A stretch of 64,000 bases of DNA from Sagittula marina (lineage in GTDB: Bacteria > Pseudomonadota > Alphaproteobacteria > Rhodobacterales > Rhodobacteraceae). The position numbers and the translations under genes are program-made. The stretch spans positions 1-64,000 of the forward strand of contig NZ_JACIEJ010000005.1 of assembly GCF_014196795.1 (NCBI RefSeq). The letters run 5' to 3'. The notes under the pieces were generated by a model. The model made no database searches. It saw only the letters and a list, made by a program, of their open reading frames with translations, and had not been told where the DNA came from. Shown one piece after another: positions 1-64,000 of this stretch; position 1 is the first letter of the stretch, and each line of letters opens with the position of its first letter.

Positions 1-2
1 AG

Positions 3-155
3 TACGACAAGCGCCGATACAAACGGCGCAACCGGATCGAGATCATGTTCGGCAGGCTCAAGGATTGGCGGCGAGTGGCTACCCGATACGACCGCTGTCC
101 GAAGGTCTTCCTGTCGGCAATCGCCCTCGCTGCAACTGTCATTTATTGGCTATGA
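3..155 (+). CDS. IS5-family transposase, C-terminal fragment
   Basis: The frame is open from the window edge and ends at the TGA at 153-155, giving about 50 residues. The fragment contains NRIEIMFGRLKDWRRVATRY, the stretch around the last catalytic Glu of IS5-type DDE transposases (the E of NRIE), followed by the typical short hydrophobic tail ending in IYWL. Only the last part of the gene is in view, so I cannot tell whether the element is intact to the left. Nothing downstream on this strand looks co-transcribed with it. The assignment to the IS5 superfamily is firm; the subgroup (IS427-like) is an inference. Confidence 0.85.
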   Translation, partial: YDKRRYKRRNRIEIMFGRLKDWRRVATRYDRCPKVFLSAIALAATVIYWL

Positions 156-167
156 GTCCTGACCCTA
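152..167. repeat. probable right terminal end of the IS5-type element
   Basis: The transposase stop codon lies inside TGAGTCCTGACCCTAG, which resembles the terminal inverted repeats of IS427-group elements, where the transposase typically ends only a few bases before the IS end. The matching left end and the target duplication lie outside the window, so the exact boundary is an inference. Confidence 0.45.
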
Positions 168-615
168 GCGCGCCGTTTCACGACCTTTCTACCGATCCGT
201 CGGACGGCAGGGTGTTTCAAAGGAATGTCGCGAGAGAGGATGAAGGGAGGCAGGCGTTGCGGAATTGATCCAGTGGATCTTTTCAGCTTTGAAAGAGCGG
301 CGTGCCGGGTATATCCGACATGGCCTTGCGGCAACTAACCGGTTTCGTCGAGGGTCTGGGGCTTCTGCTCGGTCTGAACTGGCAGGTGGCTGACTTCAGA
401 ACGCTCTCCCACCGTCGGAAGGCACTTCGCGGTGTCCCGTATTGCAGCATTCCCGAGATGAACCCCTCCTGGAATTTATGTGAAAAGAGCCCGCATCAAG
501 GTTTAGATAGGGTTTCCAAAGACTGGTGGTGAAGCCTTCGCAGCATGATCGAGCCTCTGGGGATCATGTCAGAATATTGCTCCAGTTCAGTGATATTTTG
601 GCGTGCGACATGAAG
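168..615. other. gene-poor flank between IS end and chemotaxis operon
   Basis: I see no convincing gene in these roughly 450 bases. Short open frames exist on both strands but none has a recognisable motif or a good ribosome-binding site. It is the downstream end of the minus-strand chemotaxis operon, and the IS may have inserted in or deleted sequence that once continued the operon. Confidence 0.5.
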
Positions 616-2298
616 TTAGAAAAAGAAATCGTCGTCCGGAACATCTCCTGCGGTTTCTTCAGCTTGGTGCTGGCCAGCTCGAAAATTCGCTGCATCGTCG
701 GGATAAAAGTGGCTGAATATTTCGCGCTCGGCCTCGATGGTGAAGCACGCATAAATTTGGGCAAGCACATCATGCGACTGAGGGTCGCCCGATCCCGTGC
801 CCCTTGGCAGCCGAGCTGCGAGATCACCGAGCCGCTCGGTGTGCGCCCGCGCAGGCGCAAAGTCGAATTCAAGTCGCGCGACCCGGCCTCTGATTTTACC
901 GATGACGGTCTGCAGGGGGCTCAGGTCGTGGACCACTCGCTCGATCAACGGATTAATTCGCATCGACAGGGTGGTGGGCACCTGGATCGATCGGGTGATA
1001 ATCTCTTCGGATTCGGTCGTGATCTGCCGCCCTAGCGTCCCTATCCTCAGCATCGTCTCGCGTATGCGGGCGAAGCTGTCGCTGGTGTCCTGTGCCACAA
1101 ACTGGATCTGTTCCGCGACCACCTTCAGAGGCGTGCCGTCGTCACCGAGCCGGGCGCAGGCAAGCACCGCGTTCATGCCAATCTGCTTGATGTTGAACTG
1201 CACTTCCTCACCCTCGTGCGTCAACGCATTGAATTGATCCAGCTCTTCGTGCAGCATCCGGTCGAGCTCGCGCGTTCGCTCCTGCATCGGCCGCACGGTT
1301 TCGAGTGTCTGCGCGATCCGAGCAGACCCATCCAACAGAGTGTCCGCGTCCAGCGCATGGTCCGTCGTCCCAGCGAAATCTGCAAGATGCTTGTCAACAA
1401 GGGTTTGCAGACTGTCCGTCAGGACCGCGATGTTGGATTCCAGCCGGGCGAGGCTGCCCGACTGTTCGCGCGCGGCATCTGTAAGCAGCGTTGCTGCCAT
1501 GGGTGGCAGCAGCCCGCCGTCGCCGGTCATGGTTTCCAGGATGTTGGCCACATGTTCCAACCGCTGGCGCGTTGCGTCGCCGACCTGCAGGCCCTCGACC
1601 GCCTGAGCTGTGGCGGATTGAATGGCCTGCACCTGGCGCGCCATCTCATCGCTCGCTCCCGCGATTGCGCGCACGTTGCGCTCGAATTCGCTCACATCGG
1701 CGATCAACGCACCAAAGGCTGTGCAGACGACGCCGTTCACCGTGGCGCCGACCTCGCCGATCATGTGCTCGACCTGCGTGACGGACGCGCGAATGCCGCG
1801 AATTGCACCCTCGAACTGGTGCAGCAACTGTTGCATCTGGCCCACGATGCGCGACCCATCGTCGGTCAGACTGCTCAGGCGCTGTTCCTGTATCAGCATC
1901 GACGACAGCACCACACGCGCGTTGACCATCACGAACCGCGTGGTCATGACCGAGCGGCGGACAGAGCTGACCTCCTTGTCGAGCGTGAGGATCATGTCAT
2001 TCAATCCCTTGATCCGCCCGAAAATTTCGTGAAATCCAGTGCTGAGGTCGGCAAACGTCTCGGGTTGGGTGCAAGCCTGTTCGCGCAGCCGGTCCATGAC
2101 GTCCTCGCGCCCAAGGGCTGCCAGCGAATCCACCGCTGCCAGCGCGGCACTCAGCAGGTCCGACACCTCAAGCAACTGTTCGCCTGTGGACAGAAAAACG
2201 TCCTCGGTTGCGTCGCGCAGCCGCAACACATCGTCCGACAGGGCGGCGTGCGCTCCGCCGAGGTGGTGTTCCTGCTGTTTTGGATGTGCGGCAGTCAT
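616..2298 (-). CDS. soluble methyl-accepting-chemotaxis-like protein
   Basis: This 560-residue protein has no signal peptide, membrane segment or HAMP domain and is almost entirely helical. Residues 366-402 (IKQIGMNAVLACARLG, then LKVVAEQIQFVAQ) align by eye with the signalling hairpin of MCPs (usually LALNAAIEAARAGE...FAVVADEVRxLA), but the tip is divergent. A weaker hairpin-like stretch occurs at 121-152 (RFVMVNARVVLSS), and 238-254 (QVGDATRQRLEHVANIL) is another conserved-looking block. The C terminus has FTIEAEREIFSHF and ends in the acidic-aromatic DDDFFF, possibly a docking tail. The start overlaps the stop of cheB by four bases (ATGA), so it is translationally coupled. I infer a cytoplasmic signalling or adaptor protein of the chemotaxis array; it is not a standard ligand-sensing receptor. 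Confidence 0.75.
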   Translation of the reverse strand: MTAAHPKQQEHHLGGAHAALSDDVLRLRDATEDVFLSTGEQLLEVSDLLSAALAAVDSLAALGREDVMDRLREQACTQPETFADLSTGFHEIFGRIKGLNDMILTLDKEVSSVRRSVMTTRFVMVNARVVLSSMLIQEQRLSSLTDDGSRIVGQMQQLLHQFEGAIRGIRASVTQVEHMIGEVGATVNGVVCTAFGALIADVSEFERNVRAIAGASDEMARQVQAIQSATAQAVEGLQVGDATRQRLEHVANILETMTGDGGLLPPMAATLLTDAAREQSGSLARLESNIAVLTDSLQTLVDKHLADFAGTTDHALDADTLLDGSARIAQTLETVRPMQERTRELDRMLHEELDQFNALTHEGEEVQFNIKQIGMNAVLACARLGDDGTPLKVVAEQIQFVAQDTSDSFARIRETMLRIGTLGRQITTESEEIITRSIQVPTTLSMRINPLIERVVHDLSPLQTVIGKIRGRVARLEFDFAPARAHTERLGDLAARLPRGTGSGDPQSHDVLAQIYACFTIEAEREIFSHFYPDDAANFRAGQHQAEETAGDVPDDDFFF

Positions 2299-3401
2299 CG
2301 CGCCACGCGACCCGGTTTGACCGCAAGCTGTGCGTGGCTGTCGATCTCCTTGGCGATACGCTGCAGTGCCACGACCTTGTCGACGCCGCCGGCATCGATC
2401 GCTTCGCGCGGCATGCCCCAGACGACGCTGGACGCTTCGTCCTGCGCCACGGTGCGCGCGCCCGAGGCATGCATTTCTGCCATGCCAGCCGCACCGTCGT
2501 CGCCCATTCCGGTCATGATGATCCCCAACGCGTTCGCGCCCGCCGCTTGCGCAACGGAACGAAAGAGCACATCGACCGAAGGCCGGTGTCGGCTGACATA
2601 GGGCCCATTGACAACATCCACCCGATAGCTGGTGCCACTGCGGCGCAATATCATGTGATGGTTGCCCGGCGCGATCAGCGCCGTTCCGCGGGTCATGACA
2701 TCGCCGTTCTCGGCCTCGCGAACCTCGATCCGGCAGAGCGTATTCAGTCGATTGGCGAAAGCATGGGTGAATTTCTCGGGCATATGCTGCACAACTGCGA
2801 TGGCAGGAGCCTCGGCAGGCAGGGCGGTCAGCACATCGCGCAGGGCTTCGGTCCCCCCGGTGGAGGCGCCGATGGCGACAATGGGCATGGTTTCGGGAAC
2901 AGGCTTGGGTGGTCGATGTGGCAGTACGACGTCAGCGCTGTACTTCTCTCCAGGAACAAAGGCCGGAGCGGGACGGCGTGTCGCATCACCATGCCGGCTG
3001 GACACCGCGGCGCGCAACGCGTCGCCGATCTGCACTGCTGCCTCGGCCCGAGCCACCTGCGTATCGAGCCTCGGTTTCGCCAACACCTCTGCCGCGCCGA
3101 GATCCAGCGCCTTTAGCGCGCCCTGCGAGCCCGCTTCAGTGTAGCTGGAACACACGACCACAGGCATGGGACGCTGGGACATGATCTTTTTCAGGAAGGT
3201 CAGCCCATCCATGTTGGGCAATTCCAGATCCAGAAGTATCACGTCCGGCAGGCCTTTCTTCATCCGCTCGACCGCGATGAAAGGGTCCGAGGCGGTCGCG
3301 AAAAGTGACAGCCCGGCATCGGCGCGGATGATCGCCGAAAAGGCGCTGCGAACGGTGGCGCTGTCGTCGACGACAAGGACGTTGATTTGGCGGTTCGGCA
3401 T
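2295..3401 (-). CDS. cheB: CheB, protein-glutamate methylesterase/deamidase response regulator
   Basis: The 368-residue protein removes methyl groups from (and deamidates) glutamyl residues of chemoreceptors. The N-terminal receiver (about 5-125) has the acidic pair at 12-13, the phospho-acceptor D58 in LLDLELPNMDG and K109. A linker follows, then the CheB catalytic domain (about 172-365) with the triad S180 (GASTGGTEA), H206 (VQHMPEKFT) and D302 (TGMGDDGAAG). Length and domain order are normal for CheB. It lies directly after cheR (4-base gap) and is coupled to the MCP-like gene downstream. Phosphorylation by a CheA is expected from the family, but no cheA is in the window. Confidence 0.96.
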   Translation of the reverse strand: MPNRQINVLVVDDSATVRSAFSAIIRADAGLSLFATASDPFIAVERMKKGLPDVILLDLELPNMDGLTFLKKIMSQRPMPVVVCSSYTEAGSQGALKALDLGAAEVLAKPRLDTQVARAEAAVQIGDALRAAVSSRHGDATRRPAPAFVPGEKYSADVVLPHRPPKPVPETMPIVAIGASTGGTEALRDVLTALPAEAPAIAVVQHMPEKFTHAFANRLNTLCRIEVREAENGDVMTRGTALIAPGNHHMILRRSGTSYRVDVVNGPYVSRHRPSVDVLFRSVAQAAGANALGIIMTGMGDDGAAGMAEMHASGARTVAQDEASSVVWGMPREAIDAGGVDKVVALQRIAKEIDSHAQLAVKPGRVAR

Positions 3402-3405
3402 CAGC

Positions 3406-4272
3406 TTAGTCCTTGCAGAAGACGGCGGGCGCGATCTGTGTCAGCGATGGCTGGCTCACAATCATACTTTCGGAATGGCCGACAAACAGATGGCCGCGCG
3501 GGGCCAGGTGATCCACCATGCGGCTGATCACCTTGGCCTGGTCGCGGGCGTCGAAGTAGATCAGCACATTTCGCAGAAAGATGACGTCGATATTCCGGTC
3601 GATCGGGCAGTCATGGCTCAGCAGGTTGATCTGCTGGAACTGCACCCGACGGCGCAGTTCCGGCACCACGCGCCATTCGCCCTTTCGGCGGCCGATGCCT
3701 TCCATCAGGTGATGCGCTTGATTGGCGGCCGGCACCGGCGCGATCTCGGCCTGATTGTAGACAGCTGCGCGCGCACGATCGAGAACCTTGAGATTTATGT
3801 CGGTTCCAAGGATGCCCCACTCGAAAGCGCCATGGCGGGTCGCATAGTCGGCCAACACCATCGCCGCGGTATAGGCCTCCATGCCTGAGGATGCTGCCGC
3901 GCTCCAGATCTTGAACATTGAGGCGCGGCCCGTTGCCGGACGCCGCTTCAACCGATCGGGCAGGATCGTCCCTGCCAGCAGCCGGAAATGCTCAGCTTCA
4001 CGAAAGAAATCGGTCTTGTTGGTCGTCACCGCATCGAAGATCACGTCCAGCTCGCCTTCCAGCGCCCCCTCGTCAAAGAGGTAGGTGAAATACTGGTCCA
4101 CCGATGCAAGCCGCAGCTCGGTCATGCGCCGCCGCAGACGGCTTTCCACCATCACACGCTTGTTTTGCGGCAGGCGCACCCCGATCTCATCCTTCACGAT
4201 CTGCGAAAAACGCTCGAAGCGCTTGTCCGAGGATGTCTCTGCCGTTGCGACGCTGGTGGCCATTTCGTTCAC
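3406..4272 (-). CDS. cheR: CheR, chemoreceptor glutamate O-methyltransferase
   Basis: The 288-residue protein transfers methyl groups from S-adenosylmethionine to receptor glutamates, opposing CheB. It has the all-alpha N-terminal CheR domain (about 15-75, with RRRMTEL) and the SAM-binding domain with FKIWSAAASSGMEAYTAAM, GTDINLKVLDRA, and NVLIYFD near the end. I chose the GTG at 4272: it overlaps the stop of the upstream small ORF as GTGA and has GGAAGG about seven bases before it. The ATG at 4263 is an alternative. It is followed after 4 bases by cheB. The pair forms the adaptation half of a chemotaxis system. Confidence 0.95.
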   Translation of the reverse strand: MNEMATSVATAETSSDKRFERFSQIVKDEIGVRLPQNKRVMVESRLRRRMTELRLASVDQYFTYLFDEGALEGELDVIFDAVTTNKTDFFREAEHFRLLAGTILPDRLKRRPATGRASMFKIWSAAASSGMEAYTAAMVLADYATRHGAFEWGILGTDINLKVLDRARAAVYNQAEIAPVPAANQAHHLMEGIGRRKGEWRVVPELRRRVQFQQINLLSHDCPIDRNIDVIFLRNVLIYFDARDQAKVISRMVDHLAPRGHLFVGHSESMIVSQPSLTQIAPAVFCKD

Positions 4273-4523
4273 GCAGCTTCCTTCCAGATTTCTGATGTGG
4301 CCTTGCGGTAGCGAAAGAGCAGGGGGGCGCCGGACGTATAGACGTCCGGATTGGCTCCATTGCCCGGATTTGTTCGCATTTTCACCAAGGCCCCGTCGTC
4401 GCCCCGCCGTTCAATCATGACCACGATTGCGGCGATCTTTGAAGCGGCGGAAAGATACCATTTGATCAGTTTAAGCTGGGTCGCATGTTCCATGACGTTG
4501 CCAATTCTACCGAACCTGTCCAT
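4269..4523 (-). CDS. small hypothetical protein at head of che operon
   Basis: This 84-residue ORF is not recognised. It is preceded by a GAGG element about four bases before the ATG, and its stop codon overlaps the GTG start of cheR as GTGA. That coupling is the main reason to believe it. The protein has a central hydrophobic stretch (KIAAIVVMI) and a basic C-terminal half, with no cysteine and no signal peptide. It could be a small chemotaxis accessory protein or merely a leader ORF for cheR. An overlapping longer minus-strand frame (4466-4798) has no support. Confidence 0.45.
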   Translation of the reverse strand: MDRFGRIGNVMEHATQLKLIKWYLSAASKIAAIVVMIERRGDDGALVKMRTNPGNGANPDVYTSGAPLLFRYRKATSEIWKEAA

Positions 4524-6296
4524 GAACCTCGCATGTTCGACTGCAAGGAAATCGTTTTTAATCGGGTTGAGACACCACAGGCCCTCCGAATTTGATTATC
4601 CTCTCTGCAAAGGTCGATCATGATCACCGGTTTCAGGCGCGGCTTGGCTGCAGCTTCGATACGTGCGGAGTGGTCGAAGGCGAAGGCCACAAATACCCAC
4701 CCATTTCTCACACCCCTAAAACCGCATTCAACAAACGTATGCGGCATAGAAATTAAGACGGTACTAATCGGCGTGGTTGCACATATCGGTCGAGACAATT
4801 CATATTAGAAATCCTGAGTGTTGGCTGAGGGCATGCCAAATCCCTTTGCTACTCGATACCGCACAGCCAATTGGCGCGGTTATATGTGTCGTGTTTCGCT
4901 TTTGCTCCGGTTGGATCCGGACCTGATTCTGGCAGGTGGCGAAGTCCGCCAAGCGTGTTCATCCCGAGACCGATGGACCGGGCCATTTTGCCTGACCAAG
5001 TAGACAAAACGGGTTGGGATCACCTCAACAGACCACGCGTTGGCGAGTGGTCCCCAACCAGAGATGAATTATGCGCGCCCATCGACAGAACAGGGGGGGG
5101 GGCATGGCCGGACACTTGAAAATGTCGCACCTTCAGCCTTCGTGGTGGCGAGGGCCATGCCACGCACCGTTGTCAATCGCACCCAACGGCTGGACGTATT
5201 GGCCGGTGAGACTTGGGCGATACGAGAGGCAGCACGGTGCGCTTCGTATCCACGCGAAGCGACGATCCAGAGGCCACGTGCAATGCGTAAGACGCTTGCC
5301 ACGTCGATGCCGTTGAAATGAAATCATCCGCCTCGCCGCAGGCGGCGCGTGCGCGTGCCCACAAATGGAAATCATTCCTTTGCGATGGTTTCCAATCTGC
5401 TGAAAAGCACTTTCAAGATCGTTGTGCCGATACAGCCTCCTTGGATGATATCCCGATTATTCTAACTTCATTGTTGCACAGCTCTGACGGACGAAGGGTC
5501 ACATTCCAGATCGCTTCGGTCTGACGGGCGGCCTTGGGCAAGCCGAAACCTTCCCGCAAGTTTGGCGGTCCGGGCCGACGTCACTCAGTGCCCGACATGC
5601 GAGGGGAACTTCTGTCAGGGCGGCGCTCAACGTAACGCTCTCAACGGACACCGTTTGGTGTCGGTGGGCCGCAGTGGTAACGGTGACCGTACCGTGATGC
5701 CAGAGTGCCCCGACCAGTTTCACACAGGTGACGGGATCGGTGGCGTGACCACCCCCCCTCCTGTCTCATAATTTGGACAGCTTCCGTTGTAGGGCGGGTA
5801 GGGGGAAACGTGTAAAGCAGACTGTCCCTCGCCATCACGCCTGAGGCGTGTGCTGTTTTGCGACTGATGGCAAGAACGACTTCAGAAAGCCGTAACAATG
5901 GCAGACGTGTCGCGTGCGTCGCAGGGGCATTTAGCATCGCATCCCATCCGAAACGGTAATTATACGATATATGCGTTGCTTTGAGCGAATCTTTTACCCG
6001 GATGCGCCCCTCGGACCCTGCCAATAATTGCGGAAAATTGGCGAATAAGCGTCTTTTCCAGCATTTTCAGGGTCAGGCTAAGCTGCGATGTGAGCGCTAG
6101 CGGAGGTCGTTTATCCACCGCAATGCGTTGGCGATTAAAATTTAGACGCAATTTTTGTTTATTAAAATCAACAGTGTAACATTGGGTGCTGTTGAATTCG
6201 TCGCTTAAGGAGGGCTGCTGGCGCGCTTTTTTCTTCCCAGAATGGATAAAAGCGGTAACATTCACGTAAATCACATCTTTAAGACAGGACGATTAC
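4524..6296. other. 1.8-kb gene-poor region between che and iac operons
   Basis: No gene is supportable here. The part next to 4523 must carry the promoter of the minus-strand che operon, and the AT-richer end (about 5930-6290) must carry the promoter of the iac operon. A run of ten G residues occurs at 5093-5102 and a run of seven C near 5751. ORFs of up to 127 codons on either strand lack motifs and good ribosome-binding sites. A weak sigma-70-like pair, TTGTTT at 6155-6160 and TAACAT at 6177-6182 (16-base spacing), is the best promoter guess for iacH. Confidence 0.5.
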
Positions 6297-7460
6297 GTGC
6301 CCCAAGAGTTCGAAGCGCCATCCGTAGCTCCTGATATCTCCGGCGTAGTGACGCGGCCGCTTATGCTCGGCTCTGATGGGTTGCGCGTTCTGGTGAAGGA
6401 GTGCCTTGGCGTCTCTGGCGTGCCGACGCGATGTGGCAGCGCTGCATTTGCAGATGCCCCGGCGGAGACCGTGCACTCCGCCGTGGTCGAAAATCTGTTG
6501 GCAGCGGAGGTGCGGATCACCGGCCTGGTGACGATGCATGAGATGGCCTTTGGTGTGAGCGGCGTAAACGCCTTTGCGGGGACCGCGCCGAACCCAAATT
6601 GGCCTGATCGCATTCCCGGCGGTTCGTCGTCTGGAACCGCCAGTGCCGTGGCTGCAGGGCTGTGTGACTTTGCCATCGGCACGGACACCGGCGGTTCGGT
6701 CCGTCAGCCCGCCTGCTGTTGTGGCGTCTACGGGCTGAAGCCGACCTTCGGGGCCATTGATCGGCGTGGCGCCGTGCCGCGCGTCTCATCCCTGGATGTG
6801 ATCGGGCCAATGGCGCGCGATGCCGCGATGCTGGAACGCGCGGCGTCGATCCTTCTGAAATTCAACTGCGAACAGGTTCAAGCGCCGCGACTGGCCCGTA
6901 TCACGGTCGAGGCCGATGCCGACATCAATGACGCCTTGGCTAAATCGTTGGCCGGCCAGGGGCAGATCCCCGCGCTGGATTTGCCGTCCTTCAAGGCGGC
7001 TTATGAGGCGGGTCTGGTGGTGATCAACCACGAAATCGCGCAGGAATTTGGGCAGCTTGCTCGCTCCAACGCTGTCATGGGGGAGGACGTGAGATCACGC
7101 ATCCTTGCCGCGCTCGAGGTCACAGACGCACAGCGCGCCGAGGCGGAAGAGGTCCGCGCCCGGTTCACCGCCGAGGTGGATGCAGCGCTCGCCACGGTCG
7201 ATGCGCTGGTCCTGCCCACGATGCCCTGCGTGCCGCCAACCTTGAGCGATGCGCAAGACCCCCGCGCGCTGATCCCTCTGACGCGGCTGGTGCGCCCCTT
7301 CAACCTCAGTGGCCATCCGGCGCTGACCATCCCGATCCTGACCGACAGCGGCTTGCCCGCAGGGCTGCAACTGGTGGGACGCAAGGGGGCCGATGCCACC
7401 CTCTGCGCCATCGCCCGCAGCCTGTTCCCAGCGAAACCGATAGTGGAGACCCAAGCATGA
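6297..7460 (+). CDS. iacH: IacH, amidase-signature hydrolase of auxin degradation
   Basis: The 387-residue protein belongs to the amidase signature family. Its Ser-cisSer-Lys triad can be read as K34 (VKECLG), the GGSSSG loop at 108-113 and S134 in GTDTGGSVRQPA. The start is a GTG at 6297 with AGGAC upstream. It opens the operon whose gene order is that of the described indole-3-acetate cluster iacHABICDEFG, and its stop overlaps the next gene as ATGA. In that pathway IacH is reported, as I recall, to hydrolyse an amide-type intermediate on the way to an anthranilate-like ring. The family is certain; the symbol rests on synteny. Confidence 0.88.
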   Translation: MPQEFEAPSVAPDISGVVTRPLMLGSDGLRVLVKECLGVSGVPTRCGSAAFADAPAETVHSAVVENLLAAEVRITGLVTMHEMAFGVSGVNAFAGTAPNPNWPDRIPGGSSSGTASAVAAGLCDFAIGTDTGGSVRQPACCCGVYGLKPTFGAIDRRGAVPRVSSLDVIGPMARDAAMLERAASILLKFNCEQVQAPRLARITVEADADINDALAKSLAGQGQIPALDLPSFKAAYEAGLVVINHEIAQEFGQLARSNAVMGEDVRSRILAALEVTDAQRAEAEEVRARFTAEVDAALATVDALVLPTMPCVPPTLSDAQDPRALIPLTRLVRPFNLSGHPALTIPILTDSGLPAGLQLVGRKGADATLCAIARSLFPAKPIVETQA

Positions 7461-8599
7461 CCCGCCCTGAACCCGACTTGTCGCGCACCGCCGCGCTGAT
7501 GGCGCTTTGTGATACGATCCGTGGCCGCCGCGCCGAGTTTGACCAGCTGCGCCATATCCCCCAGGATATTGTCGACGGCTTTCGCAAGGTGGGCGTTTAC
7601 CGCGCGTTCGTGCCGACCCGTCTGGGTGGCGATGCGGTCACGCCCATGCAATTTCTGGAGCTGATCGAGACCATTGCCGCCGCCGACCCTTCGGCAGGCT
7701 GGGTGGCGTCCTTTGGTGTGTCGTCGACCTATCTTGCGGCGCTTCCGGTGGAGACCTTTGATGCCATTTACGGCGCAAACCCTGACACGGTTTTTGCCGG
7801 GGGGCTGTTTCCGCCCCAGTCCGCGCAGCGCGTCGAAGGCGGGGTCGAGGTGTCGGGCCGGTGGGCGTGGTGCTCCGGCTCCATGTGCGCGGATCTGCTT
7901 GGGGGTGGCATAAAGATCGACGGCGACGAGACGCCGCTGCCCCGCACCGCGGTGATGCCCCGCGACAAGGTCACGATCGACGAGACATGGAACACCATCG
8001 GTCTGCGCGGCACCGGCAGCCATGACCTTGTTGTCGACAAGGTGGTCGTGCCTGACGACTGGACGTTTGTCCGTGGAAACCCGTCCGCGATGGAGGACCG
8101 GATTTTCCGTTACCCCGCCATGGCACTGGCGGCGCAGGTTCTGGCGGTCGTGGCTCTTGGTGCGGCGCGCGAGGCGCTTGATTTCATTCGCTCGGATGCG
8201 GCGCAGCGTGCATCGATCACCGGCGCCCCGAACCCCGGCGCGCGGCCTTATGTCCAGGCGCATCTGGCCCGCGCCGAGGCGACGCTCGCCGGCGCCCGCG
8301 CGCAGTTCTACGACGCCACCGCCAAGGCGTGGGAGGAGCTGGCCGACAACGACCGTGTGTCGACCGACACCCATGTCCGCTTGCGGCTTGCCGCGACAAC
8401 GGCCGCCCATGACGGCGCCGAGGCCGCCCGGCAGGCGTTCTTGATGGGCGGCGCGGGCGCGATGATGGCCGGGCATCCTCTGGGACGGCTGATGGTCGAC
8501 GCGGCCTGCGTCGCGCAACACGCCTTCATGGGGGAGGGCACATGGACCTCTGCCGGGGCGGCCATGTTCGGCGAACAGACACCGCCGGGTTTCCCCTGA
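7457..8599 (+). CDS. iacA: IacA, flavin-dependent indole-3-acetate monooxygenase
   Basis: The 380-residue protein has the acyl-CoA-dehydrogenase fold of group D flavin monooxygenases (the HsaA/DszC/IacA type) rather than a true dehydrogenase. Visible landmarks are DPSAGWVASFG at about 75-85, the substrate-loop region WAWCSGSMCADL, and TWNTIGLRGTGSHDLVV. The C-terminal helical bundle ends with HAFMGEGTW. It would hydroxylate indole-3-acetate at C2 using reduced flavin, presumably supplied by IacG encoded at the end of the operon. It starts inside the iacH stop (ATGA) and is followed by 45 bases before iacB. Position between an amidase and a Rieske pair makes the auxin assignment strong. Confidence 0.9.
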   Translation: MTRPEPDLSRTAALMALCDTIRGRRAEFDQLRHIPQDIVDGFRKVGVYRAFVPTRLGGDAVTPMQFLELIETIAAADPSAGWVASFGVSSTYLAALPVETFDAIYGANPDTVFAGGLFPPQSAQRVEGGVEVSGRWAWCSGSMCADLLGGGIKIDGDETPLPRTAVMPRDKVTIDETWNTIGLRGTGSHDLVVDKVVVPDDWTFVRGNPSAMEDRIFRYPAMALAAQVLAVVALGAAREALDFIRSDAAQRASITGAPNPGARPYVQAHLARAEATLAGARAQFYDATAKAWEELADNDRVSTDTHVRLRLAATTAAHDGAEAARQAFLMGGAGAMMAGHPLGRLMVDAACVAQHAFMGEGTWTSAGAAMFGEQTPPGFP

Positions 8600-8644
8600 T
8601 TTCACCGACACAGAGACAGACATCTACCGACGAAGGACAATCTC

Positions 8645-9004
8645 ATGACCGATACACCGCTGCGCACGCTCTTGTGCTTCAACAACCACCCGACGTTTTT
8701 CTCCTTGCCGTTCGATCAGATCGGACCGGTCTGGAAGGCCACGCAGGAACTGATGGCGGGCATCGACCAGATGGACGGCGTCACCATCGTTGGCACCTTT
8801 GATGACGACCAGACCATGGTCGGCGCCAGCCAGGGCTTTCCATTCACATGGTACATCATGGCTGATTTCCCCAACCGCGAGGCGGTGCAGGCGGCCTGCA
8901 ATTTGCTGCGCACCATCGTCGTGGGCGAGGGCAATGACCGGCTGTGGAAATACATGACCGTCGAGGCCCGCATGGGCCGCGCGCTGGAGATCCCCAAGCT
9001 GTGA
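8645..9004 (+). CDS. iacB: IacB-like small protein of auxin pathway
   Basis: This 119-residue protein has no membrane segment and no familiar catalytic motif. It contains QGFPFTWYIMADF and ends with a charged helix, compatible with a small alpha/beta-barrel dimer. Position directly after iacA, and its size, match iacB of the characterised cluster, which I recall as acting on the dioxindole-acetate stage. AAGGACAATCTC precedes the ATG. The last bases overlap the next gene as GTGA. Assignment is by synteny, not by a motif. Confidence 0.75.
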   Translation: MTDTPLRTLLCFNNHPTFFSLPFDQIGPVWKATQELMAGIDQMDGVTIVGTFDDDQTMVGASQGFPFTWYIMADFPNREAVQAACNLLRTIVVGEGNDRLWKYMTVEARMGRALEIPKL

Positions 9005-9519
9005 GCGATCTGGCCCCGATCCTTGCGCGGCTCGACCGTCTGGAGGCCGAAAGCGCCTGCCGTCGCTGCCTGTCCGACTACATGGACATCTGCGACCGTT
9101 TGGATGGTGACACGGACCTCGGCGCGCTGGGCGCGCTGTTCACCACCGATGCCGTCTGGGGCGGGGCGGGCGACCGCTACGCCAAGGACTTCGGCAGCCA
9201 CAAGGGGCGTGACGCCATCGTTGCATGGCTCGGGGCCTTTTGCACGACGCCGCCGCATTTCGCCATGAACGCACATTTCCTGTCGTCCGAGGCCATCACC
9301 CACACGAACACCGGTCTCACGGGGCGCTGGTTGATGCTGCAAACACCGACATTCCACGACGGGCAATCGTTTCTGATGGCCGCCCGGCTGGAGATCGACT
9401 TTGCCCACGAGGACGGCGCGTGGCGCATGGACCGCTTCTCGACACGCAATCTTTACGCGCGCCCGGTCGGCGACTGGAATGCGCCCATTCAGATCCCCGC
9501 ACCCGCTGCGGGCAAGTAG
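9001..9519 (+). CDS. iacI: IacI-like SnoaL/NTF2-fold protein
   Basis: I start the gene at the GTG at 9001, which overlaps the iacB stop (GTGA). This gives 172 residues. The longer in-frame ATG at 8944 lies well inside iacB. The sequence has the SnoaL-like pattern: N-terminal helix LARLDRLEAESACRRCLSDY, then FTTDAVWGG, GRDAIVAWL, HFAMNAHFLSSE, and beta strands ending in RNLYARP. Such folds isomerise or hydrate small hydrophobic substrates or act as the small subunit of dioxygenases. In the known cluster the gene at this place is iacI, of unsettled function. Confidence 0.75.
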   Translation: MSDLAPILARLDRLEAESACRRCLSDYMDICDRLDGDTDLGALGALFTTDAVWGGAGDRYAKDFGSHKGRDAIVAWLGAFCTTPPHFAMNAHFLSSEAITHTNTGLTGRWLMLQTPTFHDGQSFLMAARLEIDFAHEDGAWRMDRFSTRNLYARPVGDWNAPIQIPAPAAGK

Positions 9520-9531
9520 AAAGGACCACCC

Positions 9532-10806
9532 ATGTCCCTTGATGAATTCCCCTCCGGTCCGGTCGATACGGATCAACTGATGAAAGGCGACCGCGTCGCC
9601 ACCGCCATGTACGAAGATCCGGCCATCTTCGATGCCGAGATGGACAAGATTTTCGGCAAATGCTGGAACTGGGTTGGCCACGAAAGCGAAGTGCCCGGCA
9701 AAGGCAACTTCAAGCTGTCGTGGGTCGGTCAGCAGCCGATCATCATTTCCCGCGACCGCAAAGGCGAGCTGCACGTTCTGGTGAACCGCTGTCGTCACCG
9801 CGCCGCCAGCGTCTGCGAGATCAAGAAGGGCAAGACCTCGTCCTTTCAGTGTCCCTATCACGGCTGGGGCTATGCGCTGAACGGTGACCTGCGGGCGATC
9901 CCCTACACCGAAGGCTACAGTGCCGACTTCGACAAGGCCAACTACGGGCTGAAGAAGCTGCGCGTCGAAACCTTCGAGGGCATGATCTTTGCCACCTTCG
10001 ACTGGGATGCAGAGCCGCTGGAGGACTTCCTTGGCAACGCCAAGCCGTGGATCCGCCTGTTCATGAAGCAGGGCGGTGGCTTTCCGATCAAGGCACTGGG
10101 GGAACATCAGTTCAAGGTGCCGATGAACTGGAAGGTTCAGCTGGAAAACACCACCGACGCCTACCACTTTCCCATCGTGCACAAATCCTTCCTGCAATCG
10201 CTGGACGGTGAGGCGCTCGATACGTTCTCCTTCATGGAAGACGACGACGGCTATGTCGAAGACCTCGGCAACGGCCACTCCGTCATGGTCATGATGCCGG
10301 AACTGATCGACCTCGACGATGACCCGGACGCGCCGATCCCCGAGCGGTTTGCAGAGCTGGCCGAGACGCTGCGCAAGGATTACGACGAAGCGCAGGTCAA
10401 GCGCATCGTGCGCGCCGTGGGCGGTTGCGGCTTCAACCTGAACCTTTTTCCCAACGCGGCCTGTTCGCTGTCGTTCTTCCGCATCCTGCGCCCCGTGTCG
10501 GTGAATGAAACCGAAATTCGCCACATCGCGCTTGGTATGGAGGGCGGCCCGGAAGCGGCCAACCAGATGCGGATGCGTCTGCACGAGCATTTCCAGGGTC
10601 CGATGGGCTTCGGCTCTCCGGACGATGCCGAGGTCTGGGAACGCGTGCAGCGCGGCTCTGCCGGGGCAGGGGAACTGGACGTGATGGTGAACCGGGGCCT
10701 CGGCCTTGAAAAAGAGGGCGAGAACGGTCTGCCGATTGGCGATGTCTCCGCCGAAACCGGCATGCGCTCGGCCTACAAGATGTGGAAAAAGGTGATGGAC
10801 CAATGA
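9532..10806 (+). CDS. iacC: IacC, Rieske aromatic-ring dioxygenase large subunit
   Basis: The 424-residue alpha subunit has a Rieske [2Fe-2S] domain with C87, H89, C107 and H110 (CRHRA then CPYHGW). The catalytic domain carries the mononuclear iron site D209, H212, H217 in NTTDAYHFPIVHKSF. It should dihydroxylate an aromatic intermediate (anthranilate-like in the published auxin route) with electrons from IacF. An AAAGGA-type ribosome site precedes the ATG. The gene is coupled to the beta-subunit gene by an ATGA overlap. Confidence 0.92.
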   Translation: MSLDEFPSGPVDTDQLMKGDRVATAMYEDPAIFDAEMDKIFGKCWNWVGHESEVPGKGNFKLSWVGQQPIIISRDRKGELHVLVNRCRHRAASVCEIKKGKTSSFQCPYHGWGYALNGDLRAIPYTEGYSADFDKANYGLKKLRVETFEGMIFATFDWDAEPLEDFLGNAKPWIRLFMKQGGGFPIKALGEHQFKVPMNWKVQLENTTDAYHFPIVHKSFLQSLDGEALDTFSFMEDDDGYVEDLGNGHSVMVMMPELIDLDDDPDAPIPERFAELAETLRKDYDEAQVKRIVRAVGGCGFNLNLFPNAACSLSFFRILRPVSVNETEIRHIALGMEGGPEAANQMRMRLHEHFQGPMGFGSPDDAEVWERVQRGSAGAGELDVMVNRGLGLEKEGENGLPIGDVSAETGMRSAYKMWKKVMDQ

Positions 10807-11294
10807 AGGATATGGTCGCAACGGAGGTGACCCTCGAAGAGGTCACCGCATTCCTGTGGGCAGAAGCGGATCTGCTCGACGCGCGGGATTACGACGCCTG
10901 GCTCGCCTTGTGGACAGACGATGGCCACTACGTGATCCCGATCGAAAAGAACGCCACGGATTTCGCCAACACGCTCAACATTGCCTACGATGACAAGGCC
11001 ATGCGCAAGATGCGGGTGGAGCGGTTTCAGGCGGGGTTTTCCATCTCGTCGGCGCCGCCTGCGGACAGCGTGCGCACCGTGTCGCGGATCGTCATCGACA
11101 AGGTCGAAGGCGAGGTTATCACCGTGCGCGCCGCGCAACATGTCATCGAGGACAAGTTCGGCCGCCAACGCGCCTTTGCCGCCAATGTGGAATGGGCGCT
11201 GGTGGTCACAGAGAACGGCCTGATGATCCGCGACAAGGTCGTGCGGCTGTTGAACTCCGACGGGACGCTGACCTCGATCAGCTACTTGTTCTGA
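10803..11294 (+). CDS. iacD: IacD, ring-hydroxylating dioxygenase small subunit
   Basis: The 163-residue beta subunit has the NTF2-like fold typical of such partners: VTAFLWAEADLLDARDYDAW, then WTDDGHYVIP at about 40, and a C-terminal strand pair ending SISYLF. It has no iron ligands, as expected. It starts within the iacC stop (ATGA) rather than at the in-frame upstream ATG at 10782. It stabilises the alpha3beta3 oxygenase. Confidence 0.9.
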   Translation: MKDMVATEVTLEEVTAFLWAEADLLDARDYDAWLALWTDDGHYVIPIEKNATDFANTLNIAYDDKAMRKMRVERFQAGFSISSAPPADSVRTVSRIVIDKVEGEVITVRAAQHVIEDKFGRQRAFAANVEWALVVTENGLMIRDKVVRLLNSDGTLTSISYLF

Positions 11295-12052
11295 TGGGGG
11301 CGCCTTTGCCGGATAAGATCCAGACCGCTTTGGTCACAGGTGGGGCAAACGGGTTCGGCGCCACCGCCACCCGCGCCTTGCATGCCGCAGGCTATCGGGT
11401 GGTGATCGCCGACATCGACCAGGAGGCCGCGGGCAAACTGGCCTCCGAGCTTGACCTGTCGGGCGAAACCGCCGTGACGGCGACGTTGGATGTGTCCCGC
11501 CCCGAGGACTTTCAACTGGCGCTGGACAAGATCGTGGCCCGCTGGGGCTCCGCCGAAGTGCTGGTGAACAACGCGGCCCGCACCGAAGCCAAGCCCGTGC
11601 TGGAGATCGACCCGCATGAGTTCAACGCCATCATGGCGACGAATGCCGGTGGGGTGTTCGCCGGGTGCCAGACCTTTGGCAGGCATTTCAAGGAACGCGG
11701 CTACGGCCGCATCATCAACATGGCCTCGCTGGCCGGGCAGAACGGCGGCACCGCGACAGGCGCCCATTACGCCGCCTCCAAAGGGGCGATCCTGACGCTG
11801 ACCAAGGTTTTTGCCCGTGATCTCGCCGCGTTTGGCGTGACATGCAATGCGATCTCGCCCGGACCGATGGACAGCCCGATGGTGCACAACATCGTGGGCG
11901 ATAACCTCGACGGATTTCTGAAGAACGTCCCCGTCGGGCAGCTTGGGGACACGGCCTTTGTGGCCCGGATGGTCACCATGCTTGCCGGCCCGGATGCTGC
12001 CTTCGTCACCGGCGCGTGCTGGGACGTCAACGGCGGCCTGTACATGAGGTAA
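11294..12052 (+). CDS. iacE: IacE, short-chain dehydrogenase/reductase
   Basis: The 252-residue SDR has the cofactor motif TGGANGFGATATR near the N terminus, NNAARTE, and the catalytic Ser/Tyr/Lys pattern with ASLAGQNGG and YAASKGA. The start at 11294 shares the TGATG junction with the iacD stop. In the characterised auxin pathway IacE works right after IacA, in forming dioxindole-3-acetate. SDR assignment is firm. The C terminus (GACWDVNGGLYMR) is normal. Confidence 0.9.
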   Translation: MGAPLPDKIQTALVTGGANGFGATATRALHAAGYRVVIADIDQEAAGKLASELDLSGETAVTATLDVSRPEDFQLALDKIVARWGSAEVLVNNAARTEAKPVLEIDPHEFNAIMATNAGGVFAGCQTFGRHFKERGYGRIINMASLAGQNGGTATGAHYAASKGAILTLTKVFARDLAAFGVTCNAISPGPMDSPMVHNIVGDNLDGFLKNVPVGQLGDTAFVARMVTMLAGPDAAFVTGACWDVNGGLYMR

Positions 12053-12054
12053 GG

Positions 12055-13017
12055 ATGATGAAGGACATGCAGAACAGTTCAGCCCTGGTGCTCACCGTTG
12101 CCGAACGGATCGACGACAAGGGTGACATCATGCGCCTCACCCTCACCGGGGAGGGGCCGCTGCCAGAGGTCGCGGCAGGCGCTCATATCGACCTGCTGGT
12201 GGAGACGCCAGAGGGACCGATCTGGCGGCAATATTCGTTGGCGGGGGATCCCGCAGACCGCACGCAATGGCAGCTGGGCATCCTGAAAGACCCGGACAGC
12301 CGTGGCGGCTCCGTGGCGCTCCACCAGCTTGTGAAGGCGGGGGAAACCGTCCACGTCGAAGGGCCCCGCAACCACTTTCCGCTGGCGCAGGCGGATCATA
12401 CCGTCTTGTTCGGCGGCGGGATCGGCGTGACACCCATGCTGGCGATGGCTTGGGAGCTGCACGCGAAGGGCGCTGATTTCACGCTGCATTACGCCACCCG
12501 CTCGGCAGAGCGCTGTGCCTTCGCAGATGTGCTCCCGGGCCTGCCGTTTGCGGACAATGTCGTGCTTTACCACGATGACGCGCAAAAGCTCGACCTTGAT
12601 GCGGTGATGCCCGCCCCGAACCCGACCACGCATGTCTACGTCTGTGGGCCGCAAGGGTTCATGGATTGGGTGATCGCGCACGCAGAAGCCAGCGGCCATG
12701 CCACCGACCATGTGCATCGGGAGTATTTCAGCGCCGACGTGGACGCCTCCGGCGACAGCTTTGACGTCGAATGCGCGCAATCCGGCCTGACCGTCACCGT
12801 CGGCCCCGACGACACCATCGCCAAGGCCCTGGCCCGCGAAGGGCTGAAGATCGAGGTGAAATGCGAAGAAGGCATCTGCGGCACCTGTGTGACCGATGTG
12901 CTGGAGGGCGAAATCGACCACCGCGACCAGTTCCTCACCGAGGACGAGCGCGAGGACAATGACCAGATTTGCGCCTGCTGCTCTCGTGGGCGCGGCAAGC
13001 TGGTCCTGGATATCTGA
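12055..13017 (+). CDS. iacF: IacF, phthalate-dioxygenase-reductase-type electron donor
   Basis: The 320-residue protein has a flavin domain (RQYSLAG), an NAD domain (LFGGGIGVTPMLAM and YVCGPQGFM) and a C-terminal plant-type [2Fe-2S] ferredoxin (CEEGICGTC, then CACC). It carries electrons from NAD(P)H to the IacCD oxygenase. This order of domains is that of VanB/PDR-type reductases. Two adjacent ATGs occur (12055 and 12058); I use the first, three bases after the iacE stop. Confidence 0.92.
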   Translation: MMKDMQNSSALVLTVAERIDDKGDIMRLTLTGEGPLPEVAAGAHIDLLVETPEGPIWRQYSLAGDPADRTQWQLGILKDPDSRGGSVALHQLVKAGETVHVEGPRNHFPLAQADHTVLFGGGIGVTPMLAMAWELHAKGADFTLHYATRSAERCAFADVLPGLPFADNVVLYHDDAQKLDLDAVMPAPNPTTHVYVCGPQGFMDWVIAHAEASGHATDHVHREYFSADVDASGDSFDVECAQSGLTVTVGPDDTIAKALAREGLKIEVKCEEGICGTCVTDVLEGEIDHRDQFLTEDEREDNDQICACCSRGRGKLVLDI

Positions 13018-13025
13018 GGAGCGAG

Positions 13026-13514
13026 ATGATGGAGTTACAACCCCTTTTCCGAGAAGGCATGTCGCGGCTCGGTGCCTCTGTCACCGTGCTGACAACGGAT
13101 GGAAGCGCGGGCCAGCATGGTATGACGGCCTCGGCGGTCTGTTCCGTGACGGACACGCCCCCCACGCTGTTGGTCTGCGTCAATCGCGCCAACCGCAGCC
13201 ATGATTTGTTCCTGCAAAACGGCGTGTTATGCGTCAACGTGCTCGCAGGCCACCACCGCGATCTGTCTGGCGTCTTCGCCAACAGCAAGGCCCCGGATCG
13301 GTTTGAACAGGCCGGGTGGACAACGCATGTCACAGGTGCTCCGGTGCTTGACGACGCGACCGTGTCTTTCGACTGCACAATCGTTGATCGGACGGAGATC
13401 GGAACGCATTCAGTCTTCTTTTGCGAGGTGCAAGAGATTGCACTTGCCCAAGGTGCGCCGGAAAGCTTGGTCTGGTGCAACCGGACGTTCCACGATTTGC
13501 GGGCGGCCTCCTAA
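13026..13514 (+). CDS. iacG: IacG, flavin reductase
   Basis: The 162-residue protein is a flavin-reductase-domain enzyme (HpaC/HsaB type): REGMSRLGASVTVLTTDG, GMTASAVCSVTDTPPTLLVCVNR, and VLAGHH. It makes reduced flavin for the two-component monooxygenase IacA. GAGGAG precedes the start, nine bases after iacF. A second ATG follows at 13029. It closes the iac block. A GGGCCC-centred short palindrome lies just after the stop, and the next gene (TRAP solute receptor) begins 78 bases later. Confidence 0.9.
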   Translation: MMELQPLFREGMSRLGASVTVLTTDGSAGQHGMTASAVCSVTDTPPTLLVCVNRANRSHDLFLQNGVLCVNVLAGHHRDLSGVFANSKAPDRFEQAGWTTHVTGAPVLDDATVSFDCTIVDRTEIGTHSVFFCEVQEIALAQGAPESLVWCNRTFHDLRAAS

Positions 13515-13592
13515 GGGCCCTTCGCCACTTCCGCGACGGCTGCACTACGAACGGCTGCGCGTCATACTCAACCAACAGGAAACGAAACGCTT

Positions 13593-14612
13593 ATGAAACT
13601 CATTCTTGCCTCGGCCACCGCTCTGATGATGGCCTCCACCGCCATGGCGCAAACCCAGACCACGCTGACGGTGGCGAACTGGCTGCCGCCCGCGCATCCG
13701 CTGGTGTCCGAAGTCATCGTGCCCATGACCGAACAGATCACCGAGGCCACCGGCGGCACGGTGCAGACCACCATCCTGCCCGCCCCCCTGGGACCGCCCG
13801 CTGCGCATTTTGACTTTGCCGTCAACGGTGTGGCCGATATCACCTTTGGCGTGCAGGGCTACAATCCGGGCCGCTTCACCACCACCAACCTGGCCGAGCT
13901 TCCCTTCCTCAGCGACAGTGCAGAGGCCACGTCGGTCGCCTACTGGCGGGTCTTCGAGGATCAGCTGATCGATGCCGGCGAATACGATCAGGTGAAAGTG
14001 CTTGGCGTTTTCACCCACGGTCCCGGCGAGATCTTCATGAAGGAGGCGGACGCCAGCTCCGCGGATGTGCTGAAAGGGGCCAAGCTGCGCGTCGGCGGCG
14101 GCATCGTGCATGAGGTCGCCACCACGCTCGGCGCCGTCCCCGTCGAAGGACCGTCCTCCAAGGCCTACGAGCTGCTCAGCCAGGGCGTCGCGGACGGCAT
14201 CCTGTTCCCCTACGAGTCGGTCAACTTCTTCAAACTGATCCCGCAGCTCGACATCGGCATCTCTGTGCCCGGCGGTCTGTACAATACCTCCTTCTACGTG
14301 GTGATGAACAAGGCCAAGTGGGACAGCCTGAGCGCCGAACAACAAGAGCAGATCGACAGCGTCACCGGCGAGGCTCTGGCCCGCATGGCAGGCAAGATGT
14401 GGGATCGCGCCGATGAAAAGGGCGTCGACGCCATGGACGGGCAGATTGCCGTGTCGCCCGCGACCGATACGCAGCTGGAGGCATGGACAGCCGCCTTGCA
14501 GCCGGTGATCGAAAGCAAGCTGGGAGAGATGGACGAGGCCGGTCTCGACAGCGCCGCGCTTTATGATGCGTTCAAGGCAGAGATCGCCACAGCCGAAGCC
14601 GAGCTGCAATGA
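13593..14612 (+). CDS. TRAP transporter solute-binding protein (DctP type), iac-linked
   Basis: The 339-residue periplasmic receptor has a clear signal peptide (MKLILASATALMMASTAMAQ) and the DctP fold with KGAKLRVGGGIVHEVATTLGAVPV. Three TRAP genes follow the iac block on the same strand, with DctQ coupled by ATGA. The substrate is not readable from sequence. Linkage suggests uptake of indole-3-acetate or a related aromatic acid, which would be unusual because known iac loci are, as far as I recall, served by other transporter types. Confidence 0.9.
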   Translation: MKLILASATALMMASTAMAQTQTTLTVANWLPPAHPLVSEVIVPMTEQITEATGGTVQTTILPAPLGPPAAHFDFAVNGVADITFGVQGYNPGRFTTTNLAELPFLSDSAEATSVAYWRVFEDQLIDAGEYDQVKVLGVFTHGPGEIFMKEADASSADVLKGAKLRVGGGIVHEVATTLGAVPVEGPSSKAYELLSQGVADGILFPYESVNFFKLIPQLDIGISVPGGLYNTSFYVVMNKAKWDSLSAEQQEQIDSVTGEALARMAGKMWDRADEKGVDAMDGQIAVSPATDTQLEAWTAALQPVIESKLGEMDEAGLDSAALYDAFKAEIATAEAELQ

Positions 14613-15148
14613 AACCCAGCGAGATGAGCCTTACGGATCGCTCAATGCAAACCCCGGCAGCCCATCGGCTGTCGGTCCCCGGCATCACGCTGCGGGGGGT
14701 GTTGTCGGTGCTTGGCGGTCTGTTCCTGCTGGCGATGATGGCGCTGACCGTTCTGGATGTGCTCGGGCGCTACCTGCTGAACGCACCGGTGGCCGGGGCG
14801 GGGGAGCTGACCGAGATCCTGCTGTGCGCGACGATTTTCCTCGGGCTGTGTGCCGTGGCCTTGCGTGATGAGCATGTGACCGTCGACCTGATCACCGATC
14901 TGTTGCCGGACTGGGTGCAGCCCTGGCGGCGCGTGGCTTGCGGCGTCTTCGGCTCCGTGATCCTGGGCTTGGTCACGTGGCGGCTTGCCGTCTACGCCGG
15001 GCAGATCGGCAGCTACGGCGGCCAGACCTCAACCCTGAAGCTGCCCATCGCGCCGCTGGGCTACTTCTGCGCGCTGTGCACCGGCGTTGGCGCCGTGCTG
15101 AGCACGGTCGTTCCCGTGCACCGCCTGATCCGCTATCTGAAAGGGTAA
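14609..15148 (+). CDS. TRAP transporter small permease (DctQ type)
   Basis: The 179-residue membrane protein has four hydrophobic segments (about 30-52, 62-85, 105-125, 145-168) and the family's VLDVLGRYLLNAPVAGAGEL motif in the first pair. It forms the membrane complex with the large permease encoded 5 bases downstream. It overlaps the receptor gene by four bases. Confidence 0.92.
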   Translation: MKPSEMSLTDRSMQTPAAHRLSVPGITLRGVLSVLGGLFLLAMMALTVLDVLGRYLLNAPVAGAGELTEILLCATIFLGLCAVALRDEHVTVDLITDLLPDWVQPWRRVACGVFGSVILGLVTWRLAVYAGQIGSYGGQTSTLKLPIAPLGYFCALCTGVGAVLSTVVPVHRLIRYLKG

Positions 15149-15152
15149 CCCC

Positions 15153-16442
15153 ATGGAATTTCTCGCATCTTGGCCCGTGGGCATGGTGGTGATCTTTGCC
15201 CTCCTGCTGGCGGGTGTCCCGATCTCCTTTGCCCTGGCCGGTGTCGGCGTCGCCGGTGTTGCGGCGATCATCGGATGGAGCCCGGCGCTCTCGTTGCTGG
15301 GCTCGACCTTCTTTGACAACGGGCGCGACTATTCCCTGTCGGTGCTGCCGCTGTTCCTGTTGATGGGCAATTTCGTGGTGCAATCGGGCATCGCGCAAGA
15401 GCTCTACGCATCGGCCTACGCGTGGTTGCGCCATCGCAAAGGCGGCCTTGCCACGGCGACCGTGATTGCCTGCGGCGCGTTCTCGTCCGTGTGTGGATCC
15501 TCGATGGCCACGGCCGCCACGATGACGCGGATCGCGCTGCCGTCGATGCGCAAGTTCGGCTACCCGGATCAACTCTCCACTGCAGCCATCGCAGCGGGTG
15601 GGACGCTTGGCATTCTGATCCCGCCCTCCGTCATTCTGGTGTTCTACGGCATCATGACCCAGCAGGACATTGGCAAGCTGTTCCTGGCGGGGCTGATCCC
15701 CGGCGTCCTTGGCGTCATCGGCTATGCCATCGCGGTGCGCATCACCGTGACCTGGCGCGGTATGGACCTGCCGGTGGAGGAAAAGCTGCCGCTGATGGAT
15801 CGCATCCGCGCGCTGAAGGGCACGGCCGGGGCGCTGCTGCTGTTCGCTTTCGTGATGGGTGGCATCTATCTTGGGGTCTTCACCCCGACCGAAAGCGCCG
15901 GGATGGGCGCGGGTGGCGCGTTGCTGCTGGTGCTTCTGTCGGGCCGCTTCTCGCTGCGCGCTTTGGGCGATGTCCTCTATGACACGATGAAGACGACAGC
16001 CATGATGTTCTTCATCCTGTTCGGTGCGCTGACCTTTACCAACTACGTCAACATGAGCGGCATGACCGCTGACATCCAGGGGTTCCTTGCCAGCTTTGGC
16101 TCGACCCCGACGATGACCATTCTGATCATTCTGGGCATCTATCTTTTGCTGGGCTGCGTGCTTGAAAGCCTGTCGATGATCATGCTGACCGTGCCGGTGT
16201 TCTACCCCATCGTTGCGGCGCAGGGCTTTGACCTGATCTGGTTCGGCATCTTTGTCGTGATGGTAACGGAAATCAGCTACATCACGCCGCCGGTGGGGAT
16301 GAATGCCTTCGTGCTGCGGTCTGTTGTGCCGGACGTGCGGCTGGGCACCATCTTCTCCGGGCTTGCGCCCTTTGTGGTGCTGGACGTGGTGCGGGTGGCC
16401 TTGCTGACCATCTTCCCCGGCATCGTTTTGTTCTTGACCTGA
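15153..16442 (+). CDS. TRAP transporter large permease (DctM type)
   Basis: The 429-residue protein has a dozen or so hydrophobic segments and the family signatures GNFVVQSGIAQELY, AAIAAGGTLGILIPPSVILVFYG and EISYITPPVGMNAFV. It is the sodium- or proton-coupled translocating subunit working with the receptor and small permease before it. The next gene starts 10 bases after its stop, so the enzymes at 16453-18221 are probably in the same transcript. Confidence 0.95.
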   Translation: MEFLASWPVGMVVIFALLLAGVPISFALAGVGVAGVAAIIGWSPALSLLGSTFFDNGRDYSLSVLPLFLLMGNFVVQSGIAQELYASAYAWLRHRKGGLATATVIACGAFSSVCGSSMATAATMTRIALPSMRKFGYPDQLSTAAIAAGGTLGILIPPSVILVFYGIMTQQDIGKLFLAGLIPGVLGVIGYAIAVRITVTWRGMDLPVEEKLPLMDRIRALKGTAGALLLFAFVMGGIYLGVFTPTESAGMGAGGALLLVLLSGRFSLRALGDVLYDTMKTTAMMFFILFGALTFTNYVNMSGMTADIQGFLASFGSTPTMTILIILGIYLLLGCVLESLSMIMLTVPVFYPIVAAQGFDLIWFGIFVVMVTEISYITPPVGMNAFVLRSVVPDVRLGTIFSGLAPFVVLDVVRVALLTIFPGIVLFLT

Positions 16443-16452
16443 GGAGGCCAAC

Positions 16453-17460
16453 ATGACCCTCAAGATTGCTGTCGTCGGGGCGGGCAATATCGGCACCGCC
16501 ATGGCCGCCCTGCTGGGAGGCACCGACTGTGACCTGACGGTGGTGGCACGTGGCGCCCGCGCCGCCCAGGTCGCGGCGAACGGCCTGCGCCTCGATGATC
16601 GTGGAACCCTGCATGAGGCCCATCCGCCGGTGGTTGAACGGCTGGAGACGCCACAGGATGCCGTTTTCCTTTGCGTGAAATCGCATCAGCTGCCGCAGGC
16701 GGTTGCCCTCAACGCAGGCGGGATCGGCCCGGACACATTGATCATTCCGATGGTGAACGGGCTGCCGTTCTGGTTCTTCGCCGGAAAGGGCGAGGTGCCC
16801 TTTGTGGACCCGGAGGGAACTCTTGCGCGCCATCTGCGGCCCGAGCAGGTCCTTGGTGCGGTGTTGCTGATGACCGTGCGGATGGAGGGGGATCTGGCCC
16901 TGTCCACCAATACGCCGACGCTCTCGCTGGGGCCTGCGGCGGTTCATCCGCCGGGACTGGTGCCTTTGCAGGACACTCTGGAACAGGCCGGCGTGCGCGT
17001 CGACCTCGCCAGCGACATCCGCGAAAAGGTGTTGGGCAAATTGCTGGGCAACATCACCACGAACCCTCTGTCGGCGCTGCTTGGCTGCACGCTCAAGACG
17101 ATCGGCGAAACGCCCGAGCTGGGGCAACTGGTGTGCGCCGTCGCCGATCCGTTTCGCCAGTGGGCGGCGGGGCAGGGCGTGGCATTGCCTGACAACCAAT
17201 GGCTTCTGGACCTGCTGATCGACGCCGGGGATTTTCCCACCTCCATGTTGCAGGACGCGCGCGCTGGTCGCACGCTTGAACTGGACGCCATCGCCCGCGC
17301 GCCGTTGGCTTTGGCGGCGCAGTCCGGCCACCCCATTCCCGCGCTGAAGGCGATCCTCGAAGCCATTGATGAAGCCGATAGCCTGCCGCTCTCCCCGGCC
17401 AAAGCGGGGGGCCTTCCGCCTCGCCTGCTGGCCAACCTGGAAAAGGAGTTAATCCAATGA
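16453..17460 (+). CDS. ketopantoate-reductase-family oxidoreductase
   Basis: The 335-residue protein begins with the Rossmann motif VVGAGNIGTAMA and has the PanE/ApbA family pattern: CVKSHQLPQAV, PMVNGLPFWFF, and KLLGNITTNPLSALLG in the helical domain. These enzymes reduce 2-keto acids with NADPH. A biosynthetic PanE is about 300 residues. This longer version in a catabolic operon probably acts on a pathway 2-oxo acid instead. It is coupled to the aldolase gene by ATGA. Confidence 0.85.
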   Translation: MTLKIAVVGAGNIGTAMAALLGGTDCDLTVVARGARAAQVAANGLRLDDRGTLHEAHPPVVERLETPQDAVFLCVKSHQLPQAVALNAGGIGPDTLIIPMVNGLPFWFFAGKGEVPFVDPEGTLARHLRPEQVLGAVLLMTVRMEGDLALSTNTPTLSLGPAAVHPPGLVPLQDTLEQAGVRVDLASDIREKVLGKLLGNITTNPLSALLGCTLKTIGETPELGQLVCAVADPFRQWAAGQGVALPDNQWLLDLLIDAGDFPTSMLQDARAGRTLELDAIARAPLALAAQSGHPIPALKAILEAIDEADSLPLSPAKAGGLPPRLLANLEKELIQ

Positions 17461-18221
17461 ACGATATGTCCACGGTCCAGAAACCCATCGACCAGATGAC
17501 CGAGGCCGAACTGCGCGTGCAACTGACGGATTTCTATCACCTCGTCAGCTACCTCGGCTGGACCGAGCTGATCTTCAACCATATTTCGGTGCGCCTGCCC
17601 GGTGATGAGCACGCCTATCTGGTCAACCCGATGGGGCTGCACTACGACGAGGTCACGCCGGACAATCTTCTGGTGGTCGGTGTCGATGGCAAGCTGAAGC
17701 GCGAAAGCGAATACAAGCCCAATCCTGCGGGGTTCGCGCTGCATGGCGCGATCCACGAACACCGCCCGGATGTGGGCTGCGTGGTGCACACCCACACCAC
17801 GCCTGTCTCTGCCATCACGATGAAGGGCTATGACATAGATCACAATTCCTTCTACGGCGCGCAGCTGTATGGGCGCGTGGCGTATCATACCTTCGAAGGC
17901 ATCACGATCTACGACGAGGAGCGCGACCGCATGCTCCAGTCGCTTGGCGACAAGCATGTTCTGGTTTTGAAAAACCACGGCGTCGCCTGCATGGAGACGG
18001 ACATCCCGCTGACCTTTTTCCTGCTCTGGACGTTTCAGCGCGCGGCAGAAATCCAATGCGCCTCCGCTGCGCTGCCGGGGCCGGACAGCCAGCTTCCCGA
18101 AACCATCAAGGAAAAATGCGCAGCCGATGCACAGCGGCTCAAGGAAAGCGCGTCTTTCGCCACGCTGCTGTTCGACGCCATGGTCCGCAAGATGAAGCGT
18201 GACCGCCCGGAATTCGCCTGA
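17457..18221 (+). CDS. class II aldolase/adducin-family protein
   Basis: The 254-residue protein has the class II aldolase pattern: GWTELIFNHISVRLP, the zinc ligands in VVHTHTTPVSAI, and a later histidine in VLKNHGVACM. Family members split or epimerise hydroxylated acids or act as decarboxylases. The residue HTHT plus the distal His argues for an active metal site. It is the last gene before the convergent MarR gene and the shared terminator. Its role next to the auxin genes is unknown; it may process a C3-C5 product of ring cleavage. Confidence 0.82.
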   Translation: MNDMSTVQKPIDQMTEAELRVQLTDFYHLVSYLGWTELIFNHISVRLPGDEHAYLVNPMGLHYDEVTPDNLLVVGVDGKLKRESEYKPNPAGFALHGAIHEHRPDVGCVVHTHTTPVSAITMKGYDIDHNSFYGAQLYGRVAYHTFEGITIYDEERDRMLQSLGDKHVLVLKNHGVACMETDIPLTFFLLWTFQRAAEIQCASAALPGPDSQLPETIKEKCAADAQRLKESASFATLLFDAMVRKMKRDRPEFA

Positions 18222-18231
18222 CGACGCGCAC

Positions 18232-18255
18232 AGGTGGGGCCAGACGGCCCCGCCT
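18232..18255. terminator. bidirectional terminator between aldolase and iacR
   Basis: AGGTGGGGCC at 18232-18241 pairs with GGCCCCGCCT at 18246-18255 over a four-base loop (one G-T pair). It sits between two convergent genes and touches the stop codon of the MarR gene. A long T tract is missing, so strength is uncertain. Confidence 0.6.
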
Positions 18256-18731
18256 TAAAGGTCCCCGAGCTTGTGAAACACCTTCTCCAGCAGCAGGTTC
18301 ATCACCATTTTTTCCTCTCGCGACATATCGTCAAAGACAGCGCGGAAGATCTCATCGGCCACGGCGCGGGCCTTGCGGCGCAACTGATGGCCCTCGGACG
18401 TCAGCGTGACCTCTGTCACGCGGCCATCGGTCTGGCGCGGGGCCGTGGTGACCAGACCCTGCGCGGCCATGCGCTGTACGATCTTGGTGGCGGTGGTGAG
18501 CTTGATGATACACAGGCGCGCGATCTCAGAGACCGACAGCGCCGGCTCCTCGTAAACCGACATGAGCACCCGCCAATAGGTGATGTCGAGCCCTTCGGCC
18601 TTCAGCCGTTGTTCCATGACCATGTTGTATTGGTTCGACGTCTGGGTGATCCAGTAGAACGGCCAATCGGTTTTGGAAAAATAGGGCTCTGTCTCTGGGC
18701 GGCCCGTGTTTTGATCGTCGGTCTGTTGCAT
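18255..18731 (-). CDS. iacR: MarR-family regulator, probable IacR
   Basis: The 158-residue winged-helix protein has the MarR layout: N-terminal dimerisation helix, LSVSEIARLCIIKLTTATKIVQRMAAQGLV as the helix-turn-helix, RQTDGRVTEVTLTSEGHQL as the wing, and a C-terminal helix. Characterised auxin loci are controlled by a MarR repressor, IacR, that lets go of DNA when the auxin is present. This gene is the only MarR in the window and lies at the end of the iac-TRAP operon, convergent to it. The assignment to IacR is by context. Confidence 0.82.
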   Translation of the reverse strand: MQQTDDQNTGRPETEPYFSKTDWPFYWITQTSNQYNMVMEQRLKAEGLDITYWRVLMSVYEEPALSVSEIARLCIIKLTTATKIVQRMAAQGLVTTAPRQTDGRVTEVTLTSEGHQLRRKARAVADEIFRAVFDDMSREEKMVMNLLLEKVFHKLGDL

Positions 18732-18962
18732 GCGCGGGCCTTGGATGGAATGCGTTCGTCAGGGGTAGGCAAGCTCTGGGGCAACTGCAACGGCTTGGCC
18801 TGAAATCTACGCGCAATGTGGCGCATGGGTCCAGGCAGGCGAAAATCTGCGTCGCTCGTGACAAAGGTATCTACCGCCAGACGCAGGTCTCGCCAAGGCG
18901 CAGACGCGCCTTTATCAGGATTTGCAGGACAGGGGTGCGCCCCATGCGAGGAGACGGGCAGA

Positions 18963-19691
18963 ATGACCAACATGGCGGAACGCGTCGCTGACATATTGCT
19001 GACGGCGCGCGAGACGGGGCAGCGCGGCGATGCCACCCGGCTGCCGGTGCCAGACTATGCCGAAGCGCTCGACATCCAGAGCCGGCTGCTCCGTCACCTT
19101 GGTCCGATCAGCGGCTTCAAGGTTGGCGCATTTCGCGACGGGCAGCCGGCGATGGCGCCGATCCCGCGCGCGCATACCTTTGATAATGGGGCCGATGTGC
19201 CCGCACGCGACCGGCTTGGTCTTGAATTGGAAATCGGTTTCGACCTTCTGCGCGCGCCCGACCCGGCGATGCGGGACAGGCCGCAGGACTACGTTGTGCC
19301 GCGTCTTGTGCTGGAGCTGTGTGATCAGCGGTTGTCCGGCGAAGCGCTGGACCCGGCGGTAAAGCTCGCGGACATGCAGCTTAACCACGGTCTGGTCCTC
19401 GGTCCTGTTCTGACGGATTGGGACGGGGGCGACTTCGGACACCTTACCGCACGGCTGCAATGTGGAGCGGACTTGGTGGTGGATGGCCCGGTCAGCGTGC
19501 CGGGCGGGTCCGCGCTGCGCGCTCTGTGGGTGCTGATGGACCATCTGGGCGATCACTGTGGCGGGCTTCAGGTGGGGCAGACGATCATCACGGGGTCTGT
19601 CTCCGGCCTGGAATGGTTTCCGCCGGGCACGGACGTCCAAGCCCGGATCGAAGGCTTCGGTGACCTCACCTGCCGCCTTGTTCAGGCATGA
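18963..19691 (+). CDS. 2-keto-4-pentenoate hydratase / oxalocrotonate decarboxylase family protein
   Basis: The 242-residue protein has the MhpD/DmpE pattern: GFKVGAF, LGLELEIGFDLL, YVVPRLVLELCDQRL, LADMQLNHGLVLG, and the ending TIITGSVSGLEWFPPGTDVQARIEGFG. Such enzymes hydrate 2-oxopent-4-enoate or decarboxylate oxalocrotonate in meta-cleavage of catechols. I start at the ATG at 18963, after a GAGGAGACGGGCAGA stretch, not at the in-frame ATG at 18816. It runs 10 bases into the convergent LysR gene. If the iac route yields catechol, this could serve below ring cleavage, but no extradiol dioxygenase is in view. Confidence 0.82.
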   Translation: MTNMAERVADILLTARETGQRGDATRLPVPDYAEALDIQSRLLRHLGPISGFKVGAFRDGQPAMAPIPRAHTFDNGADVPARDRLGLELEIGFDLLRAPDPAMRDRPQDYVVPRLVLELCDQRLSGEALDPAVKLADMQLNHGLVLGPVLTDWDGGDFGHLTARLQCGADLVVDGPVSVPGGSALRALWVLMDHLGDHCGGLQVGQTIITGSVSGLEWFPPGTDVQARIEGFGDLTCRLVQA

Positions 19692-20611
19692 TCCTGCGCC
19701 TCGGACAACAGCGCCTGCGTTCGGTCCGAGAGGTACTCTGCCACCAGACGTGCCGCGCGTGAGAGTGGCCGCCGCGCGTCAATCGCGACGGCAATCGTGG
19801 GCGGCACCAACCCCTTGTCCCGCAAGGGCAGAAACACCAGCCGCCCATCCCGCAATTCCGGCAGGGCGTCCAGTTCCGAGGTGATCATCGCCACGTCGCC
19901 TTGCAGCAGGGCGCGCTTGAGTACCTGAAGCGAATTCGACGCCAGCACCGGGGTGTTTTCGGCAAAGAACCACGCGTGCCGCGCCTCCATGTATTGGCGC
20001 ATGGGCAGCAGGGCGCTTTGCGACACAAGGGCATGGCCGTTGACCTTGGCCAGCGTCGTCTCTGCCTCGGCGGCAAGCGGATGCTCCGGCGCCACGATGC
20101 AGCCAAAGCGCAGCTTTTCGCTCCATAGCACATGCTGGTGACGCAGCCGCGGCAGATTGAAGGCCATGGCCACCTCTACCGTCCCTTCGTCCAGTTCACG
20201 TGCGGCGGCGGCCGGGGTGGCGATGTCCAGTGTCAGGCGAATTTGCGGGTGCTCTGCACGCAGCCAGCAATGCAGGTCTTCGAGCACGCCATTGGCGAGG
20301 CTGTCCATCGCGACGAGCCGCACGTTGCCGCGCTCCTGGCCGCGCATCTCCTGCAGCTCCGCTTCCAGCCGCTCCGCGTCCGACCGCCAACGGCGCGCCA
20401 TGACGACCACCGCTTCGCCTGCGGCGGTCGGGCGCATGCCGCGGGGCAACCGTTCGAACAAGGGCGCGCGATTCGCCTCTTCGAGCGTTTTTATGTGGCG
20501 GTCGATGGCCGACGCCGCGATTCCCAGGGCGCGCGACGCGGCCTGCACCGAGCCGTGTTCCGCCACTGCCTCAACATACAGCAGTTGGCGCGGAAAGAGG
20601 TGAAGTTTCAT
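19682..20611 (-). CDS. LysR-family regulator of the second TRAP/amidase operon
   Basis: The 309-residue protein starts at the ATG at 20611, just before KLHLFPRQLLYVEAVAEHGS. The longer frame to 20656 would place the start inside the operator dyad. It has a LysR helix-turn-helix (SVQAASRALGIAASAIDRHIKTLEEA) at about 20-45 and a periplasmic-binding-like effector domain. It diverges from the operon beginning near 20738 and the intergenic gap holds a strong inverted repeat, which argues that it controls that operon and itself. The effector is unknown. Confidence 0.9.
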   Translation of the reverse strand: MKLHLFPRQLLYVEAVAEHGSVQAASRALGIAASAIDRHIKTLEEANRAPLFERLPRGMRPTAAGEAVVVMARRWRSDAERLEAELQEMRGQERGNVRLVAMDSLANGVLEDLHCWLRAEHPQIRLTLDIATPAAAARELDEGTVEVAMAFNLPRLRHQHVLWSEKLRFGCIVAPEHPLAAEAETTLAKVNGHALVSQSALLPMRQYMEARHAWFFAENTPVLASNSLQVLKRALLQGDVAMITSELDALPELRDGRLVFLPLRDKGLVPPTIAVAIDARRPLSRAARLVAEYLSDRTQALLSEAQDHA

Positions 20612-20623
20612 CAATACCCCGAA

Positions 20624-20652
20624 TTTTGCATACTCAATTTGAGAACGCAAAA
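20624..20652. promoter_or_regulatory. 29-bp dyad, probable LysR operator
   Basis: Two nested inverted repeats share one centre at 20638: outer arms TTTTGC (20624-20629) and GCAAAA (20647-20652), inner arms CTCAA and TTGAG (20633-20637 and 20639-20643). The dyad lies 13 bases before the LysR start and about 85 before the first ORF on the other side, the expected place for an autoregulatory LysR site. Binding is inferred from position and symmetry. Confidence 0.72.
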
Positions 20653-20737
20653 TCATCTAATTTGTCATGGATGGCAATCGTCGGACTGCGTACCGTCTGT
20701 TGAAACATTACCGTTCCGCCTGAAAGGACCGCATCTC

Positions 20738-20917
20738 ATGCAGCCCGACACAACAGTCCCCGGCGTCTTGTCCGCCTGTCCGGATGCCTTCATCGGCAAC
20801 GCGACAGCGCAGGCCCGCATGAACGCCTCCGGGTCAATCGTCCCGTCAAATCTGGCGCTCATCGGCGCAACAGTCGATGTCCGGATGAGACACCCTCAAG
20901 CGGGCGTCACGGCATGA
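20738..20917 (+). CDS. small hypothetical ORF coupled to isomerase-like gene
   Basis: This 59-residue ORF starts at an ATG with AAGGAC ten bases before it, and its stop overlaps the next start (ATGA at 20914). The protein is not recognised. It has no membrane segment and two short conserved-looking parts (ACPDAFIGNA, and SNLALIGATVDVRM). It could be a leader peptide that couples translation or a small subunit. It belongs to a longer frame that continues upstream through the LysR gene, so openness alone is not evidence. Confidence 0.35.
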   Translation: MQPDTTVPGVLSACPDAFIGNATAQARMNASGSIVPSNLALIGATVDVRMRHPQAGVTA

Positions 20918-21666
20918 GCTATCCCCCCGTCAACGGAACCCGGATCGGGATGCTGACGCCGTCCTCCAACACGGTTCTGGAACCCTACACCTCGGCCATG
21001 CTCGCCCCCTTTGGCCCACAGGCCAGCGCGCATTTCGGTCGCTTCCGCGTGGTGGAAATCTCCATGTCCGAGGCGTCGCAGGCGCAGTTCACGCTGGAGC
21101 CGATCCTTGAGGCCGCCGAACGGCTGGCAGAGGCCAAGCCCGCGCTGATCTGCTGGAATGGCACGTCGGCCTCCTGGCTGGGTCTGGACAAGGACCGCGC
21201 CCTGTGCGCCGCCATCACCGAGCGCACCGGCGTGCCCGCGACCTCCACGATCCTGGCCTACGATGCCTATTTTCGCGCCCGTGCGGTGAAAACGCTCGGC
21301 CTCGTGACACCCTATATCGAGGATATCGAAACCCGCATGATTGCCAATTACGCGGCCCAGGGCATCGCCGTCACCGCCGCCCGCAGGCTGAACGACAAGG
21401 GCAATTACAGCTTTGCTACATATCCGCCGGAGCAGGTGGCAGACCTCGTGGCTGACGTCGCCCAAGGCAAACCGGACGCCATTGCCGTCGTCTGCACGAA
21501 CTTTCGCGGCGCCCCCGTGGCCGCCGGGACCGAACAGGCCACCGGCGTGCCGGTCCTCGACAGCGTTTCCATCACTGCCGCCCATTGCCTTCGGCTGACG
21601 GGCCTCGACCCGGCGCGGGTCACCGGCTGGGGCGGTGTCTTCGACAGCTTTACCGACATTTCCTGA
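20914..21666 (+). CDS. arylmalonate-decarboxylase/maleate-isomerase-like protein
   Basis: The 250-residue protein belongs to the Asp/Glu racemase-like superfamily. It has the N-terminal IGMLTPSSNTVLEP (maleate isomerase type). At the first active-site position it carries G83 in WNGTSAS instead of cysteine, while the second cysteine, C194 in VVCTNFRG, is present. A Gly/Cys arrangement is what arylmalonate decarboxylase uses, whereas maleate isomerase and racemases use two cysteines. So a decarboxylation or one-cysteine isomerisation is more likely than racemisation. It is the first clear enzyme of the second catabolic operon. Confidence 0.82.
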   Translation: MSYPPVNGTRIGMLTPSSNTVLEPYTSAMLAPFGPQASAHFGRFRVVEISMSEASQAQFTLEPILEAAERLAEAKPALICWNGTSASWLGLDKDRALCAAITERTGVPATSTILAYDAYFRARAVKTLGLVTPYIEDIETRMIANYAAQGIAVTAARRLNDKGNYSFATYPPEQVADLVADVAQGKPDAIAVVCTNFRGAPVAAGTEQATGVPVLDSVSITAAHCLRLTGLDPARVTGWGGVFDSFTDIS

Positions 21667-21701
21667 ACGACACGAAACACCATGAACAGAGGAGACACAC
21701 C

Positions 21702-22724
21702 ATGATCCGCCCCTTGACGACGTGCGTTGCCGCACTGATGCTTGCCCTCCCGGCGCAGGCCGAAACCCTTCGCGTGATGGGCCAGCCGGTTGCCACCGGT
21801 CTGATCCAGAAAAACGTCGAACAGCCGTTCTTCGAGAACTTCGCCGAAAATACCGGCCTCGAAGGCTTCACCGCCGACTACCAGCCGGTCGACGTCACCG
21901 GTATCAAGGACACAGAGCAGCTGCGCATCCTCAAGGATGGGCTGTTCGACATCGTGTCCCTGCGCCTGTCTCAGGTCAGCCGCGATGAACCGACGATCCT
22001 TGGCCTTGATCTGGTGGGCCTCAACCCGGACTACGACACGGGCCGCAAGACGGTCGAGGCCTTCGCCCCCGTGGTGGATGAGCGCCTTCAGGCCAAATTC
22101 AACACCAAGCTTCTGGGGGTCTGGCCCTTTGGCCCGCAGGTCCTGTTCTGTGAGCCGGAAATAGCCTCGCTGGCCGATCTCAAGGGGATGAAGGTCCGCG
22201 TCTACGATCAGAACCTTGCGGAATTCGTCTCCCTGCTCGGCGGGACACCGGTGCCGTTGTCCTTCCCGGAGGTGCAGCAGTCCCTGGCGCGCGGGGTCGT
22301 GGATTGTGCGATCACGGGTCCGTCCTCGGCCAATTCCGCAGGCTGGCCCGAAGTGACCGCCTACACGCTGCCCATCGCGTTCCAGCTCGCCATGAACGGC
22401 TATGGCATCAACCTCGACACGTGGAACAGCCTGACGCCCGAGCAGCAGGATAAACTCCAGGCGGGCTTCGATGCGCTGACCGACGAGATCTGGACCTACT
22501 CCGAAGAGCTCTTTGACGACGCGGTCAACTGCAACACCGGCGCGGAACCCTGCGAAACGGGCACCGCCTATGACCTCAAACTGGTCGAGCCTTCCGCCGC
22601 AGACAAGGAACTGGTCGGCACCGCCGTTCCCAATGTCTCCTTCCCGGCGTGGAAAGAGGTTTGTGACGCGACCAATCCGGGCTGCTCCGAGGCATGGCTC
22701 GCCGCCACCGGCGCTTCCATGTGA
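21702..22724 (+). CDS. TRAP transporter solute-binding protein, second system
   Basis: The 340-residue receptor starts at the ATG at 21702 (MIRPLTTCVAALMLALPAQAE, a signal peptide), preceded by AGAGGAGACACACC. It has DLKGMKVRVYDQNLAEFVSLLGGTPVPL and EVQQSLARGVVDCAITGPSS, typical DctP landmarks. Two cysteines at the C-terminal side (VNCNTGAEPCETG) and a third and fourth nearby (VCDATNPGC) may form disulfides. It is only loosely like the first TRAP receptor at 13593, so the two systems probably take different substrates. Confidence 0.9.
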   Translation: MIRPLTTCVAALMLALPAQAETLRVMGQPVATGLIQKNVEQPFFENFAENTGLEGFTADYQPVDVTGIKDTEQLRILKDGLFDIVSLRLSQVSRDEPTILGLDLVGLNPDYDTGRKTVEAFAPVVDERLQAKFNTKLLGVWPFGPQVLFCEPEIASLADLKGMKVRVYDQNLAEFVSLLGGTPVPLSFPEVQQSLARGVVDCAITGPSSANSAGWPEVTAYTLPIAFQLAMNGYGINLDTWNSLTPEQQDKLQAGFDALTDEIWTYSEELFDDAVNCNTGAEPCETGTAYDLKLVEPSAADKELVGTAVPNVSFPAWKEVCDATNPGCSEAWLAATGASM

Positions 22725-22810
22725 TCGACTGACCTTCGGTCTGTTCATCTGACACTGTGGCGCGCCTCGACATGGGGCGCGCGCTCTCTTCCCCAAACCG
22801 GAGGCCCGAC

Positions 22811-23365
22811 ATGGACCGCCTTGCCACATGGATCAGCCGCCTGTTCGGATGGGCGCTGCTGTTCCTCTCCGCCTTCGTCGCGTTGGAGACCGTCTTGCGC
22901 AAACTGTTCAACACCTCGCTTCAGGGCGCAGACGAGCTGGGTGGCTATATCCTGGCTGCGGGGGCGGCGCTGTCCTTCGTCGTGGCCATGATCGACCGGG
23001 CGCATATCCGCATAGACGTCCTGCACGCGCGCTTTCCATTGCGTGTGCAGGCCGCGCTGGACTGGGTGTCCGTGGTGTCGCTGGGCGCGCTGGGGCTGTT
23101 CTTTCTTTACGTGGGCTGGTTCGTGATCGGCGATACGCTCGACTACGGCTCCACCGCCGCAACGCCGTGGCGCACGCCGCTGATCTGGCCACAGTCTGCA
23201 TGGTACGCGGGGCTGGTGATCTTTGCGTTTTGCGCTTTTGCCATGGCCTGGCGCGCGACCCGTCTGTTTTTGTCCGGCAACCACCGTCGGCTCGCCTCTG
23301 AATTCAACCCGTCCTCTGCCGAGGATGAATTGGCCGAAGAACTCGACCAGCTCAAATCCCGCTGA
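22811..23365 (+). CDS. TRAP transporter small permease, second system
   Basis: The 184-residue protein has four membrane segments and the family motif FVALETVLRKLFNTSLQGADEL. The start at 22811 is preceded by GGAGG; the earlier in-frame GTG at 22757 has no such site. The C-terminal tail is acidic and charged (SSAEDELAEELDQLKSR). It is followed after 12 bases by the large permease. Confidence 0.9.
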   Translation: MDRLATWISRLFGWALLFLSAFVALETVLRKLFNTSLQGADELGGYILAAGAALSFVVAMIDRAHIRIDVLHARFPLRVQAALDWVSVVSLGALGLFFLYVGWFVIGDTLDYGSTAATPWRTPLIWPQSAWYAGLVIFAFCAFAMAWRATRLFLSGNHRRLASEFNPSSAEDELAEELDQLKSR

Positions 23366-23377
23366 AGGTAAACTGTC

Positions 23378-24679
23378 ATGGATATTCTCGACGTTCTCGT
23401 TGGCTTCATCACGATGATGGGCCTGCTTCTCGCAGGCTTGCCCGTGGCCACGGTCATGGTCGTCATGGGGGTCGCGGGTGGCATGATCCTCTACGGCCCG
23501 GTGCTGCTCAAAAGCATGGGGCCTGTGCTTTGGGGCACCTCGAACGAACCTGTGCTGACGGCCATTCCGCTGTTCATCCTGCTGGGGGAGCTGTTGCTGC
23601 GCTCGGGGCTGGCGGATCGCATGTATGGCGCGCTGGCGCTGTGGCTCGGACGGCTGCCGGGTGGCTTGCTGCACACCAACATCGGCTGCTGTTCGTTGTT
23701 CGCGGCGACCTCCGGATCTTCTGTCGCCACGGCGGCCACCGTGGGGACTGTCGCGCTTCCGGCCCTGACCGAGCGGCGCTACAAGCCGTCCCGCGCGTTG
23801 GGATCTCTGGCGGCAGGCGGCACTCTGGGCATACTCATTCCACCCTCGGTGAACCTGTTGGTCTACGGGTCGCTGGCCAGCGTGTCGGTCGGGCAATTGT
23901 TCATCGCGGGCGTGATACCCGGCATCCTGCTGACGCTGTTGTTCATGACCTTCATCGCCGCGCAGGACATCCTGTCCCCCGGCGGCGCCTTCGAGGATGC
24001 CAATGTGTCCTGGGAGGCAAAACTGAAGGCGCTCAAGCATCTGATCCCTGCGGCGACGGTGTTTTCCATCGTCATGGGGTCGATCTACCTTGGCATTGCC
24101 ACACCGACCGAAAGTGCCGCGCTCGCGGTGATCGTCGCCTTGGGCTTCGTCGCGGCGGAGGGCAAGCTGACCCTGGGCTTTCTCGACATCTGCTTTCGCA
24201 AGACGGCCAAGACGACGGGCATGATCCTTCTCATCATCGTCGCGGCCTTTACGCTGAATGTGACGCTGGCGCTGGGCGGCATCACCGGCGTCATGTCCGC
24301 ATGGGTTCAGGGGCTGGGCCTGTCTGCGGTCGAATTGCTGTTCGCTCTGATGGTCTTCTACCTCGTGCTTGGCATGTTCATGGATGTTCTGTCGATGCAG
24401 GTGCTGACCATTCCCATCGTCGTGCCGATCATCACCGTGGCCGGGATCGACCCGGTGTGGTTCGGCATCTTCGTGGTCCTGATGTGTGAGCTGGGGATGA
24501 TCACGCCGCCGGTCGGCATGAACCTCTACGTGGTCCAGGGTGTGCGCGGCGACAAGGGCGCGTTTACCGATGTCATCTATGGCGCGGTGCCCTACGCCCT
24601 GTTGATGGTGCTCTTCACTTCGGCGCTGATCTTCTGGCCCGCTATTGCCATGTGGCTGCCGCAGGCGGTGGGCCGATGA
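23378..24679 (+). CDS. TRAP transporter large permease, second system
   Basis: The 433-residue DctM protein has the same landmarks as the first system: AAGGTLGILIPPSVNLLVYG, IYLGIATPTESAAL, and CELGMITPPVGMNLYV. About twelve hydrophobic segments are visible. Its stop overlaps the amidase start (ATGA), linking transport directly to hydrolysis of the imported compound. Confidence 0.94.
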   Translation: MDILDVLVGFITMMGLLLAGLPVATVMVVMGVAGGMILYGPVLLKSMGPVLWGTSNEPVLTAIPLFILLGELLLRSGLADRMYGALALWLGRLPGGLLHTNIGCCSLFAATSGSSVATAATVGTVALPALTERRYKPSRALGSLAAGGTLGILIPPSVNLLVYGSLASVSVGQLFIAGVIPGILLTLLFMTFIAAQDILSPGGAFEDANVSWEAKLKALKHLIPAATVFSIVMGSIYLGIATPTESAALAVIVALGFVAAEGKLTLGFLDICFRKTAKTTGMILLIIVAAFTLNVTLALGGITGVMSAWVQGLGLSAVELLFALMVFYLVLGMFMDVLSMQVLTIPIVVPIITVAGIDPVWFGIFVVLMCELGMITPPVGMNLYVVQGVRGDKGAFTDVIYGAVPYALLMVLFTSALIFWPAIAMWLPQAVGR

Positions 24680-26001
24680 CCGCCCGGATGGAGGTCGGCA
24701 GGCTGCCTGACGCCTGCGCCCTGATCCAGGGCTTCCGCGACGGGACGGCAGACCCTGTTCAGGTGATGCGCGATCACCTCGCCACCATCGCGCGGCTGGA
24801 CCCTGTGCTGAACGCGTTCTCGGCGCGCGCCTCGGATGCGATGGACTGCGCCGAGGACGCGCGGGCGCGCTGGGCCAACGACACGCCGAAAGGTCCGCTC
24901 GATGGTCTGCCCATCATCATCAAGGACAACCTTGTCTCTGCCGGGCTGCCCGCGGCCTGGGGCAATGCGGAGCTGGCGTCCCGAACGCCGACGCTGGATG
25001 AGCTTCCCGTGGCAGCCCTGCGGGCGGCGGGCGCGATTGTCGTGGGAAAGGGCAACACCCCGGAATTTGCTGTGGAGGGCTACACCGGCAACACGACCTT
25101 CGGGACCACGCGCAACCCCTTTGACCCGGCGTTGACGCCCGGCGGCTCGTCCGGTGGCGTGGTGGCTGCCGTCGCTTGTGGAATGGCGGTGGCCGGGCTG
25201 GGCACAGATGGCGGCGGCTCGATCCGGCGGCCTGCGGGCTACACCGGCCTGTGGGGGCTGAAGCCCGGCATCGGCACGGTGCAGCGGGGCAAGGGGCTGC
25301 CACAGGTGCTGCTTGATTTCGAGACGGTCGGCCCGATCACGCGATCCGCGCGGGACCTTGCGCTGTTCCAATCCGTTCTGGCCCCGATCCCGGACGTGAC
25401 AGACCGGCCCTTGCGCATTCTGGCCGTGTCCCGGATCAAGGACGCGCCCTGCGATCCGGGCATCCTGTCGTCGTTCGCAAGCACAGTGGCGCGGCTGCGA
25501 GCCCTGGGCCATAGCGTGGTGAAGCAGCCTTTGCCGCTGGACCTTGAGCCGCTGGGAGAAGTCTGGACCGGCATGGCAGAGATCGGTCTGGCCCATCTCG
25601 CCCGCATCGATCCAGTGGTCATGAAGACCGCCGCAGACAAGTATCAGGCCATGGCCGCACGCGGCGCGGCGCGGTCTGCGGTCGACCTCTACGAGGCGCT
25701 GTCGCGTGTGTTCACGCTGCGCGAGGCGGTGCGCGGGCTCTGGGGGTTTGATGCGGTCCTGATGCCGACCGCCGCCGCGCCGCCGTGGTCCGCGACACAG
25801 GCCTACCCGGACACCATCGGCGGGCAGCCGGTCGGGCCAAGAGGCCACGCGGTCTACACGGGGTGGGTCAATGCCGCCGGGCTGCCTGCGCTCGCCTTTC
25901 CCGGCGAGCCAATGAACGGGCTTCCGATCGGGATGCAGTTGATCGGTGATCATGGGGCAGAGGCGATGCTGCTGCAGATGGCGCGCGCGCTGGACCGTTG
26001 A
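24676..26001 (+). CDS. amidase-signature-family hydrolase
   Basis: The 441-residue protein has a complete amidase catalytic triad: K83 in IIIKDNLV, the GGSSGG loop at 156-161 and S182 in GTDGGGSIRRPAG. The start at 24676 overlaps the TRAP permease stop. It would hydrolyse a carboxamide or ureido-type bond. It has only distant likeness to the iacH product and is not a duplicate of it. Together with the CodA-like deaminase downstream it suggests a nitrogen-containing substrate. Confidence 0.88.
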   Translation: MTARMEVGRLPDACALIQGFRDGTADPVQVMRDHLATIARLDPVLNAFSARASDAMDCAEDARARWANDTPKGPLDGLPIIIKDNLVSAGLPAAWGNAELASRTPTLDELPVAALRAAGAIVVGKGNTPEFAVEGYTGNTTFGTTRNPFDPALTPGGSSGGVVAAVACGMAVAGLGTDGGGSIRRPAGYTGLWGLKPGIGTVQRGKGLPQVLLDFETVGPITRSARDLALFQSVLAPIPDVTDRPLRILAVSRIKDAPCDPGILSSFASTVARLRALGHSVVKQPLPLDLEPLGEVWTGMAEIGLAHLARIDPVVMKTAADKYQAMAARGAARSAVDLYEALSRVFTLREAVRGLWGFDAVLMPTAAAPPWSATQAYPDTIGGQPVGPRGHAVYTGWVNAAGLPALAFPGEPMNGLPIGMQLIGDHGAEAMLLQMARALDR

Positions 26002-26579
26002 TTGCCAGTCCGACGGGCACCCATGCTCCGATCCTGTCGACTGCGGAGGCCGTGCAAGAGACCCCTGACGCCGACGGCATCACGGAAAGGGCCCCGGCCA
26101 TTCCGCACGGGAAGACGTATGGCCCGCGTGTCCGTGTGGTCTCGATCCCAGGAAAGGGGAGGGCCTGTCGGGCGTCACCACCAACATCGCCACAGAGGCA
26201 GAGCGCTGCGGCCTTCCTGAAGGCCGCGATCAGGTACGGATCCCTGCTTGCGCCATCGACCGATTGACTGGCGGGCGGTGGCACCGGGCCGCGCTGTCAC
26301 GTGATGAAACGGATGAGGCTGCTGCCGGATGAGCGGCCCTCGGCGCCGGACACGTCTATGGTGATCGGCATGCCGCTCAGCCGGCGTGCCGTCGCAAGAC
26401 GCAATCCGGGCACAGCACCTTACCGAAACATTCGCAGGCACGGCCATCATCTGCTATTCCAAAAGCCGGAAGGGCAGGCGCCGAAGGCGAGGATCAGCGT
26501 GCTGCGCTCGACCTGCTGCCGGGCGCGCGGGTTTGCCTTGGCCGGGCACCGAACACATATTGCCACAGGGAGCGTGAGC
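26002..26579. other. 578-base gap, possibly a decayed gene
   Basis: No intact gene is visible. A frame at 26162-26332 on the plus strand (57 codons including the stop) has the look of real protein, with a well-formed mix of residues around RCGLPEGRDQVRIPACAIDR, but it lacks a start and is not recognised. Another frame near 26380-26480 also reads protein-like. The gap might be a gene broken by frameshifts. It must also hold the ribosome site for the deaminase gene. Confidence 0.35.
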
Positions 26580-27815
26580 ATGGATATTCTGGTAAAGGGT
26601 GGTCTGCTGGCCGACGGCACGCAGGCCGACATCGCCATCACAGGCGACACCATCACAGAGGTCGCGCCGGGTATCTCCGCCGAGGCGGGCGAGGTGATCG
26701 ACGCGCGGGGAAAGCTGGTCACGCAGCCCTTCGTTGATGCACATTTTCACATGGATGCGACACTGTCCTACGGGCGGCCACGGGTGAACGCCTCTGGCAC
26801 ATTGCTCGAAGGTATCGCGCTGTGGGGGGAGCTGAAGCAGCAGCAGACGCGCGAGGACATCATCGCCCGCGCGCTTGATTATTGTCGGCAGGCAGTGGCC
26901 AAGGGCATCCTTGCGATCCGAAGCCATGTGGATGTGACGGACGAAAGCTTCAACACGGTCGAGGCTCTGCTGGAGGTCCGCGACCGTGTGCGCGGCGTGC
27001 TGGACCTGCAACTGGTCGCCTTCCCGCAGGATGGCTGGTTCCGGGCGCCCGGCGGCGCGGAGCAGGTCGTCCGCGCGCTGGACGCCGGTGTCGATGTGGT
27101 CGGTGGCATTCCTCATTTCGAGCGCACCATGGCGGATGGCGCGGCCTCTGTCCGGGCCGCCTGTGAACTGGCCGCCGCGCGTGGCCTGCGGGTAGATCTG
27201 CATTGCGACGAAAGCGACGACCCCCTGTCGCGGCACATCGAAACACTGGCCGCCGAGACCCTGCGCTGTGGTCTGCAAGGTCGCGTTGCCGGGTCGCACC
27301 TGACCTCCATGCATTCGATGGACAACTACTACGTCGCCAAGCTGCTGCCGCTGATCGCCGAGGCACAGGTGGCCGCGATCCCCAACCCGCTGATCAACAT
27401 CACGCTGCAGGGACGTATGGACAGTTATCCCAAGCGGCGCGGCCAGACCCGCGTGCCAGAGCTGCGCGCGGCAGGGGTGACGGTGGCCTTTGGTCAGGAT
27501 TGCGTGCGCGACCCGTGGTATCCGCTGGGCTCGGGCGACATGCTGGACGTGGCCCATATGGGTCTGCACGTCGGCCTGATGACCGCGCCGGACCAGATGC
27601 GCACGGCGTTCGAGATGGTCACCAGAACCCCGGCAGAGATCCTCGGGCTGGACTTTGGTCTGACCAAGGGCAAGCGCGCCAGCCTCGTGGTGCTGGACGC
27701 CCCGGATCCGATCGAGGCGCTGCGCCTGCGGCCCGCGCGTCTGGCGGTGATCTCCAACGGGAAGGTGGTCTCACGGACAGAGCCTGCGCGCAGTGATCTG
27801 TCCGTGACGTTCTGA
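26580..27815 (+). CDS. CodA-type cytosine-deaminase-like amidohydrolase
   Basis: The 411-residue protein starts at the ATG at 26580, just before DILVKGG (AGGGAGCGTGAGC precedes it). It has the metal-binding H55-x-H57 (DAHFHMD), RSHVDVTDESF, LHCDESDDPLSRHIET, SHLTSMHSMDNYY and GQDCVRDPWYPLGSGDML. These match the E. coli CodA landmarks. In CodA the last motif, as I recall, is GHDDVFDPWYPLG with D313 catalytic and D314 shaping specificity; here the second Asp is Cys. It may deaminate a cyclic compound other than cytosine. Confidence 0.85.
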   Translation: MDILVKGGLLADGTQADIAITGDTITEVAPGISAEAGEVIDARGKLVTQPFVDAHFHMDATLSYGRPRVNASGTLLEGIALWGELKQQQTREDIIARALDYCRQAVAKGILAIRSHVDVTDESFNTVEALLEVRDRVRGVLDLQLVAFPQDGWFRAPGGAEQVVRALDAGVDVVGGIPHFERTMADGAASVRAACELAAARGLRVDLHCDESDDPLSRHIETLAAETLRCGLQGRVAGSHLTSMHSMDNYYVAKLLPLIAEAQVAAIPNPLINITLQGRMDSYPKRRGQTRVPELRAAGVTVAFGQDCVRDPWYPLGSGDMLDVAHMGLHVGLMTAPDQMRTAFEMVTRTPAEILGLDFGLTKGKRASLVVLDAPDPIEALRLRPARLAVISNGKVVSRTEPARSDLSVTF

Positions 27816-27827
27816 CATCCGGTTGAC

Positions 27828-29864
27828 CTAGATCGCCTTTACCAGACGGAGCGCATCGTAGATCGCCGCGTGCGTGTTGCGCGCGGCGACGGCGTCGCCA
27901 ATGCGGAAAAGTTTATACAGTCCTGCAGAATTGCGGCTGACAATTTGTGGTGCGCCGCTGATGAACGCGTCGTAATCCACCTCGCCAAGGTTCGACGACC
28001 CGGCCAGCAGATCGAAGTACAGATCGTCGAGCGGCCGGGTGCCGTGGTTGACCACCACCTGGTCCACTTCGCGGGTGCGGGTCACGCCGCCGTAGTCGCT
28101 GCCGATGGTGGCCCGCAGGTGGTTGCCGTCACGCGCCACCGAGTCCAGCTTCCACGTCACGGTAAAGGTCACGTCGCGCTGTTGCAGTTCGCGCATCGCC
28201 GGGGTGAGGGACATGGCCATCACCTCGGACGAGATGTTGCGGTCGCGGGTCATCAGTTCGACCCTGGCCCCGGTTGCCGCGATCTTTTCCGCCGCCTGAA
28301 GCGCCGCGTAATCGCCCGCGTCATCGTAGATCAACACGTTGCTGCCCGGCACCGCGTCGCCCGACAGGATGTCCCAGGCGGAGACGACAAGCTCATCGCC
28401 TTCGGTCAGAACCTCGGTGTGGGGCAGGCCGCCGGTGGCGACGATGACCACGTCCGGGGCGTCCGCCTGTACCGTGTCGGCATCGGCAAAGCTGTTGAAG
28501 CGAAAGGTGACGCCCATGCGTTCGCATTCGTCGAAGCGCCATTGGATCAGCTGGATCATCTCGGCGCGGCGCGGGGTCTGCGCGGTCAGGCGGACCTGAC
28601 CACCGGGATCGTTGGCAGCCTCGTGAACGATGACCTCATGCCCACGGGCCGCGGCCACGCGCGCGGCCTCCAGCCCCGCCGGCCCGGCGCCGACGATCAC
28701 CACGCGGTGTTTTGCATCTGCGGCGGGGACGTCGTGGGGCTGCTCCAGCTCGCGGCCCGTCGCCGGGTTGTGCAGGCAGAGCGCCATGCCGCCCTGATAG
28801 ATGCGGTCGAGGCAATAGTTCGCGCCGACGCACGGGCGGATGCGGTCCTCTTCGCCGCGCAGGATCTTGGCCACGATATGGGGGTCGGCCATGTGGGCGC
28901 GGGTCATGCCGACCATATCCAGCTTGCCGCTGGCAATGGCGTGGCGCGCGGTGGCCACGTCCTGGATCTTGGCGGCGTGGAAGGTGGGGAACTGGGTTGC
29001 GGCGCGCACTTCCCCGGCGAAATCCAGATGCGGGGCAGAGCGCATCCCCTGCACGGGGATCACGTCGGTCAGTCCGGCGTCGGTGTCGATGTGCCCCTTC
29101 ACCACGTTGAGGAAGTCGACCATGCCGGAGTCCTTCAGCCGCCGCGAGATCTCGATCCCGTCAGTCCTGGTCAGGCCGCCGGGCAGATCCTCATCCCCGG
29201 TGTAGCGCACGCCAACGAGGAAATCGTCACCGCAGCGTTTGCGGATTTCGGACAGGATGTCGAAGGTGAACCGCAGTCGGTTGTCCAGCGAGCCGCCGTA
29301 GGGGCCGTGCAGATCGTTGGTCAGCGGCGACCAGAACTGGTCCATCAGGTGGCCGTAGGCTTGCAGCTCGATCCCGTCCAGGCCTGCGGCCTGCATCCGC
29401 TCTGCCGCGTCGGCGTAATCGCTGATGATGCGCGCGATGTCCCAGTCCTCGGCCTTCTTCGGGAACGCCTTGTGCGAGGGCTCGCGTTCATGTCCCGGCG
29501 AGACAACCGGCAGCCAGTCGGCCTTGTCCCACCGGGTGCGGCGGCCAAGGTGGGTGAGCTGGATCATCACCGCACAGCCGTGGTCGTGGCATTCGTCGGT
29601 GAGTTGTTTCATCCAGCCGACGACCTCGTCCTTCCACGCCAGAATGTTGTTGAACACCGGCGGGCTGTCCCGCGAGACGCTGGCCGACCCGGCGGTCATG
29701 GTCAGCGCCACACCGGCCCGCGCGCGCTCCACATGGTAGGCGCGGTAGCGGTCCTTGGGCATCCCGTCCTCGGGGTAGGCGGGTTCGTGGCTGGTGATCA
29801 TCAGCCGGTTTTTCAGGGTCAGATGCTTCAGTTGATAGGGCTGGAGAAGCGGATCGTTGGTCAT
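27828..29864 (-). CDS. TMADH/2,4-dienoyl-CoA-reductase-like flavoprotein, probable N-demethylase
   Basis: The 678-residue protein has an N-terminal Old-Yellow-Enzyme barrel binding FMN (about 5-345), a linker, and a nucleotide-binding part with VVIVGAGPAGLEAARVAAARGHEV (read as two shorter blocks) at about 388. This is the architecture of trimethylamine dehydrogenase, of the dimethylglycine demethylase DgcA and of N-methylproline demethylase. The cluster-binding region has C345, C351 and C363 but Ala at 348, where a 4Fe-4S ligand is expected. Placed next to a Gbc-type monooxygenase pair it probably demethylates dimethylglycine or N-methylproline. It diverges from the TetR gene across a palindromic operator. 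Confidence 0.82.
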   Translation of the reverse strand: MTNDPLLQPYQLKHLTLKNRLMITSHEPAYPEDGMPKDRYRAYHVERARAGVALTMTAGSASVSRDSPPVFNNILAWKDEVVGWMKQLTDECHDHGCAVMIQLTHLGRRTRWDKADWLPVVSPGHEREPSHKAFPKKAEDWDIARIISDYADAAERMQAAGLDGIELQAYGHLMDQFWSPLTNDLHGPYGGSLDNRLRFTFDILSEIRKRCGDDFLVGVRYTGDEDLPGGLTRTDGIEISRRLKDSGMVDFLNVVKGHIDTDAGLTDVIPVQGMRSAPHLDFAGEVRAATQFPTFHAAKIQDVATARHAIASGKLDMVGMTRAHMADPHIVAKILRGEEDRIRPCVGANYCLDRIYQGGMALCLHNPATGRELEQPHDVPAADAKHRVVIVGAGPAGLEAARVAAARGHEVIVHEAANDPGGQVRLTAQTPRRAEMIQLIQWRFDECERMGVTFRFNSFADADTVQADAPDVVIVATGGLPHTEVLTEGDELVVSAWDILSGDAVPGSNVLIYDDAGDYAALQAAEKIAATGARVELMTRDRNISSEVMAMSLTPAMRELQQRDVTFTVTWKLDSVARDGNHLRATIGSDYGGVTRTREVDQVVVNHGTRPLDDLYFDLLAGSSNLGEVDYDAFISGAPQIVSRNSAGLYKLFRIGDAVAARNTHAAIYDALRLVKAI

Positions 29865-29920
29865 GGCGGGCTCCCTTGCTGCTCAAGCGATTCCATAAAA
29901 TGTACAGAGGTGTCAATTTA

Positions 29921-29940
29921 AATGTGCATCGATGTACATT
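29921..29940. promoter_or_regulatory. 20-bp palindrome, probable TetR operator
   Basis: AATGTGCATC followed by GATGTACATT is a 20-base palindrome with one mismatched pair. It lies in the 116-base gap between the divergent flavoprotein and TetR genes. A further copy of one arm, AAAATGTACA at 29897-29906, forms with TGTACATTTT (29933-29942) a perfect 10-base inverted repeat. TetR-family sites usually look like this. The TetR protein and operator pairing is an inference from position. Confidence 0.72.
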
Positions 29941-29980
29941 TTGCATTGCCGGGGTATTTCGATGCGCTTATCGTGCCGCC

Positions 29981-30604
29981 ATGACAGAGGTGATTTCAGA
30001 CGAACAGAAGGGGTGGCGTGGTTCGCGGGAGGTCTGGCTGGAGGCCGCGCGGGCGGCGTTTCTCGACAGTGGACTGGACGCGGTGAAGGTGCAGCCGCTG
30101 GCCGCGCGGCTTGGCCTGTCGCGCACCAGTTTCTATTGGTTTTTCAAGGACCGGGCGGCGATCCTCGACGCGCTGCAAGACGACTGGGAATCCACCAACA
30201 CGGCTGCGCTGGTCGCGGGCTGCGAGGCCCCGGCAGAGACCATTTCAGAGGCCGTGCTGAACTTGCTTGCCGTGTTTCTGGACGAAAACCGTTTCATGCC
30301 ACGCTACGATATGGCGGTGCGCGGCTGGGCGCATCAGTCCGACGCCGTGGCCGCGCGGGTCAGTGCGGCAGACGATCAACGCCTGGCCGCGATCCGGCGC
30401 ATGTTCCGGCGTTTCGGGTTCGAGGCAGGGGAGGCAGACGTCCGTGCGCGCACCGTCTACCTTGTGCAGATCGGCTACATTGCCTTGCAGACCAATGAGG
30501 CTCTGGCGGATCGGCTGGCCCGCATTCCGGCCTATGTCAAGACATACGCCGGGCAGCCTGCGACCGAGGCGGAGCTGATGCGTTTCCGCGCGCGGTTCAC
30601 ATGA
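29981..30604 (+). CDS. TetR-family transcriptional regulator
   Basis: The 207-residue protein starts at the ATG at 29981; the frame is open back to 29876 but that would cover the operator. The N-terminal DNA-binding domain includes AARAAFLDSGLDAVKVQPLAARLGLSRTSFYWFFKDRAAIL as helix-turn-helix (about residues 20-60). The C-terminal ligand domain is variable. It diverges from the demethylase-like gene and converges on the LysR gene (8-base gap). A role as repressor of the demethylase-like gene is likely. Confidence 0.88.
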   Translation: MTEVISDEQKGWRGSREVWLEAARAAFLDSGLDAVKVQPLAARLGLSRTSFYWFFKDRAAILDALQDDWESTNTAALVAGCEAPAETISEAVLNLLAVFLDENRFMPRYDMAVRGWAHQSDAVAARVSAADDQRLAAIRRMFRRFGFEAGEADVRARTVYLVQIGYIALQTNEALADRLARIPAYVKTYAGQPATEAELMRFRARFT

Positions 30605-30612
30605 CCGACACG

Positions 30613-31494
30613 TCACCCCTTGGTCGCGGCCAGCCAGTCGCGAAAGACGAGCGCCTGGCGCGAGGCCTTTGTGTGTGTTTGCAGGTAGAAGGTCTGCGGC
30701 GAGGTCATGCGCTCTGCCACCAGCGGGACCAGCGCGCCGCTGTCCAGCAGATCATCAATCAGCCCGGTCCAGCCCAGCACCGCGCCCACGCCATCCCGCG
30801 CCAGTTGCAACGCGATCATGTGGTTGTTCACCACGATCCCGCGACCGGGGGGCGGGGACAACCCGAACTTCGCGAACCATTCGGACCAGCCGGTCCATTC
30901 CATGCCCTCTGCCACGACGTGAATCAGCGGCGCGCCATGCAGATCATGGATCGAGGTGATGCCCCTTGTGGCTGCGAACTCGGACGTGCCGACGGCGATG
31001 ATGTCGTCACGAAACAGCGGCAGGCAGGCAGGGTCATCCTCGGCCATGCTGCCGTAATGGATGCTCAGGTCTGCGCGTCCGGGGGCCGAGGCCGCATCGC
31101 TCACAAGTTGAGAGACAATGATGTCGGGCCGCGCTTTCCAAAAATCGGTCAACTGCGGCGTCAACCAAAAGGCGCTGACCGCCGTGGTGGTCTGCACCAC
31201 CACGTCCTCCGTGTCGGGACCGGCGCGGACGTCGCGCACGGCTTCGGCGATTCCCTCGAACCCGCGCTGCAACGCGACGAAAAGATAGGCGCCCGCTTCG
31301 GTCAGTTCGACGCCGCGATGCTGGCGGCGAAACATCTCGCTGCCGAGGTCGGATTCGAGTCGCCGGATCTGGTGACTGACCGCCGCGGGCGTGACGTTGA
31401 GCTCTGTCGCGGCAGTTTTGAAGCTTAAATTTCGAGCGGCCGCCTCGAAGCAAAGCAGCGCATTGAGCGAAGGAAGGTCATAGTGACGTGGCAT
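30613..31494 (-). CDS. GcvA-like LysR-family regulator next to betaine genes
   Basis: The 293-residue protein has the GcvA-type opening MPRHYDLPSLNALLCFEAAA and the helix-turn-helix SFKTAATELNVTPAAVSHQIRRLE. The effector domain follows to the end. It diverges from the monooxygenase gene at 31640 and probably activates it in response to a betaine or an intermediate, as is common for LysR genes beside glycine-betaine genes. The gap 31495-31639 holds both promoters; I see no clean dyad there. Confidence 0.88.
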   Translation of the reverse strand: MPRHYDLPSLNALLCFEAAARNLSFKTAATELNVTPAAVSHQIRRLESDLGSEMFRRQHRGVELTEAGAYLFVALQRGFEGIAEAVRDVRAGPDTEDVVVQTTTAVSAFWLTPQLTDFWKARPDIIVSQLVSDAASAPGRADLSIHYGSMAEDDPACLPLFRDDIIAVGTSEFAATRGITSIHDLHGAPLIHVVAEGMEWTGWSEWFAKFGLSPPPGRGIVVNNHMIALQLARDGVGAVLGWTGLIDDLLDSGALVPLVAERMTSPQTFYLQTHTKASRQALVFRDWLAATKG

Positions 31495-31609
31495 GGTGTC
31501 GCTTTTGAGTGGCTGGGTGTCGGGAATGGTGTCAGGTGAATTAATCTAACTCAAGGTGATTTTTTTTACCATTGATGAGCGGCAGATTGATCGGCATCGC
31601 AAGAGGTGA

Positions 31610-32872
<1,263 letters not shown>

Positions 32873-32876
32873 CATA

Positions 32877-33941
32877 ATGAACGCGATTTCTCCGACGCTG
32901 GCCTTCTGGTCCGATGACGAACCGCTGGAATGCGTGTCCTTCCTGCCGGAAGCACATAACGTCGTGACCTTCACCTTTCAGTCGCCGTCCGGTGCGCTGT
33001 TCCGCTACAAGCCGGGACAGTTCGTCACGCTGGAGCTTCCGGTGCCGGGCGGGCCTCTGTTCCGGACCTACACGATCAGCTCTTCGCCCTCGCGCCCGAC
33101 GTCGCTGACCATCACGGTCAAGGCGCAGGACGGCTCGCTTGGCACGCGCTGGATGCTCGACCATCTGCGCGCGGGCATGCGCCTGAATGCCAAGGGGCCG
33201 GGCGGCACGTTCTCGAACGTCAACCACCCGGCGTCCAAGTATCTGTTCATCTCCGCAGGGTCGGGCATCACGCCGATGATGTCGATGACCACGGCGATGT
33301 ATGACGCGGGCCGGGACCCGGACATCGTGTTCATCAATTGCGCGCGCCGCCCGTCGGAAATCATCTTCCGCCAGCGGCTGGAGCATATGGCCGCCCGCAT
33401 CACCGGGATCGAGCTGGCATGGGTGGTGGACAAGACGGACCGCTACCAGCCCTGGACCGGGTATCGCGGCCACTTCAACCAGCTTCTGCTGGGTCTCACG
33501 GCGCCGGACTATCTTGAGCGCGAAGTGTTCTGCTGCGGGCCGGAGTCCTTCATGACCGCCGTGCGTGAGGCGCTGGTGGGCCTCGGCTTCGACATGGACC
33601 GCTACCATCAGGAAAGCTTTCACGCACCTGTGGGCGCGACCGAGGACTTCCCCGAAGACGTCACGCTGGACGAAGAAACCAAGGCTCAGATCGAGTTCAC
33701 GCTGTCTGGCAAGACCGTCGAATGCGCCGAGACGGAAACCCTGCTGGGTGCGGCGCGCACCGCTGGTCTGGCAATCCCGTCCGGCTGTACGTTCGGTGTC
33801 TGCGGCACTTGCAAGATCAAGAAAACCGAAGGCACGGTGCACATGGTCCACAACGGTGGCATCACCGACGAGGACATCGAGGACGGCTACATCCTCGCGT
33901 GTTGTTCCAACCCTATCGGCAAGGTGGTTGTCGAAGCCTGA
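32877..33941 (+). CDS. gbcB: GbcB-like ferredoxin reductase of betaine monooxygenase
   Basis: The 354-residue protein has the FAD motif RTYTISSSPS, the nucleotide-binding motif FISAGSGITPMM and CCGPESFM, and a C-terminal [2Fe-2S] ferredoxin with CTFGVCGTC and a later C in ACCSNP. This is the flavin-NAD-ferredoxin order of Gbc reductases. It passes electrons to the Rieske oxygenase encoded just before it. A strong terminator follows, so the two genes are a complete operon. Confidence 0.9.
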   Translation: MNAISPTLAFWSDDEPLECVSFLPEAHNVVTFTFQSPSGALFRYKPGQFVTLELPVPGGPLFRTYTISSSPSRPTSLTITVKAQDGSLGTRWMLDHLRAGMRLNAKGPGGTFSNVNHPASKYLFISAGSGITPMMSMTTAMYDAGRDPDIVFINCARRPSEIIFRQRLEHMAARITGIELAWVVDKTDRYQPWTGYRGHFNQLLLGLTAPDYLEREVFCCGPESFMTAVREALVGLGFDMDRYHQESFHAPVGATEDFPEDVTLDEETKAQIEFTLSGKTVECAETETLLGAARTAGLAIPSGCTFGVCGTCKIKKTEGTVHMVHNGGITDEDIEDGYILACCSNPIGKVVVEA

Positions 33942-33958
33942 CGGTATCAGTTCCCCGC

Positions 33959-33993
33959 AACGGCCGGTTCCCGCAGGGGTGCCGGCCGTTTTT
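33959..33993 (+). terminator. rho-independent terminator after gbcAB
   Basis: AACGGCCGG at 33959-33967 pairs perfectly with CCGGCCGTT at 33982-33990 and is followed by T residues (TTTTGCG). It lies 18 bases after the gbcB stop. Confidence 0.85.
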
Positions 33994-34213
33994 GCGTTCT
34001 GTATCGGGCCAAGCCTATCGGACGCCCGGCCTTGAATGATCTGCGCCGCACGGTCGGTGAGGGCGCTTCTGCCCGGCAGGGCGCGATGTAGCCGATGTCA
34101 AGGAAGACGCGCGCCCCGGTCTCGATCACGCGATGACGGGGCAGGGTGCAATTTGATTTCACCTTTGGTGCGTTGGCGTTTATGAGGGCACGAGTCAAAT
34201 ACCGGAGGATCAC

Positions 34214-36064
34214 ATGCCGCGCTATCGTTCCAGAACCAGCACCCATGGACGCAACATGGCCGGGGCCCGTGGCCTTTGGCGGGCGACGGGCATGGGCGAC
34301 GACGATTTCGGCAAGCCGATCATTGCCATCGTCAACAGCTTTACCCAGTTCGTGCCGGGCCACGTCCACCTGAAGGATCTCGGCCAGATGGTCGCCCGCG
34401 AGGTCGAAGCCGCGGGGGGCGTTGCCAAGGAATTCAACACCATCGCCGTGGATGACGGCATCGCCATGGGCCACGACGGGATGCTGTACTCGCTGCCCTC
34501 GCGCGAGGTCATCGCCGACAGTGTGGAATACATGGTCAATGCCCACTGTGCCGATGCCATCGTGTGCATTTCCAACTGTGACAAGATCACGCCCGGCATG
34601 TTGATGGCCGCCATGCGCCTGAACGTCCCGGCGATCTTTGTGTCCGGTGGCCCGATGGAGGCCGGCAAGATCGACCTCGAAGGGCTGGATGTCAAGAAGG
34701 TCGATCTGGTGGATGCGATGGTCGCCGCTGCCTCCGATACCTACACCGACGAACAGGTGCAGCACATCGAGGAAAACGCCTGCCCGACCTGTGGGTCGTG
34801 CTCGGGCATGTTTACCGCCAACTCCATGAACTGTCTGGCGGAGGCGCTGGGTCTGGCGCTGCCGGGCAACGGTTCCACGCTGGCGACCCACGCCGACCGC
34901 AAGCAACTGTTCCTCGAAGCCGGTCGGAAGATCGTCGAGATCACCAAGCGGCACTACGAGGGCGAGGAAAAAGGTCTGCTGCCGCGCGAAATCGCCCGGT
35001 TCGAGGCGTTCGAGAACGCCATGTCGCTCGACATTGCCATGGGGGGCTCGACGAACACCGTTCTGCACCTGCTGGCCATCGCCGCCGAAGGCGAGGTGAA
35101 TTTCACAATGGACGACATCGACCGGCTGTCGCGCAAGGTCCCGTGCCTGTGCAAGGTCGCGCCGAACACCGAGAATGTGCACATGGAAGATGTGCACCGT
35201 GCCGGTGGGATCTTCTCCATCCTCGGGGAGCTGTCGCGCGCGGGGCTGCTGCACACCGACTGTTCCACGGTGCATTCGTCCACCATGGCCGAGGCCATCG
35301 GCAAGTGGGACATCAAGGTCGCCAACAACCCCGAGGCAGAGCAGCTGTTCAAGGCCGCGCCCGGTGGCGTGCGCACCACGGTCGCCTTCTCCACCGAGAA
35401 CCGGTTCAAGGAGCTGGACACCGACCGCGAAGGCGGCGTGATCCGGTCCAAGGAACATGCCTTCTCGCAGGATGGCGGCTTGGCGGTTCTGTTCGGCAAC
35501 ATCGCGCAGGAAGGCTGCATCGTGAAGACGGCAGGCGTCGACGCGTCGATCCTGAAGTTCACCGGCAAAGCGCATGTGTGTGAATCCCAAGACACCGCCG
35601 TCAGCGACATCCTCACCAACAAGGTGAAAGAAGGCGACGTCGTGGTCATCCGCTACGAAGGCCCCAAGGGCGGGCCGGGGATGCAGGAGATGCTGTATCC
35701 GACGTCTTATCTGAAGTCGAAGGGTCTGGGCAAAGCCTGCGCCCTGCTGACGGACGGTCGTTTCTCTGGCGGGACGTCAGGCCTGTCCATCGGCCACGTG
35801 TCCCCCGAGGCGGCGGAAGGCGGCACCATCGGTCTGGTGGAGAAGGGCGACACGATCGAGATCGACATCCCCAACCGCACCATCCACCTTGCCGTGGACG
35901 ACGCGACGCTGGCCGCGCGCCGTGCCGCCCGTGACGAGGCAGGTTGGAAGCCGGAAGAAAAGCGTACCCGCAAGGTGTCCTCGGCGTTGAAAGCCTATGC
36001 GGCGCTGGCCACTTCGGCGGCCAAGGGTGCCGTGCGCGACGTGGACCAGCTGACGAAGAAGTAA
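34214..36064 (+). CDS. ilvD: IlvD, dihydroxy-acid dehydratase
   Basis: The 616-residue protein makes the 2-oxo acids for valine, isoleucine and leucine from 2,3-dihydroxy acids. It is of normal length and has the Fe-S cysteines and family motifs ([11 protein letters not shown], and [17 protein letters not shown] at about 192-208), plus [10 protein letters not shown] near the end. GGAGG precedes the start. It stands alone as a housekeeping gene. The bases between the gbcB terminator and the start hold its own promoter. Confidence 0.97.
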
Positions 36065-36072
36065 GTGTATCA

Positions 36073-36099
36073 GCCCGCGTATCGTTAAGGTGCGCGGGC
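36073..36099 (+). terminator. hairpin after ilvD, weak terminator
   Basis: GCCCGCG at 36073-36079 pairs with CGCGGGC at 36093-36099, 9 bases after the ilvD stop. The following T tract (GATTTC) is short, so termination may be weak or rho-dependent. Confidence 0.45.
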
Positions 36100-36459
36100 G
36101 ATTTCTGCGCCTGCACCAGCGGACCGCCTGCATGAACAACCGGTCAAGGCGCAAGGCGGGTCCTCGCGGGTGACTGTATTGCGTGGTGCTGCTGTCGCTT
36201 CGTCGGGTTGCCATTGAGCGCCTTTCGCTGGCGTCCGCAGGGCTGCTCCCCATCGCGACCACGGGTGGCCGTAACTGGGTCATGCGGCGTGACCCTGCGA
36301 CGACTTTGTTCCGATGCGCCTCGGTGTCCTTATGACCGGGTTTGGCCGTTCCAACACGTGTTGCACAAGGCATTCGCATACGGGGAGGCCGGGCTGCGAA
36401 GGCTTGCATCTGGCCCCTGCGCAGCGGAGACTTTCGGCTTTCAGCGGGAGGGCAGCATC
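36100..36459. other. 360-base gap without gene
   Basis: I see no gene. Frames open here are extensions of the SnoaL-like frame (from 36208) that lack a ribosome site and look like non-protein translation. The GGGAGGGCAGC before 36460 is the ribosome site of the next gene. Confidence 0.55.
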
Positions 36460-36843
36460 ATGCCAACACCATCGGCCAACAAGGCCACAGTCACGGCCTT
36501 TTACGACATGATGTTCAACCAGTGCCGCCCGCGCGAAGCCATCGCGCGCTACGCCGGGGCGGAGTACATCCAGCACAACCCGCATGTGGGGAACGGCAAG
36601 GACGCCTTCATCACCTATTTCGAGCGGATGGCGCAGGAATATCCGGGCAAGTCCGTGACCTTTCACCGGGTGATTGCCGAGGGCGACCTGGTGGTCTTGC
36701 ATTGCGAACAGCGCTGGCCGGGATCGGACGACTACGCCGGGATGGACATCTTCCGGCTCGATGCCGAGGGCCGCGTGGTGGAACATTGGGATGTGCTGCA
36801 AGTGCTGCCGAAGGTTTCTGCCAACAACAACGGCATGTTCTGA
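36460..36843 (+). CDS. SnoaL-like polyketide-cyclase-fold protein
   Basis: The 127-residue protein has the SnoaL/NTF2-like pattern: [41 protein letters not shown] read as separate blocks, then [18 protein letters not shown] and [21 protein letters not shown]. These proteins often bind small aromatic or hydroxylated ligands. The start at 36460 has GGGAGGG upstream; the frame to 36208 is rejected as noncoding extension. No neighbour suggests the substrate. Confidence 0.8.
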
Positions 36844-36953
36844 CGCATCCGGGGTCGCGCCCTGCGTGGGCGCCGACGGCACTGGACGGTCCTGGCCGCT
36901 TGTGCTTCGGTCGCCTGGGCTGAACTGCGCCCCGAGTGTTGATTGAGGAACCG

Positions 36954-37838
36954 ATGACCTGGCAAACCGTGCAGACCTGGGCGACGCATTTGCATCCTGA
37001 CAAATGGTCGGGGGCGCTCATCCTCCTTGCGCTTTTCATTCTTGCCGGGCTGGTGCTGTCGCATCTTCTCAAGCGGACGATCCGTCTGGTCGTGGCGCGC
37101 GATCACGACAATCGCCTTGACCGCATGTCCATCGCGTTTCTCTCGAAGGTGGCGAGCGCCTTTGTCTGGATCATGATCCTGATGCTCTACGCGCACATGA
37201 TTCCGGCGCTGGACAAGGTCGCCACCGCGCTTCTGGCAAGCGTTTCGGTCGCGTCGGTGGTCTTTGGCCTTGCCGCGCAATCGACCTTGTCAAACTTCGT
37301 GGCGGGCTTCAGCCTGATCTTCTACCGGCCGTTCCGCCTTGGCGACAAGTTGCAGATCAACGCGCCGACCGGCGTCGAAACCGGCATCGTCGAGGACGTG
37401 TCGCTGGGCTACACGATGCTGAAGACCTACGACAACCGCCGGGTCATCATCTCGAACTCCTCGATTTCAAGCATGACGATGATCAACCTGTCGGCGCGTG
37501 AACCGCGGACGATGGCGGTCGTTCCGATCTCGGTGGGCTACGAGTCTGACATCGACAGGGCGCGGGCGCTGATCCTCGAGGTCGCGTCCGGCCTGCCGCA
37601 GGTCGAAGAGGTCGTCGGCTGTCCGGTGACCAATCTGGGCGCGTCGAGCGTGGATTTCAGCCTGCGCGTCTGGTGCGCCGATTCCGGCGTTGCGGCGGGT
37701 GTGAAGAACGAGGTGCTCGAAGCTGTGAAAAAGCGCTTCGACGCGGCGGGGATCGAGATCCCCTACGCCTATCAGAACGTCCTGATCAAGGAGGTGCCAG
37801 AGGCGCTGCACCGGGACGACCGCGCCGACGGGGATTGA
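36954..37838 (+). CDS. MscS-family small-conductance mechanosensitive channel
   Basis: The 294-residue protein has three hydrophobic segments (about 20-43, 63-83, 87-115). The third contains the pore helix SVASVVFGLAAQSTLSNFVAG, typical of MscS. The cytoplasmic beta domain follows (GDKLQIN, ISNSSISSMTMINLS). It lets ions out on osmotic downshift. I choose the ATG at 36954 (AGGAA six bases upstream) over the GTG at 36936. It is a solitary gene. Confidence 0.92.
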   Translation: MTWQTVQTWATHLHPDKWSGALILLALFILAGLVLSHLLKRTIRLVVARDHDNRLDRMSIAFLSKVASAFVWIMILMLYAHMIPALDKVATALLASVSVASVVFGLAAQSTLSNFVAGFSLIFYRPFRLGDKLQINAPTGVETGIVEDVSLGYTMLKTYDNRRVIISNSSISSMTMINLSAREPRTMAVVPISVGYESDIDRARALILEVASGLPQVEEVVGCPVTNLGASSVDFSLRVWCADSGVAAGVKNEVLEAVKKRFDAAGIEIPYAYQNVLIKEVPEALHRDDRADGD

Positions 37839-38240
37839 TCGGCGGATTTCCTATGACGGTGCAAAGGCCCCTGCAGCGTCTGGATCAGGCCGCGAGCAGT
37901 GCGACGAGCGGCATCGGCATCGCTGGAATTGGCTCGGGAACGGCGGTCTGCGTGGTTGCCGGAGGGTGTGCAGGTCCGCGGCTGAACCTTTCATCAATGT
38001 AAGGTCGCGGACAAGACCACTGCAAACGGGTCAGGCAGAAAGGTTCTATCGAAGCAACCCGCGCCAAAGGCCCCACATGCTGACACTCTGCCTGAAATAT
38101 CTGACCGAGAGGATCGTCCCTGCGCTGATCGCCCCGCGTCACGAAGCAATCAGGGTGCCGGTTCGGTCGCCCGCCGCGCGGCTTGGCCCCAAAGCGGCCC
38201 TTCACGGACGGCCCTGCAAGACATCTGAAAGGACACCCTC
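37839..38240. other. 402-base gap without gene
   Basis: I see no supportable gene. A minus-strand frame ending near 37885 (VPEPIPAMPM then PLVALLAA) superficially resembles a C-terminal sorting motif but has no transmembrane segment plus basic tail and no start signal. GAAAGGACACCCTC before 38241 is the ribosome site of the next gene. Confidence 0.5.
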
Positions 38241-38648
38241 ATGAAACATCCCCTGCTTCCGCTGTTGACGGCCCTGTGCCTGTCGGCCCCGATGCTCGCC
38301 TCGGCGCAACCGCTGGACTGCCCCGCGCCTGCGCCCGTGTTCACCGCGGCTGACGCGGAGCCTTTTGACCTGTCACAGCTTGCGCAAACGGTGGGACAAG
38401 CCGAGCTGGACGGCACATCACTGCGCAAGGTCGCCGAAGATATCCGCGCGGACTATCCCGAGGCCAAGGATGCAGATGTCGCCGATATCATGATCACGGC
38501 CTTTTGCACCTATCTCAACACCGATGCGCCGAAGGATCACCGCAGCGAGTCGAATGTGCGCGCCTTCGAGAGCGAGGTGTATGACGCGGTCTTTGGTGGT
38601 GCGCCGGACCAGTCCTATGAAAAGCAGGGGTGGCTTTACGGAAACTGA
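38241..38648 (+). CDS. small exported hypothetical protein
   Basis: The 135-residue protein has a good signal peptide (MKHPLLPLLTALCLSAPMLASAQ) and a mature part of about 110 residues with two cysteines (DCPAPAP and TAFCTYLN) that may form a disulfide, and is helical and acidic. It is probably periplasmic. I do not recognise the family. It is a single gene with its own terminator. Confidence 0.7.
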   Translation: MKHPLLPLLTALCLSAPMLASAQPLDCPAPAPVFTAADAEPFDLSQLAQTVGQAELDGTSLRKVAEDIRADYPEAKDADVADIMITAFCTYLNTDAPKDHRSESNVRAFESEVYDAVFGGAPDQSYEKQGWLYGN

Positions 38649-38674
38649 CCGGTCCCCAGCCCCGAATGCGAGAG

Positions 38675-38701
38675 CCCGTCACCCTTGGTGGCGGGTTTTT
38701 T
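38675..38701 (+). terminator. rho-independent terminator
   Basis: CCCGTCACC at 38675-38683 pairs with GGTGGCGGG at 38687-38695 (one G-T pair), loop CTT, followed by six T. It lies 26 bases after the stop of the exported protein. Confidence 0.9.
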
Positions 38702-38824
38702 CGTATTATTCATAACGGTTTGGAGAATATGTCGTGGATGTAAGGTTGCCGAAAGTCTGGTGACGAAGTGGCTCCCTAGATGTTGTTCAACGGCAGCACC
38801 CGCTGCGCGAAAGGGACGACGGAC

Positions 38825-39958
38825 ATGGCCTCAACCGAACTCAACGCACTGGTCTTGCAGGGGGGCGGAGCGCTTGGCGCCTATCAGGCCGGCACCTTCT
38901 CGGCCTTGGACGAGGCCGGTTTCGACTTTGACTGGATCGCCGGCATTTCGATCGGGGCGATCAACGCCGCGCTCATCTGCGGCAACCGCAAGGAAGACCG
39001 CGTTGCCGCGCTTGAAGCGTTCTGGGACAGGATCACCTCGAACACGCCACAATCGTTTGGTTTCTGGACCGCTTCCGCGCGCCGCGCCTTTTCGGAATTC
39101 GCCGCCGCCGAGGTGTCGATGATCGGCGCTCCGGGCTTTTTCAGGCCGCGGATGCCCGTCGCGTTCTGGCCCTTCGCTCCCGCGCCGGCGCTGAGCCTGT
39201 ATGACACCACCCCGCTTGAGGCGACGCTGAACGACTTGGTGGACTTCGACCTGCTGAACGCGACCGGCCCACGGCTTTGCGTCGGGGCGACGGACGTGGA
39301 GACCGGGAACTTCACATATTTCGACAGCCGCGACACGCGGATCGACGCGCGCCACATCATGGCCAGCGGTGCCTTGCCGCCGGGCTTTCCTCCGGTGGAG
39401 ATCGACGGTCGTTTCTACTGGGACGGTGGTCTCGTGTCGAACACGCCTCTGCAATACGTCATGGAGCGGGCCGAGGGCGACGCGCCGCTGTGCATTTTCC
39501 AGGTCGATCTGTTCAATGCGCGCGGCGGGCTTCCGGTCGATGTGATCGACGTGCAGCAGCGCCAGAAGGACATCCAGTATTCCAGCCGCACGCGCCTGAC
39601 CACGGACCGTTACCGCCAGCTGCACGCGTTGCAGGCGGCGGCAGAGCGGCTGGCGGCGAAATTGCCCGACACGCTCAAGGACGATCCTGATCTGGCGCTT
39701 CTGCGCGAGGCCGGGCCGTCATGTCCCGTGACGCTGGTGCATCTGATCCACCGCAAGCAGGGCTTTGAGGGGGGCACCAAAGATTACGAATTCTCGCGCC
39801 AGTCGATGACGGACCACTGGGCGGCGGGGCGCGGCGACGTCACCCGCACGCTGACACACGAAACCTGGACATCCCGCTGCGTGGGCGCTGACGGCCTGCA
39901 CGTCTTTGACCTTGGCACATCGGAAAACCTGAAGGACCCTGACCATGAACGCCTCTGA
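38825..39958 (+). CDS. patatin-like phospholipase family protein
   Basis: The 377-residue protein has the glycine-rich oxyanion motif [13 protein letters not shown], the nucleophile S42 in GISIG and the catalytic D200 in DGGLVSNTP, so the Ser-Asp dyad is intact. The start at 38825 is preceded by GGGACGACGGAC; an ATG at 38780 is possible. It shares a transcript with acetoacetate decarboxylase (14-base overlap) and bdhA. In such clusters the patatin protein may act on polyhydroxybutyrate granules or on lipid, feeding the ketone-body genes; that is inference. Confidence 0.88.
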
Positions 39959-40691
39959 TCTTCTCGCAAACGCCTTTGCCATGCCTGTCACCAGCCCGTC
40001 CTATCCCAAGGGGCCGTACCGCTTCGTCAATCGCGAGTTCCTGACCATCACCTACCGCACCGACATGGAGGCCCTGCGCCGCGTGGTGCCCGAGCCGCTG
40101 GAGATCCCGGAGCCGCTGGTGAAATACGAATTCATCCGGATGCCCGACAGCACCGGTTTCGGGGATTACACCGAAAGCGGCCAGGTCATCCCGGTGACGC
40201 TGGACGGCGTCGCGGGCGGCTATGTGCATTCGATGTTCCTGAACGACGATGCGCCCATCGCCGGGGGGCGCGAGATCTGGGGTTTCCCGAAGAAGCTCGC
40301 CGATCCGGCGCTTCGGGTCGAGAAAGACACGCTGGTGGGCACGCTGGACGTGGGCTCCGTCCGGGTTGCGACGGGGACGATGGGCTACAAGCATCGCGCG
40401 CTCGACCACGACGCGGTGCTCAAGGGCTTCGAGGCGCCGAACTTCATGCTGAAGGTCATCCCGCACGTCGATTGCACACCACGGATTTGCGAACTGGTCC
40501 GCTACTACACCAAGGACGTGACCCTCAAGGGCGCCTGGGAAGGTCCCGCGGGTCTTGAACTTCACCAGCACGCGCTGGCCCCGGTGGCCGAGCTGCCTGT
40601 GCGGGAGGTCGTGTCGGCCGTGCACCTGATGACCGACCTGACGCTTGGTCTGGGCGAGGTCGTCCACGACTACCTGCCAGCGAAAGGATAA
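39945..40691 (+). CDS. adc: acetoacetate decarboxylase
   Basis: The 248-residue protein converts acetoacetate to acetone and CO2. The Schiff-base lysine is K116 and its neighbour K117 ([11 protein letters not shown]), which matches the clostridial Adc pair. Length is normal. It overlaps the patatin gene by 14 bases and is followed after 6 bases by a cytochrome b561 gene. The product of bdhA two genes downstream is acetoacetate, so the cluster handles 3-hydroxybutyrate. Family members exist that act on other beta-keto acids. Confidence 0.92.
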
Positions 40692-40697
40692 GCGACC

Positions 40698-41336
40698 ATG
40701 CCTGCCGCAGCCCCTTCCACCGCGACGCCCCGCACGTCCCGCCACACGCGGACCACGCGACTGGTCCATGCCGGGTTGGCGCTTGCCGTCGTGACGCAAC
40801 TTCTGGTCAGCCTCGTGATGGAACCTGCAGAGGACGGCCATGCCGGGAACCTCTGGTACGAGATCCACGAATACGGCGGCCTCGCCGCCTTTGCCCTGAT
40901 CGTGCTGTTCTGGATCGTCCTGACGGCCCGCAAGCGTGGCACGCCGGGCGGCCTCTTGTTCCCGTGGTTTTCGGGTCCAAGGCGCGCGGCGCTCTGGTCC
41001 GACATCAAGCACCATGCCGCGACACTGCGCCAGATGCGCCTGCCGCCCCATGACGACGCCAGCCCGCTGGCCAGCGCCGTGCATGGGCTGGGCATCCTGC
41101 TGATCAGCGCGATGGCCGCCACCGGCACGGTCTTCTACTTTTTCGGCGGCGGCGACGCGCACACCGGCGGTCTGGCAGGCGTCATGCTGGAGATCCACAA
41201 AGCGCTGGCGAACCTCGCCTGGGCCTACCTGATCGGCCACGCGGGCCTCGCCGTCCTCCAGCACATCTTCACCGATTTCAACCTGCGCGAGATGTGGTCC
41301 CTCCACACCGCGACCAAGAAGGAAACCAGCAAATGA
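40698..41336 (+). CDS. cytochrome b561-family membrane protein
   Basis: The 212-residue protein has four membrane segments (about 20-42, 58-75, 118-140, 165-187) and candidate heme histidines [20 protein letters not shown] and [15 protein letters not shown]. This is the bacterial cytochrome b561 layout. It may pass electrons between the quinone pool and the periplasm. Its place between adc and bdhA is odd. It overlaps bdhA by four bases. Confidence 0.85.
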
Positions 41337-42115
41337 ACCTCAAGGATAAAGTCTGCATCATCACCGGCGCGGCAAGTGGCATCGGCCTTGGCATCGCGAA
41401 ACGCTACGTCGCCGACGGCGCCAAGGTCGTCATCGCCGACCTGAAACTCGACGCGGCGCAAAAGACCGCCGACGCGCTGACCGCCGACGGCCCGGGCGAG
41501 GCGATGGCCGTCGAGATGGACGTCACCGACGAGGATATGGTCAACGCCGGTGTGGCCAAGGTCATCGATACATGGGGCCAGATCGACGTGCTGGTGTCGA
41601 ACGCCGGTGTGCAGATCGTGCACCCGATCGAGGATTTTCCCTTCGACCAATGGAAAAAGCTGCTGTCGATCCATCTCGACGGGGCCTTCCTGACCTCCAA
41701 GGCGGTGATGCCGCATATGCAAAAGGCCGGGTCCGGGTCGATCATCTTCATGGGCTCCGTCCACTCCAAGGAAGCGAGCGCCCTGAAGTCCGCCTACGTG
41801 ACGGCAAAGCACGGTCTGCTGGGGCTGGCCCGCGTCATTTCCAAGGAAGGCGCAAAGCACGGCATCCGCGCCAACGTGATCTGCCCCGGCTTCGTGAAGA
41901 CCCCGCTGGTGGAAAAGCAGATCCCGGAACAGGCGCGTGACCTTGGCATCTCCGAAGAGGAGGTCGTGAACAAGGTCATGCTGGGCGAGACCGTCGACCA
42001 GGAATTCACCACCATCGAGGACGTGGCCGAAGTGGCGCATGTCTTCGCTGCCTTCCCGACCAACGCGCTGACCGGCCAGTCGCTGGTGGTCAGCCACGGC
42101 TGGTACATGAACTGA
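41333..42115 (+). CDS. bdhA: 3-hydroxybutyrate dehydrogenase
   Basis: The 260-residue SDR oxidises 3-hydroxybutyrate to acetoacetate with NAD. It has [29 protein letters not shown], the catalytic YVTAKHG, and the length and ending ([17 protein letters not shown]) of BdhA. It starts inside the cytochrome b561 stop. The next genes follow on the same strand after 25 bases. Confidence 0.93.
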
Positions 42116-42140
42116 GACCCTCGGGAACAGGAGACCGACA

Positions 42141-42410
42141 ATGGAAAAAGATCCCCTTCACGACCGCCTTGCAGCGCTCGGACGCAAGATCCACGCGGCG
42201 GAGCAGAAGCTTCGCGACCACGCGCATCTGTACCATGACCAAGCGCATCTGACGTCAAAAGAGCTCAAGGAGCGGTACGCGCGGTTGCAGGCCCGTCTGG
42301 ACGACGAGGCCGCCGATGACGAGGCCCACGGCCATCACGTGACCGACCTCGAACGCTCGGTGCGGCAGTGGCTCGACAGCTTCGACACCTCGCACACCGC
42401 ATCCAACTGA
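42141..42410 (+). CDS. small coiled-coil hypothetical protein
   Basis: The 89-residue protein is highly charged and helical, rich in His, with heptad-like hydrophobics (LAALGRKIHAAEQKLRDH) and no membrane segment. A GGAGACCGAC element precedes the ATG. I do not recognise the family. It heads the group of small stress-type genes (42141-43112). Confidence 0.7.
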   Translation: MEKDPLHDRLAALGRKIHAAEQKLRDHAHLYHDQAHLTSKELKERYARLQARLDDEAADDEAHGHHVTDLERSVRQWLDSFDTSHTASN

Positions 42411-42441
42411 CAACCCCACAAGTTTTGAAAAGGAGACCGTC

Positions 42442-42966
42442 ATGTCCGAACTGATCGTCATCGGGTACGAAACGCCCGACAAGGCAGAAGAGGCCCGCGC
42501 CGACCTCATGAAGATGGCCGGGGAATACCTGGTCGATGTGGCCGACGCGGTTGTCGCCGTCGCGGACGCAGAAGGGAACGTCAAGCTCAACCAGATGGTC
42601 AACATGTGGACGGCCGGGGCGACCGGCGGAGCGTTCTGGGGCCTGCTGGTGGGGATGATCTTCTTCAACCCGCTTCTTGGTGTCGCCGTCGGCGCCGGGG
42701 CAGGGGCTTTGTCGGGCGCGCTGACCGATTACGGCATCAACGACGACTTCATGAAAGAGGTTGGCGGCGTTCTGCAACCGGGGCAGGCTGCGCTGTTCAT
42801 GATGGTGCGGACCAATGCCTCCGACAGGGTGATCGAGCGGCTGGGCGAACACGGCGGGCGCGTGTTGCGCACCAACCTCGACACCGATGCCGAAAACCAT
42901 CTGCGGCGCGCCTTTGACGAAGCACACAAGGCTGAGGTCGGCGCAACCGCGCCGGAGCAGGCATGA
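42442..42966 (+). CDS. DUF1269-family membrane-associated protein
   Basis: The 174-residue protein begins MSELIVIGYETPDKAEEA and has a glycine-rich hydrophobic hairpin (TAGATGGAFWGLLVGMIFFNPLLGVAVGAGAGALSGALTDYG, in blocks) typical of DUF1269. These proteins are often in acid- or osmotic-stress operons. An AAAAGGAGACC ribosome site precedes it. Its stop overlaps the next small gene as ATGA. Confidence 0.88.
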   Translation: MSELIVIGYETPDKAEEARADLMKMAGEYLVDVADAVVAVADAEGNVKLNQMVNMWTAGATGGAFWGLLVGMIFFNPLLGVAVGAGAGALSGALTDYGINDDFMKEVGGVLQPGQAALFMMVRTNASDRVIERLGEHGGRVLRTNLDTDAENHLRRAFDEAHKAEVGATAPEQA

Positions 42967-43112
42967 CGTCCGTTGTGTTCGTCCAGCCGCTGCTGGCACT
43001 GATCGCGGGGGTTCTGATCCTGATCGTTCCGCGGCTCCTCAACTACGTGATCGCCGGCTACCTGATCCTGTTCGGATTGGCCGGATTGTTCCCGCATCTC
43101 TTCGGCGCCTGA
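42963..43112 (+). CDS. DUF3096-like 49-residue membrane protein
   Basis: The 49-residue ORF begins at the ATG that overlaps the DUF1269 stop and ends at the TGA at 43110-43112. It is two hydrophobic helices (PLLALIAGVLILIVPRLLNY and VIAGYLILFGLAGL), as in the DUF3096 family. Tight coupling and the family pattern support it despite its size. Confidence 0.85.
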   Translation: MTSVVFVQPLLALIAGVLILIVPRLLNYVIAGYLILFGLAGLFPHLFGA

Positions 43113-43175
43113 GCGCCAACATACTCGGCGACGGACACCACCATCGGGGTCCGTCGCGATCTGGCAGGGGCCACC

Positions 43176-44180
43176 ATGAAACACCTGAAACTGATCATTC
43201 TTGCTGTTGCCGTCGTCGCCGTCGGGGGCGGGCTTTGGCTTTGGTGGCAGCATGAGCGCATCCACCCCTCGACCGATGACGCCTACCTCAAGGCCAATGT
43301 GCTGACCATCGCCCCGCAGGTCGGTGGCGCGATCGAAACCGTTGCGGTCATCGAGAACCAGCATGTCGCGGCCGGTGATGTGCTGTTCGGGATCGACACG
43401 ACCGATCTGGAGCAGCAGGTTCAGGCCGCTCAGGCCAGTTATGAGGCTGCGATGCAGCAAACCAGCGCGGCGATCACCGACCTGTCTTCGGTTTCGGCCC
43501 AGGTCGACAGCGCGCAGGCGGCGCTCAAGGATGCGCAGGACAGCTTTGACCGGACGGCGACGCTGTTCCAGAAGGGCGATGTGGCGCAGGCGGCGCTGGA
43601 TCAGGCCACCTCCGCGCGCGATCAGGCCAAGGCCGCGCTCGACAGCGCGCAATCCGCGCTGGCGTCGGCCCGTGAACGCGCCGGACAGGCAGGCGATGAC
43701 AACCCGGCGGTGCGCGCGGCCAAGGCGCAGTTGACCCTGGCGCAGACCAACCTCGCGCGGGCCGAAGTGACGGCCCCGGTCTCGGGCTGGGTGTCGAACC
43801 TCGATCTGAGGCCCGGCGCGCTGGTCGCACCGAACATGCCGCTTTTCTCGCTGGTCGAGGACGGGGATTGGTGGATCGACGCGAATTTCAAGGAAACCGA
43901 CCTGGCGCGCCTGCGTCCCGGCCAGCCTGTGGCGGTCGACATCGACATGTATCCGGGCCTGACGCTGGACGGCACGGTTCAGAGCCTCGGTGCCGGGTCC
44001 GGCGCGGTGTTTTCCCTGCTGCCGCCGCAGAACGCCAGCGGCAACTGGGTCAAGGTCACACAGCGCTTTCCCGTGCGGATCGCCCTCGACACCCGGCCTG
44101 ACGATCCCGCCCTGCAGCTGCGCGTCGGCGCGAGCACCAGCGTGACTGTCGATACCTCCGGTCTGGACACCGCGAAATGA
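43176..44180 (+). CDS. HlyD/EmrA-type membrane-fusion protein
   Basis: The 334-residue protein has one N-terminal membrane anchor (about 5-24), the lipoyl-like half STDDAYLKANVLTIAPQVGGAIETVAV, a long coiled coil (about 80-180, rich in Ala and Gln), and VDIDMYPGLTLDGTVQS near the C terminus. It is the periplasmic adaptor of an EmrAB-type multidrug pump. The exporter gene follows with an ATGA overlap. Confidence 0.92.
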   Translation: MKHLKLIILAVAVVAVGGGLWLWWQHERIHPSTDDAYLKANVLTIAPQVGGAIETVAVIENQHVAAGDVLFGIDTTDLEQQVQAAQASYEAAMQQTSAAITDLSSVSAQVDSAQAALKDAQDSFDRTATLFQKGDVAQAALDQATSARDQAKAALDSAQSALASARERAGQAGDDNPAVRAAKAQLTLAQTNLARAEVTAPVSGWVSNLDLRPGALVAPNMPLFSLVEDGDWWIDANFKETDLARLRPGQPVAVDIDMYPGLTLDGTVQSLGAGSGAVFSLLPPQNASGNWVKVTQRFPVRIALDTRPDDPALQLRVGASTSVTVDTSGLDTAK

Positions 44181-45718
44181 GTGCCGCAGCTGTTTCGGAA
44201 GGGGCCTCCGGCGCGGGCGCGGTGCGCTGGACCATCGTTCTGGCCGTGGTGCTGACGGCTGTGCTGGAGGTGCTCGACAGCACCATCGTCAACGTCGCGT
44301 TGCCGCAGATCCAGGCGGCCTTCGGCATCACAAACGACCAGACGGTCTGGATTCTGACAAGCTACATCGTCGCCTCGGTCGTGGTCATGCCGCTGACCGG
44401 CTTTTTCGTCCGCAGGTTCGGGCGGCGGCGGCTGATCATCACGGCCATCGTGGGGTTTGCAACCTTCTCGGCGCTTTGCGGGCTGTCCTGGAGCGTCGAG
44501 ATCATGGTCGCCTGCCGTCTGGGTCAGGGCATCTTCGGCGCCTTCCTCATCCCGCTTTCGCAATCCATCCTGTTCGACAGCTTTCCCAAGGAAAAGCGCG
44601 GCCAGGCCATGGCTTTCTTCGGTCTTGGCGTCGTGGTGGCGCCGGTGCTCGGCCCGACGCTGGGCGCGTTGCTAACCGAGTATTTCTCGTGGCGTGCGGT
44701 GTTTTACGTCAACCTGCCCATCGCGGCCTTCGCGCTGACGATGATGACCGGGGAGCTGAAGTCCGAGGACACCAAGCGGATCACCGTGGACTGGGTCGGG
44801 CTGTCGCTGATGGTGGGGGCCATCGCGTCGCTGCAGCTGATGCTTGACCTCGGGGAAAGCCGTGACTGGTTCGCCTCGAAGCTGATACAGGTCGCCGCGA
44901 TCACCCTCGTCGCCTGTGCGGTGAGCTTCGTCCTGCGCGGGCGTGGCAAGCGCGACAACATCATCGACTTCTCGCTGTTCCGCGACCGCAGTTTTGCCGG
45001 GGCGAACGTGGCCATTCTGGGCTTTGGCGTGGCGATGTTCGGCTCCATCGCGATCCTGCCGCTGTTTGTGCAGGGCCTGCTGGGCTATCCGGTGCTGGAT
45101 GCGGGGAGGCTGTTTATTCCGCGCGGGATCGCGGCGGGCTTTTCGATGGTGCTGACGGGATCGGTGCTGGTCACGCGTTTCGATCCGCGAAAGCTGTTGG
45201 TTGTGGGGCTGATCCTGACGGGATCGGGCAACATCCTTTTGGGTCTGCTCAACCTCGATGCGGGTTTCTGGAACCTGGCGTGGCCCGGCGTGGTGTCGGG
45301 ACTTGGCATGGGGTTGTTCTTTGTGCCGATGTCGACGCTGGCCTTTCAGAACATCGGCCCGGACCGGCAGGACGAAGCCTCGGGCATCTACGGCGTGACA
45401 CGTTCGCTCGGCTCGTCGGTGGGGATCGCGCTGGTGGGCTGGCAGGTCGCCAGCCGGTTGCAGTTCCACTATGCCACGCTGGCGTCAGGCATCACGCCTT
45501 TCGATGCCGCGGCGCGGGCCTGGCTGGCACCGCTGAACCTCGACCCTGCCTCGTCCGAAGGGGCCGCGCAGATCGCCGCGCAGATCCAGCAGCAGGCCAG
45601 CCTGCTGGCGTTTCAGGATGCCTTCTGGCTGACCGGGGTGGCGGCCTTTGCGATGCTGCCGGTGGTGTTGATCCTGCAACGCCCCAATCCGCAGGCAGCG
45701 CCGGTGGCGGCGCACTGA
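44177..45718 (+). CDS. DHA2-family multidrug exporter (EmrB type)
   Basis: The 513-residue major facilitator has about fourteen hydrophobic segments. Family signatures are LDSTIVNVALPQI in helix 1, WILTSYIVASVVVMPLTGFF and RLGQGIFGAF. It exports hydrophobic drugs or detergents by proton antiport. It converges on cyoD with a 4-base gap. Confidence 0.94.
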   Translation: MSAAAVSEGASGAGAVRWTIVLAVVLTAVLEVLDSTIVNVALPQIQAAFGITNDQTVWILTSYIVASVVVMPLTGFFVRRFGRRRLIITAIVGFATFSALCGLSWSVEIMVACRLGQGIFGAFLIPLSQSILFDSFPKEKRGQAMAFFGLGVVVAPVLGPTLGALLTEYFSWRAVFYVNLPIAAFALTMMTGELKSEDTKRITVDWVGLSLMVGAIASLQLMLDLGESRDWFASKLIQVAAITLVACAVSFVLRGRGKRDNIIDFSLFRDRSFAGANVAILGFGVAMFGSIAILPLFVQGLLGYPVLDAGRLFIPRGIAAGFSMVLTGSVLVTRFDPRKLLVVGLILTGSGNILLGLLNLDAGFWNLAWPGVVSGLGMGLFFVPMSTLAFQNIGPDRQDEASGIYGVTRSLGSSVGIALVGWQVASRLQFHYATLASGITPFDAAARAWLAPLNLDPASSEGAAQIAAQIQQQASLLAFQDAFWLTGVAAFAMLPVVLILQRPNPQAAPVAAH

Positions 45719-45722
45719 GGCG

Positions 45723-46028
45723 TTACATCCGGGTCGCGAGGTTTCCCATGATCCAGAGCGTGCCGATCGCCATGATGGCCAGCAGCAGAACGGTGAACAG
45801 GATCAGTTGCAGGTCCTCGCGCTTTTGGCGGGACAGGTCGATGTGCAGGAAAAAGCGCAGGTGCACGACAATCTGCGCCACGGCCAGCACCGCAATCGTG
45901 ATCGCCAGCGCGCGCCCTTCCATCAGTGCCCAATGTACCAGTGCGAAGGGCACCAGCGTCAGCGTCAGGGCAAGACCGAAGCCCGCCAGATAGAACCGGG
46001 CCTCTTTGCTGTGGTCAGGATCGGTCAT
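45723..46028 (-). CDS. cyoD: CyoD, cytochrome bo3 quinol oxidase subunit IV
   Basis: The 101-residue protein has three hydrophobic segments and the subunit IV pattern ITIAVLAVAQIVVHLRFFLHID. The ATG at 46028 is chosen over the longer frame to 46184, which lies inside cyoC. It overlaps cyoC by four bases (ATGA). It is the last gene of the minus-strand unit. Confidence 0.93.
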   Translation of the reverse strand: MTDPDHSKEARFYLAGFGLALTLTLVPFALVHWALMEGRALAITIAVLAVAQIVVHLRFFLHIDLSRQKREDLQLILFTVLLLAIMAIGTLWIMGNLATRM

Positions 46029-46654
46029 GGCATCAGCCCTCCGAGATAGACGATGGAAAAGATCGCGACCCAGATCAGGTCGAGGAAGTGCCAGAAGAGG
46101 CCGAGCCGCAAGAGCCGCGTCTTGACCACCGGGATCAGACCGAGTGTCGCCATCTGCGCCAGCATCACCATGAGCCACAGGCAACCCACGGCGACGTGCA
46201 GCCCGTGCAGCGGCACAAGGCCCCAGAAGGCCGACCAGTAGCCGCTGTGCTGGGGCACCGCGCCGGCCTCGATCATGTGGGCGAAGTCCCGCAGCTCCAG
46301 CGAGAGGAACACCAGCCCAAGCAGCAACGACACCCCCAGCCAGCGGGCAATCGCCGCCCGCCCGCGTTCGTGCCGCATCGCCAGCGTGGCAAAGCCGAAG
46401 GTCAGGCTGCTGGTGAGCAGGATCATTGTCTGGGCAAAGATGCTGGCCAGGTCAAAGGCATCCTCCGGCCCGGGGCCACCTGCCATGCCCATCGGGTTGG
46501 CGACCGTCAGATAGGACGCAAAGACCAGTCCGAAGATCACCAGATCGCTCATCAAAAAGATCCAGAAGCCGAAAACGATGGTCTCGGCGCCCTCATGGGC
46601 TTCGCCGTGATGGTCCCCGAGGTTGAGGCCGGGGTGGAGGTTGGATGTGCTCAT
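46025..46654 (-). CDS. cyoC: CyoC, cytochrome bo3 quinol oxidase subunit III
   Basis: The 209-residue protein has five hydrophobic segments and the subunit III pattern TIVFGFWIFLMSDLVIFGLVFASY, WLGVSLLLGLVFLSLELRDF, and GLVPLHGLHVAVGC. The ATG at 46654 overlaps the cyoB stop. Longer in-frame sequence lies inside cyoB and is rejected. Confidence 0.95.
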   Translation of the reverse strand: MSTSNLHPGLNLGDHHGEAHEGAETIVFGFWIFLMSDLVIFGLVFASYLTVANPMGMAGGPGPEDAFDLASIFAQTMILLTSSLTFGFATLAMRHERGRAAIARWLGVSLLLGLVFLSLELRDFAHMIEAGAVPQHSGYWSAFWGLVPLHGLHVAVGCLWLMVMLAQMATLGLIPVVKTRLLRLGLFWHFLDLIWVAIFSIVYLGGLMP

Positions 46655-48744
46655 TCTGCGGCCTCGGTCCGATTTGGGCGCTCCGGCATGGCGCGGCCCA
46701 TGTTGCGGGTGTGGGTTTCCTGAAGCCGGTCCACTGCCGTGGCCGCCTGAACCTTGGCCAGCCACGCGCGATGCTCTGCCGCGACCCGGGCGGCCGGGAT
46801 GACGTGGTGGTTCCGGGTGTGGAACGTGCGGCCGACCAAGGCCAGCAGCATCACCGCCAGTGACAGCACGGCGAGCCACCAGATCCAGAACACCAGCGCA
46901 ACCCCCATCAGCGTCGAGCAGACACAGACGATCAGGCCGATGGCCGTGTTGTTCGGCATCTCGATGTCTTCGTATGCTTCAGGCTCGGCATAGGCGCGGC
47001 CCGCGGCCTTGGCCTCTGCGAAATCGTCGCGGGCGGTGACGTGTGGCACCACGGCAAAGTTGTAGGGCGGCGGCGGCGAGGGGATCGACCATTCCAGCGC
47101 GCGCCCGTCCCAGGGGTCGCCCAGCGGCACGGCCAGTTGGTCACGGCGGCGGATGCTGATCCAGAGCTGGATCGCCAGGCAGGTGAGCGCCGACAGGATC
47201 AGTGCCGCGCCAAAGAGTGCAAGCCACATCATCGGCTGGAAGGACGGCTCGGCGAACGTGGGCGAGCGGCGCGGCATGCCATGCAGACCCAGCCAGTAGA
47301 GCGGCAGGAAGGTGAAGGAGAAGCCGACGATCCACAAGACAGCCGCCGCGCGGCCCCAGCCCTCGTGCAGGCGAAAGCCGAAGGCCTTGGGGAACCAGTA
47401 GTGATAGCCTGCCAGCAATCCGAACAGCACGCCCGGAATGATCACGTTGTGGAAGTGCGCCACGAGGAACAGCGTGTTGTGCACCTGGTAGCTGATCACC
47501 GGATTGGCCAGCATCACGCCCGTCAGACCTCCGATGGTGAAGAGGTAGAAGAACCCGACCGCATAGATCATGGGCACCGTCATGCGCACCCGACCGCGAA
47601 AGAGCGTGGCGATCCAGTTGTAGATCTTCACGCCCGTCGGCACGGCGATGGCCATGGATGCGATGCCGAAGGCGGCGTTGACGTTGGCGCTTTGCCCCAT
47701 GGTGAAGAAGTGGTGCAGCCAGACGCAGAAGCTGAGCACGGCGATCGACATGGTGGCATAGACCATCGACATGTAGCCGTAGATGCGCTTGCCGGAATAC
47801 GTCGTGATCACCTCGGAGAACATGCCGTAGCAGGGGATGACCAGCAGGTAGACCTCCGGGTGGCCGAACAGCCAGAAGAGGTTGACGTAGTTCATCATGT
47901 TGCCGCCGAGATCGTTGGTGAAGAAGTGGAACTCCAGGTAGCGGTCGGCGGCCAGCATCAGCGCCGCCACGGTCAGCGGGGGCAGGGCGAAGATCATGAT
48001 GATCGAGGTGCAGATCACGGTCCAGCAGAAGATCGGCATCCGCAGGAAGTGCATCCCCGGCGCGCGTTCCTTGTAGATCGTGACGGCAAAGTTGATGCCC
48101 GACAGCGTCGTGCCGATCCCCGCCAGCGTGATGGCCCAGATCCAGTAATCCGGCCCCGGTCCGGGCTGGAAATCGGCCCCCGTGTAGGGCGGGTAATTGG
48201 CCCAGCCCCCGGTCGAGAACTTGCCCAGCACGAGGGAGATCATCACCAGCGCAGCCCCCGTCGCCGTCAGGCCAAGGCTGATCTGGTTCATCACCGGAAA
48301 CGCCATGTCGCGCGCGCCGATCTGCAACGGCATGACGTAGTTGATGACCCCGGCGATGAAGGGCATCGCCACGAAGAAGATCATGATCGTGCCGTGGGTG
48401 CTGAACAGCTGGGAAAAATGGTCCGGTGTCAGGAACCCTCCGTCCAGACCAAAGGCCTGCTGGGTCCGCATCAGCACGCCCTCGATGACCCCGCGCGCCA
48501 GCATGATGAGCGCCAGCGCGCAATACATGATGCCGATCCGCTTGTGGTCGACGCTGGTCAGCCAGTCGCGCCAGAGCGGCCCCCATAGCCGGAACCAGGT
48601 CAGCAGGACCAGTACGCCAAGCCCGCCGAGGATCACGGCCATGGCGGCCCCCGCCGCGACCAGCTCGCTGGGGGTGGGGTCCTGGAGGGCGTGCCAGATG
48701 GACAGGGACGACAGGTCGAGCCGGCCGAAGAGTGCGTCGGTCAT
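46651..48744 (-). CDS. cyoB: CyoB, cytochrome bo3 quinol oxidase subunit I
   Basis: The 697-residue protein has the heme-copper oxidase core with the Cu_B/Tyr motif FGHPEVYLLVIPCYGMFSEV (His cross-linked to Tyr), the VDHKRIGIMYCALALIML quinol-oxidase loop, and VAHFHNVIIPGV. It is the proton-pumping site of oxygen reduction. Length is that of CyoB, with two extra helices compared with aa3 subunit I. Confidence 0.96.
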   Translation of the reverse strand: MTDALFGRLDLSSLSIWHALQDPTPSELVAAGAAMAVILGGLGVLVLLTWFRLWGPLWRDWLTSVDHKRIGIMYCALALIMLARGVIEGVLMRTQQAFGLDGGFLTPDHFSQLFSTHGTIMIFFVAMPFIAGVINYVMPLQIGARDMAFPVMNQISLGLTATGAALVMISLVLGKFSTGGWANYPPYTGADFQPGPGPDYWIWAITLAGIGTTLSGINFAVTIYKERAPGMHFLRMPIFCWTVICTSIIMIFALPPLTVAALMLAADRYLEFHFFTNDLGGNMMNYVNLFWLFGHPEVYLLVIPCYGMFSEVITTYSGKRIYGYMSMVYATMSIAVLSFCVWLHHFFTMGQSANVNAAFGIASMAIAVPTGVKIYNWIATLFRGRVRMTVPMIYAVGFFYLFTIGGLTGVMLANPVISYQVHNTLFLVAHFHNVIIPGVLFGLLAGYHYWFPKAFGFRLHEGWGRAAAVLWIVGFSFTFLPLYWLGLHGMPRRSPTFAEPSFQPMMWLALFGAALILSALTCLAIQLWISIRRRDQLAVPLGDPWDGRALEWSIPSPPPPYNFAVVPHVTARDDFAEAKAAGRAYAEPEAYEDIEMPNNTAIGLIVCVCSTLMGVALVFWIWWLAVLSLAVMLLALVGRTFHTRNHHVIPAARVAAEHRAWLAKVQAATAVDRLQETHTRNMGRAMPERPNRTEAAE

Positions 48745-49700
48745 TGGGTGGGCTCTCCTGCCTCTGTCTGCGGATCATACTCCTGGGCACCGGGCTGGGC
48801 CGAGGGGGGCACGGGCGTTCCGTGCATGTAGCGGTGCAGGACGGTGTCGAACAGATCGCCCTCGACCGACGAGAAGTGGATGACGCCTTCGGGCAGGCCC
48901 TCTGCGGCCATCCGCTTTTGCGCCTCGGCCCCGGTGGAGGCGTCGGCAAGCACGGCGTAGCGCTCGGCCGTCAGCGGCACGCCGTCCGATTTGACCTGCG
49001 CGACCCAGGCGTCGAAATCGGCCCGCTCCATCGCGACGGCACGGAATTTCTGCTGTGCAAAGCCGGTGCCGTTGAACTGCGTGTTCTCGCCCTCGAAGCG
49101 GCCCGGGGCGTCGGCCAGGAAATGCAGCTTCGTGCGCATCCCGGGCATGATGTAGATTTGCCCCGCCAGCGCCGAGACCAGAAACGATTGCATCACGGTG
49201 TCGCTTGTCAGGTCCAGCGCGACAGAGGTCTGCTCGGGAAAGGCCAGCTCGTTGACGGTGGCGATGCCGAGTTCGGGGTAGATGAACAGCCATTTCCAGT
49301 CGAGGCCCACGACCTCGACCCTGAGCGGCGGATTGTCAGAGGCGATGGGCTTGTAAGGGTCGAGCGCGTGGGTTGTCCGGAAAAGCTGCACCGACAGCAC
49401 CGCCACGATGACAAGCGGGACGCCCCACATCAGCACCTCGAGCACGGATGACCTGTCCCAATCCGGCGTGTAGCGTGCCGCGGAGTTGCGATAGCGAAAG
49501 TGCCAGAGCAGAATCGGAACAAGCAGGAAGACCGGCAAGATCGCGATCATGGTCCACCCGAGGATCTTTAACAGCTCCAGCCGTTGCGCGGCCGCGATTG
49601 GACCGCCGGGCATCAGGAACGTGTCCCCCGATCCACTGCACGCCGCAAGGGCAAGGCAGCCCAACAGGGAGGTGATTATGGAAGCTTGCCGAAAACTCAT
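48741..49700 (-). CDS. cyoA: CyoA, cytochrome bo3 quinol oxidase subunit II
   Basis: The 319-residue lipoprotein has the lipobox LALAAC (Cys at about 21) and two membrane helices (about 43-65, 85-105). The periplasmic domain lacks the Cu_A cysteine pair, as expected for a quinol oxidase. The start is at 49700; the ATG overlaps the stop of the rhomboid-like gene (ATGA). The C-terminal domain (LHRYMHGTPVPPS) is normal. Confidence 0.93.
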   Translation of the reverse strand: MSFRQASIITSLLGCLALAACSGSGDTFLMPGGPIAAAQRLELLKILGWTMIAILPVFLLVPILLWHFRYRNSAARYTPDWDRSSVLEVLMWGVPLVIVAVLSVQLFRTTHALDPYKPIASDNPPLRVEVVGLDWKWLFIYPELGIATVNELAFPEQTSVALDLTSDTVMQSFLVSALAGQIYIMPGMRTKLHFLADAPGRFEGENTQFNGTGFAQQKFRAVAMERADFDAWVAQVKSDGVPLTAERYAVLADASTGAEAQKRMAAEGLPEGVIHFSSVEGDLFDTVLHRYMHGTPVPPSAQPGAQEYDPQTEAGEPTQ

Positions 49701-50422
49701 TGCTGTCCATCCTGCTGGCAAGGGGCGGCAGGTCGCCGGGCGCGCCTTTCAGCGGCCTGTCTTCCTGCCCACCGGTGTGATGGGTCTTGGTGAGCGATAT
49801 CCGCTGCCTTTTCAAGACCGGGGATGTACGCTCTGCCAAGACCGAGGCAAAAGCCGAGGGTCAGGGCGATGACGTGCCCCGCGTCTGCAAGTGGCTCGGG
49901 CGCAAGTGCATATTTGACGGCCACGAGGGCGAGGATCGCGATCACGGCGGGGACGCGATGGCGCCAGGTGGCGATCAGGACACCGATCACGCCAAAGCCG
50001 CCCAGCGACATGCCCACGTCCGTCGTCTCCGCCAGCGTTGCAAGGGCAGGGACCTGTGCGACGGCGGCCAGGAGGACCAGGGTCGCCATGACATCGACCG
50101 CAAAGAACAGCCCGGCGGCGCGCCATGTGCCCCAGAGCCATTCCGCCCGGCCGATCACCAGGGCTGCGAAGGGGAGCTGGCGCAGCAGCATCGGCAGGTC
50201 ATGCGACAAGACGATAGCCGAGACAAAGCGCGACAGATCCCCGTCGCGCAACGCCTCCACGCCGATCCCCCGCGCGGCCAGCACGCTTTGATCGATGTGC
50301 CCCGAGAACGTCCCGGCCAGGCCATTGGCGGCCAGCATGACTGCGAGAAAGGCACAGGTGAACGGCACCCGCCGCAGGAGGGCCGTGCAGGACGACAGCA
50401 TCGGCAGATCAGGGCGCGACAT
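49697..50422 (-). CDS. rhomboid-like multispanning membrane protein
   Basis: The 241-residue protein has about six hydrophobic segments. GMSLGGFGVIGVLIATWRH and DAGHVIALTLGFCLGLG sit where rhomboid proteases have GASG (Ser) and the catalytic His, so the fold is rhomboid-like. The serine motif is degenerate (GMSLG), so activity is doubtful. The ATG at 50422 overlaps the DUF202 gene by 14 bases. It is coupled to cyoA. Confidence 0.6.
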   Translation of the reverse strand: MSRPDLPMLSSCTALLRRVPFTCAFLAVMLAANGLAGTFSGHIDQSVLAARGIGVEALRDGDLSRFVSAIVLSHDLPMLLRQLPFAALVIGRAEWLWGTWRAAGLFFAVDVMATLVLLAAVAQVPALATLAETTDVGMSLGGFGVIGVLIATWRHRVPAVIAILALVAVKYALAPEPLADAGHVIALTLGFCLGLGRAYIPGLEKAADIAHQDPSHRWAGRQAAERRARRPAAPCQQDGQQ

Positions 50423-50732
50423 GGACGGCAAAGCTCCCGAGCAATACGAACAGGGCCATGACGAGCAACAGCAGGAAGGTCTCGGCCGGGCCGTCATCGT
50501 CGGGCAGCTGCTCTTTCAGGTCGATCCGCCTGCGCTTGTGACGCATCCGCAGCCAGGCGATCATCACCACGGCACCGCCTGCGGCAAAGAGCAGATAGGT
50601 CGACCAAAGCGGTTCCGCACGCGCACTCAGCCGCGCCGCCGCAAGACCAAAGCCGACAATGGCAACGGCGGTGCGCACCCATGACAGGAAGGTCCGTTCG
50701 TTCGAGGCATGGGTTTCAAAGTTGACGATCAT
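50409..50732 (-). CDS. DUF202 (YidH-like) small membrane protein
   Basis: The 107-residue protein begins with FETHASNERTFLSWVRTAVAIVGFGLAA (in two blocks), the hallmark of DUF202/YidH proteins, and has three hydrophobic segments. It lies between mprF (9-base gap) and the rhomboid-like gene. DUF202 members are often linked to acid or envelope stress. Confidence 0.9.
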   Translation of the reverse strand: MIVNFETHASNERTFLSWVRTAVAIVGFGLAAARLSARAEPLWSTYLLFAAGGAVVMIAWLRMRHKRRRIDLKEQLPDDDGPAETFLLLLVMALFVLLGSFAVHVAP

Positions 50733-50741
50733 AAGCCCCCC

Positions 50742-53330
50742 TTATTTCATCAATCCACGCAGCCCGCCCGAGACCAGCACGTTGACCTCGTAGAGGATCT
50801 GCGGCGCGGCCAGTCCGCCGGGGCAGGCGAGGTAGTTGGGCGACCAGACCGGGTCGAACTTCTCCTTGTAGGCGCGCAGCCCCTCGAAGCGGTAGAAATG
50901 CTCGCCGTGCTCGTAGATGAAGCCGCCGATGCGGTTCCACAGCGGTGCAAGCTCCCGGTTCTCGACCCCGGCGAAGGGCGCGGCGCCCAGCGAGGTCCAG
51001 CGATAGCCCGTCTCGGCGCCCCAGAGCAGCATCTCGGCAAACAGCGCGTCCATGGCGAAATGCGGGGCCTCAGGCAGATAGCGCATGAGGTCCAGCGACA
51101 GCTCGTGCCGGTTGGCGCCCTGAAAGAGGTTTGCAAAGGCCACGATCCGGCCGTCGGGGTCGCGCAGCACGGCCACGTCGAAATTGCGCATGTATCCTTC
51201 GGTAAAAGCCCCGAGGGAAAACCCCTTTTCCTCTCCCTGTTTGCGGGCCAGCCAGGCGTCCGAGATGTGCCGCAACTCGGGCAGGATCGGCCCCGTCTCG
51301 GCGCAGGGAATCACCGCAAAGACAAAGCCGTCGCGGGCGGCGCGGTTGCGGGCCTGCCGCAGGTCCTTGCGCTTTGATCCGTCCAGCGTGAAGCCGCGCA
51401 GGTCGACGCGCGCGACCTCGCCGATCTTCAGGATCGACAGCCCCAGATCGAGGTAGGTCGGCAGGTAGGTCGGGGACACCGCGTAGAAGGCCACCCGTTT
51501 GCCGGCCCGGTAGGCCCGCTCCCGAAGTGCCCAGATCAGCGCCTGTCCCGCCTTCACCTCGCCCACGGGATCCCCCTTGGCGATCAGTGACTTGCCGGTA
51601 TCGGCGTAGGCGATGAATGCGGTCTCGTCCGGCGAGACGAGGAACAGCTTGTCCCCTGTGAGGGCGATGTTGGCCTCTGTATCCTCGCTGTTTGCAACCA
51701 GTCTGCGCACGACGTCGGGGATCTCGCGCAGTTCCCGGATCGCGGGGCGGTGGCTGATGATCGAGTTGAGGACGACGGCCGCAAGGACGATTGCCACGAT
51801 CAGGCTGGCGCGCAGGAACCGCGACGCGTCGCCGTTCCAGCTGAACTGCCACCACAGGGCGTTGCGGTAGTCGACATGGTCATAGGCAAACAGGCCGATC
51901 CAGAAGATCGCCGCGGCCAGGACGAGGATGCTGAGAATCCACCGCCGGTCCAGTCGGAACAGCGCGATCCCTTCGGCGCGGTAAAAGGCAGGTCGCAGCA
52001 GCCCCAGCGTCACGAAGGTCGCCGCCATCGACAGCGCCTCGACCCAGTCGAGCCCCTTGACCAGCGACGCGACCAGCCCGATGCCGATCAGGGCCATGGC
52101 GAAAAGCCACGCCCGGTAGAGCTTGCGGTACAGCCCCGCCGCCACGACGATCAGAAGCGCACCCACGAGGCTGCCGACAAGGTGGGACGCTTCGATGACG
52201 CCCAACGGGACCACGTCGCGCAACAGCTCCAGCCGGGTGCCTTCGGCGGGCAGGGTGCCCGAGATGAGCAGCACGATCCCGGCGAGCATCGCCAGAGCCG
52301 CCGCCAGGATCGGAACCACGGGCTTGAGCGCCCGCCAGAGCGTGCTCGACGCGACATGAAACCGGCCCCGGTTTGCCAGGGTCGCGGCAATGGCCAGCCC
52401 AAAGGCCGCAATTGCGAAGGGCAGCACGGTGTAGATCAGGCGGTACAGTACAAGCGACGCCAGAACATCGGAGCGGCCAGCGGCGCCGAGCCCGGCGATG
52501 ATGGTCGCCTCGAAAGCGCCGAGGCCCCCCGGCGCGTGGCTGAGGATGCCGAGCATGACGGCCGCAACGAAGACGGTTGCAAAGACCGGCAAGCTTGGTC
52601 CGAGGTCCGCAGGCAACAGCACATACAGCGTCAGGGCCGCACCGGAGACATCGAGCAGGCCCGCCAGAGTGAGGCCGAGGGCCTGCGTGGGGCGGGGCAG
52701 ATCAAGGCTGTAGGCATGTGAGCGCAGACGCCTCTGGCCGGTGGCCAACCAGATCAGGTAGCCGGCATATCCAGCCAGAAGCAGAGATCCGAGCGTGGTT
52801 TCCACCAGCTCCGGGATCGGCAGGATCGCGCTTAACCCGGTGGGGTGCAGCGTCAGCAGCGCGCCGAAGAGCAAAAGCAGCGCGGAGACAAAGCCCGACC
52901 AGGAGATCGCAACCACCGCCGAGACCTTGACCAGATCCAGACCAAAGGCCGAATAGACGCGGTAGCGGACCGCTGTGCCGGTCAGGTATGACACGCCGAG
53001 CAGGCCGGAGATGGCATAGCCCGCCGCCCCGGAAACCATCGGCACGCGGGCCGGCATGGCCTTTGGCGCGACGGCCCGCATGGCAAGGAAATCGTAGGCC
53101 GCGATTCCCGCAAAGCTCAGGGCGGTGCAGCCCAGCGCCGCCAGAAGCACCCAAGGACGTTGCGCAGCGAGGTCGCCGCGCACGTCTGCCCAACTGACAT
53201 GGCTCGCCAGCTTGTGCAGCACGACCACGGCGATGATGCCGATGATGACCGGGATCACGATCTTGACGGCTGGGTGTTCGATCACGCGCAGCACGCGTGC
53301 CACGACGGTCGGGGTCTTAGCGTCGGCCAT
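50742..53330 (-). CDS. mprF: MprF, lysylphosphatidylglycerol synthetase and flippase
   Basis: The 862-residue protein has an N-terminal flippase of about fourteen hydrophobic segments (SHAPGGLGAFEATIIAGLG is the conserved loop) and a C-terminal soluble aminoacyl-transferase domain (about 530-860) ending with GLRAYKEKFDPVWSPNYLA. It aminoacylates phosphatidylglycerol, adding positive charge to the membrane and lowering sensitivity to cationic peptides. Both halves are present at full length. The start overlaps the DUF1003 stop by 14 bases. Confidence 0.94.
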   Translation of the reverse strand: MADAKTPTVVARVLRVIEHPAVKIVIPVIIGIIAVVVLHKLASHVSWADVRGDLAAQRPWVLLAALGCTALSFAGIAAYDFLAMRAVAPKAMPARVPMVSGAAGYAISGLLGVSYLTGTAVRYRVYSAFGLDLVKVSAVVAISWSGFVSALLLLFGALLTLHPTGLSAILPIPELVETTLGSLLLAGYAGYLIWLATGQRRLRSHAYSLDLPRPTQALGLTLAGLLDVSGAALTLYVLLPADLGPSLPVFATVFVAAVMLGILSHAPGGLGAFEATIIAGLGAAGRSDVLASLVLYRLIYTVLPFAIAAFGLAIAATLANRGRFHVASSTLWRALKPVVPILAAALAMLAGIVLLISGTLPAEGTRLELLRDVVPLGVIEASHLVGSLVGALLIVVAAGLYRKLYRAWLFAMALIGIGLVASLVKGLDWVEALSMAATFVTLGLLRPAFYRAEGIALFRLDRRWILSILVLAAAIFWIGLFAYDHVDYRNALWWQFSWNGDASRFLRASLIVAIVLAAVVLNSIISHRPAIRELREIPDVVRRLVANSEDTEANIALTGDKLFLVSPDETAFIAYADTGKSLIAKGDPVGEVKAGQALIWALRERAYRAGKRVAFYAVSPTYLPTYLDLGLSILKIGEVARVDLRGFTLDGSKRKDLRQARNRAARDGFVFAVIPCAETGPILPELRHISDAWLARKQGEEKGFSLGAFTEGYMRNFDVAVLRDPDGRIVAFANLFQGANRHELSLDLMRYLPEAPHFAMDALFAEMLLWGAETGYRWTSLGAAPFAGVENRELAPLWNRIGGFIYEHGEHFYRFEGLRAYKEKFDPVWSPNYLACPGGLAAPQILYEVNVLVSGGLRGLMK

Positions 53331-54033
53331 TCACGCCGTCCTCCAGAAGGTCGATCTGTATCTGCTGCAATTCGGCAAGTCTTTCCCATTGATGCGCAAG
53401 CTGGTGGTCGATCTTCTCGTGCAGCAGGCGGATTTCAAGTTCGGATTTCAGGTTCACCCGGTAGTCGTTTTCGGCGCGCAGCCGGTCCTTGGCGTCCTGC
53501 CGGTGCTGGCTCATCATGATGATCGGTGCCTGAAGGGCGGCCACGCAGGACAGCACCAGGTTGAGCAGGATGAACGGATAGGGATCGAAGGGTTTCGGGC
53601 CGAGCAAAAGCTCGTTCGCGATCATCCAGACAACCAGCACCGCGCAGAACCCGGTGATGAAGGTCCAGCTGCCGCCGAATTCCGACACCCGGTCCGACAG
53701 GCGATCGCCGAAGGTGGCGCGTTCTTCCACGTCGTCCTCGGGCCTGCGAGAGATCGGCTGCCCCGCTTCGAGGCTGGCCAGAACCTGTCGGTCGAGCGCA
53801 TCGAGCTCCCCGCGTTCGCCTTCGAGCAACCGCTCGACATACAGCCTGCGGAACCGTGCCAGATCGGCCTTGCAGATGCGCTTGCCATCGGCCCAGCCGG
53901 GCGCCTCCTGCACGATCAGGGCAGAGACCCCCGGCCGGACGCCGATCCAGGGTTGCAGCGCGGATGCAGGGAATGACTTGTTGCAGACATGGCAGGTGGC
54001 GTGGGATCCACGGCCGTCGTTTTTTGTCTTCAT
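53317..54033 (-). CDS. DUF1003-family membrane protein with zinc-ribbon-like motif
   Basis: The 238-residue protein has an N-terminal CHVC motif (near 14-17) with a later C in KRICKADLARF, then FGDRLSDRVSEFGGSWTFI and two membrane helices (PFILLNLVLSCVAALQAPIIMMSQ), as in the DUF1003 family. The start is at 54033, right after the hdeD-like stop at 54035. The C terminus (LAHQWERLAELQQIQIDLLE) is coiled. Function unknown; often near stress genes. Confidence 0.88.
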   Translation of the reverse strand: MKTKNDGRGSHATCHVCNKSFPASALQPWIGVRPGVSALIVQEAPGWADGKRICKADLARFRRLYVERLLEGERGELDALDRQVLASLEAGQPISRRPEDDVEERATFGDRLSDRVSEFGGSWTFITGFCAVLVVWMIANELLLGPKPFDPYPFILLNLVLSCVAALQAPIIMMSQHRQDAKDRLRAENDYRVNLKSELEIRLLHEKIDHQLAHQWERLAELQQIQIDLLEDGVNGRR

Positions 54034-54034
54034 G

Positions 54035-54604
54035 TCAGGCCTCGACACGTGCCGAGTTTGCCAGCATGACGACCGACAGGCCGGTCGAGAGAAAGTTCAG
54101 GCCCAGCATCAGGCCCAGCGTCCAGCTTGCGGTCCAGGGCCAGCCAAACAGGATCACCACACCCGCCGCGAAGGAACACAGTCCGCTGAACACCAGCCAT
54201 CCCCAGTTCGAGACATGTGCGCTGCTGCGCAGGCCAAAGAGGATTGAAAGCAATCCCTCCATCAGGAAAGACAGCATCATCAGCAGGGTCAACGCTGCGA
54301 CACCCGCGACGGGAAACAGGGCGAGCGCGGCACCGACGACAAAAAGAAGTCCGAAGGCCGCGACCCCGTAGCGCCATTCCGGCGCGGGCCGGATCGCCCA
54401 GGAAAACGCCAGCCCGACGGCGCCCCACAGGGTCAGCATCCACGCCACCAGCAATTCCGCGCCAAAGGTTGCGATGTTGGGCAGAAGAATGGCAAGCACA
54501 CCAAGCCCCGCAAGGATGACGCCCACCAGTCTCAGATGTTTGAACGCCGCCCGGTCACTGTCCGGACGCTCCGACGATTTCAGATGGCTCAGATAAGTCT
54601 GCAC
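54035..54604 (-). CDS. HdeD-family membrane protein
   Basis: The 189-residue protein has six hydrophobic segments and the HdeD/DUF308 pattern (LVGVILAGLGVLAILLPNIATF, GLFSVAG-like region, GLMLGLNFLSTGLSVVML). I choose the GTG at 54604, preceded by CTGGGAGCAAAACAC, over the GTG at 54643 which has no ribosome site. It heads the nine-gene minus unit. HdeD proteins are linked to acid resistance. Confidence 0.85.
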   Translation of the reverse strand: MQTYLSHLKSSERPDSDRAAFKHLRLVGVILAGLGVLAILLPNIATFGAELLVAWMLTLWGAVGLAFSWAIRPAPEWRYGVAAFGLLFVVGAALALFPVAGVAALTLLMMLSFLMEGLLSILFGLRSSAHVSNWGWLVFSGLCSFAAGVVILFGWPWTASWTLGLMLGLNFLSTGLSVVMLANSARVEA

Positions 54605-54767
54605 GTGTTTTGCTCCCAGGATTCCGGTTGGCTCGACCGGCACGAAACATCACTAGGTGCGCGCCATCGCCCGGATTTCGCGCGAACCTTACTTTCATGC
54701 AAAGAAGTTTGTTTCGCTGGCGCATCGGGCGCGAATTCCCCTAGATGACGGCAAGGAGATGACGCCC
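54605..54767. promoter_or_regulatory. shared control region of the divergent stress operon and two-component system
   Basis: The 163-base gap between the divergent hdeD-like and response-regulator genes must hold both promoters. It contains a perfect 10-base palindrome TTCGCGCGAA at 54677-54686. AAGGAG at 54753-54758 is the ribosome site for the response regulator. Autocontrol by the regulator is likely but not shown. Confidence 0.5.
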
Positions 54768-55445
54768 ATGAAGATCCTGCTCGCCGAAGACGACGCCAAG
54801 GTTGCCGACTACATTGTTGCCGGCCTCTCGGAACATGGCCATTCGGTCGATCATGTCGCCGATGGCCGGGACGCGCTCAGCTACTGCCTTTATAACGAGT
54901 GTGACCTGGCGATTCTGGACCGCATGTTGCCGGGGATGGATGGCCTGTCGGTGCTCAAGGCGCTGCGGGCTTCGGGGAAACCCTTGCCGGTGCTGTTCCT
55001 GACCGCCATGGGACAGGTCGACGACCGCGTCGAAGGGCTTGCCGCTGGCGGCGACGACTACCTGACCAAGCCTTTTCATTTCTCCGAACTGATCGCCCGC
55101 ATCGACGCCATCGTCCGCCGCAAGACACAGACACGCGCCGAGCCTGTTCTGACCGTGCACGACCTTCAGCTCGACCTCTTGTCGCGCACCGCCACGCGTC
55201 AGGGCACCGTGATGGAGCTGCACAGCAAGGAATTTGCCATTCTCGAGATCCTGATGCGCAACGCAGGCCGGGTCGTGACCCGTACCCTGCTGCTGGAGCG
55301 GGTCTGGAATTTCAATTTCGAACCCAACACCACCGTGGTCGAAACCCATATGAGCCGGTTGCGCGCAAAGGTCGACAAACCCTTCGACGTGCCCCTGATC
55401 CACACGATCCGCAACACCGGGTATTCGATGCATGGACCGCGGTGA
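54768..55445 (+). CDS. OmpR/PhoB-family response regulator
   Basis: The 225-residue protein has a receiver domain (acidic pair E7/D8/D9, phospho-acceptor D51 in LAILDRMLPGMDGL, K101 region LTKPF) and a C-terminal winged-helix DNA-binding domain (RVWNFNFEPNTTVVETHMSRLRAKV in blocks). The start at 54768 is nine bases after AAGGAG; the ATG at 54759 touches it. It is coupled to the kinase gene (14-base overlap). It probably controls the divergent mprF-cyo unit. Confidence 0.92.
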   Translation: MKILLAEDDAKVADYIVAGLSEHGHSVDHVADGRDALSYCLYNECDLAILDRMLPGMDGLSVLKALRASGKPLPVLFLTAMGQVDDRVEGLAAGGDDYLTKPFHFSELIARIDAIVRRKTQTRAEPVLTVHDLQLDLLSRTATRQGTVMELHSKEFAILEILMRNAGRVVTRTLLLERVWNFNFEPNTTVVETHMSRLRAKVDKPFDVPLIHTIRNTGYSMHGPR

Positions 55446-56805
55446 CATCCTTTCGGGCGCCGCGTTCTCGGCGGTTCTGCGCTCGGCCATCGCCTTTGTC
55501 GTCGTTCTTGTGGTGTTCGGCTGGGCCGCGCTCGCCTACATCGAGCACAGCCTGATCGCCGAGCTGGGCGACGACGTTCAGCAGCGCTGGAACATCATTG
55601 CCTCCGAACACGAGGACGAGGAGGAAGGCCATCTTGAGGCGGCGATTGCCACCGTGTCGCGGACGACGACCGGCGGACATCACGCCGTGGCGTTGTTCGA
55701 GGCGGCGGATACTCTTGTCGTCGGCAATATCCTGACCCGTCCCGAGGGTTCGGGCCTGCAGGTCGGCCCCCTTGATCATGCCAGCGTAACGCCGGACGAC
55801 ATCACCCGTGAATACGTCTATTTTGCCGGCCCGGTGGACGAAAATACGCTGGTCGTCGGTCTGCGGCTGGACCTGCTGTACCATACGAAGATCCTTGTCT
55901 TTCGCGCCCTGACGCTGAGCGGGTTCCTGATCCTGCTCACCATGCTGTCCGTGGGCTATCTTTTGAGCGCCAAGAGCCTGCGCCGCCTGAAGGAGATCGA
56001 AACCGCGCTGTCGAAAACCTCCGAGGGGGACATGACGGTCCGCATCCCCGAGAACGGTGGCACGACGCAGATTGATCGGATCGCGCGGCAGTTGAACCAG
56101 CATCTCGAACGCTTGTCGCGGATGGTCGCCACCACCCGCAACACCGCCGCCGCGGCCGCCCATGATCTGAAGTCGCCGCTTGGCCGCGCCTATCTCTCGC
56201 TGGGCAAGGCGATGGAGCGCGTCGATCAGGGCGCGGACCCGACCGAGGCGCTGGGCGATACGCAGGACGAGCTTGAGACCATGCGTGTCATCTTCGATTC
56301 CTACCTGCAACTCTCCCGCATCGAGGCCGCCGGAGAAGAGCGCATGAGCGACCGGGTTGATCTGGCGGCGCTCACAGCGGACCTTGTCGAGACCTTCGCC
56401 CTGATCGCGGAGGACGAGGGCCAAACCATGACGTTCGAGGAGGATGCCGGACAGGACCACGCGATCATGGGCGATGCGCAGATGCTTCAGCAGATGGTGG
56501 TGAACCTGCTGCAGAACGCCGTGACCCACGGCAGCGAGGGCAACCTCATCACGGTTCGGATGAGGCGAGCGGGCGGCAGCGTCCTGTTCACGGTCGCGGA
56601 CAAGGGTCCGGGCATTCCCGAAGCGTCAAAGACGCGGGTTTTCGAGCCCTTCCACCGGCTCGACCCCAGCCGGTCCAAGCCGGGAAACGGCCTGGGGCTG
56701 GCACTGGTGCGGGCAATTGCCGAAAAGCACAACGGCCATGTCGCGCTCGCCGACAACCACCCGGGTTTGATCGTCGAGGTGACGCTGCCAGCCAGCGGCG
56801 CCTAG
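55432..56805 (+). CDS. two-component sensor histidine kinase
   Basis: The 457-residue kinase has two membrane helices (about 15-37 and 157-180) flanking a periplasmic sensor of about 115 residues, acidic and rich in His near 60-85 (SEHEDEEEGH, GGHHAV). Then a HAMP domain, the phospho-acceptor H244 (AAAHDLKSPLG), the N box (QNAVTHG) and G boxes (DKGPGIPE, GNGLGLALV). The acidic sensor would suit metal ions, protons or cationic peptides. It partners the response regulator. Confidence 0.92.
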   Translation: MDRGDILSGAAFSAVLRSAIAFVVVLVVFGWAALAYIEHSLIAELGDDVQQRWNIIASEHEDEEEGHLEAAIATVSRTTTGGHHAVALFEAADTLVVGNILTRPEGSGLQVGPLDHASVTPDDITREYVYFAGPVDENTLVVGLRLDLLYHTKILVFRALTLSGFLILLTMLSVGYLLSAKSLRRLKEIETALSKTSEGDMTVRIPENGGTTQIDRIARQLNQHLERLSRMVATTRNTAAAAAHDLKSPLGRAYLSLGKAMERVDQGADPTEALGDTQDELETMRVIFDSYLQLSRIEAAGEERMSDRVDLAALTADLVETFALIAEDEGQTMTFEEDAGQDHAIMGDAQMLQQMVVNLLQNAVTHGSEGNLITVRMRRAGGSVLFTVADKGPGIPEASKTRVFEPFHRLDPSRSKPGNGLGLALVRAIAEKHNGHVALADNHPGLIVEVTLPASGA

Positions 56806-57160
56806 GGAACGCCGTGCATGTCGGGCGCTGCTCGGGACAGGTTTTCAGCGCCTTCCGACGTGCGCGCGGGGGCGTCTCCTCGCCGGACCAGACACCGTCC
56901 TCAGGCGGACCAATCGTGCGTGCGCCGATCACAGCCATCGTCGTGGCCCACCGCGTCTGAGGCGCGATACGCGCGGCTTGTGAAGCCGTTTCATGCGATG
57001 ATCGGCGCATACGATCTTTCAACGGCGGGATCGGTGGGGGCCGGCTACCCATACCGGAGGCGCAGCCCGGTGGGGCAATCTGCTGTCAGGCGGGCCTGTC
57101 CCCTCGCCCTCAGGCATTTCCGTGCTACTCTGCTTCAAAGGTTGGAAAGGAGACCGGGCC
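56806..57160. other. 355-base gap without gene
   Basis: I see no supportable gene. AAAGGAGACCGGGCC at the right end is the ribosome site for the cupin gene. A TACTCT near 57126 could be a -10 element. Confidence 0.5.
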
Positions 57161-57814
57161 ATGCGCATCAATGCCAATCTTGCCCTGCCAGTGACCATCG
57201 ACACCGAGACGCTGGACTGGGTGCCGAGCCCCGCGCCCGGCGTGGATCGGAAGATGCTTTATCGCGAGGGGGAGGAAGTGGCGCGCGCCACCTCGCTCGT
57301 GCGGTATGCGCCGGGCAGCGCCTTTCCCGAGCATACACATGCCGGCGGCGAAGAGATCCTCGTGCTCGGCGGCACCTTTCAGGACGAACACGGCGACTAT
57401 CCGGCGGGCTGCTATTTTCGCAACCCTCCCGGCACGGCGCATAGTCCGGCATCGAAGGATGGCTGTGCCCTCCTTGTGCGGCTCTGGCAGTTTCGCGCAG
57501 GCGACACTCAGCAGATCGTTCGCCCGCCCGAGAATGTGCTGGGGCCGCGTGTCCTGTTCGACGATGGGGCGGAGCGGGTGACGCTGGAACGGCGCGATCC
57601 GCATATTCCGATCATTCTCGACAACGCCCGCGGCCTGGAGCTCATGGTGCTGTCCGGTGCCCTGCGGCTGGAGGGACAGACCCTTGGTCCTCAGGCATGG
57701 CTGCGCCGTCCGGCGGGGCAGGGGATCACAGCGCGCAGCGGTGCGGATGGTGTGACCTTCTGGCTCAAGGACGCGCCCTTGCAGCATGACGACGTTCTGA
57801 CGATTCCAGAGTGA
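57161..57814 (+). CDS. ChrR-like cupin protein
   Basis: The 217-residue protein has two cupin halves. The first has the metal-ligand pattern FPEHTHAGGEEILVLGGTFQDEHGDYPAGCYFRNPPG (in blocks, H-x-H...E...H type). The second is degenerate. This is the cupin of the anti-sigma factor ChrR, but the N-terminal zinc-binding anti-sigma domain is missing, so it is not itself an anti-sigma factor. The start at 57161 has AAAGGAG upstream. Confidence 0.8.
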   Translation: MRINANLALPVTIDTETLDWVPSPAPGVDRKMLYREGEEVARATSLVRYAPGSAFPEHTHAGGEEILVLGGTFQDEHGDYPAGCYFRNPPGTAHSPASKDGCALLVRLWQFRAGDTQQIVRPPENVLGPRVLFDDGAERVTLERRDPHIPIILDNARGLELMVLSGALRLEGQTLGPQAWLRRPAGQGITARSGADGVTFWLKDAPLQHDDVLTIPE

Positions 57815-58189
57815 TCAAGGGCCGGTGTGGAACAGGGCGGGGACAACATCGCGCAAGTACGCCAGGCGTTTGAGCCACCCAATGGCGGGATAGCCCGCCT
57901 GCGCGTGCCGCTCCAGATCGCCGAGAATGGCCTACCTTGGGGGCCGGGTGGAACGGGGCGAGCCGTCGCGCTGGCCGCACGCTGCGTTGCATCTTGATAG
58001 CCCTGGACAGGGGCCACATCCCACCTCAGATCCGATGGCGTCCCGTCGCGGCGCTGGTCGATGGCTGCGAGGGACCAGACCTCGCCTGCGGGATAAGATG
58101 CAGTGCCGTGACGACCGGTTCGCGTCATGTCATCGACAGAGACCGGGTCGCGCGGACCAAGCCAACGCCATGGTGACCGCTTCGGACGG
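57815..58189. other. 375-base gap with a short gene remnant
   Basis: On the minus strand a 38-codon frame ends at 57815-57817 and is protein-like (HAQAGYPAIGWLKRLAYLRD), but a TAG at 57932-57934 closes it upstream. The preceding region reads protein-like in another frame (SYPAGEVWSLAAID), which suggests a frameshifted gene remnant. I do not recognise the family. No terminator with a T tract is visible. Confidence 0.35.
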
Positions 58190-58954
58190 TCAGACGTCGG
58201 ACAAGGCGACCTCGGTGCCCCAGTTGGCGCAGGCGCGCGACAGATCGGCGGACAGAGGGCGGTCGGTAAAGAAGGTGTCGACCTCCGCCAGCGAGGCGAT
58301 CTTGGCCGGGGCAGAGCGTTTGAACTTTGAATGGTCCGCCACCAGGTAGGTCTGCCGGGATTGGCGCAGAATCGCCTGGCTGACGCTGATTTCCTGAATG
58401 TCGTAATCCAGCAGGTCGCCGTCGCGATCCAGCGCGGAGCAGCCGATCACGGCCACATCGAATTTGAACTTGGCGATGGTTTCGGCGGCGAGGGTGCCCA
58501 CCAGCCCGCCATCGGCACGGCGCAGCTGGCCGCCGGTGACGATGACCTCGCATTCGTGATTGTCCGCAAGGATATTCGCCACGTTCATATTGTTGGTGAT
58601 CACCATCAGGTTGGTGTGGTGGATCAGCTCACGGGCGACGGCTTCCGTGCTGGTGCCAATGTTGAGAAACAGGGAAATGTCGCTGGGAATGCGTGCGGCA
58701 CATGCCCGGGCAATGGCGTTCTTGCCGTCCGGGTTGATGGCGCGGCGTTCCTCGTAGCCGATATTTGTCGTGCCAGAGGGCAGGACTGCGCCGCCGTGCA
58801 CACGTTCCAGCCGCCCGGTTTCCGCCAGATCGGCAAGGTCGCGGCGGATGGTTTGCAGGGTGACACCGAAATGTTCGGCCAGCCCGTCCACCGTCACCTT
58901 TCCGTTGCGGCGCGCGATTTCAAGGATTTCAGGATGGCGAAAGGTCACTGACAA
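58190..58954 (-). CDS. glpR: GlpR, DeoR-family repressor of glycerol genes
   Basis: The 254-residue protein begins (TTG at 58954, with GGGAGGG nine bases upstream) SVTFRHPEILEIARRNGKVTVDGLAEHFGVTLQTIRRDLADL, read in blocks: the DeoR helix-turn-helix. The effector domain has the sugar-phosphate motif (FLNIGTSTEAVARELIHH) and DYDIQEISVSQAIL. Length matches E. coli GlpR (252). Longer ATG starts at 58981 and 59014 add residues the family lacks. It diverges from glpD; inducer should be glycerol-3-phosphate. Confidence 0.9.
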   Translation of the reverse strand: MSVTFRHPEILEIARRNGKVTVDGLAEHFGVTLQTIRRDLADLAETGRLERVHGGAVLPSGTTNIGYEERRAINPDGKNAIARACAARIPSDISLFLNIGTSTEAVARELIHHTNLMVITNNMNVANILADNHECEVIVTGGQLRRADGGLVGTLAAETIAKFKFDVAVIGCSALDRDGDLLDYDIQEISVSQAILRQSRQTYLVADHSKFKRSAPAKIASLAEVDTFFTDRPLSADLSRACANWGTEVALSDV

Positions 58955-59048
58955 TGGGGCGGCCCTCCCTCGACCGTTCATGGAACTTATCATACGGCGG
59001 GGGAGGGATGGCAATCAATGCTGCGCGCCAGTTTCTGTCCGAGAGACG

Positions 59049-59112
59049 AAAAGCGAACATCAAGCCCTGCGTTTTGCGGCGGTTTGTGCGGATGGGCGTC
59101 AAAAGCGAACAT
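59049..59112. promoter_or_regulatory. paired GlpR-type operator repeats
   Basis: AAAAGCGAACAT occurs twice, at 59049-59060 and 59101-59112, 52 bases apart (about five helical turns). The core CGAACAT resembles one arm of the E. coli GlpR site (TATGTTCG/CGAACATA). A third similar run, AACGAAAATAAAC, follows at 59114-59126. The sites lie in the 235-base gap between glpR and glpD, where a looping repressor would sit. Confidence 0.65.
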
Positions 59113-59189
59113 AAACGAAAATAAACCATTGCCAAACTGCCTGATATTTGTCACGTTCGGCAGAGCCATAAGCACTGGGGAGAAGCGGC

Positions 59190-60779
59190 GTGGCGCAAGC
59201 GCAAACACAGACAGTCGACCTTTTCGTGATCGGCGGCGGCATCAATGGCTGCGGCATCGCCCGCGATGCATCGGGCCGTGGGTTGACGGTAACGCTGGCC
59301 GAGATGAACGACCTCGCCTGGGCGACCTCTTCGTCCTCGACCAAGCTGTTTCACGGCGGTCTGCGCTACCTCGAGTATTTTGAATTCCGACTGGTGCGCG
59401 AGGCGCTGATCGAGCGGGAAACCCTGCTGCGCGCCATGCCGCACATCTCTTGGCCGATGCGTTTTGTGCTTCCATATCATAAGGATATGAGGTTCGAGAA
59501 CGACACGCCCACATCCCGCTTGCTCAGCTTGTTCATGCCGTGGATGAAGGGCCGCCGCCCGGCGTGGCTGATCCGGCTGGGGCTTTTCATGTATGACCAC
59601 CTTGGCGGTCGCAAGATCCTGCCGGGCACCACATCTGTCGATCTGACCAGCGGCCCCGAGGGCGCGCCGCTTCAGGATCGTTTCGAGACCGCCTACGAAT
59701 ATTCCGATTGCTGGGTCGAGGATTCGCGTCTGGTAATGCTGAATGCCCGCGACGCCGAGGCGCGTGGCGCCACGATCATGACCCGCACAAAGGTGATCAG
59801 CGCCGAACGCGAAAACGACCTTTGGCGCGTCGAAACGCAAGACGTCGAAACCGGCGCGACCACGGTTCACCACGCAAGGATGCTGGTGAATGCCGGTGGG
59901 CCTTGGGTCGGCGACATCATCCAGACCAAGGTGCGGATCAACTCGCGCGAAGGCGTGCGGCTTGTGCGCGGCTCTCACATCGTGACCAAGCGGCTGTTCG
60001 ATCACGACAAATGCTACTTTTTCCAGGGCACGGACGGGCGCATCATCTTTGCGATCCCATACGAGAACGACTTTACCCTGATCGGCACCACGGACGCCGA
60101 GCAAACGGATCCCGAAAAGAAGCCCGTATGCACCCCGGAGGAGCGCGCATATCTGGTGAACTTCGCCAACGCCTATTTCAAGGCCGAGATCACGGATGCC
60201 GACATCGTCTGGACCTACTCCGGCGTGCGGCCGCTGTACGATGACGGGGCCAGCAGCGCCACGGCGGCGACGCGGGATTACACGCTGAAGGTCGACGCGA
60301 ACGGTGGCGCGCCGCTGCTCAACATCTTCGGTGGCAAGATCACCACCTATCGTCGTCTGGCCGAAAGCGCGCTGGAAAAGATCGGTGAACATCTCTCCGT
60401 CTCCGGCCCGTGGACGGCAGGGGTGTCCTTGCCCGGCGGGGATTTCCCGGTGGACGGTTTTGAAAACCTTGTCCGTGATTTGCAGCGCGACTTCGACTTT
60501 CTGACGGCGTTCCACGCCCGTCGCCTGGCCCGCGCCTATGGCACCGATGCCCGCAAGATTCTGGGCCGTGCCGTCACGTTGCAGGACCTTGGCCGCGACT
60601 TCGGTGCTACGCTCACCGAGTCGGAGGTCGTCTGGCTGATGCAAAAGGAATACGCGCGCACCGCAGAAGACGTGGTGTGGCGGCGCAACAAGCTGGGCTT
60701 GCGTCTGGAGGAGACGCAAATCACGGCGTTGAATGATTGGATGGCACAGCGGCGACAGTCCGCACAGGTTGCCGAATAA
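59190..60779 (+). CDS. glpD: GlpD, aerobic glycerol-3-phosphate dehydrogenase
   Basis: The 529-residue flavoprotein oxidises glycerol-3-phosphate to dihydroxyacetone phosphate and feeds the quinone pool. The FAD motif VIGGGINGCGIARDASGRG is at 10-28 and TSSSSTKLFHGGLRYLE follows. The C-terminal domain is present. The GTG start at 59190 has GGGAGAAG upstream. It is followed after 47 bases by glpS. Confidence 0.95.
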   Translation: MAQAQTQTVDLFVIGGGINGCGIARDASGRGLTVTLAEMNDLAWATSSSSTKLFHGGLRYLEYFEFRLVREALIERETLLRAMPHISWPMRFVLPYHKDMRFENDTPTSRLLSLFMPWMKGRRPAWLIRLGLFMYDHLGGRKILPGTTSVDLTSGPEGAPLQDRFETAYEYSDCWVEDSRLVMLNARDAEARGATIMTRTKVISAERENDLWRVETQDVETGATTVHHARMLVNAGGPWVGDIIQTKVRINSREGVRLVRGSHIVTKRLFDHDKCYFFQGTDGRIIFAIPYENDFTLIGTTDAEQTDPEKKPVCTPEERAYLVNFANAYFKAEITDADIVWTYSGVRPLYDDGASSATAATRDYTLKVDANGGAPLLNIFGGKITTYRRLAESALEKIGEHLSVSGPWTAGVSLPGGDFPVDGFENLVRDLQRDFDFLTAFHARRLARAYGTDARKILGRAVTLQDLGRDFGATLTESEVVWLMQKEYARTAEDVVWRRNKLGLRLEETQITALNDWMAQRRQSAQVAE

Positions 60780-60826
60780 CGCAGGGCAGGCGACCGAACG
60801 GTTGCCGCCAGTAAGGGAGGAACACG

Positions 60827-61915
60827 GTGACGCTTGAACTCAAGGGCGTTTCCAAGGTCGTGGAGGGGCAGACGCACGTCTATCCCACCGATCTGACGTT
60901 GGAAAAAGGCACAATGAATGTCCTGCTCGGGCCGACCACGTCGGGGAAAACCTCCCTGATGCGGCTCATGGCGGGGCTGGACGCACCGGCCAAGGGGCAG
61001 ATCATCTGGCAAGGTGAGGATGTCACCGGGCAGCGCGTGCAGGACCGCAAGGTCGCCATGGTGTACCAGCAATTCATCAACTACCCCTCGATGAGCGTGT
61101 ACGACAACATCGCCTCGCCGATGAAGCTGATGGGCGTCTCCAAGACAGAGATCGACACCCGCGTGCGCGAAACCGCAGAGCTGATGAAGCTGACGCCGAT
61201 GCTGGACCGCAAGCCGCTGGAACTGTCCGGCGGGCAACAACAGCGCTGCGCCCTGGCGCGGGCCCTGGTGAAAAACGCCGGGCTGGTGCTGCTGGATGAA
61301 CCGCTGGCCAACCTCGATTACAAGCTGCGCGAAGAGATGCGCGTCGAAATCCCGAAGATCTTCGAGAAATCCGGCGCCATCTTCGTCTACGCCACCACCG
61401 AACCCGAAGAGGCGCTGCTGCTTGGCGGCAATGTGGCCACCCTTTGGGAGGGCCGTGTGACGCAGTTCGGACCCACGCCGGAGGTCTACCGCAAGCCGGT
61501 GGATGCGACCACGGCGCGGGTGTTCTCCGACCCGCCGATGAACTTTCTGCCGATTTCCAAGACCGGCAACCGCATCACGTTCGGTGACGGTCAGGCTGCG
61601 CCGGCCACGGGGCCGCTCTTGGATCTGGCGGACGGCAGCTATCTTGCGGGCTTCCGCCCCAACCACCTGGAGATCGGCAAACACGCGGCGGATGCGGTGG
61701 AATTCACCACCACGCTCAACGTGACAGAGCTGACCGGCTCGGAAACCTTTGTGCACCTCGACCACCACGGCGAACGCTGGGTCGGGCTGATCCACGGCGT
61801 GCACAATCTGCGGATCGGAGAGGCGTTGAAGGTCTATCTCGATCCGCGCCACGTCTACATTTTTGCCGAGGACGGCGCGCTGGTTGCGCCCGCGTCCTAC
61901 GCGCTGGCAGCTTGA
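60827..61915 (+). CDS. glpS: GlpS, ABC-importer ATPase with degenerate H-loop
   Basis: The 362-residue ATPase has Walker A GPTTSGKT (35-42), Q-loop, signature LSGGQ (133-137), Walker B LVLLDEP (153-159) and a TOBE-type regulatory domain. The H-loop is YATTEPEEAL where Thr (191) replaces the switch histidine found in the usual THDQxEA. Neighbour glpT has the opposite defect. It works with GlpT, and with the permeases GlpP and GlpQ, in glycerol uptake. GTG start after GGAGG. Confidence 0.9.
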   Translation: MTLELKGVSKVVEGQTHVYPTDLTLEKGTMNVLLGPTTSGKTSLMRLMAGLDAPAKGQIIWQGEDVTGQRVQDRKVAMVYQQFINYPSMSVYDNIASPMKLMGVSKTEIDTRVRETAELMKLTPMLDRKPLELSGGQQQRCALARALVKNAGLVLLDEPLANLDYKLREEMRVEIPKIFEKSGAIFVYATTEPEEALLLGGNVATLWEGRVTQFGPTPEVYRKPVDATTARVFSDPPMNFLPISKTGNRITFGDGQAAPATGPLLDLADGSYLAGFRPNHLEIGKHAADAVEFTTTLNVTELTGSETFVHLDHHGERWVGLIHGVHNLRIGEALKVYLDPRHVYIFAEDGALVAPASYALAA

Positions 61916-61927
61916 GGGAGAGACGAG

Positions 61928-63021
<1,094 letters not shown>

Positions 63022-63025
<4 letters not shown>

Positions 63026-63117
63026 TGGGCAACGCAACGTACAAGGCGCAGCAGTGCCAAGCCCGCCCTTTCAATGAGGTCACGACGACGACCGAGCGTC
63101 TGGGAGGAACCGACTGA
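63022..63117 (+). CDS. 31-residue bridging ORF between glpT and glpP
   Basis: An ATG at 63022 overlaps the glpT stop (ATGA) and a TGA at 63115-63117 overlaps the glpP start (TGATG). The ORF exactly spans the gap and carries the ribosome site of glpP (GGGAGGAACC) inside. The peptide is polar, with a run of four Thr, and is unrecognised. It may be a translational coupling device rather than a functional protein. Confidence 0.35.
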
Positions 63118-63989
63118 TGCAAAAGACAGTCAATCAAAAGGCATGGTTTCTGGTTTTGCCAGTGCTTTTGCTGGTCGCCTTTTCCGCCGTCATCCCGCTG
63201 ATGACCGTGGTGAATTATTCCATTCAGGACACCTTCGGTGGCCAGTTTTACCCGCTCGACGACAAGCTCATGTGGTTCAGCGATCTGCTTGAGGACGAAC
63301 GCATGTGGGGCGCGCTTCAGCGCCAGCTCATGTTCTCCGGCATCATCCTGGCCATCGAGATCCCGCTGGGCATCTTCGTGGCGCTGAACATGCCCAAGTC
63401 CGGCTTCTGGTCCAGCTTCTGCCTTGTGGTGATGTCGCTGCCGCTTTTGATCCCCTGGAACGTGGTGGGCACGATCTGGCAGATCTTCGGCAGGGTGGAT
63501 ATCGGCCTGCTGGGTTATGTGCTGGACAAGATCGGCATCGATTACAACTACACGCAGAACACGTTTGACGCATGGGTGACGATCATTGTCATGGACGTCT
63601 GGCACTGGACCTCGCTTGTGGCGCTGCTGGCCTTTGCCGGGCTGAAGTCCATCCCCGACGCCTATTACCAGGCGGCCAAGATCGACCAGGCCAACCGTTG
63701 GAAAGTGTTCCGCTTTATCGAGCTGCCCAAGATGATGGGTGTCTTGATGATCGCGATCCTGCTGCGTTTCATGGACAGCTTCATGATCTATACCGAGCCG
63801 TTCGTCGTCACCGGCGGTGGCCCCGGCAACGCCACGACGCTGCTGTCCATCGACCTTGTGAAAATGGCGCTGGGACAGTTTGACCTTGGTCCTGCGGCGG
63901 CCTTCAGCTTGATGTACTTCTTGGTTATCTTGTTGATTTCGTGGGTGTTTTACACCGTGATGACCAACCTCGACAAAAAGGGCATGTGA
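63117..63989 (+). CDS. glpP: GlpP, ABC permease
   Basis: The 290-residue membrane protein has six hydrophobic segments and the permease EAA-type loop YYQAAKIDQANRWKVFRFIELPKMMGVL (in blocks) that contacts the ATPases. It is the first membrane subunit of the glycerol importer. GGGAGGAACC precedes the start. It is coupled to the next gene at 63989. Confidence 0.92.
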   Translation: MQKTVNQKAWFLVLPVLLLVAFSAVIPLMTVVNYSIQDTFGGQFYPLDDKLMWFSDLLEDERMWGALQRQLMFSGIILAIEIPLGIFVALNMPKSGFWSSFCLVVMSLPLLIPWNVVGTIWQIFGRVDIGLLGYVLDKIGIDYNYTQNTFDAWVTIIVMDVWHWTSLVALLAFAGLKSIPDAYYQAAKIDQANRWKVFRFIELPKMMGVLMIAILLRFMDSFMIYTEPFVVTGGGPGNATTLLSIDLVKMALGQFDLGPAAAFSLMYFLVILLISWVFYTVMTNLDKKGM

Positions 63990-64000
63990 TGACGGACACC
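63989..64000 (+). CDS. glpQ: start of glpQ-type ABC permease (cut by window edge)
   Basis: An ATG at 63989, sharing its first base with the glpP stop codon (TGATG), begins Met-Thr-Asp-Thr before the window ends. By gene order this should be the second permease of the glycerol importer. Only four codons are visible. Confidence 0.5.

Follow-up and report, generated by a model that had tools for sequence, protein, structure and literature searches.

A predicted indole-3-acetate degradation operon with an associated TRAP transporter in Sagittula marina

Gene Content of the Locus

The window analyzed here is a 64-kb stretch of the Sagittula marina genome (contig NZ_JACIEJ010000005.1, positions 1 to 64,000). 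It contains an intact iacHABICDEFG cluster at positions 6297–13514, with all nine reading frames open on one strand and a spacing of −4 to 45 bases (overlaps or gaps) between successive genes. Downstream of iacG, the same strand carries the three genes of a TRAP transporter (dctPQM), a gene for a ketopantoate-reductase-like protein and a class II aldolase gene, followed by a convergent MarR gene of the IacR type (table 1). The order and protein families (Pfam) of the nine consecutive iac genes agree with the original prediction, as does the MarR gene as the end of the locus. The predicted range of 6297–18731 likewise has the expected contents but also includes two genes, the ApbA/PanE-like and the aldolase gene, that the prediction had left unnamed. 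The same gene set was found again in other named genomes (see below) and the arrangement is therefore not due to chance.

Table 1. Features of the iac locus in the window. The starts given for iacI, iacD, iacE, iacF, and iacG are the likely start codons.
Feature	Position	Strand	Evidence
Probable IacR operator, GTAACATTCACGTAA	6255..6269	+	27 bases upstream of the iacH start codon; footprint over 72 iacH upstream regions
iacH, amidase-signature protein	6297..7460	+	PF01425, 235.9 bits; 44–71% identity to IacH of fetched iac loci
iacA, flavin-dependent monooxygenase, acyl-CoA-dehydrogenase-like (HsaA-type)	7457..8599	+	Pfam, tree; first step IAA to oxIAA reported for relatives (PMC7225977)
iacB, small protein without Pfam family, iac locus marker	8645..9004	+	Relatives named IacB
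iacI, SnoaL-like protein	9001..9519	+	SnoaL_4, 58 bits
iacC, Rieske oxygenase alpha subunit	9532..10806	+	Rieske and Ring_hydroxyl_A; tree
iacD, oxygenase beta subunit	10803..11294	+	Ring_hydroxyl_B, 72.1 bits; adjoins iacC
iacE, SDR enzyme	11294..12052	+	Pfam; oxIAA to DOAA reported for Caballeronia (PMC7225977)
iacF, ferredoxin/FAD reductase, proposed IacCD partner	12058..13017	+	Fer2/FAD/NAD Pfam matches
iacG, flavin reductase, proposed IacA partner	13026..13514	+	Flavin_Reduct, 137.7 bits
TRAP solute receptor (DctP), proposed auxin receptor	13593..14612	+	PF03480; co-occurrence, trees, predicted model, fold matches
TRAP small membrane subunit (DctQ)	14609..15148	+	PF04290
TRAP large membrane subunit (DctM)	15153..16442	+	PF06808, 292.3 bits
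Ketopantoate-reductase-like (ApbA/PanE) protein	16453..17460	+	Family match; in 24/80 fetched iac loci
Class II aldolase/adducin family protein	17457..18221	+	Family match; in 21/80 fetched iac loci
iacR, MarR-type regulator, IacR group	18255..18731	−	Nearest solved chains 7l19, 7kua, 7l1i

No RNA family reached its gathering score within positions 4000–20000, no tRNA was found within the 64-kb window, and the 2-kb stretch upstream of iacH holds no convincing gene as judged by codon composition. Promoter-like matches are about as many as expected by chance (4 vs. 3.1) and 19 terminator-like matches were counted (12.9 expected, SD 4.3).

Identity of the Enzyme Set

The iacA, iacB, and iacI genes are described as markers of iac-type loci (PMC9613470). 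All three are present in the window, together with adjacent iacC and iacD genes, iacE, iacF, iacG, iacH, and the MarR gene of the IacR group. No iorB/iotA gene (subunits of indolepyruvate ferredoxin oxidoreductase, expected in iad-type loci) was found among the genes at 6297–18731. An IacB relative is encoded in 328 stretches identified in one scan, and the copy is annotated as "IacB protein" in 4 out of 28 plasmid records.

In a phylogenetic analysis, the IacA copy of the window groups with 24 other IacA sequences apart from three outgroup monooxygenases (support 92/98, which falls short of what the tool counts as strong, with very long branches for the three outgroup sequences). The IacC copy falls into a group with 17 other IacC sequences (99/98) that excludes the benzoate-type and iad Rieske proteins; this tree was rebuilt without the second Rieske protein of the window, which as the outgroup of a first tree had a branch length of 10 and left the iac sequences united in 1% of the bootstrap trees. 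IacC shares 58–88% sequence identity with the 17 iac copies from alpha-, beta-, and gammaproteobacteria and at most 34% with six non-iac Rieske proteins. A grouping of either protein with unrelated oxygenases, named beforehand as the result that would speak against the prediction, was thus not seen; iacD was assigned by its Ring_hydroxyl_B match and its adjacency to iacC.

An assignment of IacA and IacC as HsaA, anthranilate or benzoate enzymes was rejected based on NCBIfam scores far below the cut-off and on the trees and identities. The enzyme set of the locus is ordinary and the transporter is its new part.

The IacR-Type Regulator and Its Probable Operator

Among solved structures, the MarR protein is closest to chains 7l19, 7kua, and 7l1i (E = 2e-29 to 3e-19), whereas chain 3cdh of the IadR group follows at E = 7e-12 (105.7 bits to 7l19 vs. 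48.8 bits to 3cdh). Membership in the IadR group was rejected because the IacR-type chains are nearer and because the whole genome contains no match to an IadR-type query at E = 1e-25. Tyr35 of the regulator aligns with Tyr68 of chain 7kua. This chain is presumably the Pseudomonas putida regulator with a 24-residue tag, in which case Tyr68 would be Tyr44. Tyr44 is reported as the auxin-contacting residue of the IacR-type regulator, and regulators of the IacR group are reported to bind IAA (indole-3-acetate) (PMC9613470).

The reported ligand also bears on the natural substrate of the operon, which might be another indole acid (indole-3-propionate, indole-3-butyrate or a substituted auxin) with IAA as a side substrate. 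IacA and IacE of Caballeronia are reported to accept indole-propionate and indole-butyrate (PMC7225977) but, in addition to the ligand of the regulator group, the iac strains described in the literature available to us remove or grow on IAA, and a substrate other than IAA is considered quite improbable.

The conserved word GTAACATTCACGTAA upstream of iacH is probably the IacR operator, judging from its conservation. A matrix for this word has a single match in the 64-kb window, at 6255–6269. The matrix was trained on 72 iacH upstream regions, many of them from close kin, and the 64 out of 72 regions that pass are therefore not an independent count. Outside the training set, six out of seven iacA upstream regions of loci without iacH pass, the exception being locus L070. 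In the spacing that separates a divergent MarR gene from the TRAP genes, 7 out of 20 loci pass (21 sequences minus that of the window, in which the spacing is different); two of the seven matches (L006 and L049) overlap the start codon of the receptor gene and were discounted by eye, leaving five.

Association of the TRAP Transporter with Auxin Loci

All three components of the transporter score above the cut-offs of the DctP type (PF03480, PF04290, and PF06808). The original prediction regarded a TRAP transporter as unusual for an iac locus, which holds in comparison with the characterized loci (ABC or MFS genes) but not among the fetched iac loci of the Rhodobacterales, where it is the rule (33 out of 43, vs. 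2 out of 37 in other groups; the ten Rhodobacterales loci without TRAP genes include two short stretches). Since 10 of the 43 Rhodobacterales loci and 35 of the 37 others do without it, the transporter is not needed for the pathway. A TRAP-class uptake system for auxin was not found described in the literature.

The co-occurrence of receptor and IacB was analyzed in 295 genomes of the family. All 11 IacB-containing genomes carry a receptor orthologue (at least 71% identical), in each case less than 5 kb away from iacB, compared with 2 out of 284 genomes without IacB (P = 2.6e-18). In the two exceptions (G088, 73%, and G046, 71% identity) the gene is located near tryptophan-synthase genes. The single genome of the same genus in the sample (G262) contains neither IacB nor the receptor.

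The iac-linked receptors form one clade (98/98). Five out of six sequences in its sister group come from iad loci and one has no auxin genes nearby. The iac and iad receptor groups (the latter as in Paracoccus saliphilus) are joined at 82/70 only; a smaller tree with two iad sequences and far outgroups had joined them at 96/97, before 20 more stretches and loci of the Ruegeria pomeroyi type were added. Receptors with 46–52% identity are located beside iad Rieske genes in four out of four genomes, and the R. pomeroyi-type receptor (38%) is found on a separate branch, where most of the other receptors have no auxin genes nearby. Among 15 receptor loci below approximately 45% identity, chosen for the lack of an IadR-type MarR gene within about 5 kb, two encode iad enzymes within the stretch and the other 13 do not. 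The tie of the receptor to auxin loci fades below about 45% identity.

In a fold comparison with the predicted structure of the receptor, 11 of the 15 top matches (Z = 35.7–43.1) are named as TarP or aromatic-acid receptors; the next match has Z = 31.1. In both sequence and fold the receptor is nearest to the TarP-like aromatic-acid TRAP receptors, and the very best match is 4p56, the title of which does not name the ligand. We take this ligand to be mandelate. Auxin is the proposed ligand of the window's receptor.

The transporter might instead carry a different compound (an aryl-2-hydroxy acid, indole-lactate or a substrate of the ketopantoate-reductase-like protein and the aldolase), with the enzymes degrading auxin that enters by diffusion or through another carrier. 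The range of aromatic acids bound by TRAP receptors of similar fold agrees with such a cargo, as do the orthologous receptors in two genomes without IacB, the 13 distant relatives without auxin genes beside them and the position of the ketopantoate-reductase-like and aldolase genes directly after the TRAP genes. However, this gene pair is absent from 13 out of 35 TRAP-bearing iac loci and in Acinetobacter and Herbaspirillum it accompanies iac genes together with an ABC importer, and the closest receptor group outside the iac clade is located in iad auxin loci, which makes another cargo rather unlikely. As a guess, the two proteins encoded by this pair may act on a side product.

The Catechol End of the Pathway and Shortened Loci

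Adjacent genes for an intradiol dioxygenase and a muconate cycloisomerase are located on contig C10 of the same genome. This catA/catB-like pair probably represents a catechol pathway; the score of its candidate catechol 1,2-dioxygenase does not reach the curated cut-offs.

Within the relatives, the iac genes split into the sets A-B-E-G and H-I-C-D-F, which assigns IacB to the earlier half of the pathway and both IacH and IacI to the later half. Eight relatives retain iacA, iacB, and iacE in a locus without iacC; seven of these genomes contain no IacC relative at E = 1e-30 and the eighth contains only a partial match with 33% identity. Since iacC is missing, degradation in these relatives should stop at DOAA. 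The shortened loci are not uniform in content, and two of the eight (L029 and L030) retain the TRAP genes and an IacR-like MarR gene. Pseudooceanicola atlanticus is one species with a shortened locus.

Such loci suggest that the operon might mainly erase an algal or bacterial signal rather than feed the cell, and a TRAP receptor is well suited to the scavenging of dilute compounds. The window, however, holds the full set of genes to catechol in a genome with a probable catechol pathway, so that the cell could gain carbon and nitrogen, and a primary role in signal erasure is regarded as unlikely for this locus.

In a separate group of 44 loci, IacI is replaced by a divergent NTF2-type protein, and 15 of these contain genes for a maleylacetate reductase and an intradiol dioxygenase, compared with 0 out of 20 loci with IacI and 1 out of 16 loci with neither protein. 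A replacement of catechol by hydroxyquinol was considered; the locus in the window is of the IacI type.

Proposed Function

Overall, the locus is likely to be a complete inducible operon for the import and degradation of IAA. By analogy with the studied relatives, the MarR repressor IacR would occupy the operator before iacH when auxin is absent and would be released upon binding IAA. In the periplasm, DctPQM would capture IAA or a closely related indole acid, with an ion gradient driving import. As in Caballeronia, IacA (with the reductase IacG) would convert IAA to oxIAA and IacE would produce DOAA, which IacC/IacD with IacF, aided by IacH and IacI, would convert to catechol. The single steps from DOAA to catechol were not found described in the literature. 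The ring of catechol would then be cleaved by the catA/catB-like pair encoded elsewhere in the genome.

A wider reading is put forward tentatively, as somewhat doubtful: TRAP receptors of the window's clade might be dedicated high-affinity auxin importers common to the iac and iad routes of the Rhodobacterales, aromatic-acid TRAP importers might have joined auxin loci on more than one occasion, and the iacC-less gene sets of a few relatives, with importer and regulator, might act as stand-alone auxin erasers that stop at DOAA with little food gained. Auxin uptake by bacteria is poorly known, the ABC receptor IadK2 being one with a measured affinity in the literature. If the TRAP transporter imports auxin, the gene for its receptor could serve as a sequence marker for marine auxin scavengers.

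Comparison with Known Systems

The locus of P. putida 1290 (iacABCDEFG-R-HI) shares the nine enzyme families and a regulator of the IacR group as described in PMC9613470, but differs in gene order and has an MFS carrier and an ABC ATPase nearby (PMC6624763) where the window has TRAP genes; the ketopantoate-reductase-like and aldolase genes are additions in the window. Marinomonas sp. NFXS50 and MWYL1 share the order A, B, I, C, the MarR gene, the class II aldolase and the 2-dehydropantoate 2-reductase according to table 1 of PMC11373566, which gives a branched-chain-type ABC importer for them in place of TRAP.

The whole arrangement of the window, including the TRAP, ketopantoate-reductase-like and aldolase genes, is found in Thioclava sp. 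GXIMD2076, Aquimixticola soesokkakensis, and Thalassovita taeanensis, except that no MarR gene was found within the stretch fetched from Thioclava. To our knowledge, the iac loci of these three species have not been studied. The iad loci of P. saliphilus and of the R. pomeroyi type are, as in the window, auxin-type loci with MarR genes and TRAP transporters, but they encode a Rieske-initiated route with ior genes and without iacA, iacB, and iacI; their receptors are 51% and 38% identical to that of the window, the latter on another branch. IadK2 of Variovorax is likewise an IAA solute receptor inside an auxin-degradation operon; it is of the ABC type with a measured nanomolar affinity (PMC10374108), whereas the receptor in the window is of the TRAP type and its role is predicted.

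Identity of the locus

The positions of the genes and of neighbouring features are collected in the table; the reading frames of all locus genes are uninterrupted up to their stops. The original prediction had read the first nine genes as iacHABICDEFG, and this is borne out by their families and order. The 119-residue protein shares 42–88% identity with 28 records of a plasmid collection, four of which (Acinetobacter, two Klebsiella, and Psychrobacter) are annotated as IacB protein. The nine-gene order is identical in one Acinetobacter and one Klebsiella record, the ninth gene of the Acinetobacter record being annotated as a different kind of reductase. The MarR gene had been proposed to encode IacR and agrees with it: the nearest solved relatives of the protein are 7l19, 7kua, and 7l1i, which we take to be the published IacR structures, and the match to the Ruegeria pomeroyi structure 3cdh, which represents the IadR group, is 57 bits weaker than the best iac-side one. 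PMC9613470 describes crystal structures of the P. putida, E. soli, and A. baumannii IacR proteins.

Features of the Sagittula marina window at and beside the iac locus
Position	Feature	Description
6255–6269	Refined upstream consensus	Sole match in the window
6297–18221	Run of 14 same-strand genes	Spacing −4 to 78 bases; in order: amidase, HsaA-type oxygenase, 119-residue protein, SnoaL protein, Rieske alpha, Rieske beta, SDR, PDR-type reductase, flavin reductase, TRAP DctP, DctQ, DctM, ketopantoate-reductase-like protein, class II aldolase
13593–14612	TRAP receptor gene dctP	
16453–18221	Ketopantoate-reductase-like and class II aldolase pair	Last two genes of the run
18731	Start of the MarR gene	Convergent to the run
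19682–26001	Second catabolic cluster	LysR, arylmalonate-decarboxylase/racemase family protein, further TRAP set, amidase; its receptor only 27% identical to the iac receptor over 163 residues
31640–33941	Second Rieske oxygenase with own reductase	25% identity to IacC over 210 residues

Two trees bear on the possibility that the oxygenases group outside Iac. The 25 IacA rows cluster apart from three outgroup monooxygenases (support 92/98, 92% of 200 bootstrap trees), as predicted. For IacC the prediction held in a tree of 23 rows, where the 18 IacC rows cluster apart from five other sequences, two of them iad Rieske proteins (99/98, 100% of 200 bootstrap trees), but not in a version with one further outgroup, where the IacC rows were together in 1% of 200 bootstrap trees; this loss is attributed to the branch length of 10 of the extra row. 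IacC identity is 58–88% among iac copies versus at most 34% outside iac. By every feature tested, the predicted genes form an iac locus, whose enzymes are already known. The TRAP type of the transport genes was likewise confirmed, with DctP, DctQ, and DctM found downstream of iacG.

Association of the TRAP receptor with iac loci

Co-occurrence was analyzed in 295 genomes of the same family, drawn evenly from 294 genera. Strong IacB matches (E 3e-57 or better) were present in 11 genomes, three genomes with weak matches (E 2e-9 to 6e-8) being left uncounted, and a receptor orthologue (at least 71% identity, the next-best match being 52%) in 13. The orthologue is present in all 11 IacB genomes (Fisher p = 2.6e-18), in each case on the contig of iacB and no more than 5 kb away from it. 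The other two genomes (G088 and G046) have the orthologue but no IacB, which speaks against a strictly exclusive link. Judged from protein starts, the TRAP genes of these two genomes lie near the tryptophan-synthase genes trpB or trpA, either by chance or through a tie to indole metabolism.

A single scan of genome contigs identified 328 stretches encoding IacB relatives, and the 80 best matches to the window were retained, a sample biased toward its kin. Proteins from the window and from reference loci served as queries against these loci and their flanks of at most 10 kb, some of which are shortened by contig ends. In 35 out of 80 loci there is a TRAP receptor that shares at least 50% identity with at least one of three reference receptors linked to iac: 33 out of 43 Rhodobacterales loci, as assigned from record names, versus 2 out of 37 others. 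The two surveys are not independent because some of the 295 genomes are of the same species as loci among the 80. ABC receptor genes are present in seven of the 80 loci (five of Acinetobacter type and two of Martelella type). Among six iac loci in plasmid records, three (Thioclava, Sagittula, and Martelella) have the TRAP receptor, and in those of Gemmobacter, Acinetobacter, and Klebsiella no TRAP receptor adjoins iac. The ketopantoate-reductase-like and aldolase genes occur jointly in 21 out of 80 loci, 19 with and two without a TRAP receptor, and the pair is also found in Marinomonas (PMC11373566).

A word, TTACGTGAA, is common to 31 out of 72 regions upstream of iacH (about 340 bases each, window included), compared with no more than 5 in any of 20 mononucleotide shuffles. 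Its refined consensus is GTAATATTCACGTAA, and outside the training set six out of seven iacA upstream regions, from loci without iacH, pass. In five loci whose MarR gene parts TRAP from iac, a copy of the word lies upstream of the TRAP genes, which suggests that the two may be jointly controlled there. No terminator is listed in the 78-base gap upstream of dctP in the window, and a single transcript carrying the iac and TRAP genes is therefore likely.

TRAP receptors in iad-type loci

Receptors of this family also occur beside genes of iad, the other, Rieske-initiated route. On a Paracoccus saliphilus plasmid, a receptor with 51% identity is flanked by Rieske genes on one side and two MarR genes on the other, in a locus (L109) that also encodes subunits of indolepyruvate oxidoreductase, members of the cyclase family, an AMP-binding protein, and a thiolase; the locus is iad-type by content because PMC9613470 counts subunits of indolepyruvate ferredoxin oxidoreductase among the markers of iad. 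In a second genome (G234), a 45% receptor adjoins Rieske genes 84% identical to those of P. saliphilus, and the MarR protein is nearest to 3cdh (E 5.5e-33). With this MarR as query, matches were found in 17 out of 295 genomes, G234 included; in 13 of them the MarR and a receptor match share a contig at a distance of no more than 16 kb (5 kb in nine), in three the receptor matches are confined to a different contig, and in one there is none. The genome encoding the 3cdh sequence itself (G306, 100% over 140 residues) has both ior genes, a Rieske pair, a reductase, an AMP-binding protein, a thiolase, and SDRs at the locus, where TRAP PQM genes adjoin the MarR gene and the receptor is 38% identical to that of the window.

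As a control, 20 further receptor stretches were used. In all five chosen for a nearby IadR-type MarR, iad Rieske genes lie near the TRAP genes; among the 15 (at most 44% identity) chosen for having no IadR-type MarR within about 5 kb, two (L136 and L137) have iad enzymes within the stretch and 13 have none there. This control weakens the case for tying this receptor family to the iad route.

When 38 receptors were placed in one tree, all 11 iac rows fell into a single clade (98/98), whose neighbours (82/70) are five iad rows (L101, L109, L126, L143, and L144) and L129, a receptor with no auxin genes nearby. Seven other iad-linked rows (L123–L125, L127, and L145–L147, the R. pomeroyi type included) are on other branches, most of them intermixed with receptors that have no adjoining auxin genes. 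Another tree with two iad rows and far outgroups joined the iac and iad receptors at 96/97. On our reading of these trees, the iac receptors are closely related to iad receptors of the P. saliphilus type, and the remaining iad loci acquired different TRAP importers from that aromatic-acid superfamily. Across the iad-type loci L127 and L143–L147, the TRAP importers represent two or more branches of the receptor tree, as if recruitment had happened more than once.

Extent of the pathway

In eight loci (L029, L030, L070–L074, and L086), none of iacC, iacD, and iacI is found at E 1e-3. The set comprises only iacA, B, E, and G in six of them (L030 and L070–L074). L086 encodes IacH, A, B, and E, and IacG gave no match there. 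L029 has an extra IacF match (11229–11945) that covers residues 14–249 of 321 and does not reach the 2Fe-2S end, perhaps a remnant of a lost second half. At E 1e-30, no IacC relative was found in seven of the eight genomes, whose completeness is not given, and the eighth has a 33% partial match. In Herbaspirillum, A, B, and E run in one direction and F, D, C, H, and I in the opposite one. This split of the gene set suggests that IacB may act in the first half of the pathway; IacA and IacE make DOAA without IacB, whose role is unclear, according to PMC7225977. Auxin oxidation in the short-set genomes should end at DOAA, which IacE of Caballeronia makes from oxIAA, unless other enzymes continue.

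The S. marina genome (5.04 Mb, 45 contigs) encodes on another contig (C10), close to a plasmid RepA gene, an intradiol dioxygenase adjoining a muconate cycloisomerase. The best models for the former are chlorocatechol and catechol 1,2-dioxygenase, both below cut-offs, and the latter exceeds its cut-off; the putative pair fits catechol ortho-cleavage. Other intradiol matches lie on contigs C6 (two) and C5 (one). In 44 out of 80 iac loci (L004, L005, L006, and others), a divergent NTF2-type protein (32–34% identity to IacI) is present with no IacI match in place, and 15 of these 44 loci versus none of 20 with IacI encode an intradiol dioxygenase along with maleylacetate reductase, a pattern that suggests a hydroxyquinol-type end route.

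Probable ligand class of the receptor and comparison with known importers

The receptor model, built with 19 sequences, has a mean pLDDT of 91.8. Among its best 15 solved fold matches (Z 35.7–43.1), 11 are annotated as TarP or as receptors for aromatic acids; the titles of six name cinnamate, coumarate, caffeate, ferulate, or 4-hydroxyphenylacetate as ligand, and those of the other four out of 15 end before the ligand. The 16th match is a pyroglutamate receptor (Z 31.1). The top match is 4p56, whose ligand is presumably mandelate. By sequence the receptor matches 4nap and 4pgn/4pgp (E about 1e-17), and we take their ligands to be tryptophan, indole-pyruvate, and IAA. Likeness to a modelled fold is no proof of the receptor's ligand.

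A search of open-licence PubMed Central papers for TRAP with auxin or IAA found no TRAP importer for auxin in the titles and passages covered, and the main text of PMC9613470 does not contain the word TRAP. "Indole acids" are named among new TRAP ligands in a review (PMC5812351). The known receptor from an auxin locus, IadK2, is of ABC type (PMC10374108). The proposed auxin importer DctPQM, strongly linked to iac by genomic neighbourhood, would be the new part of the locus.
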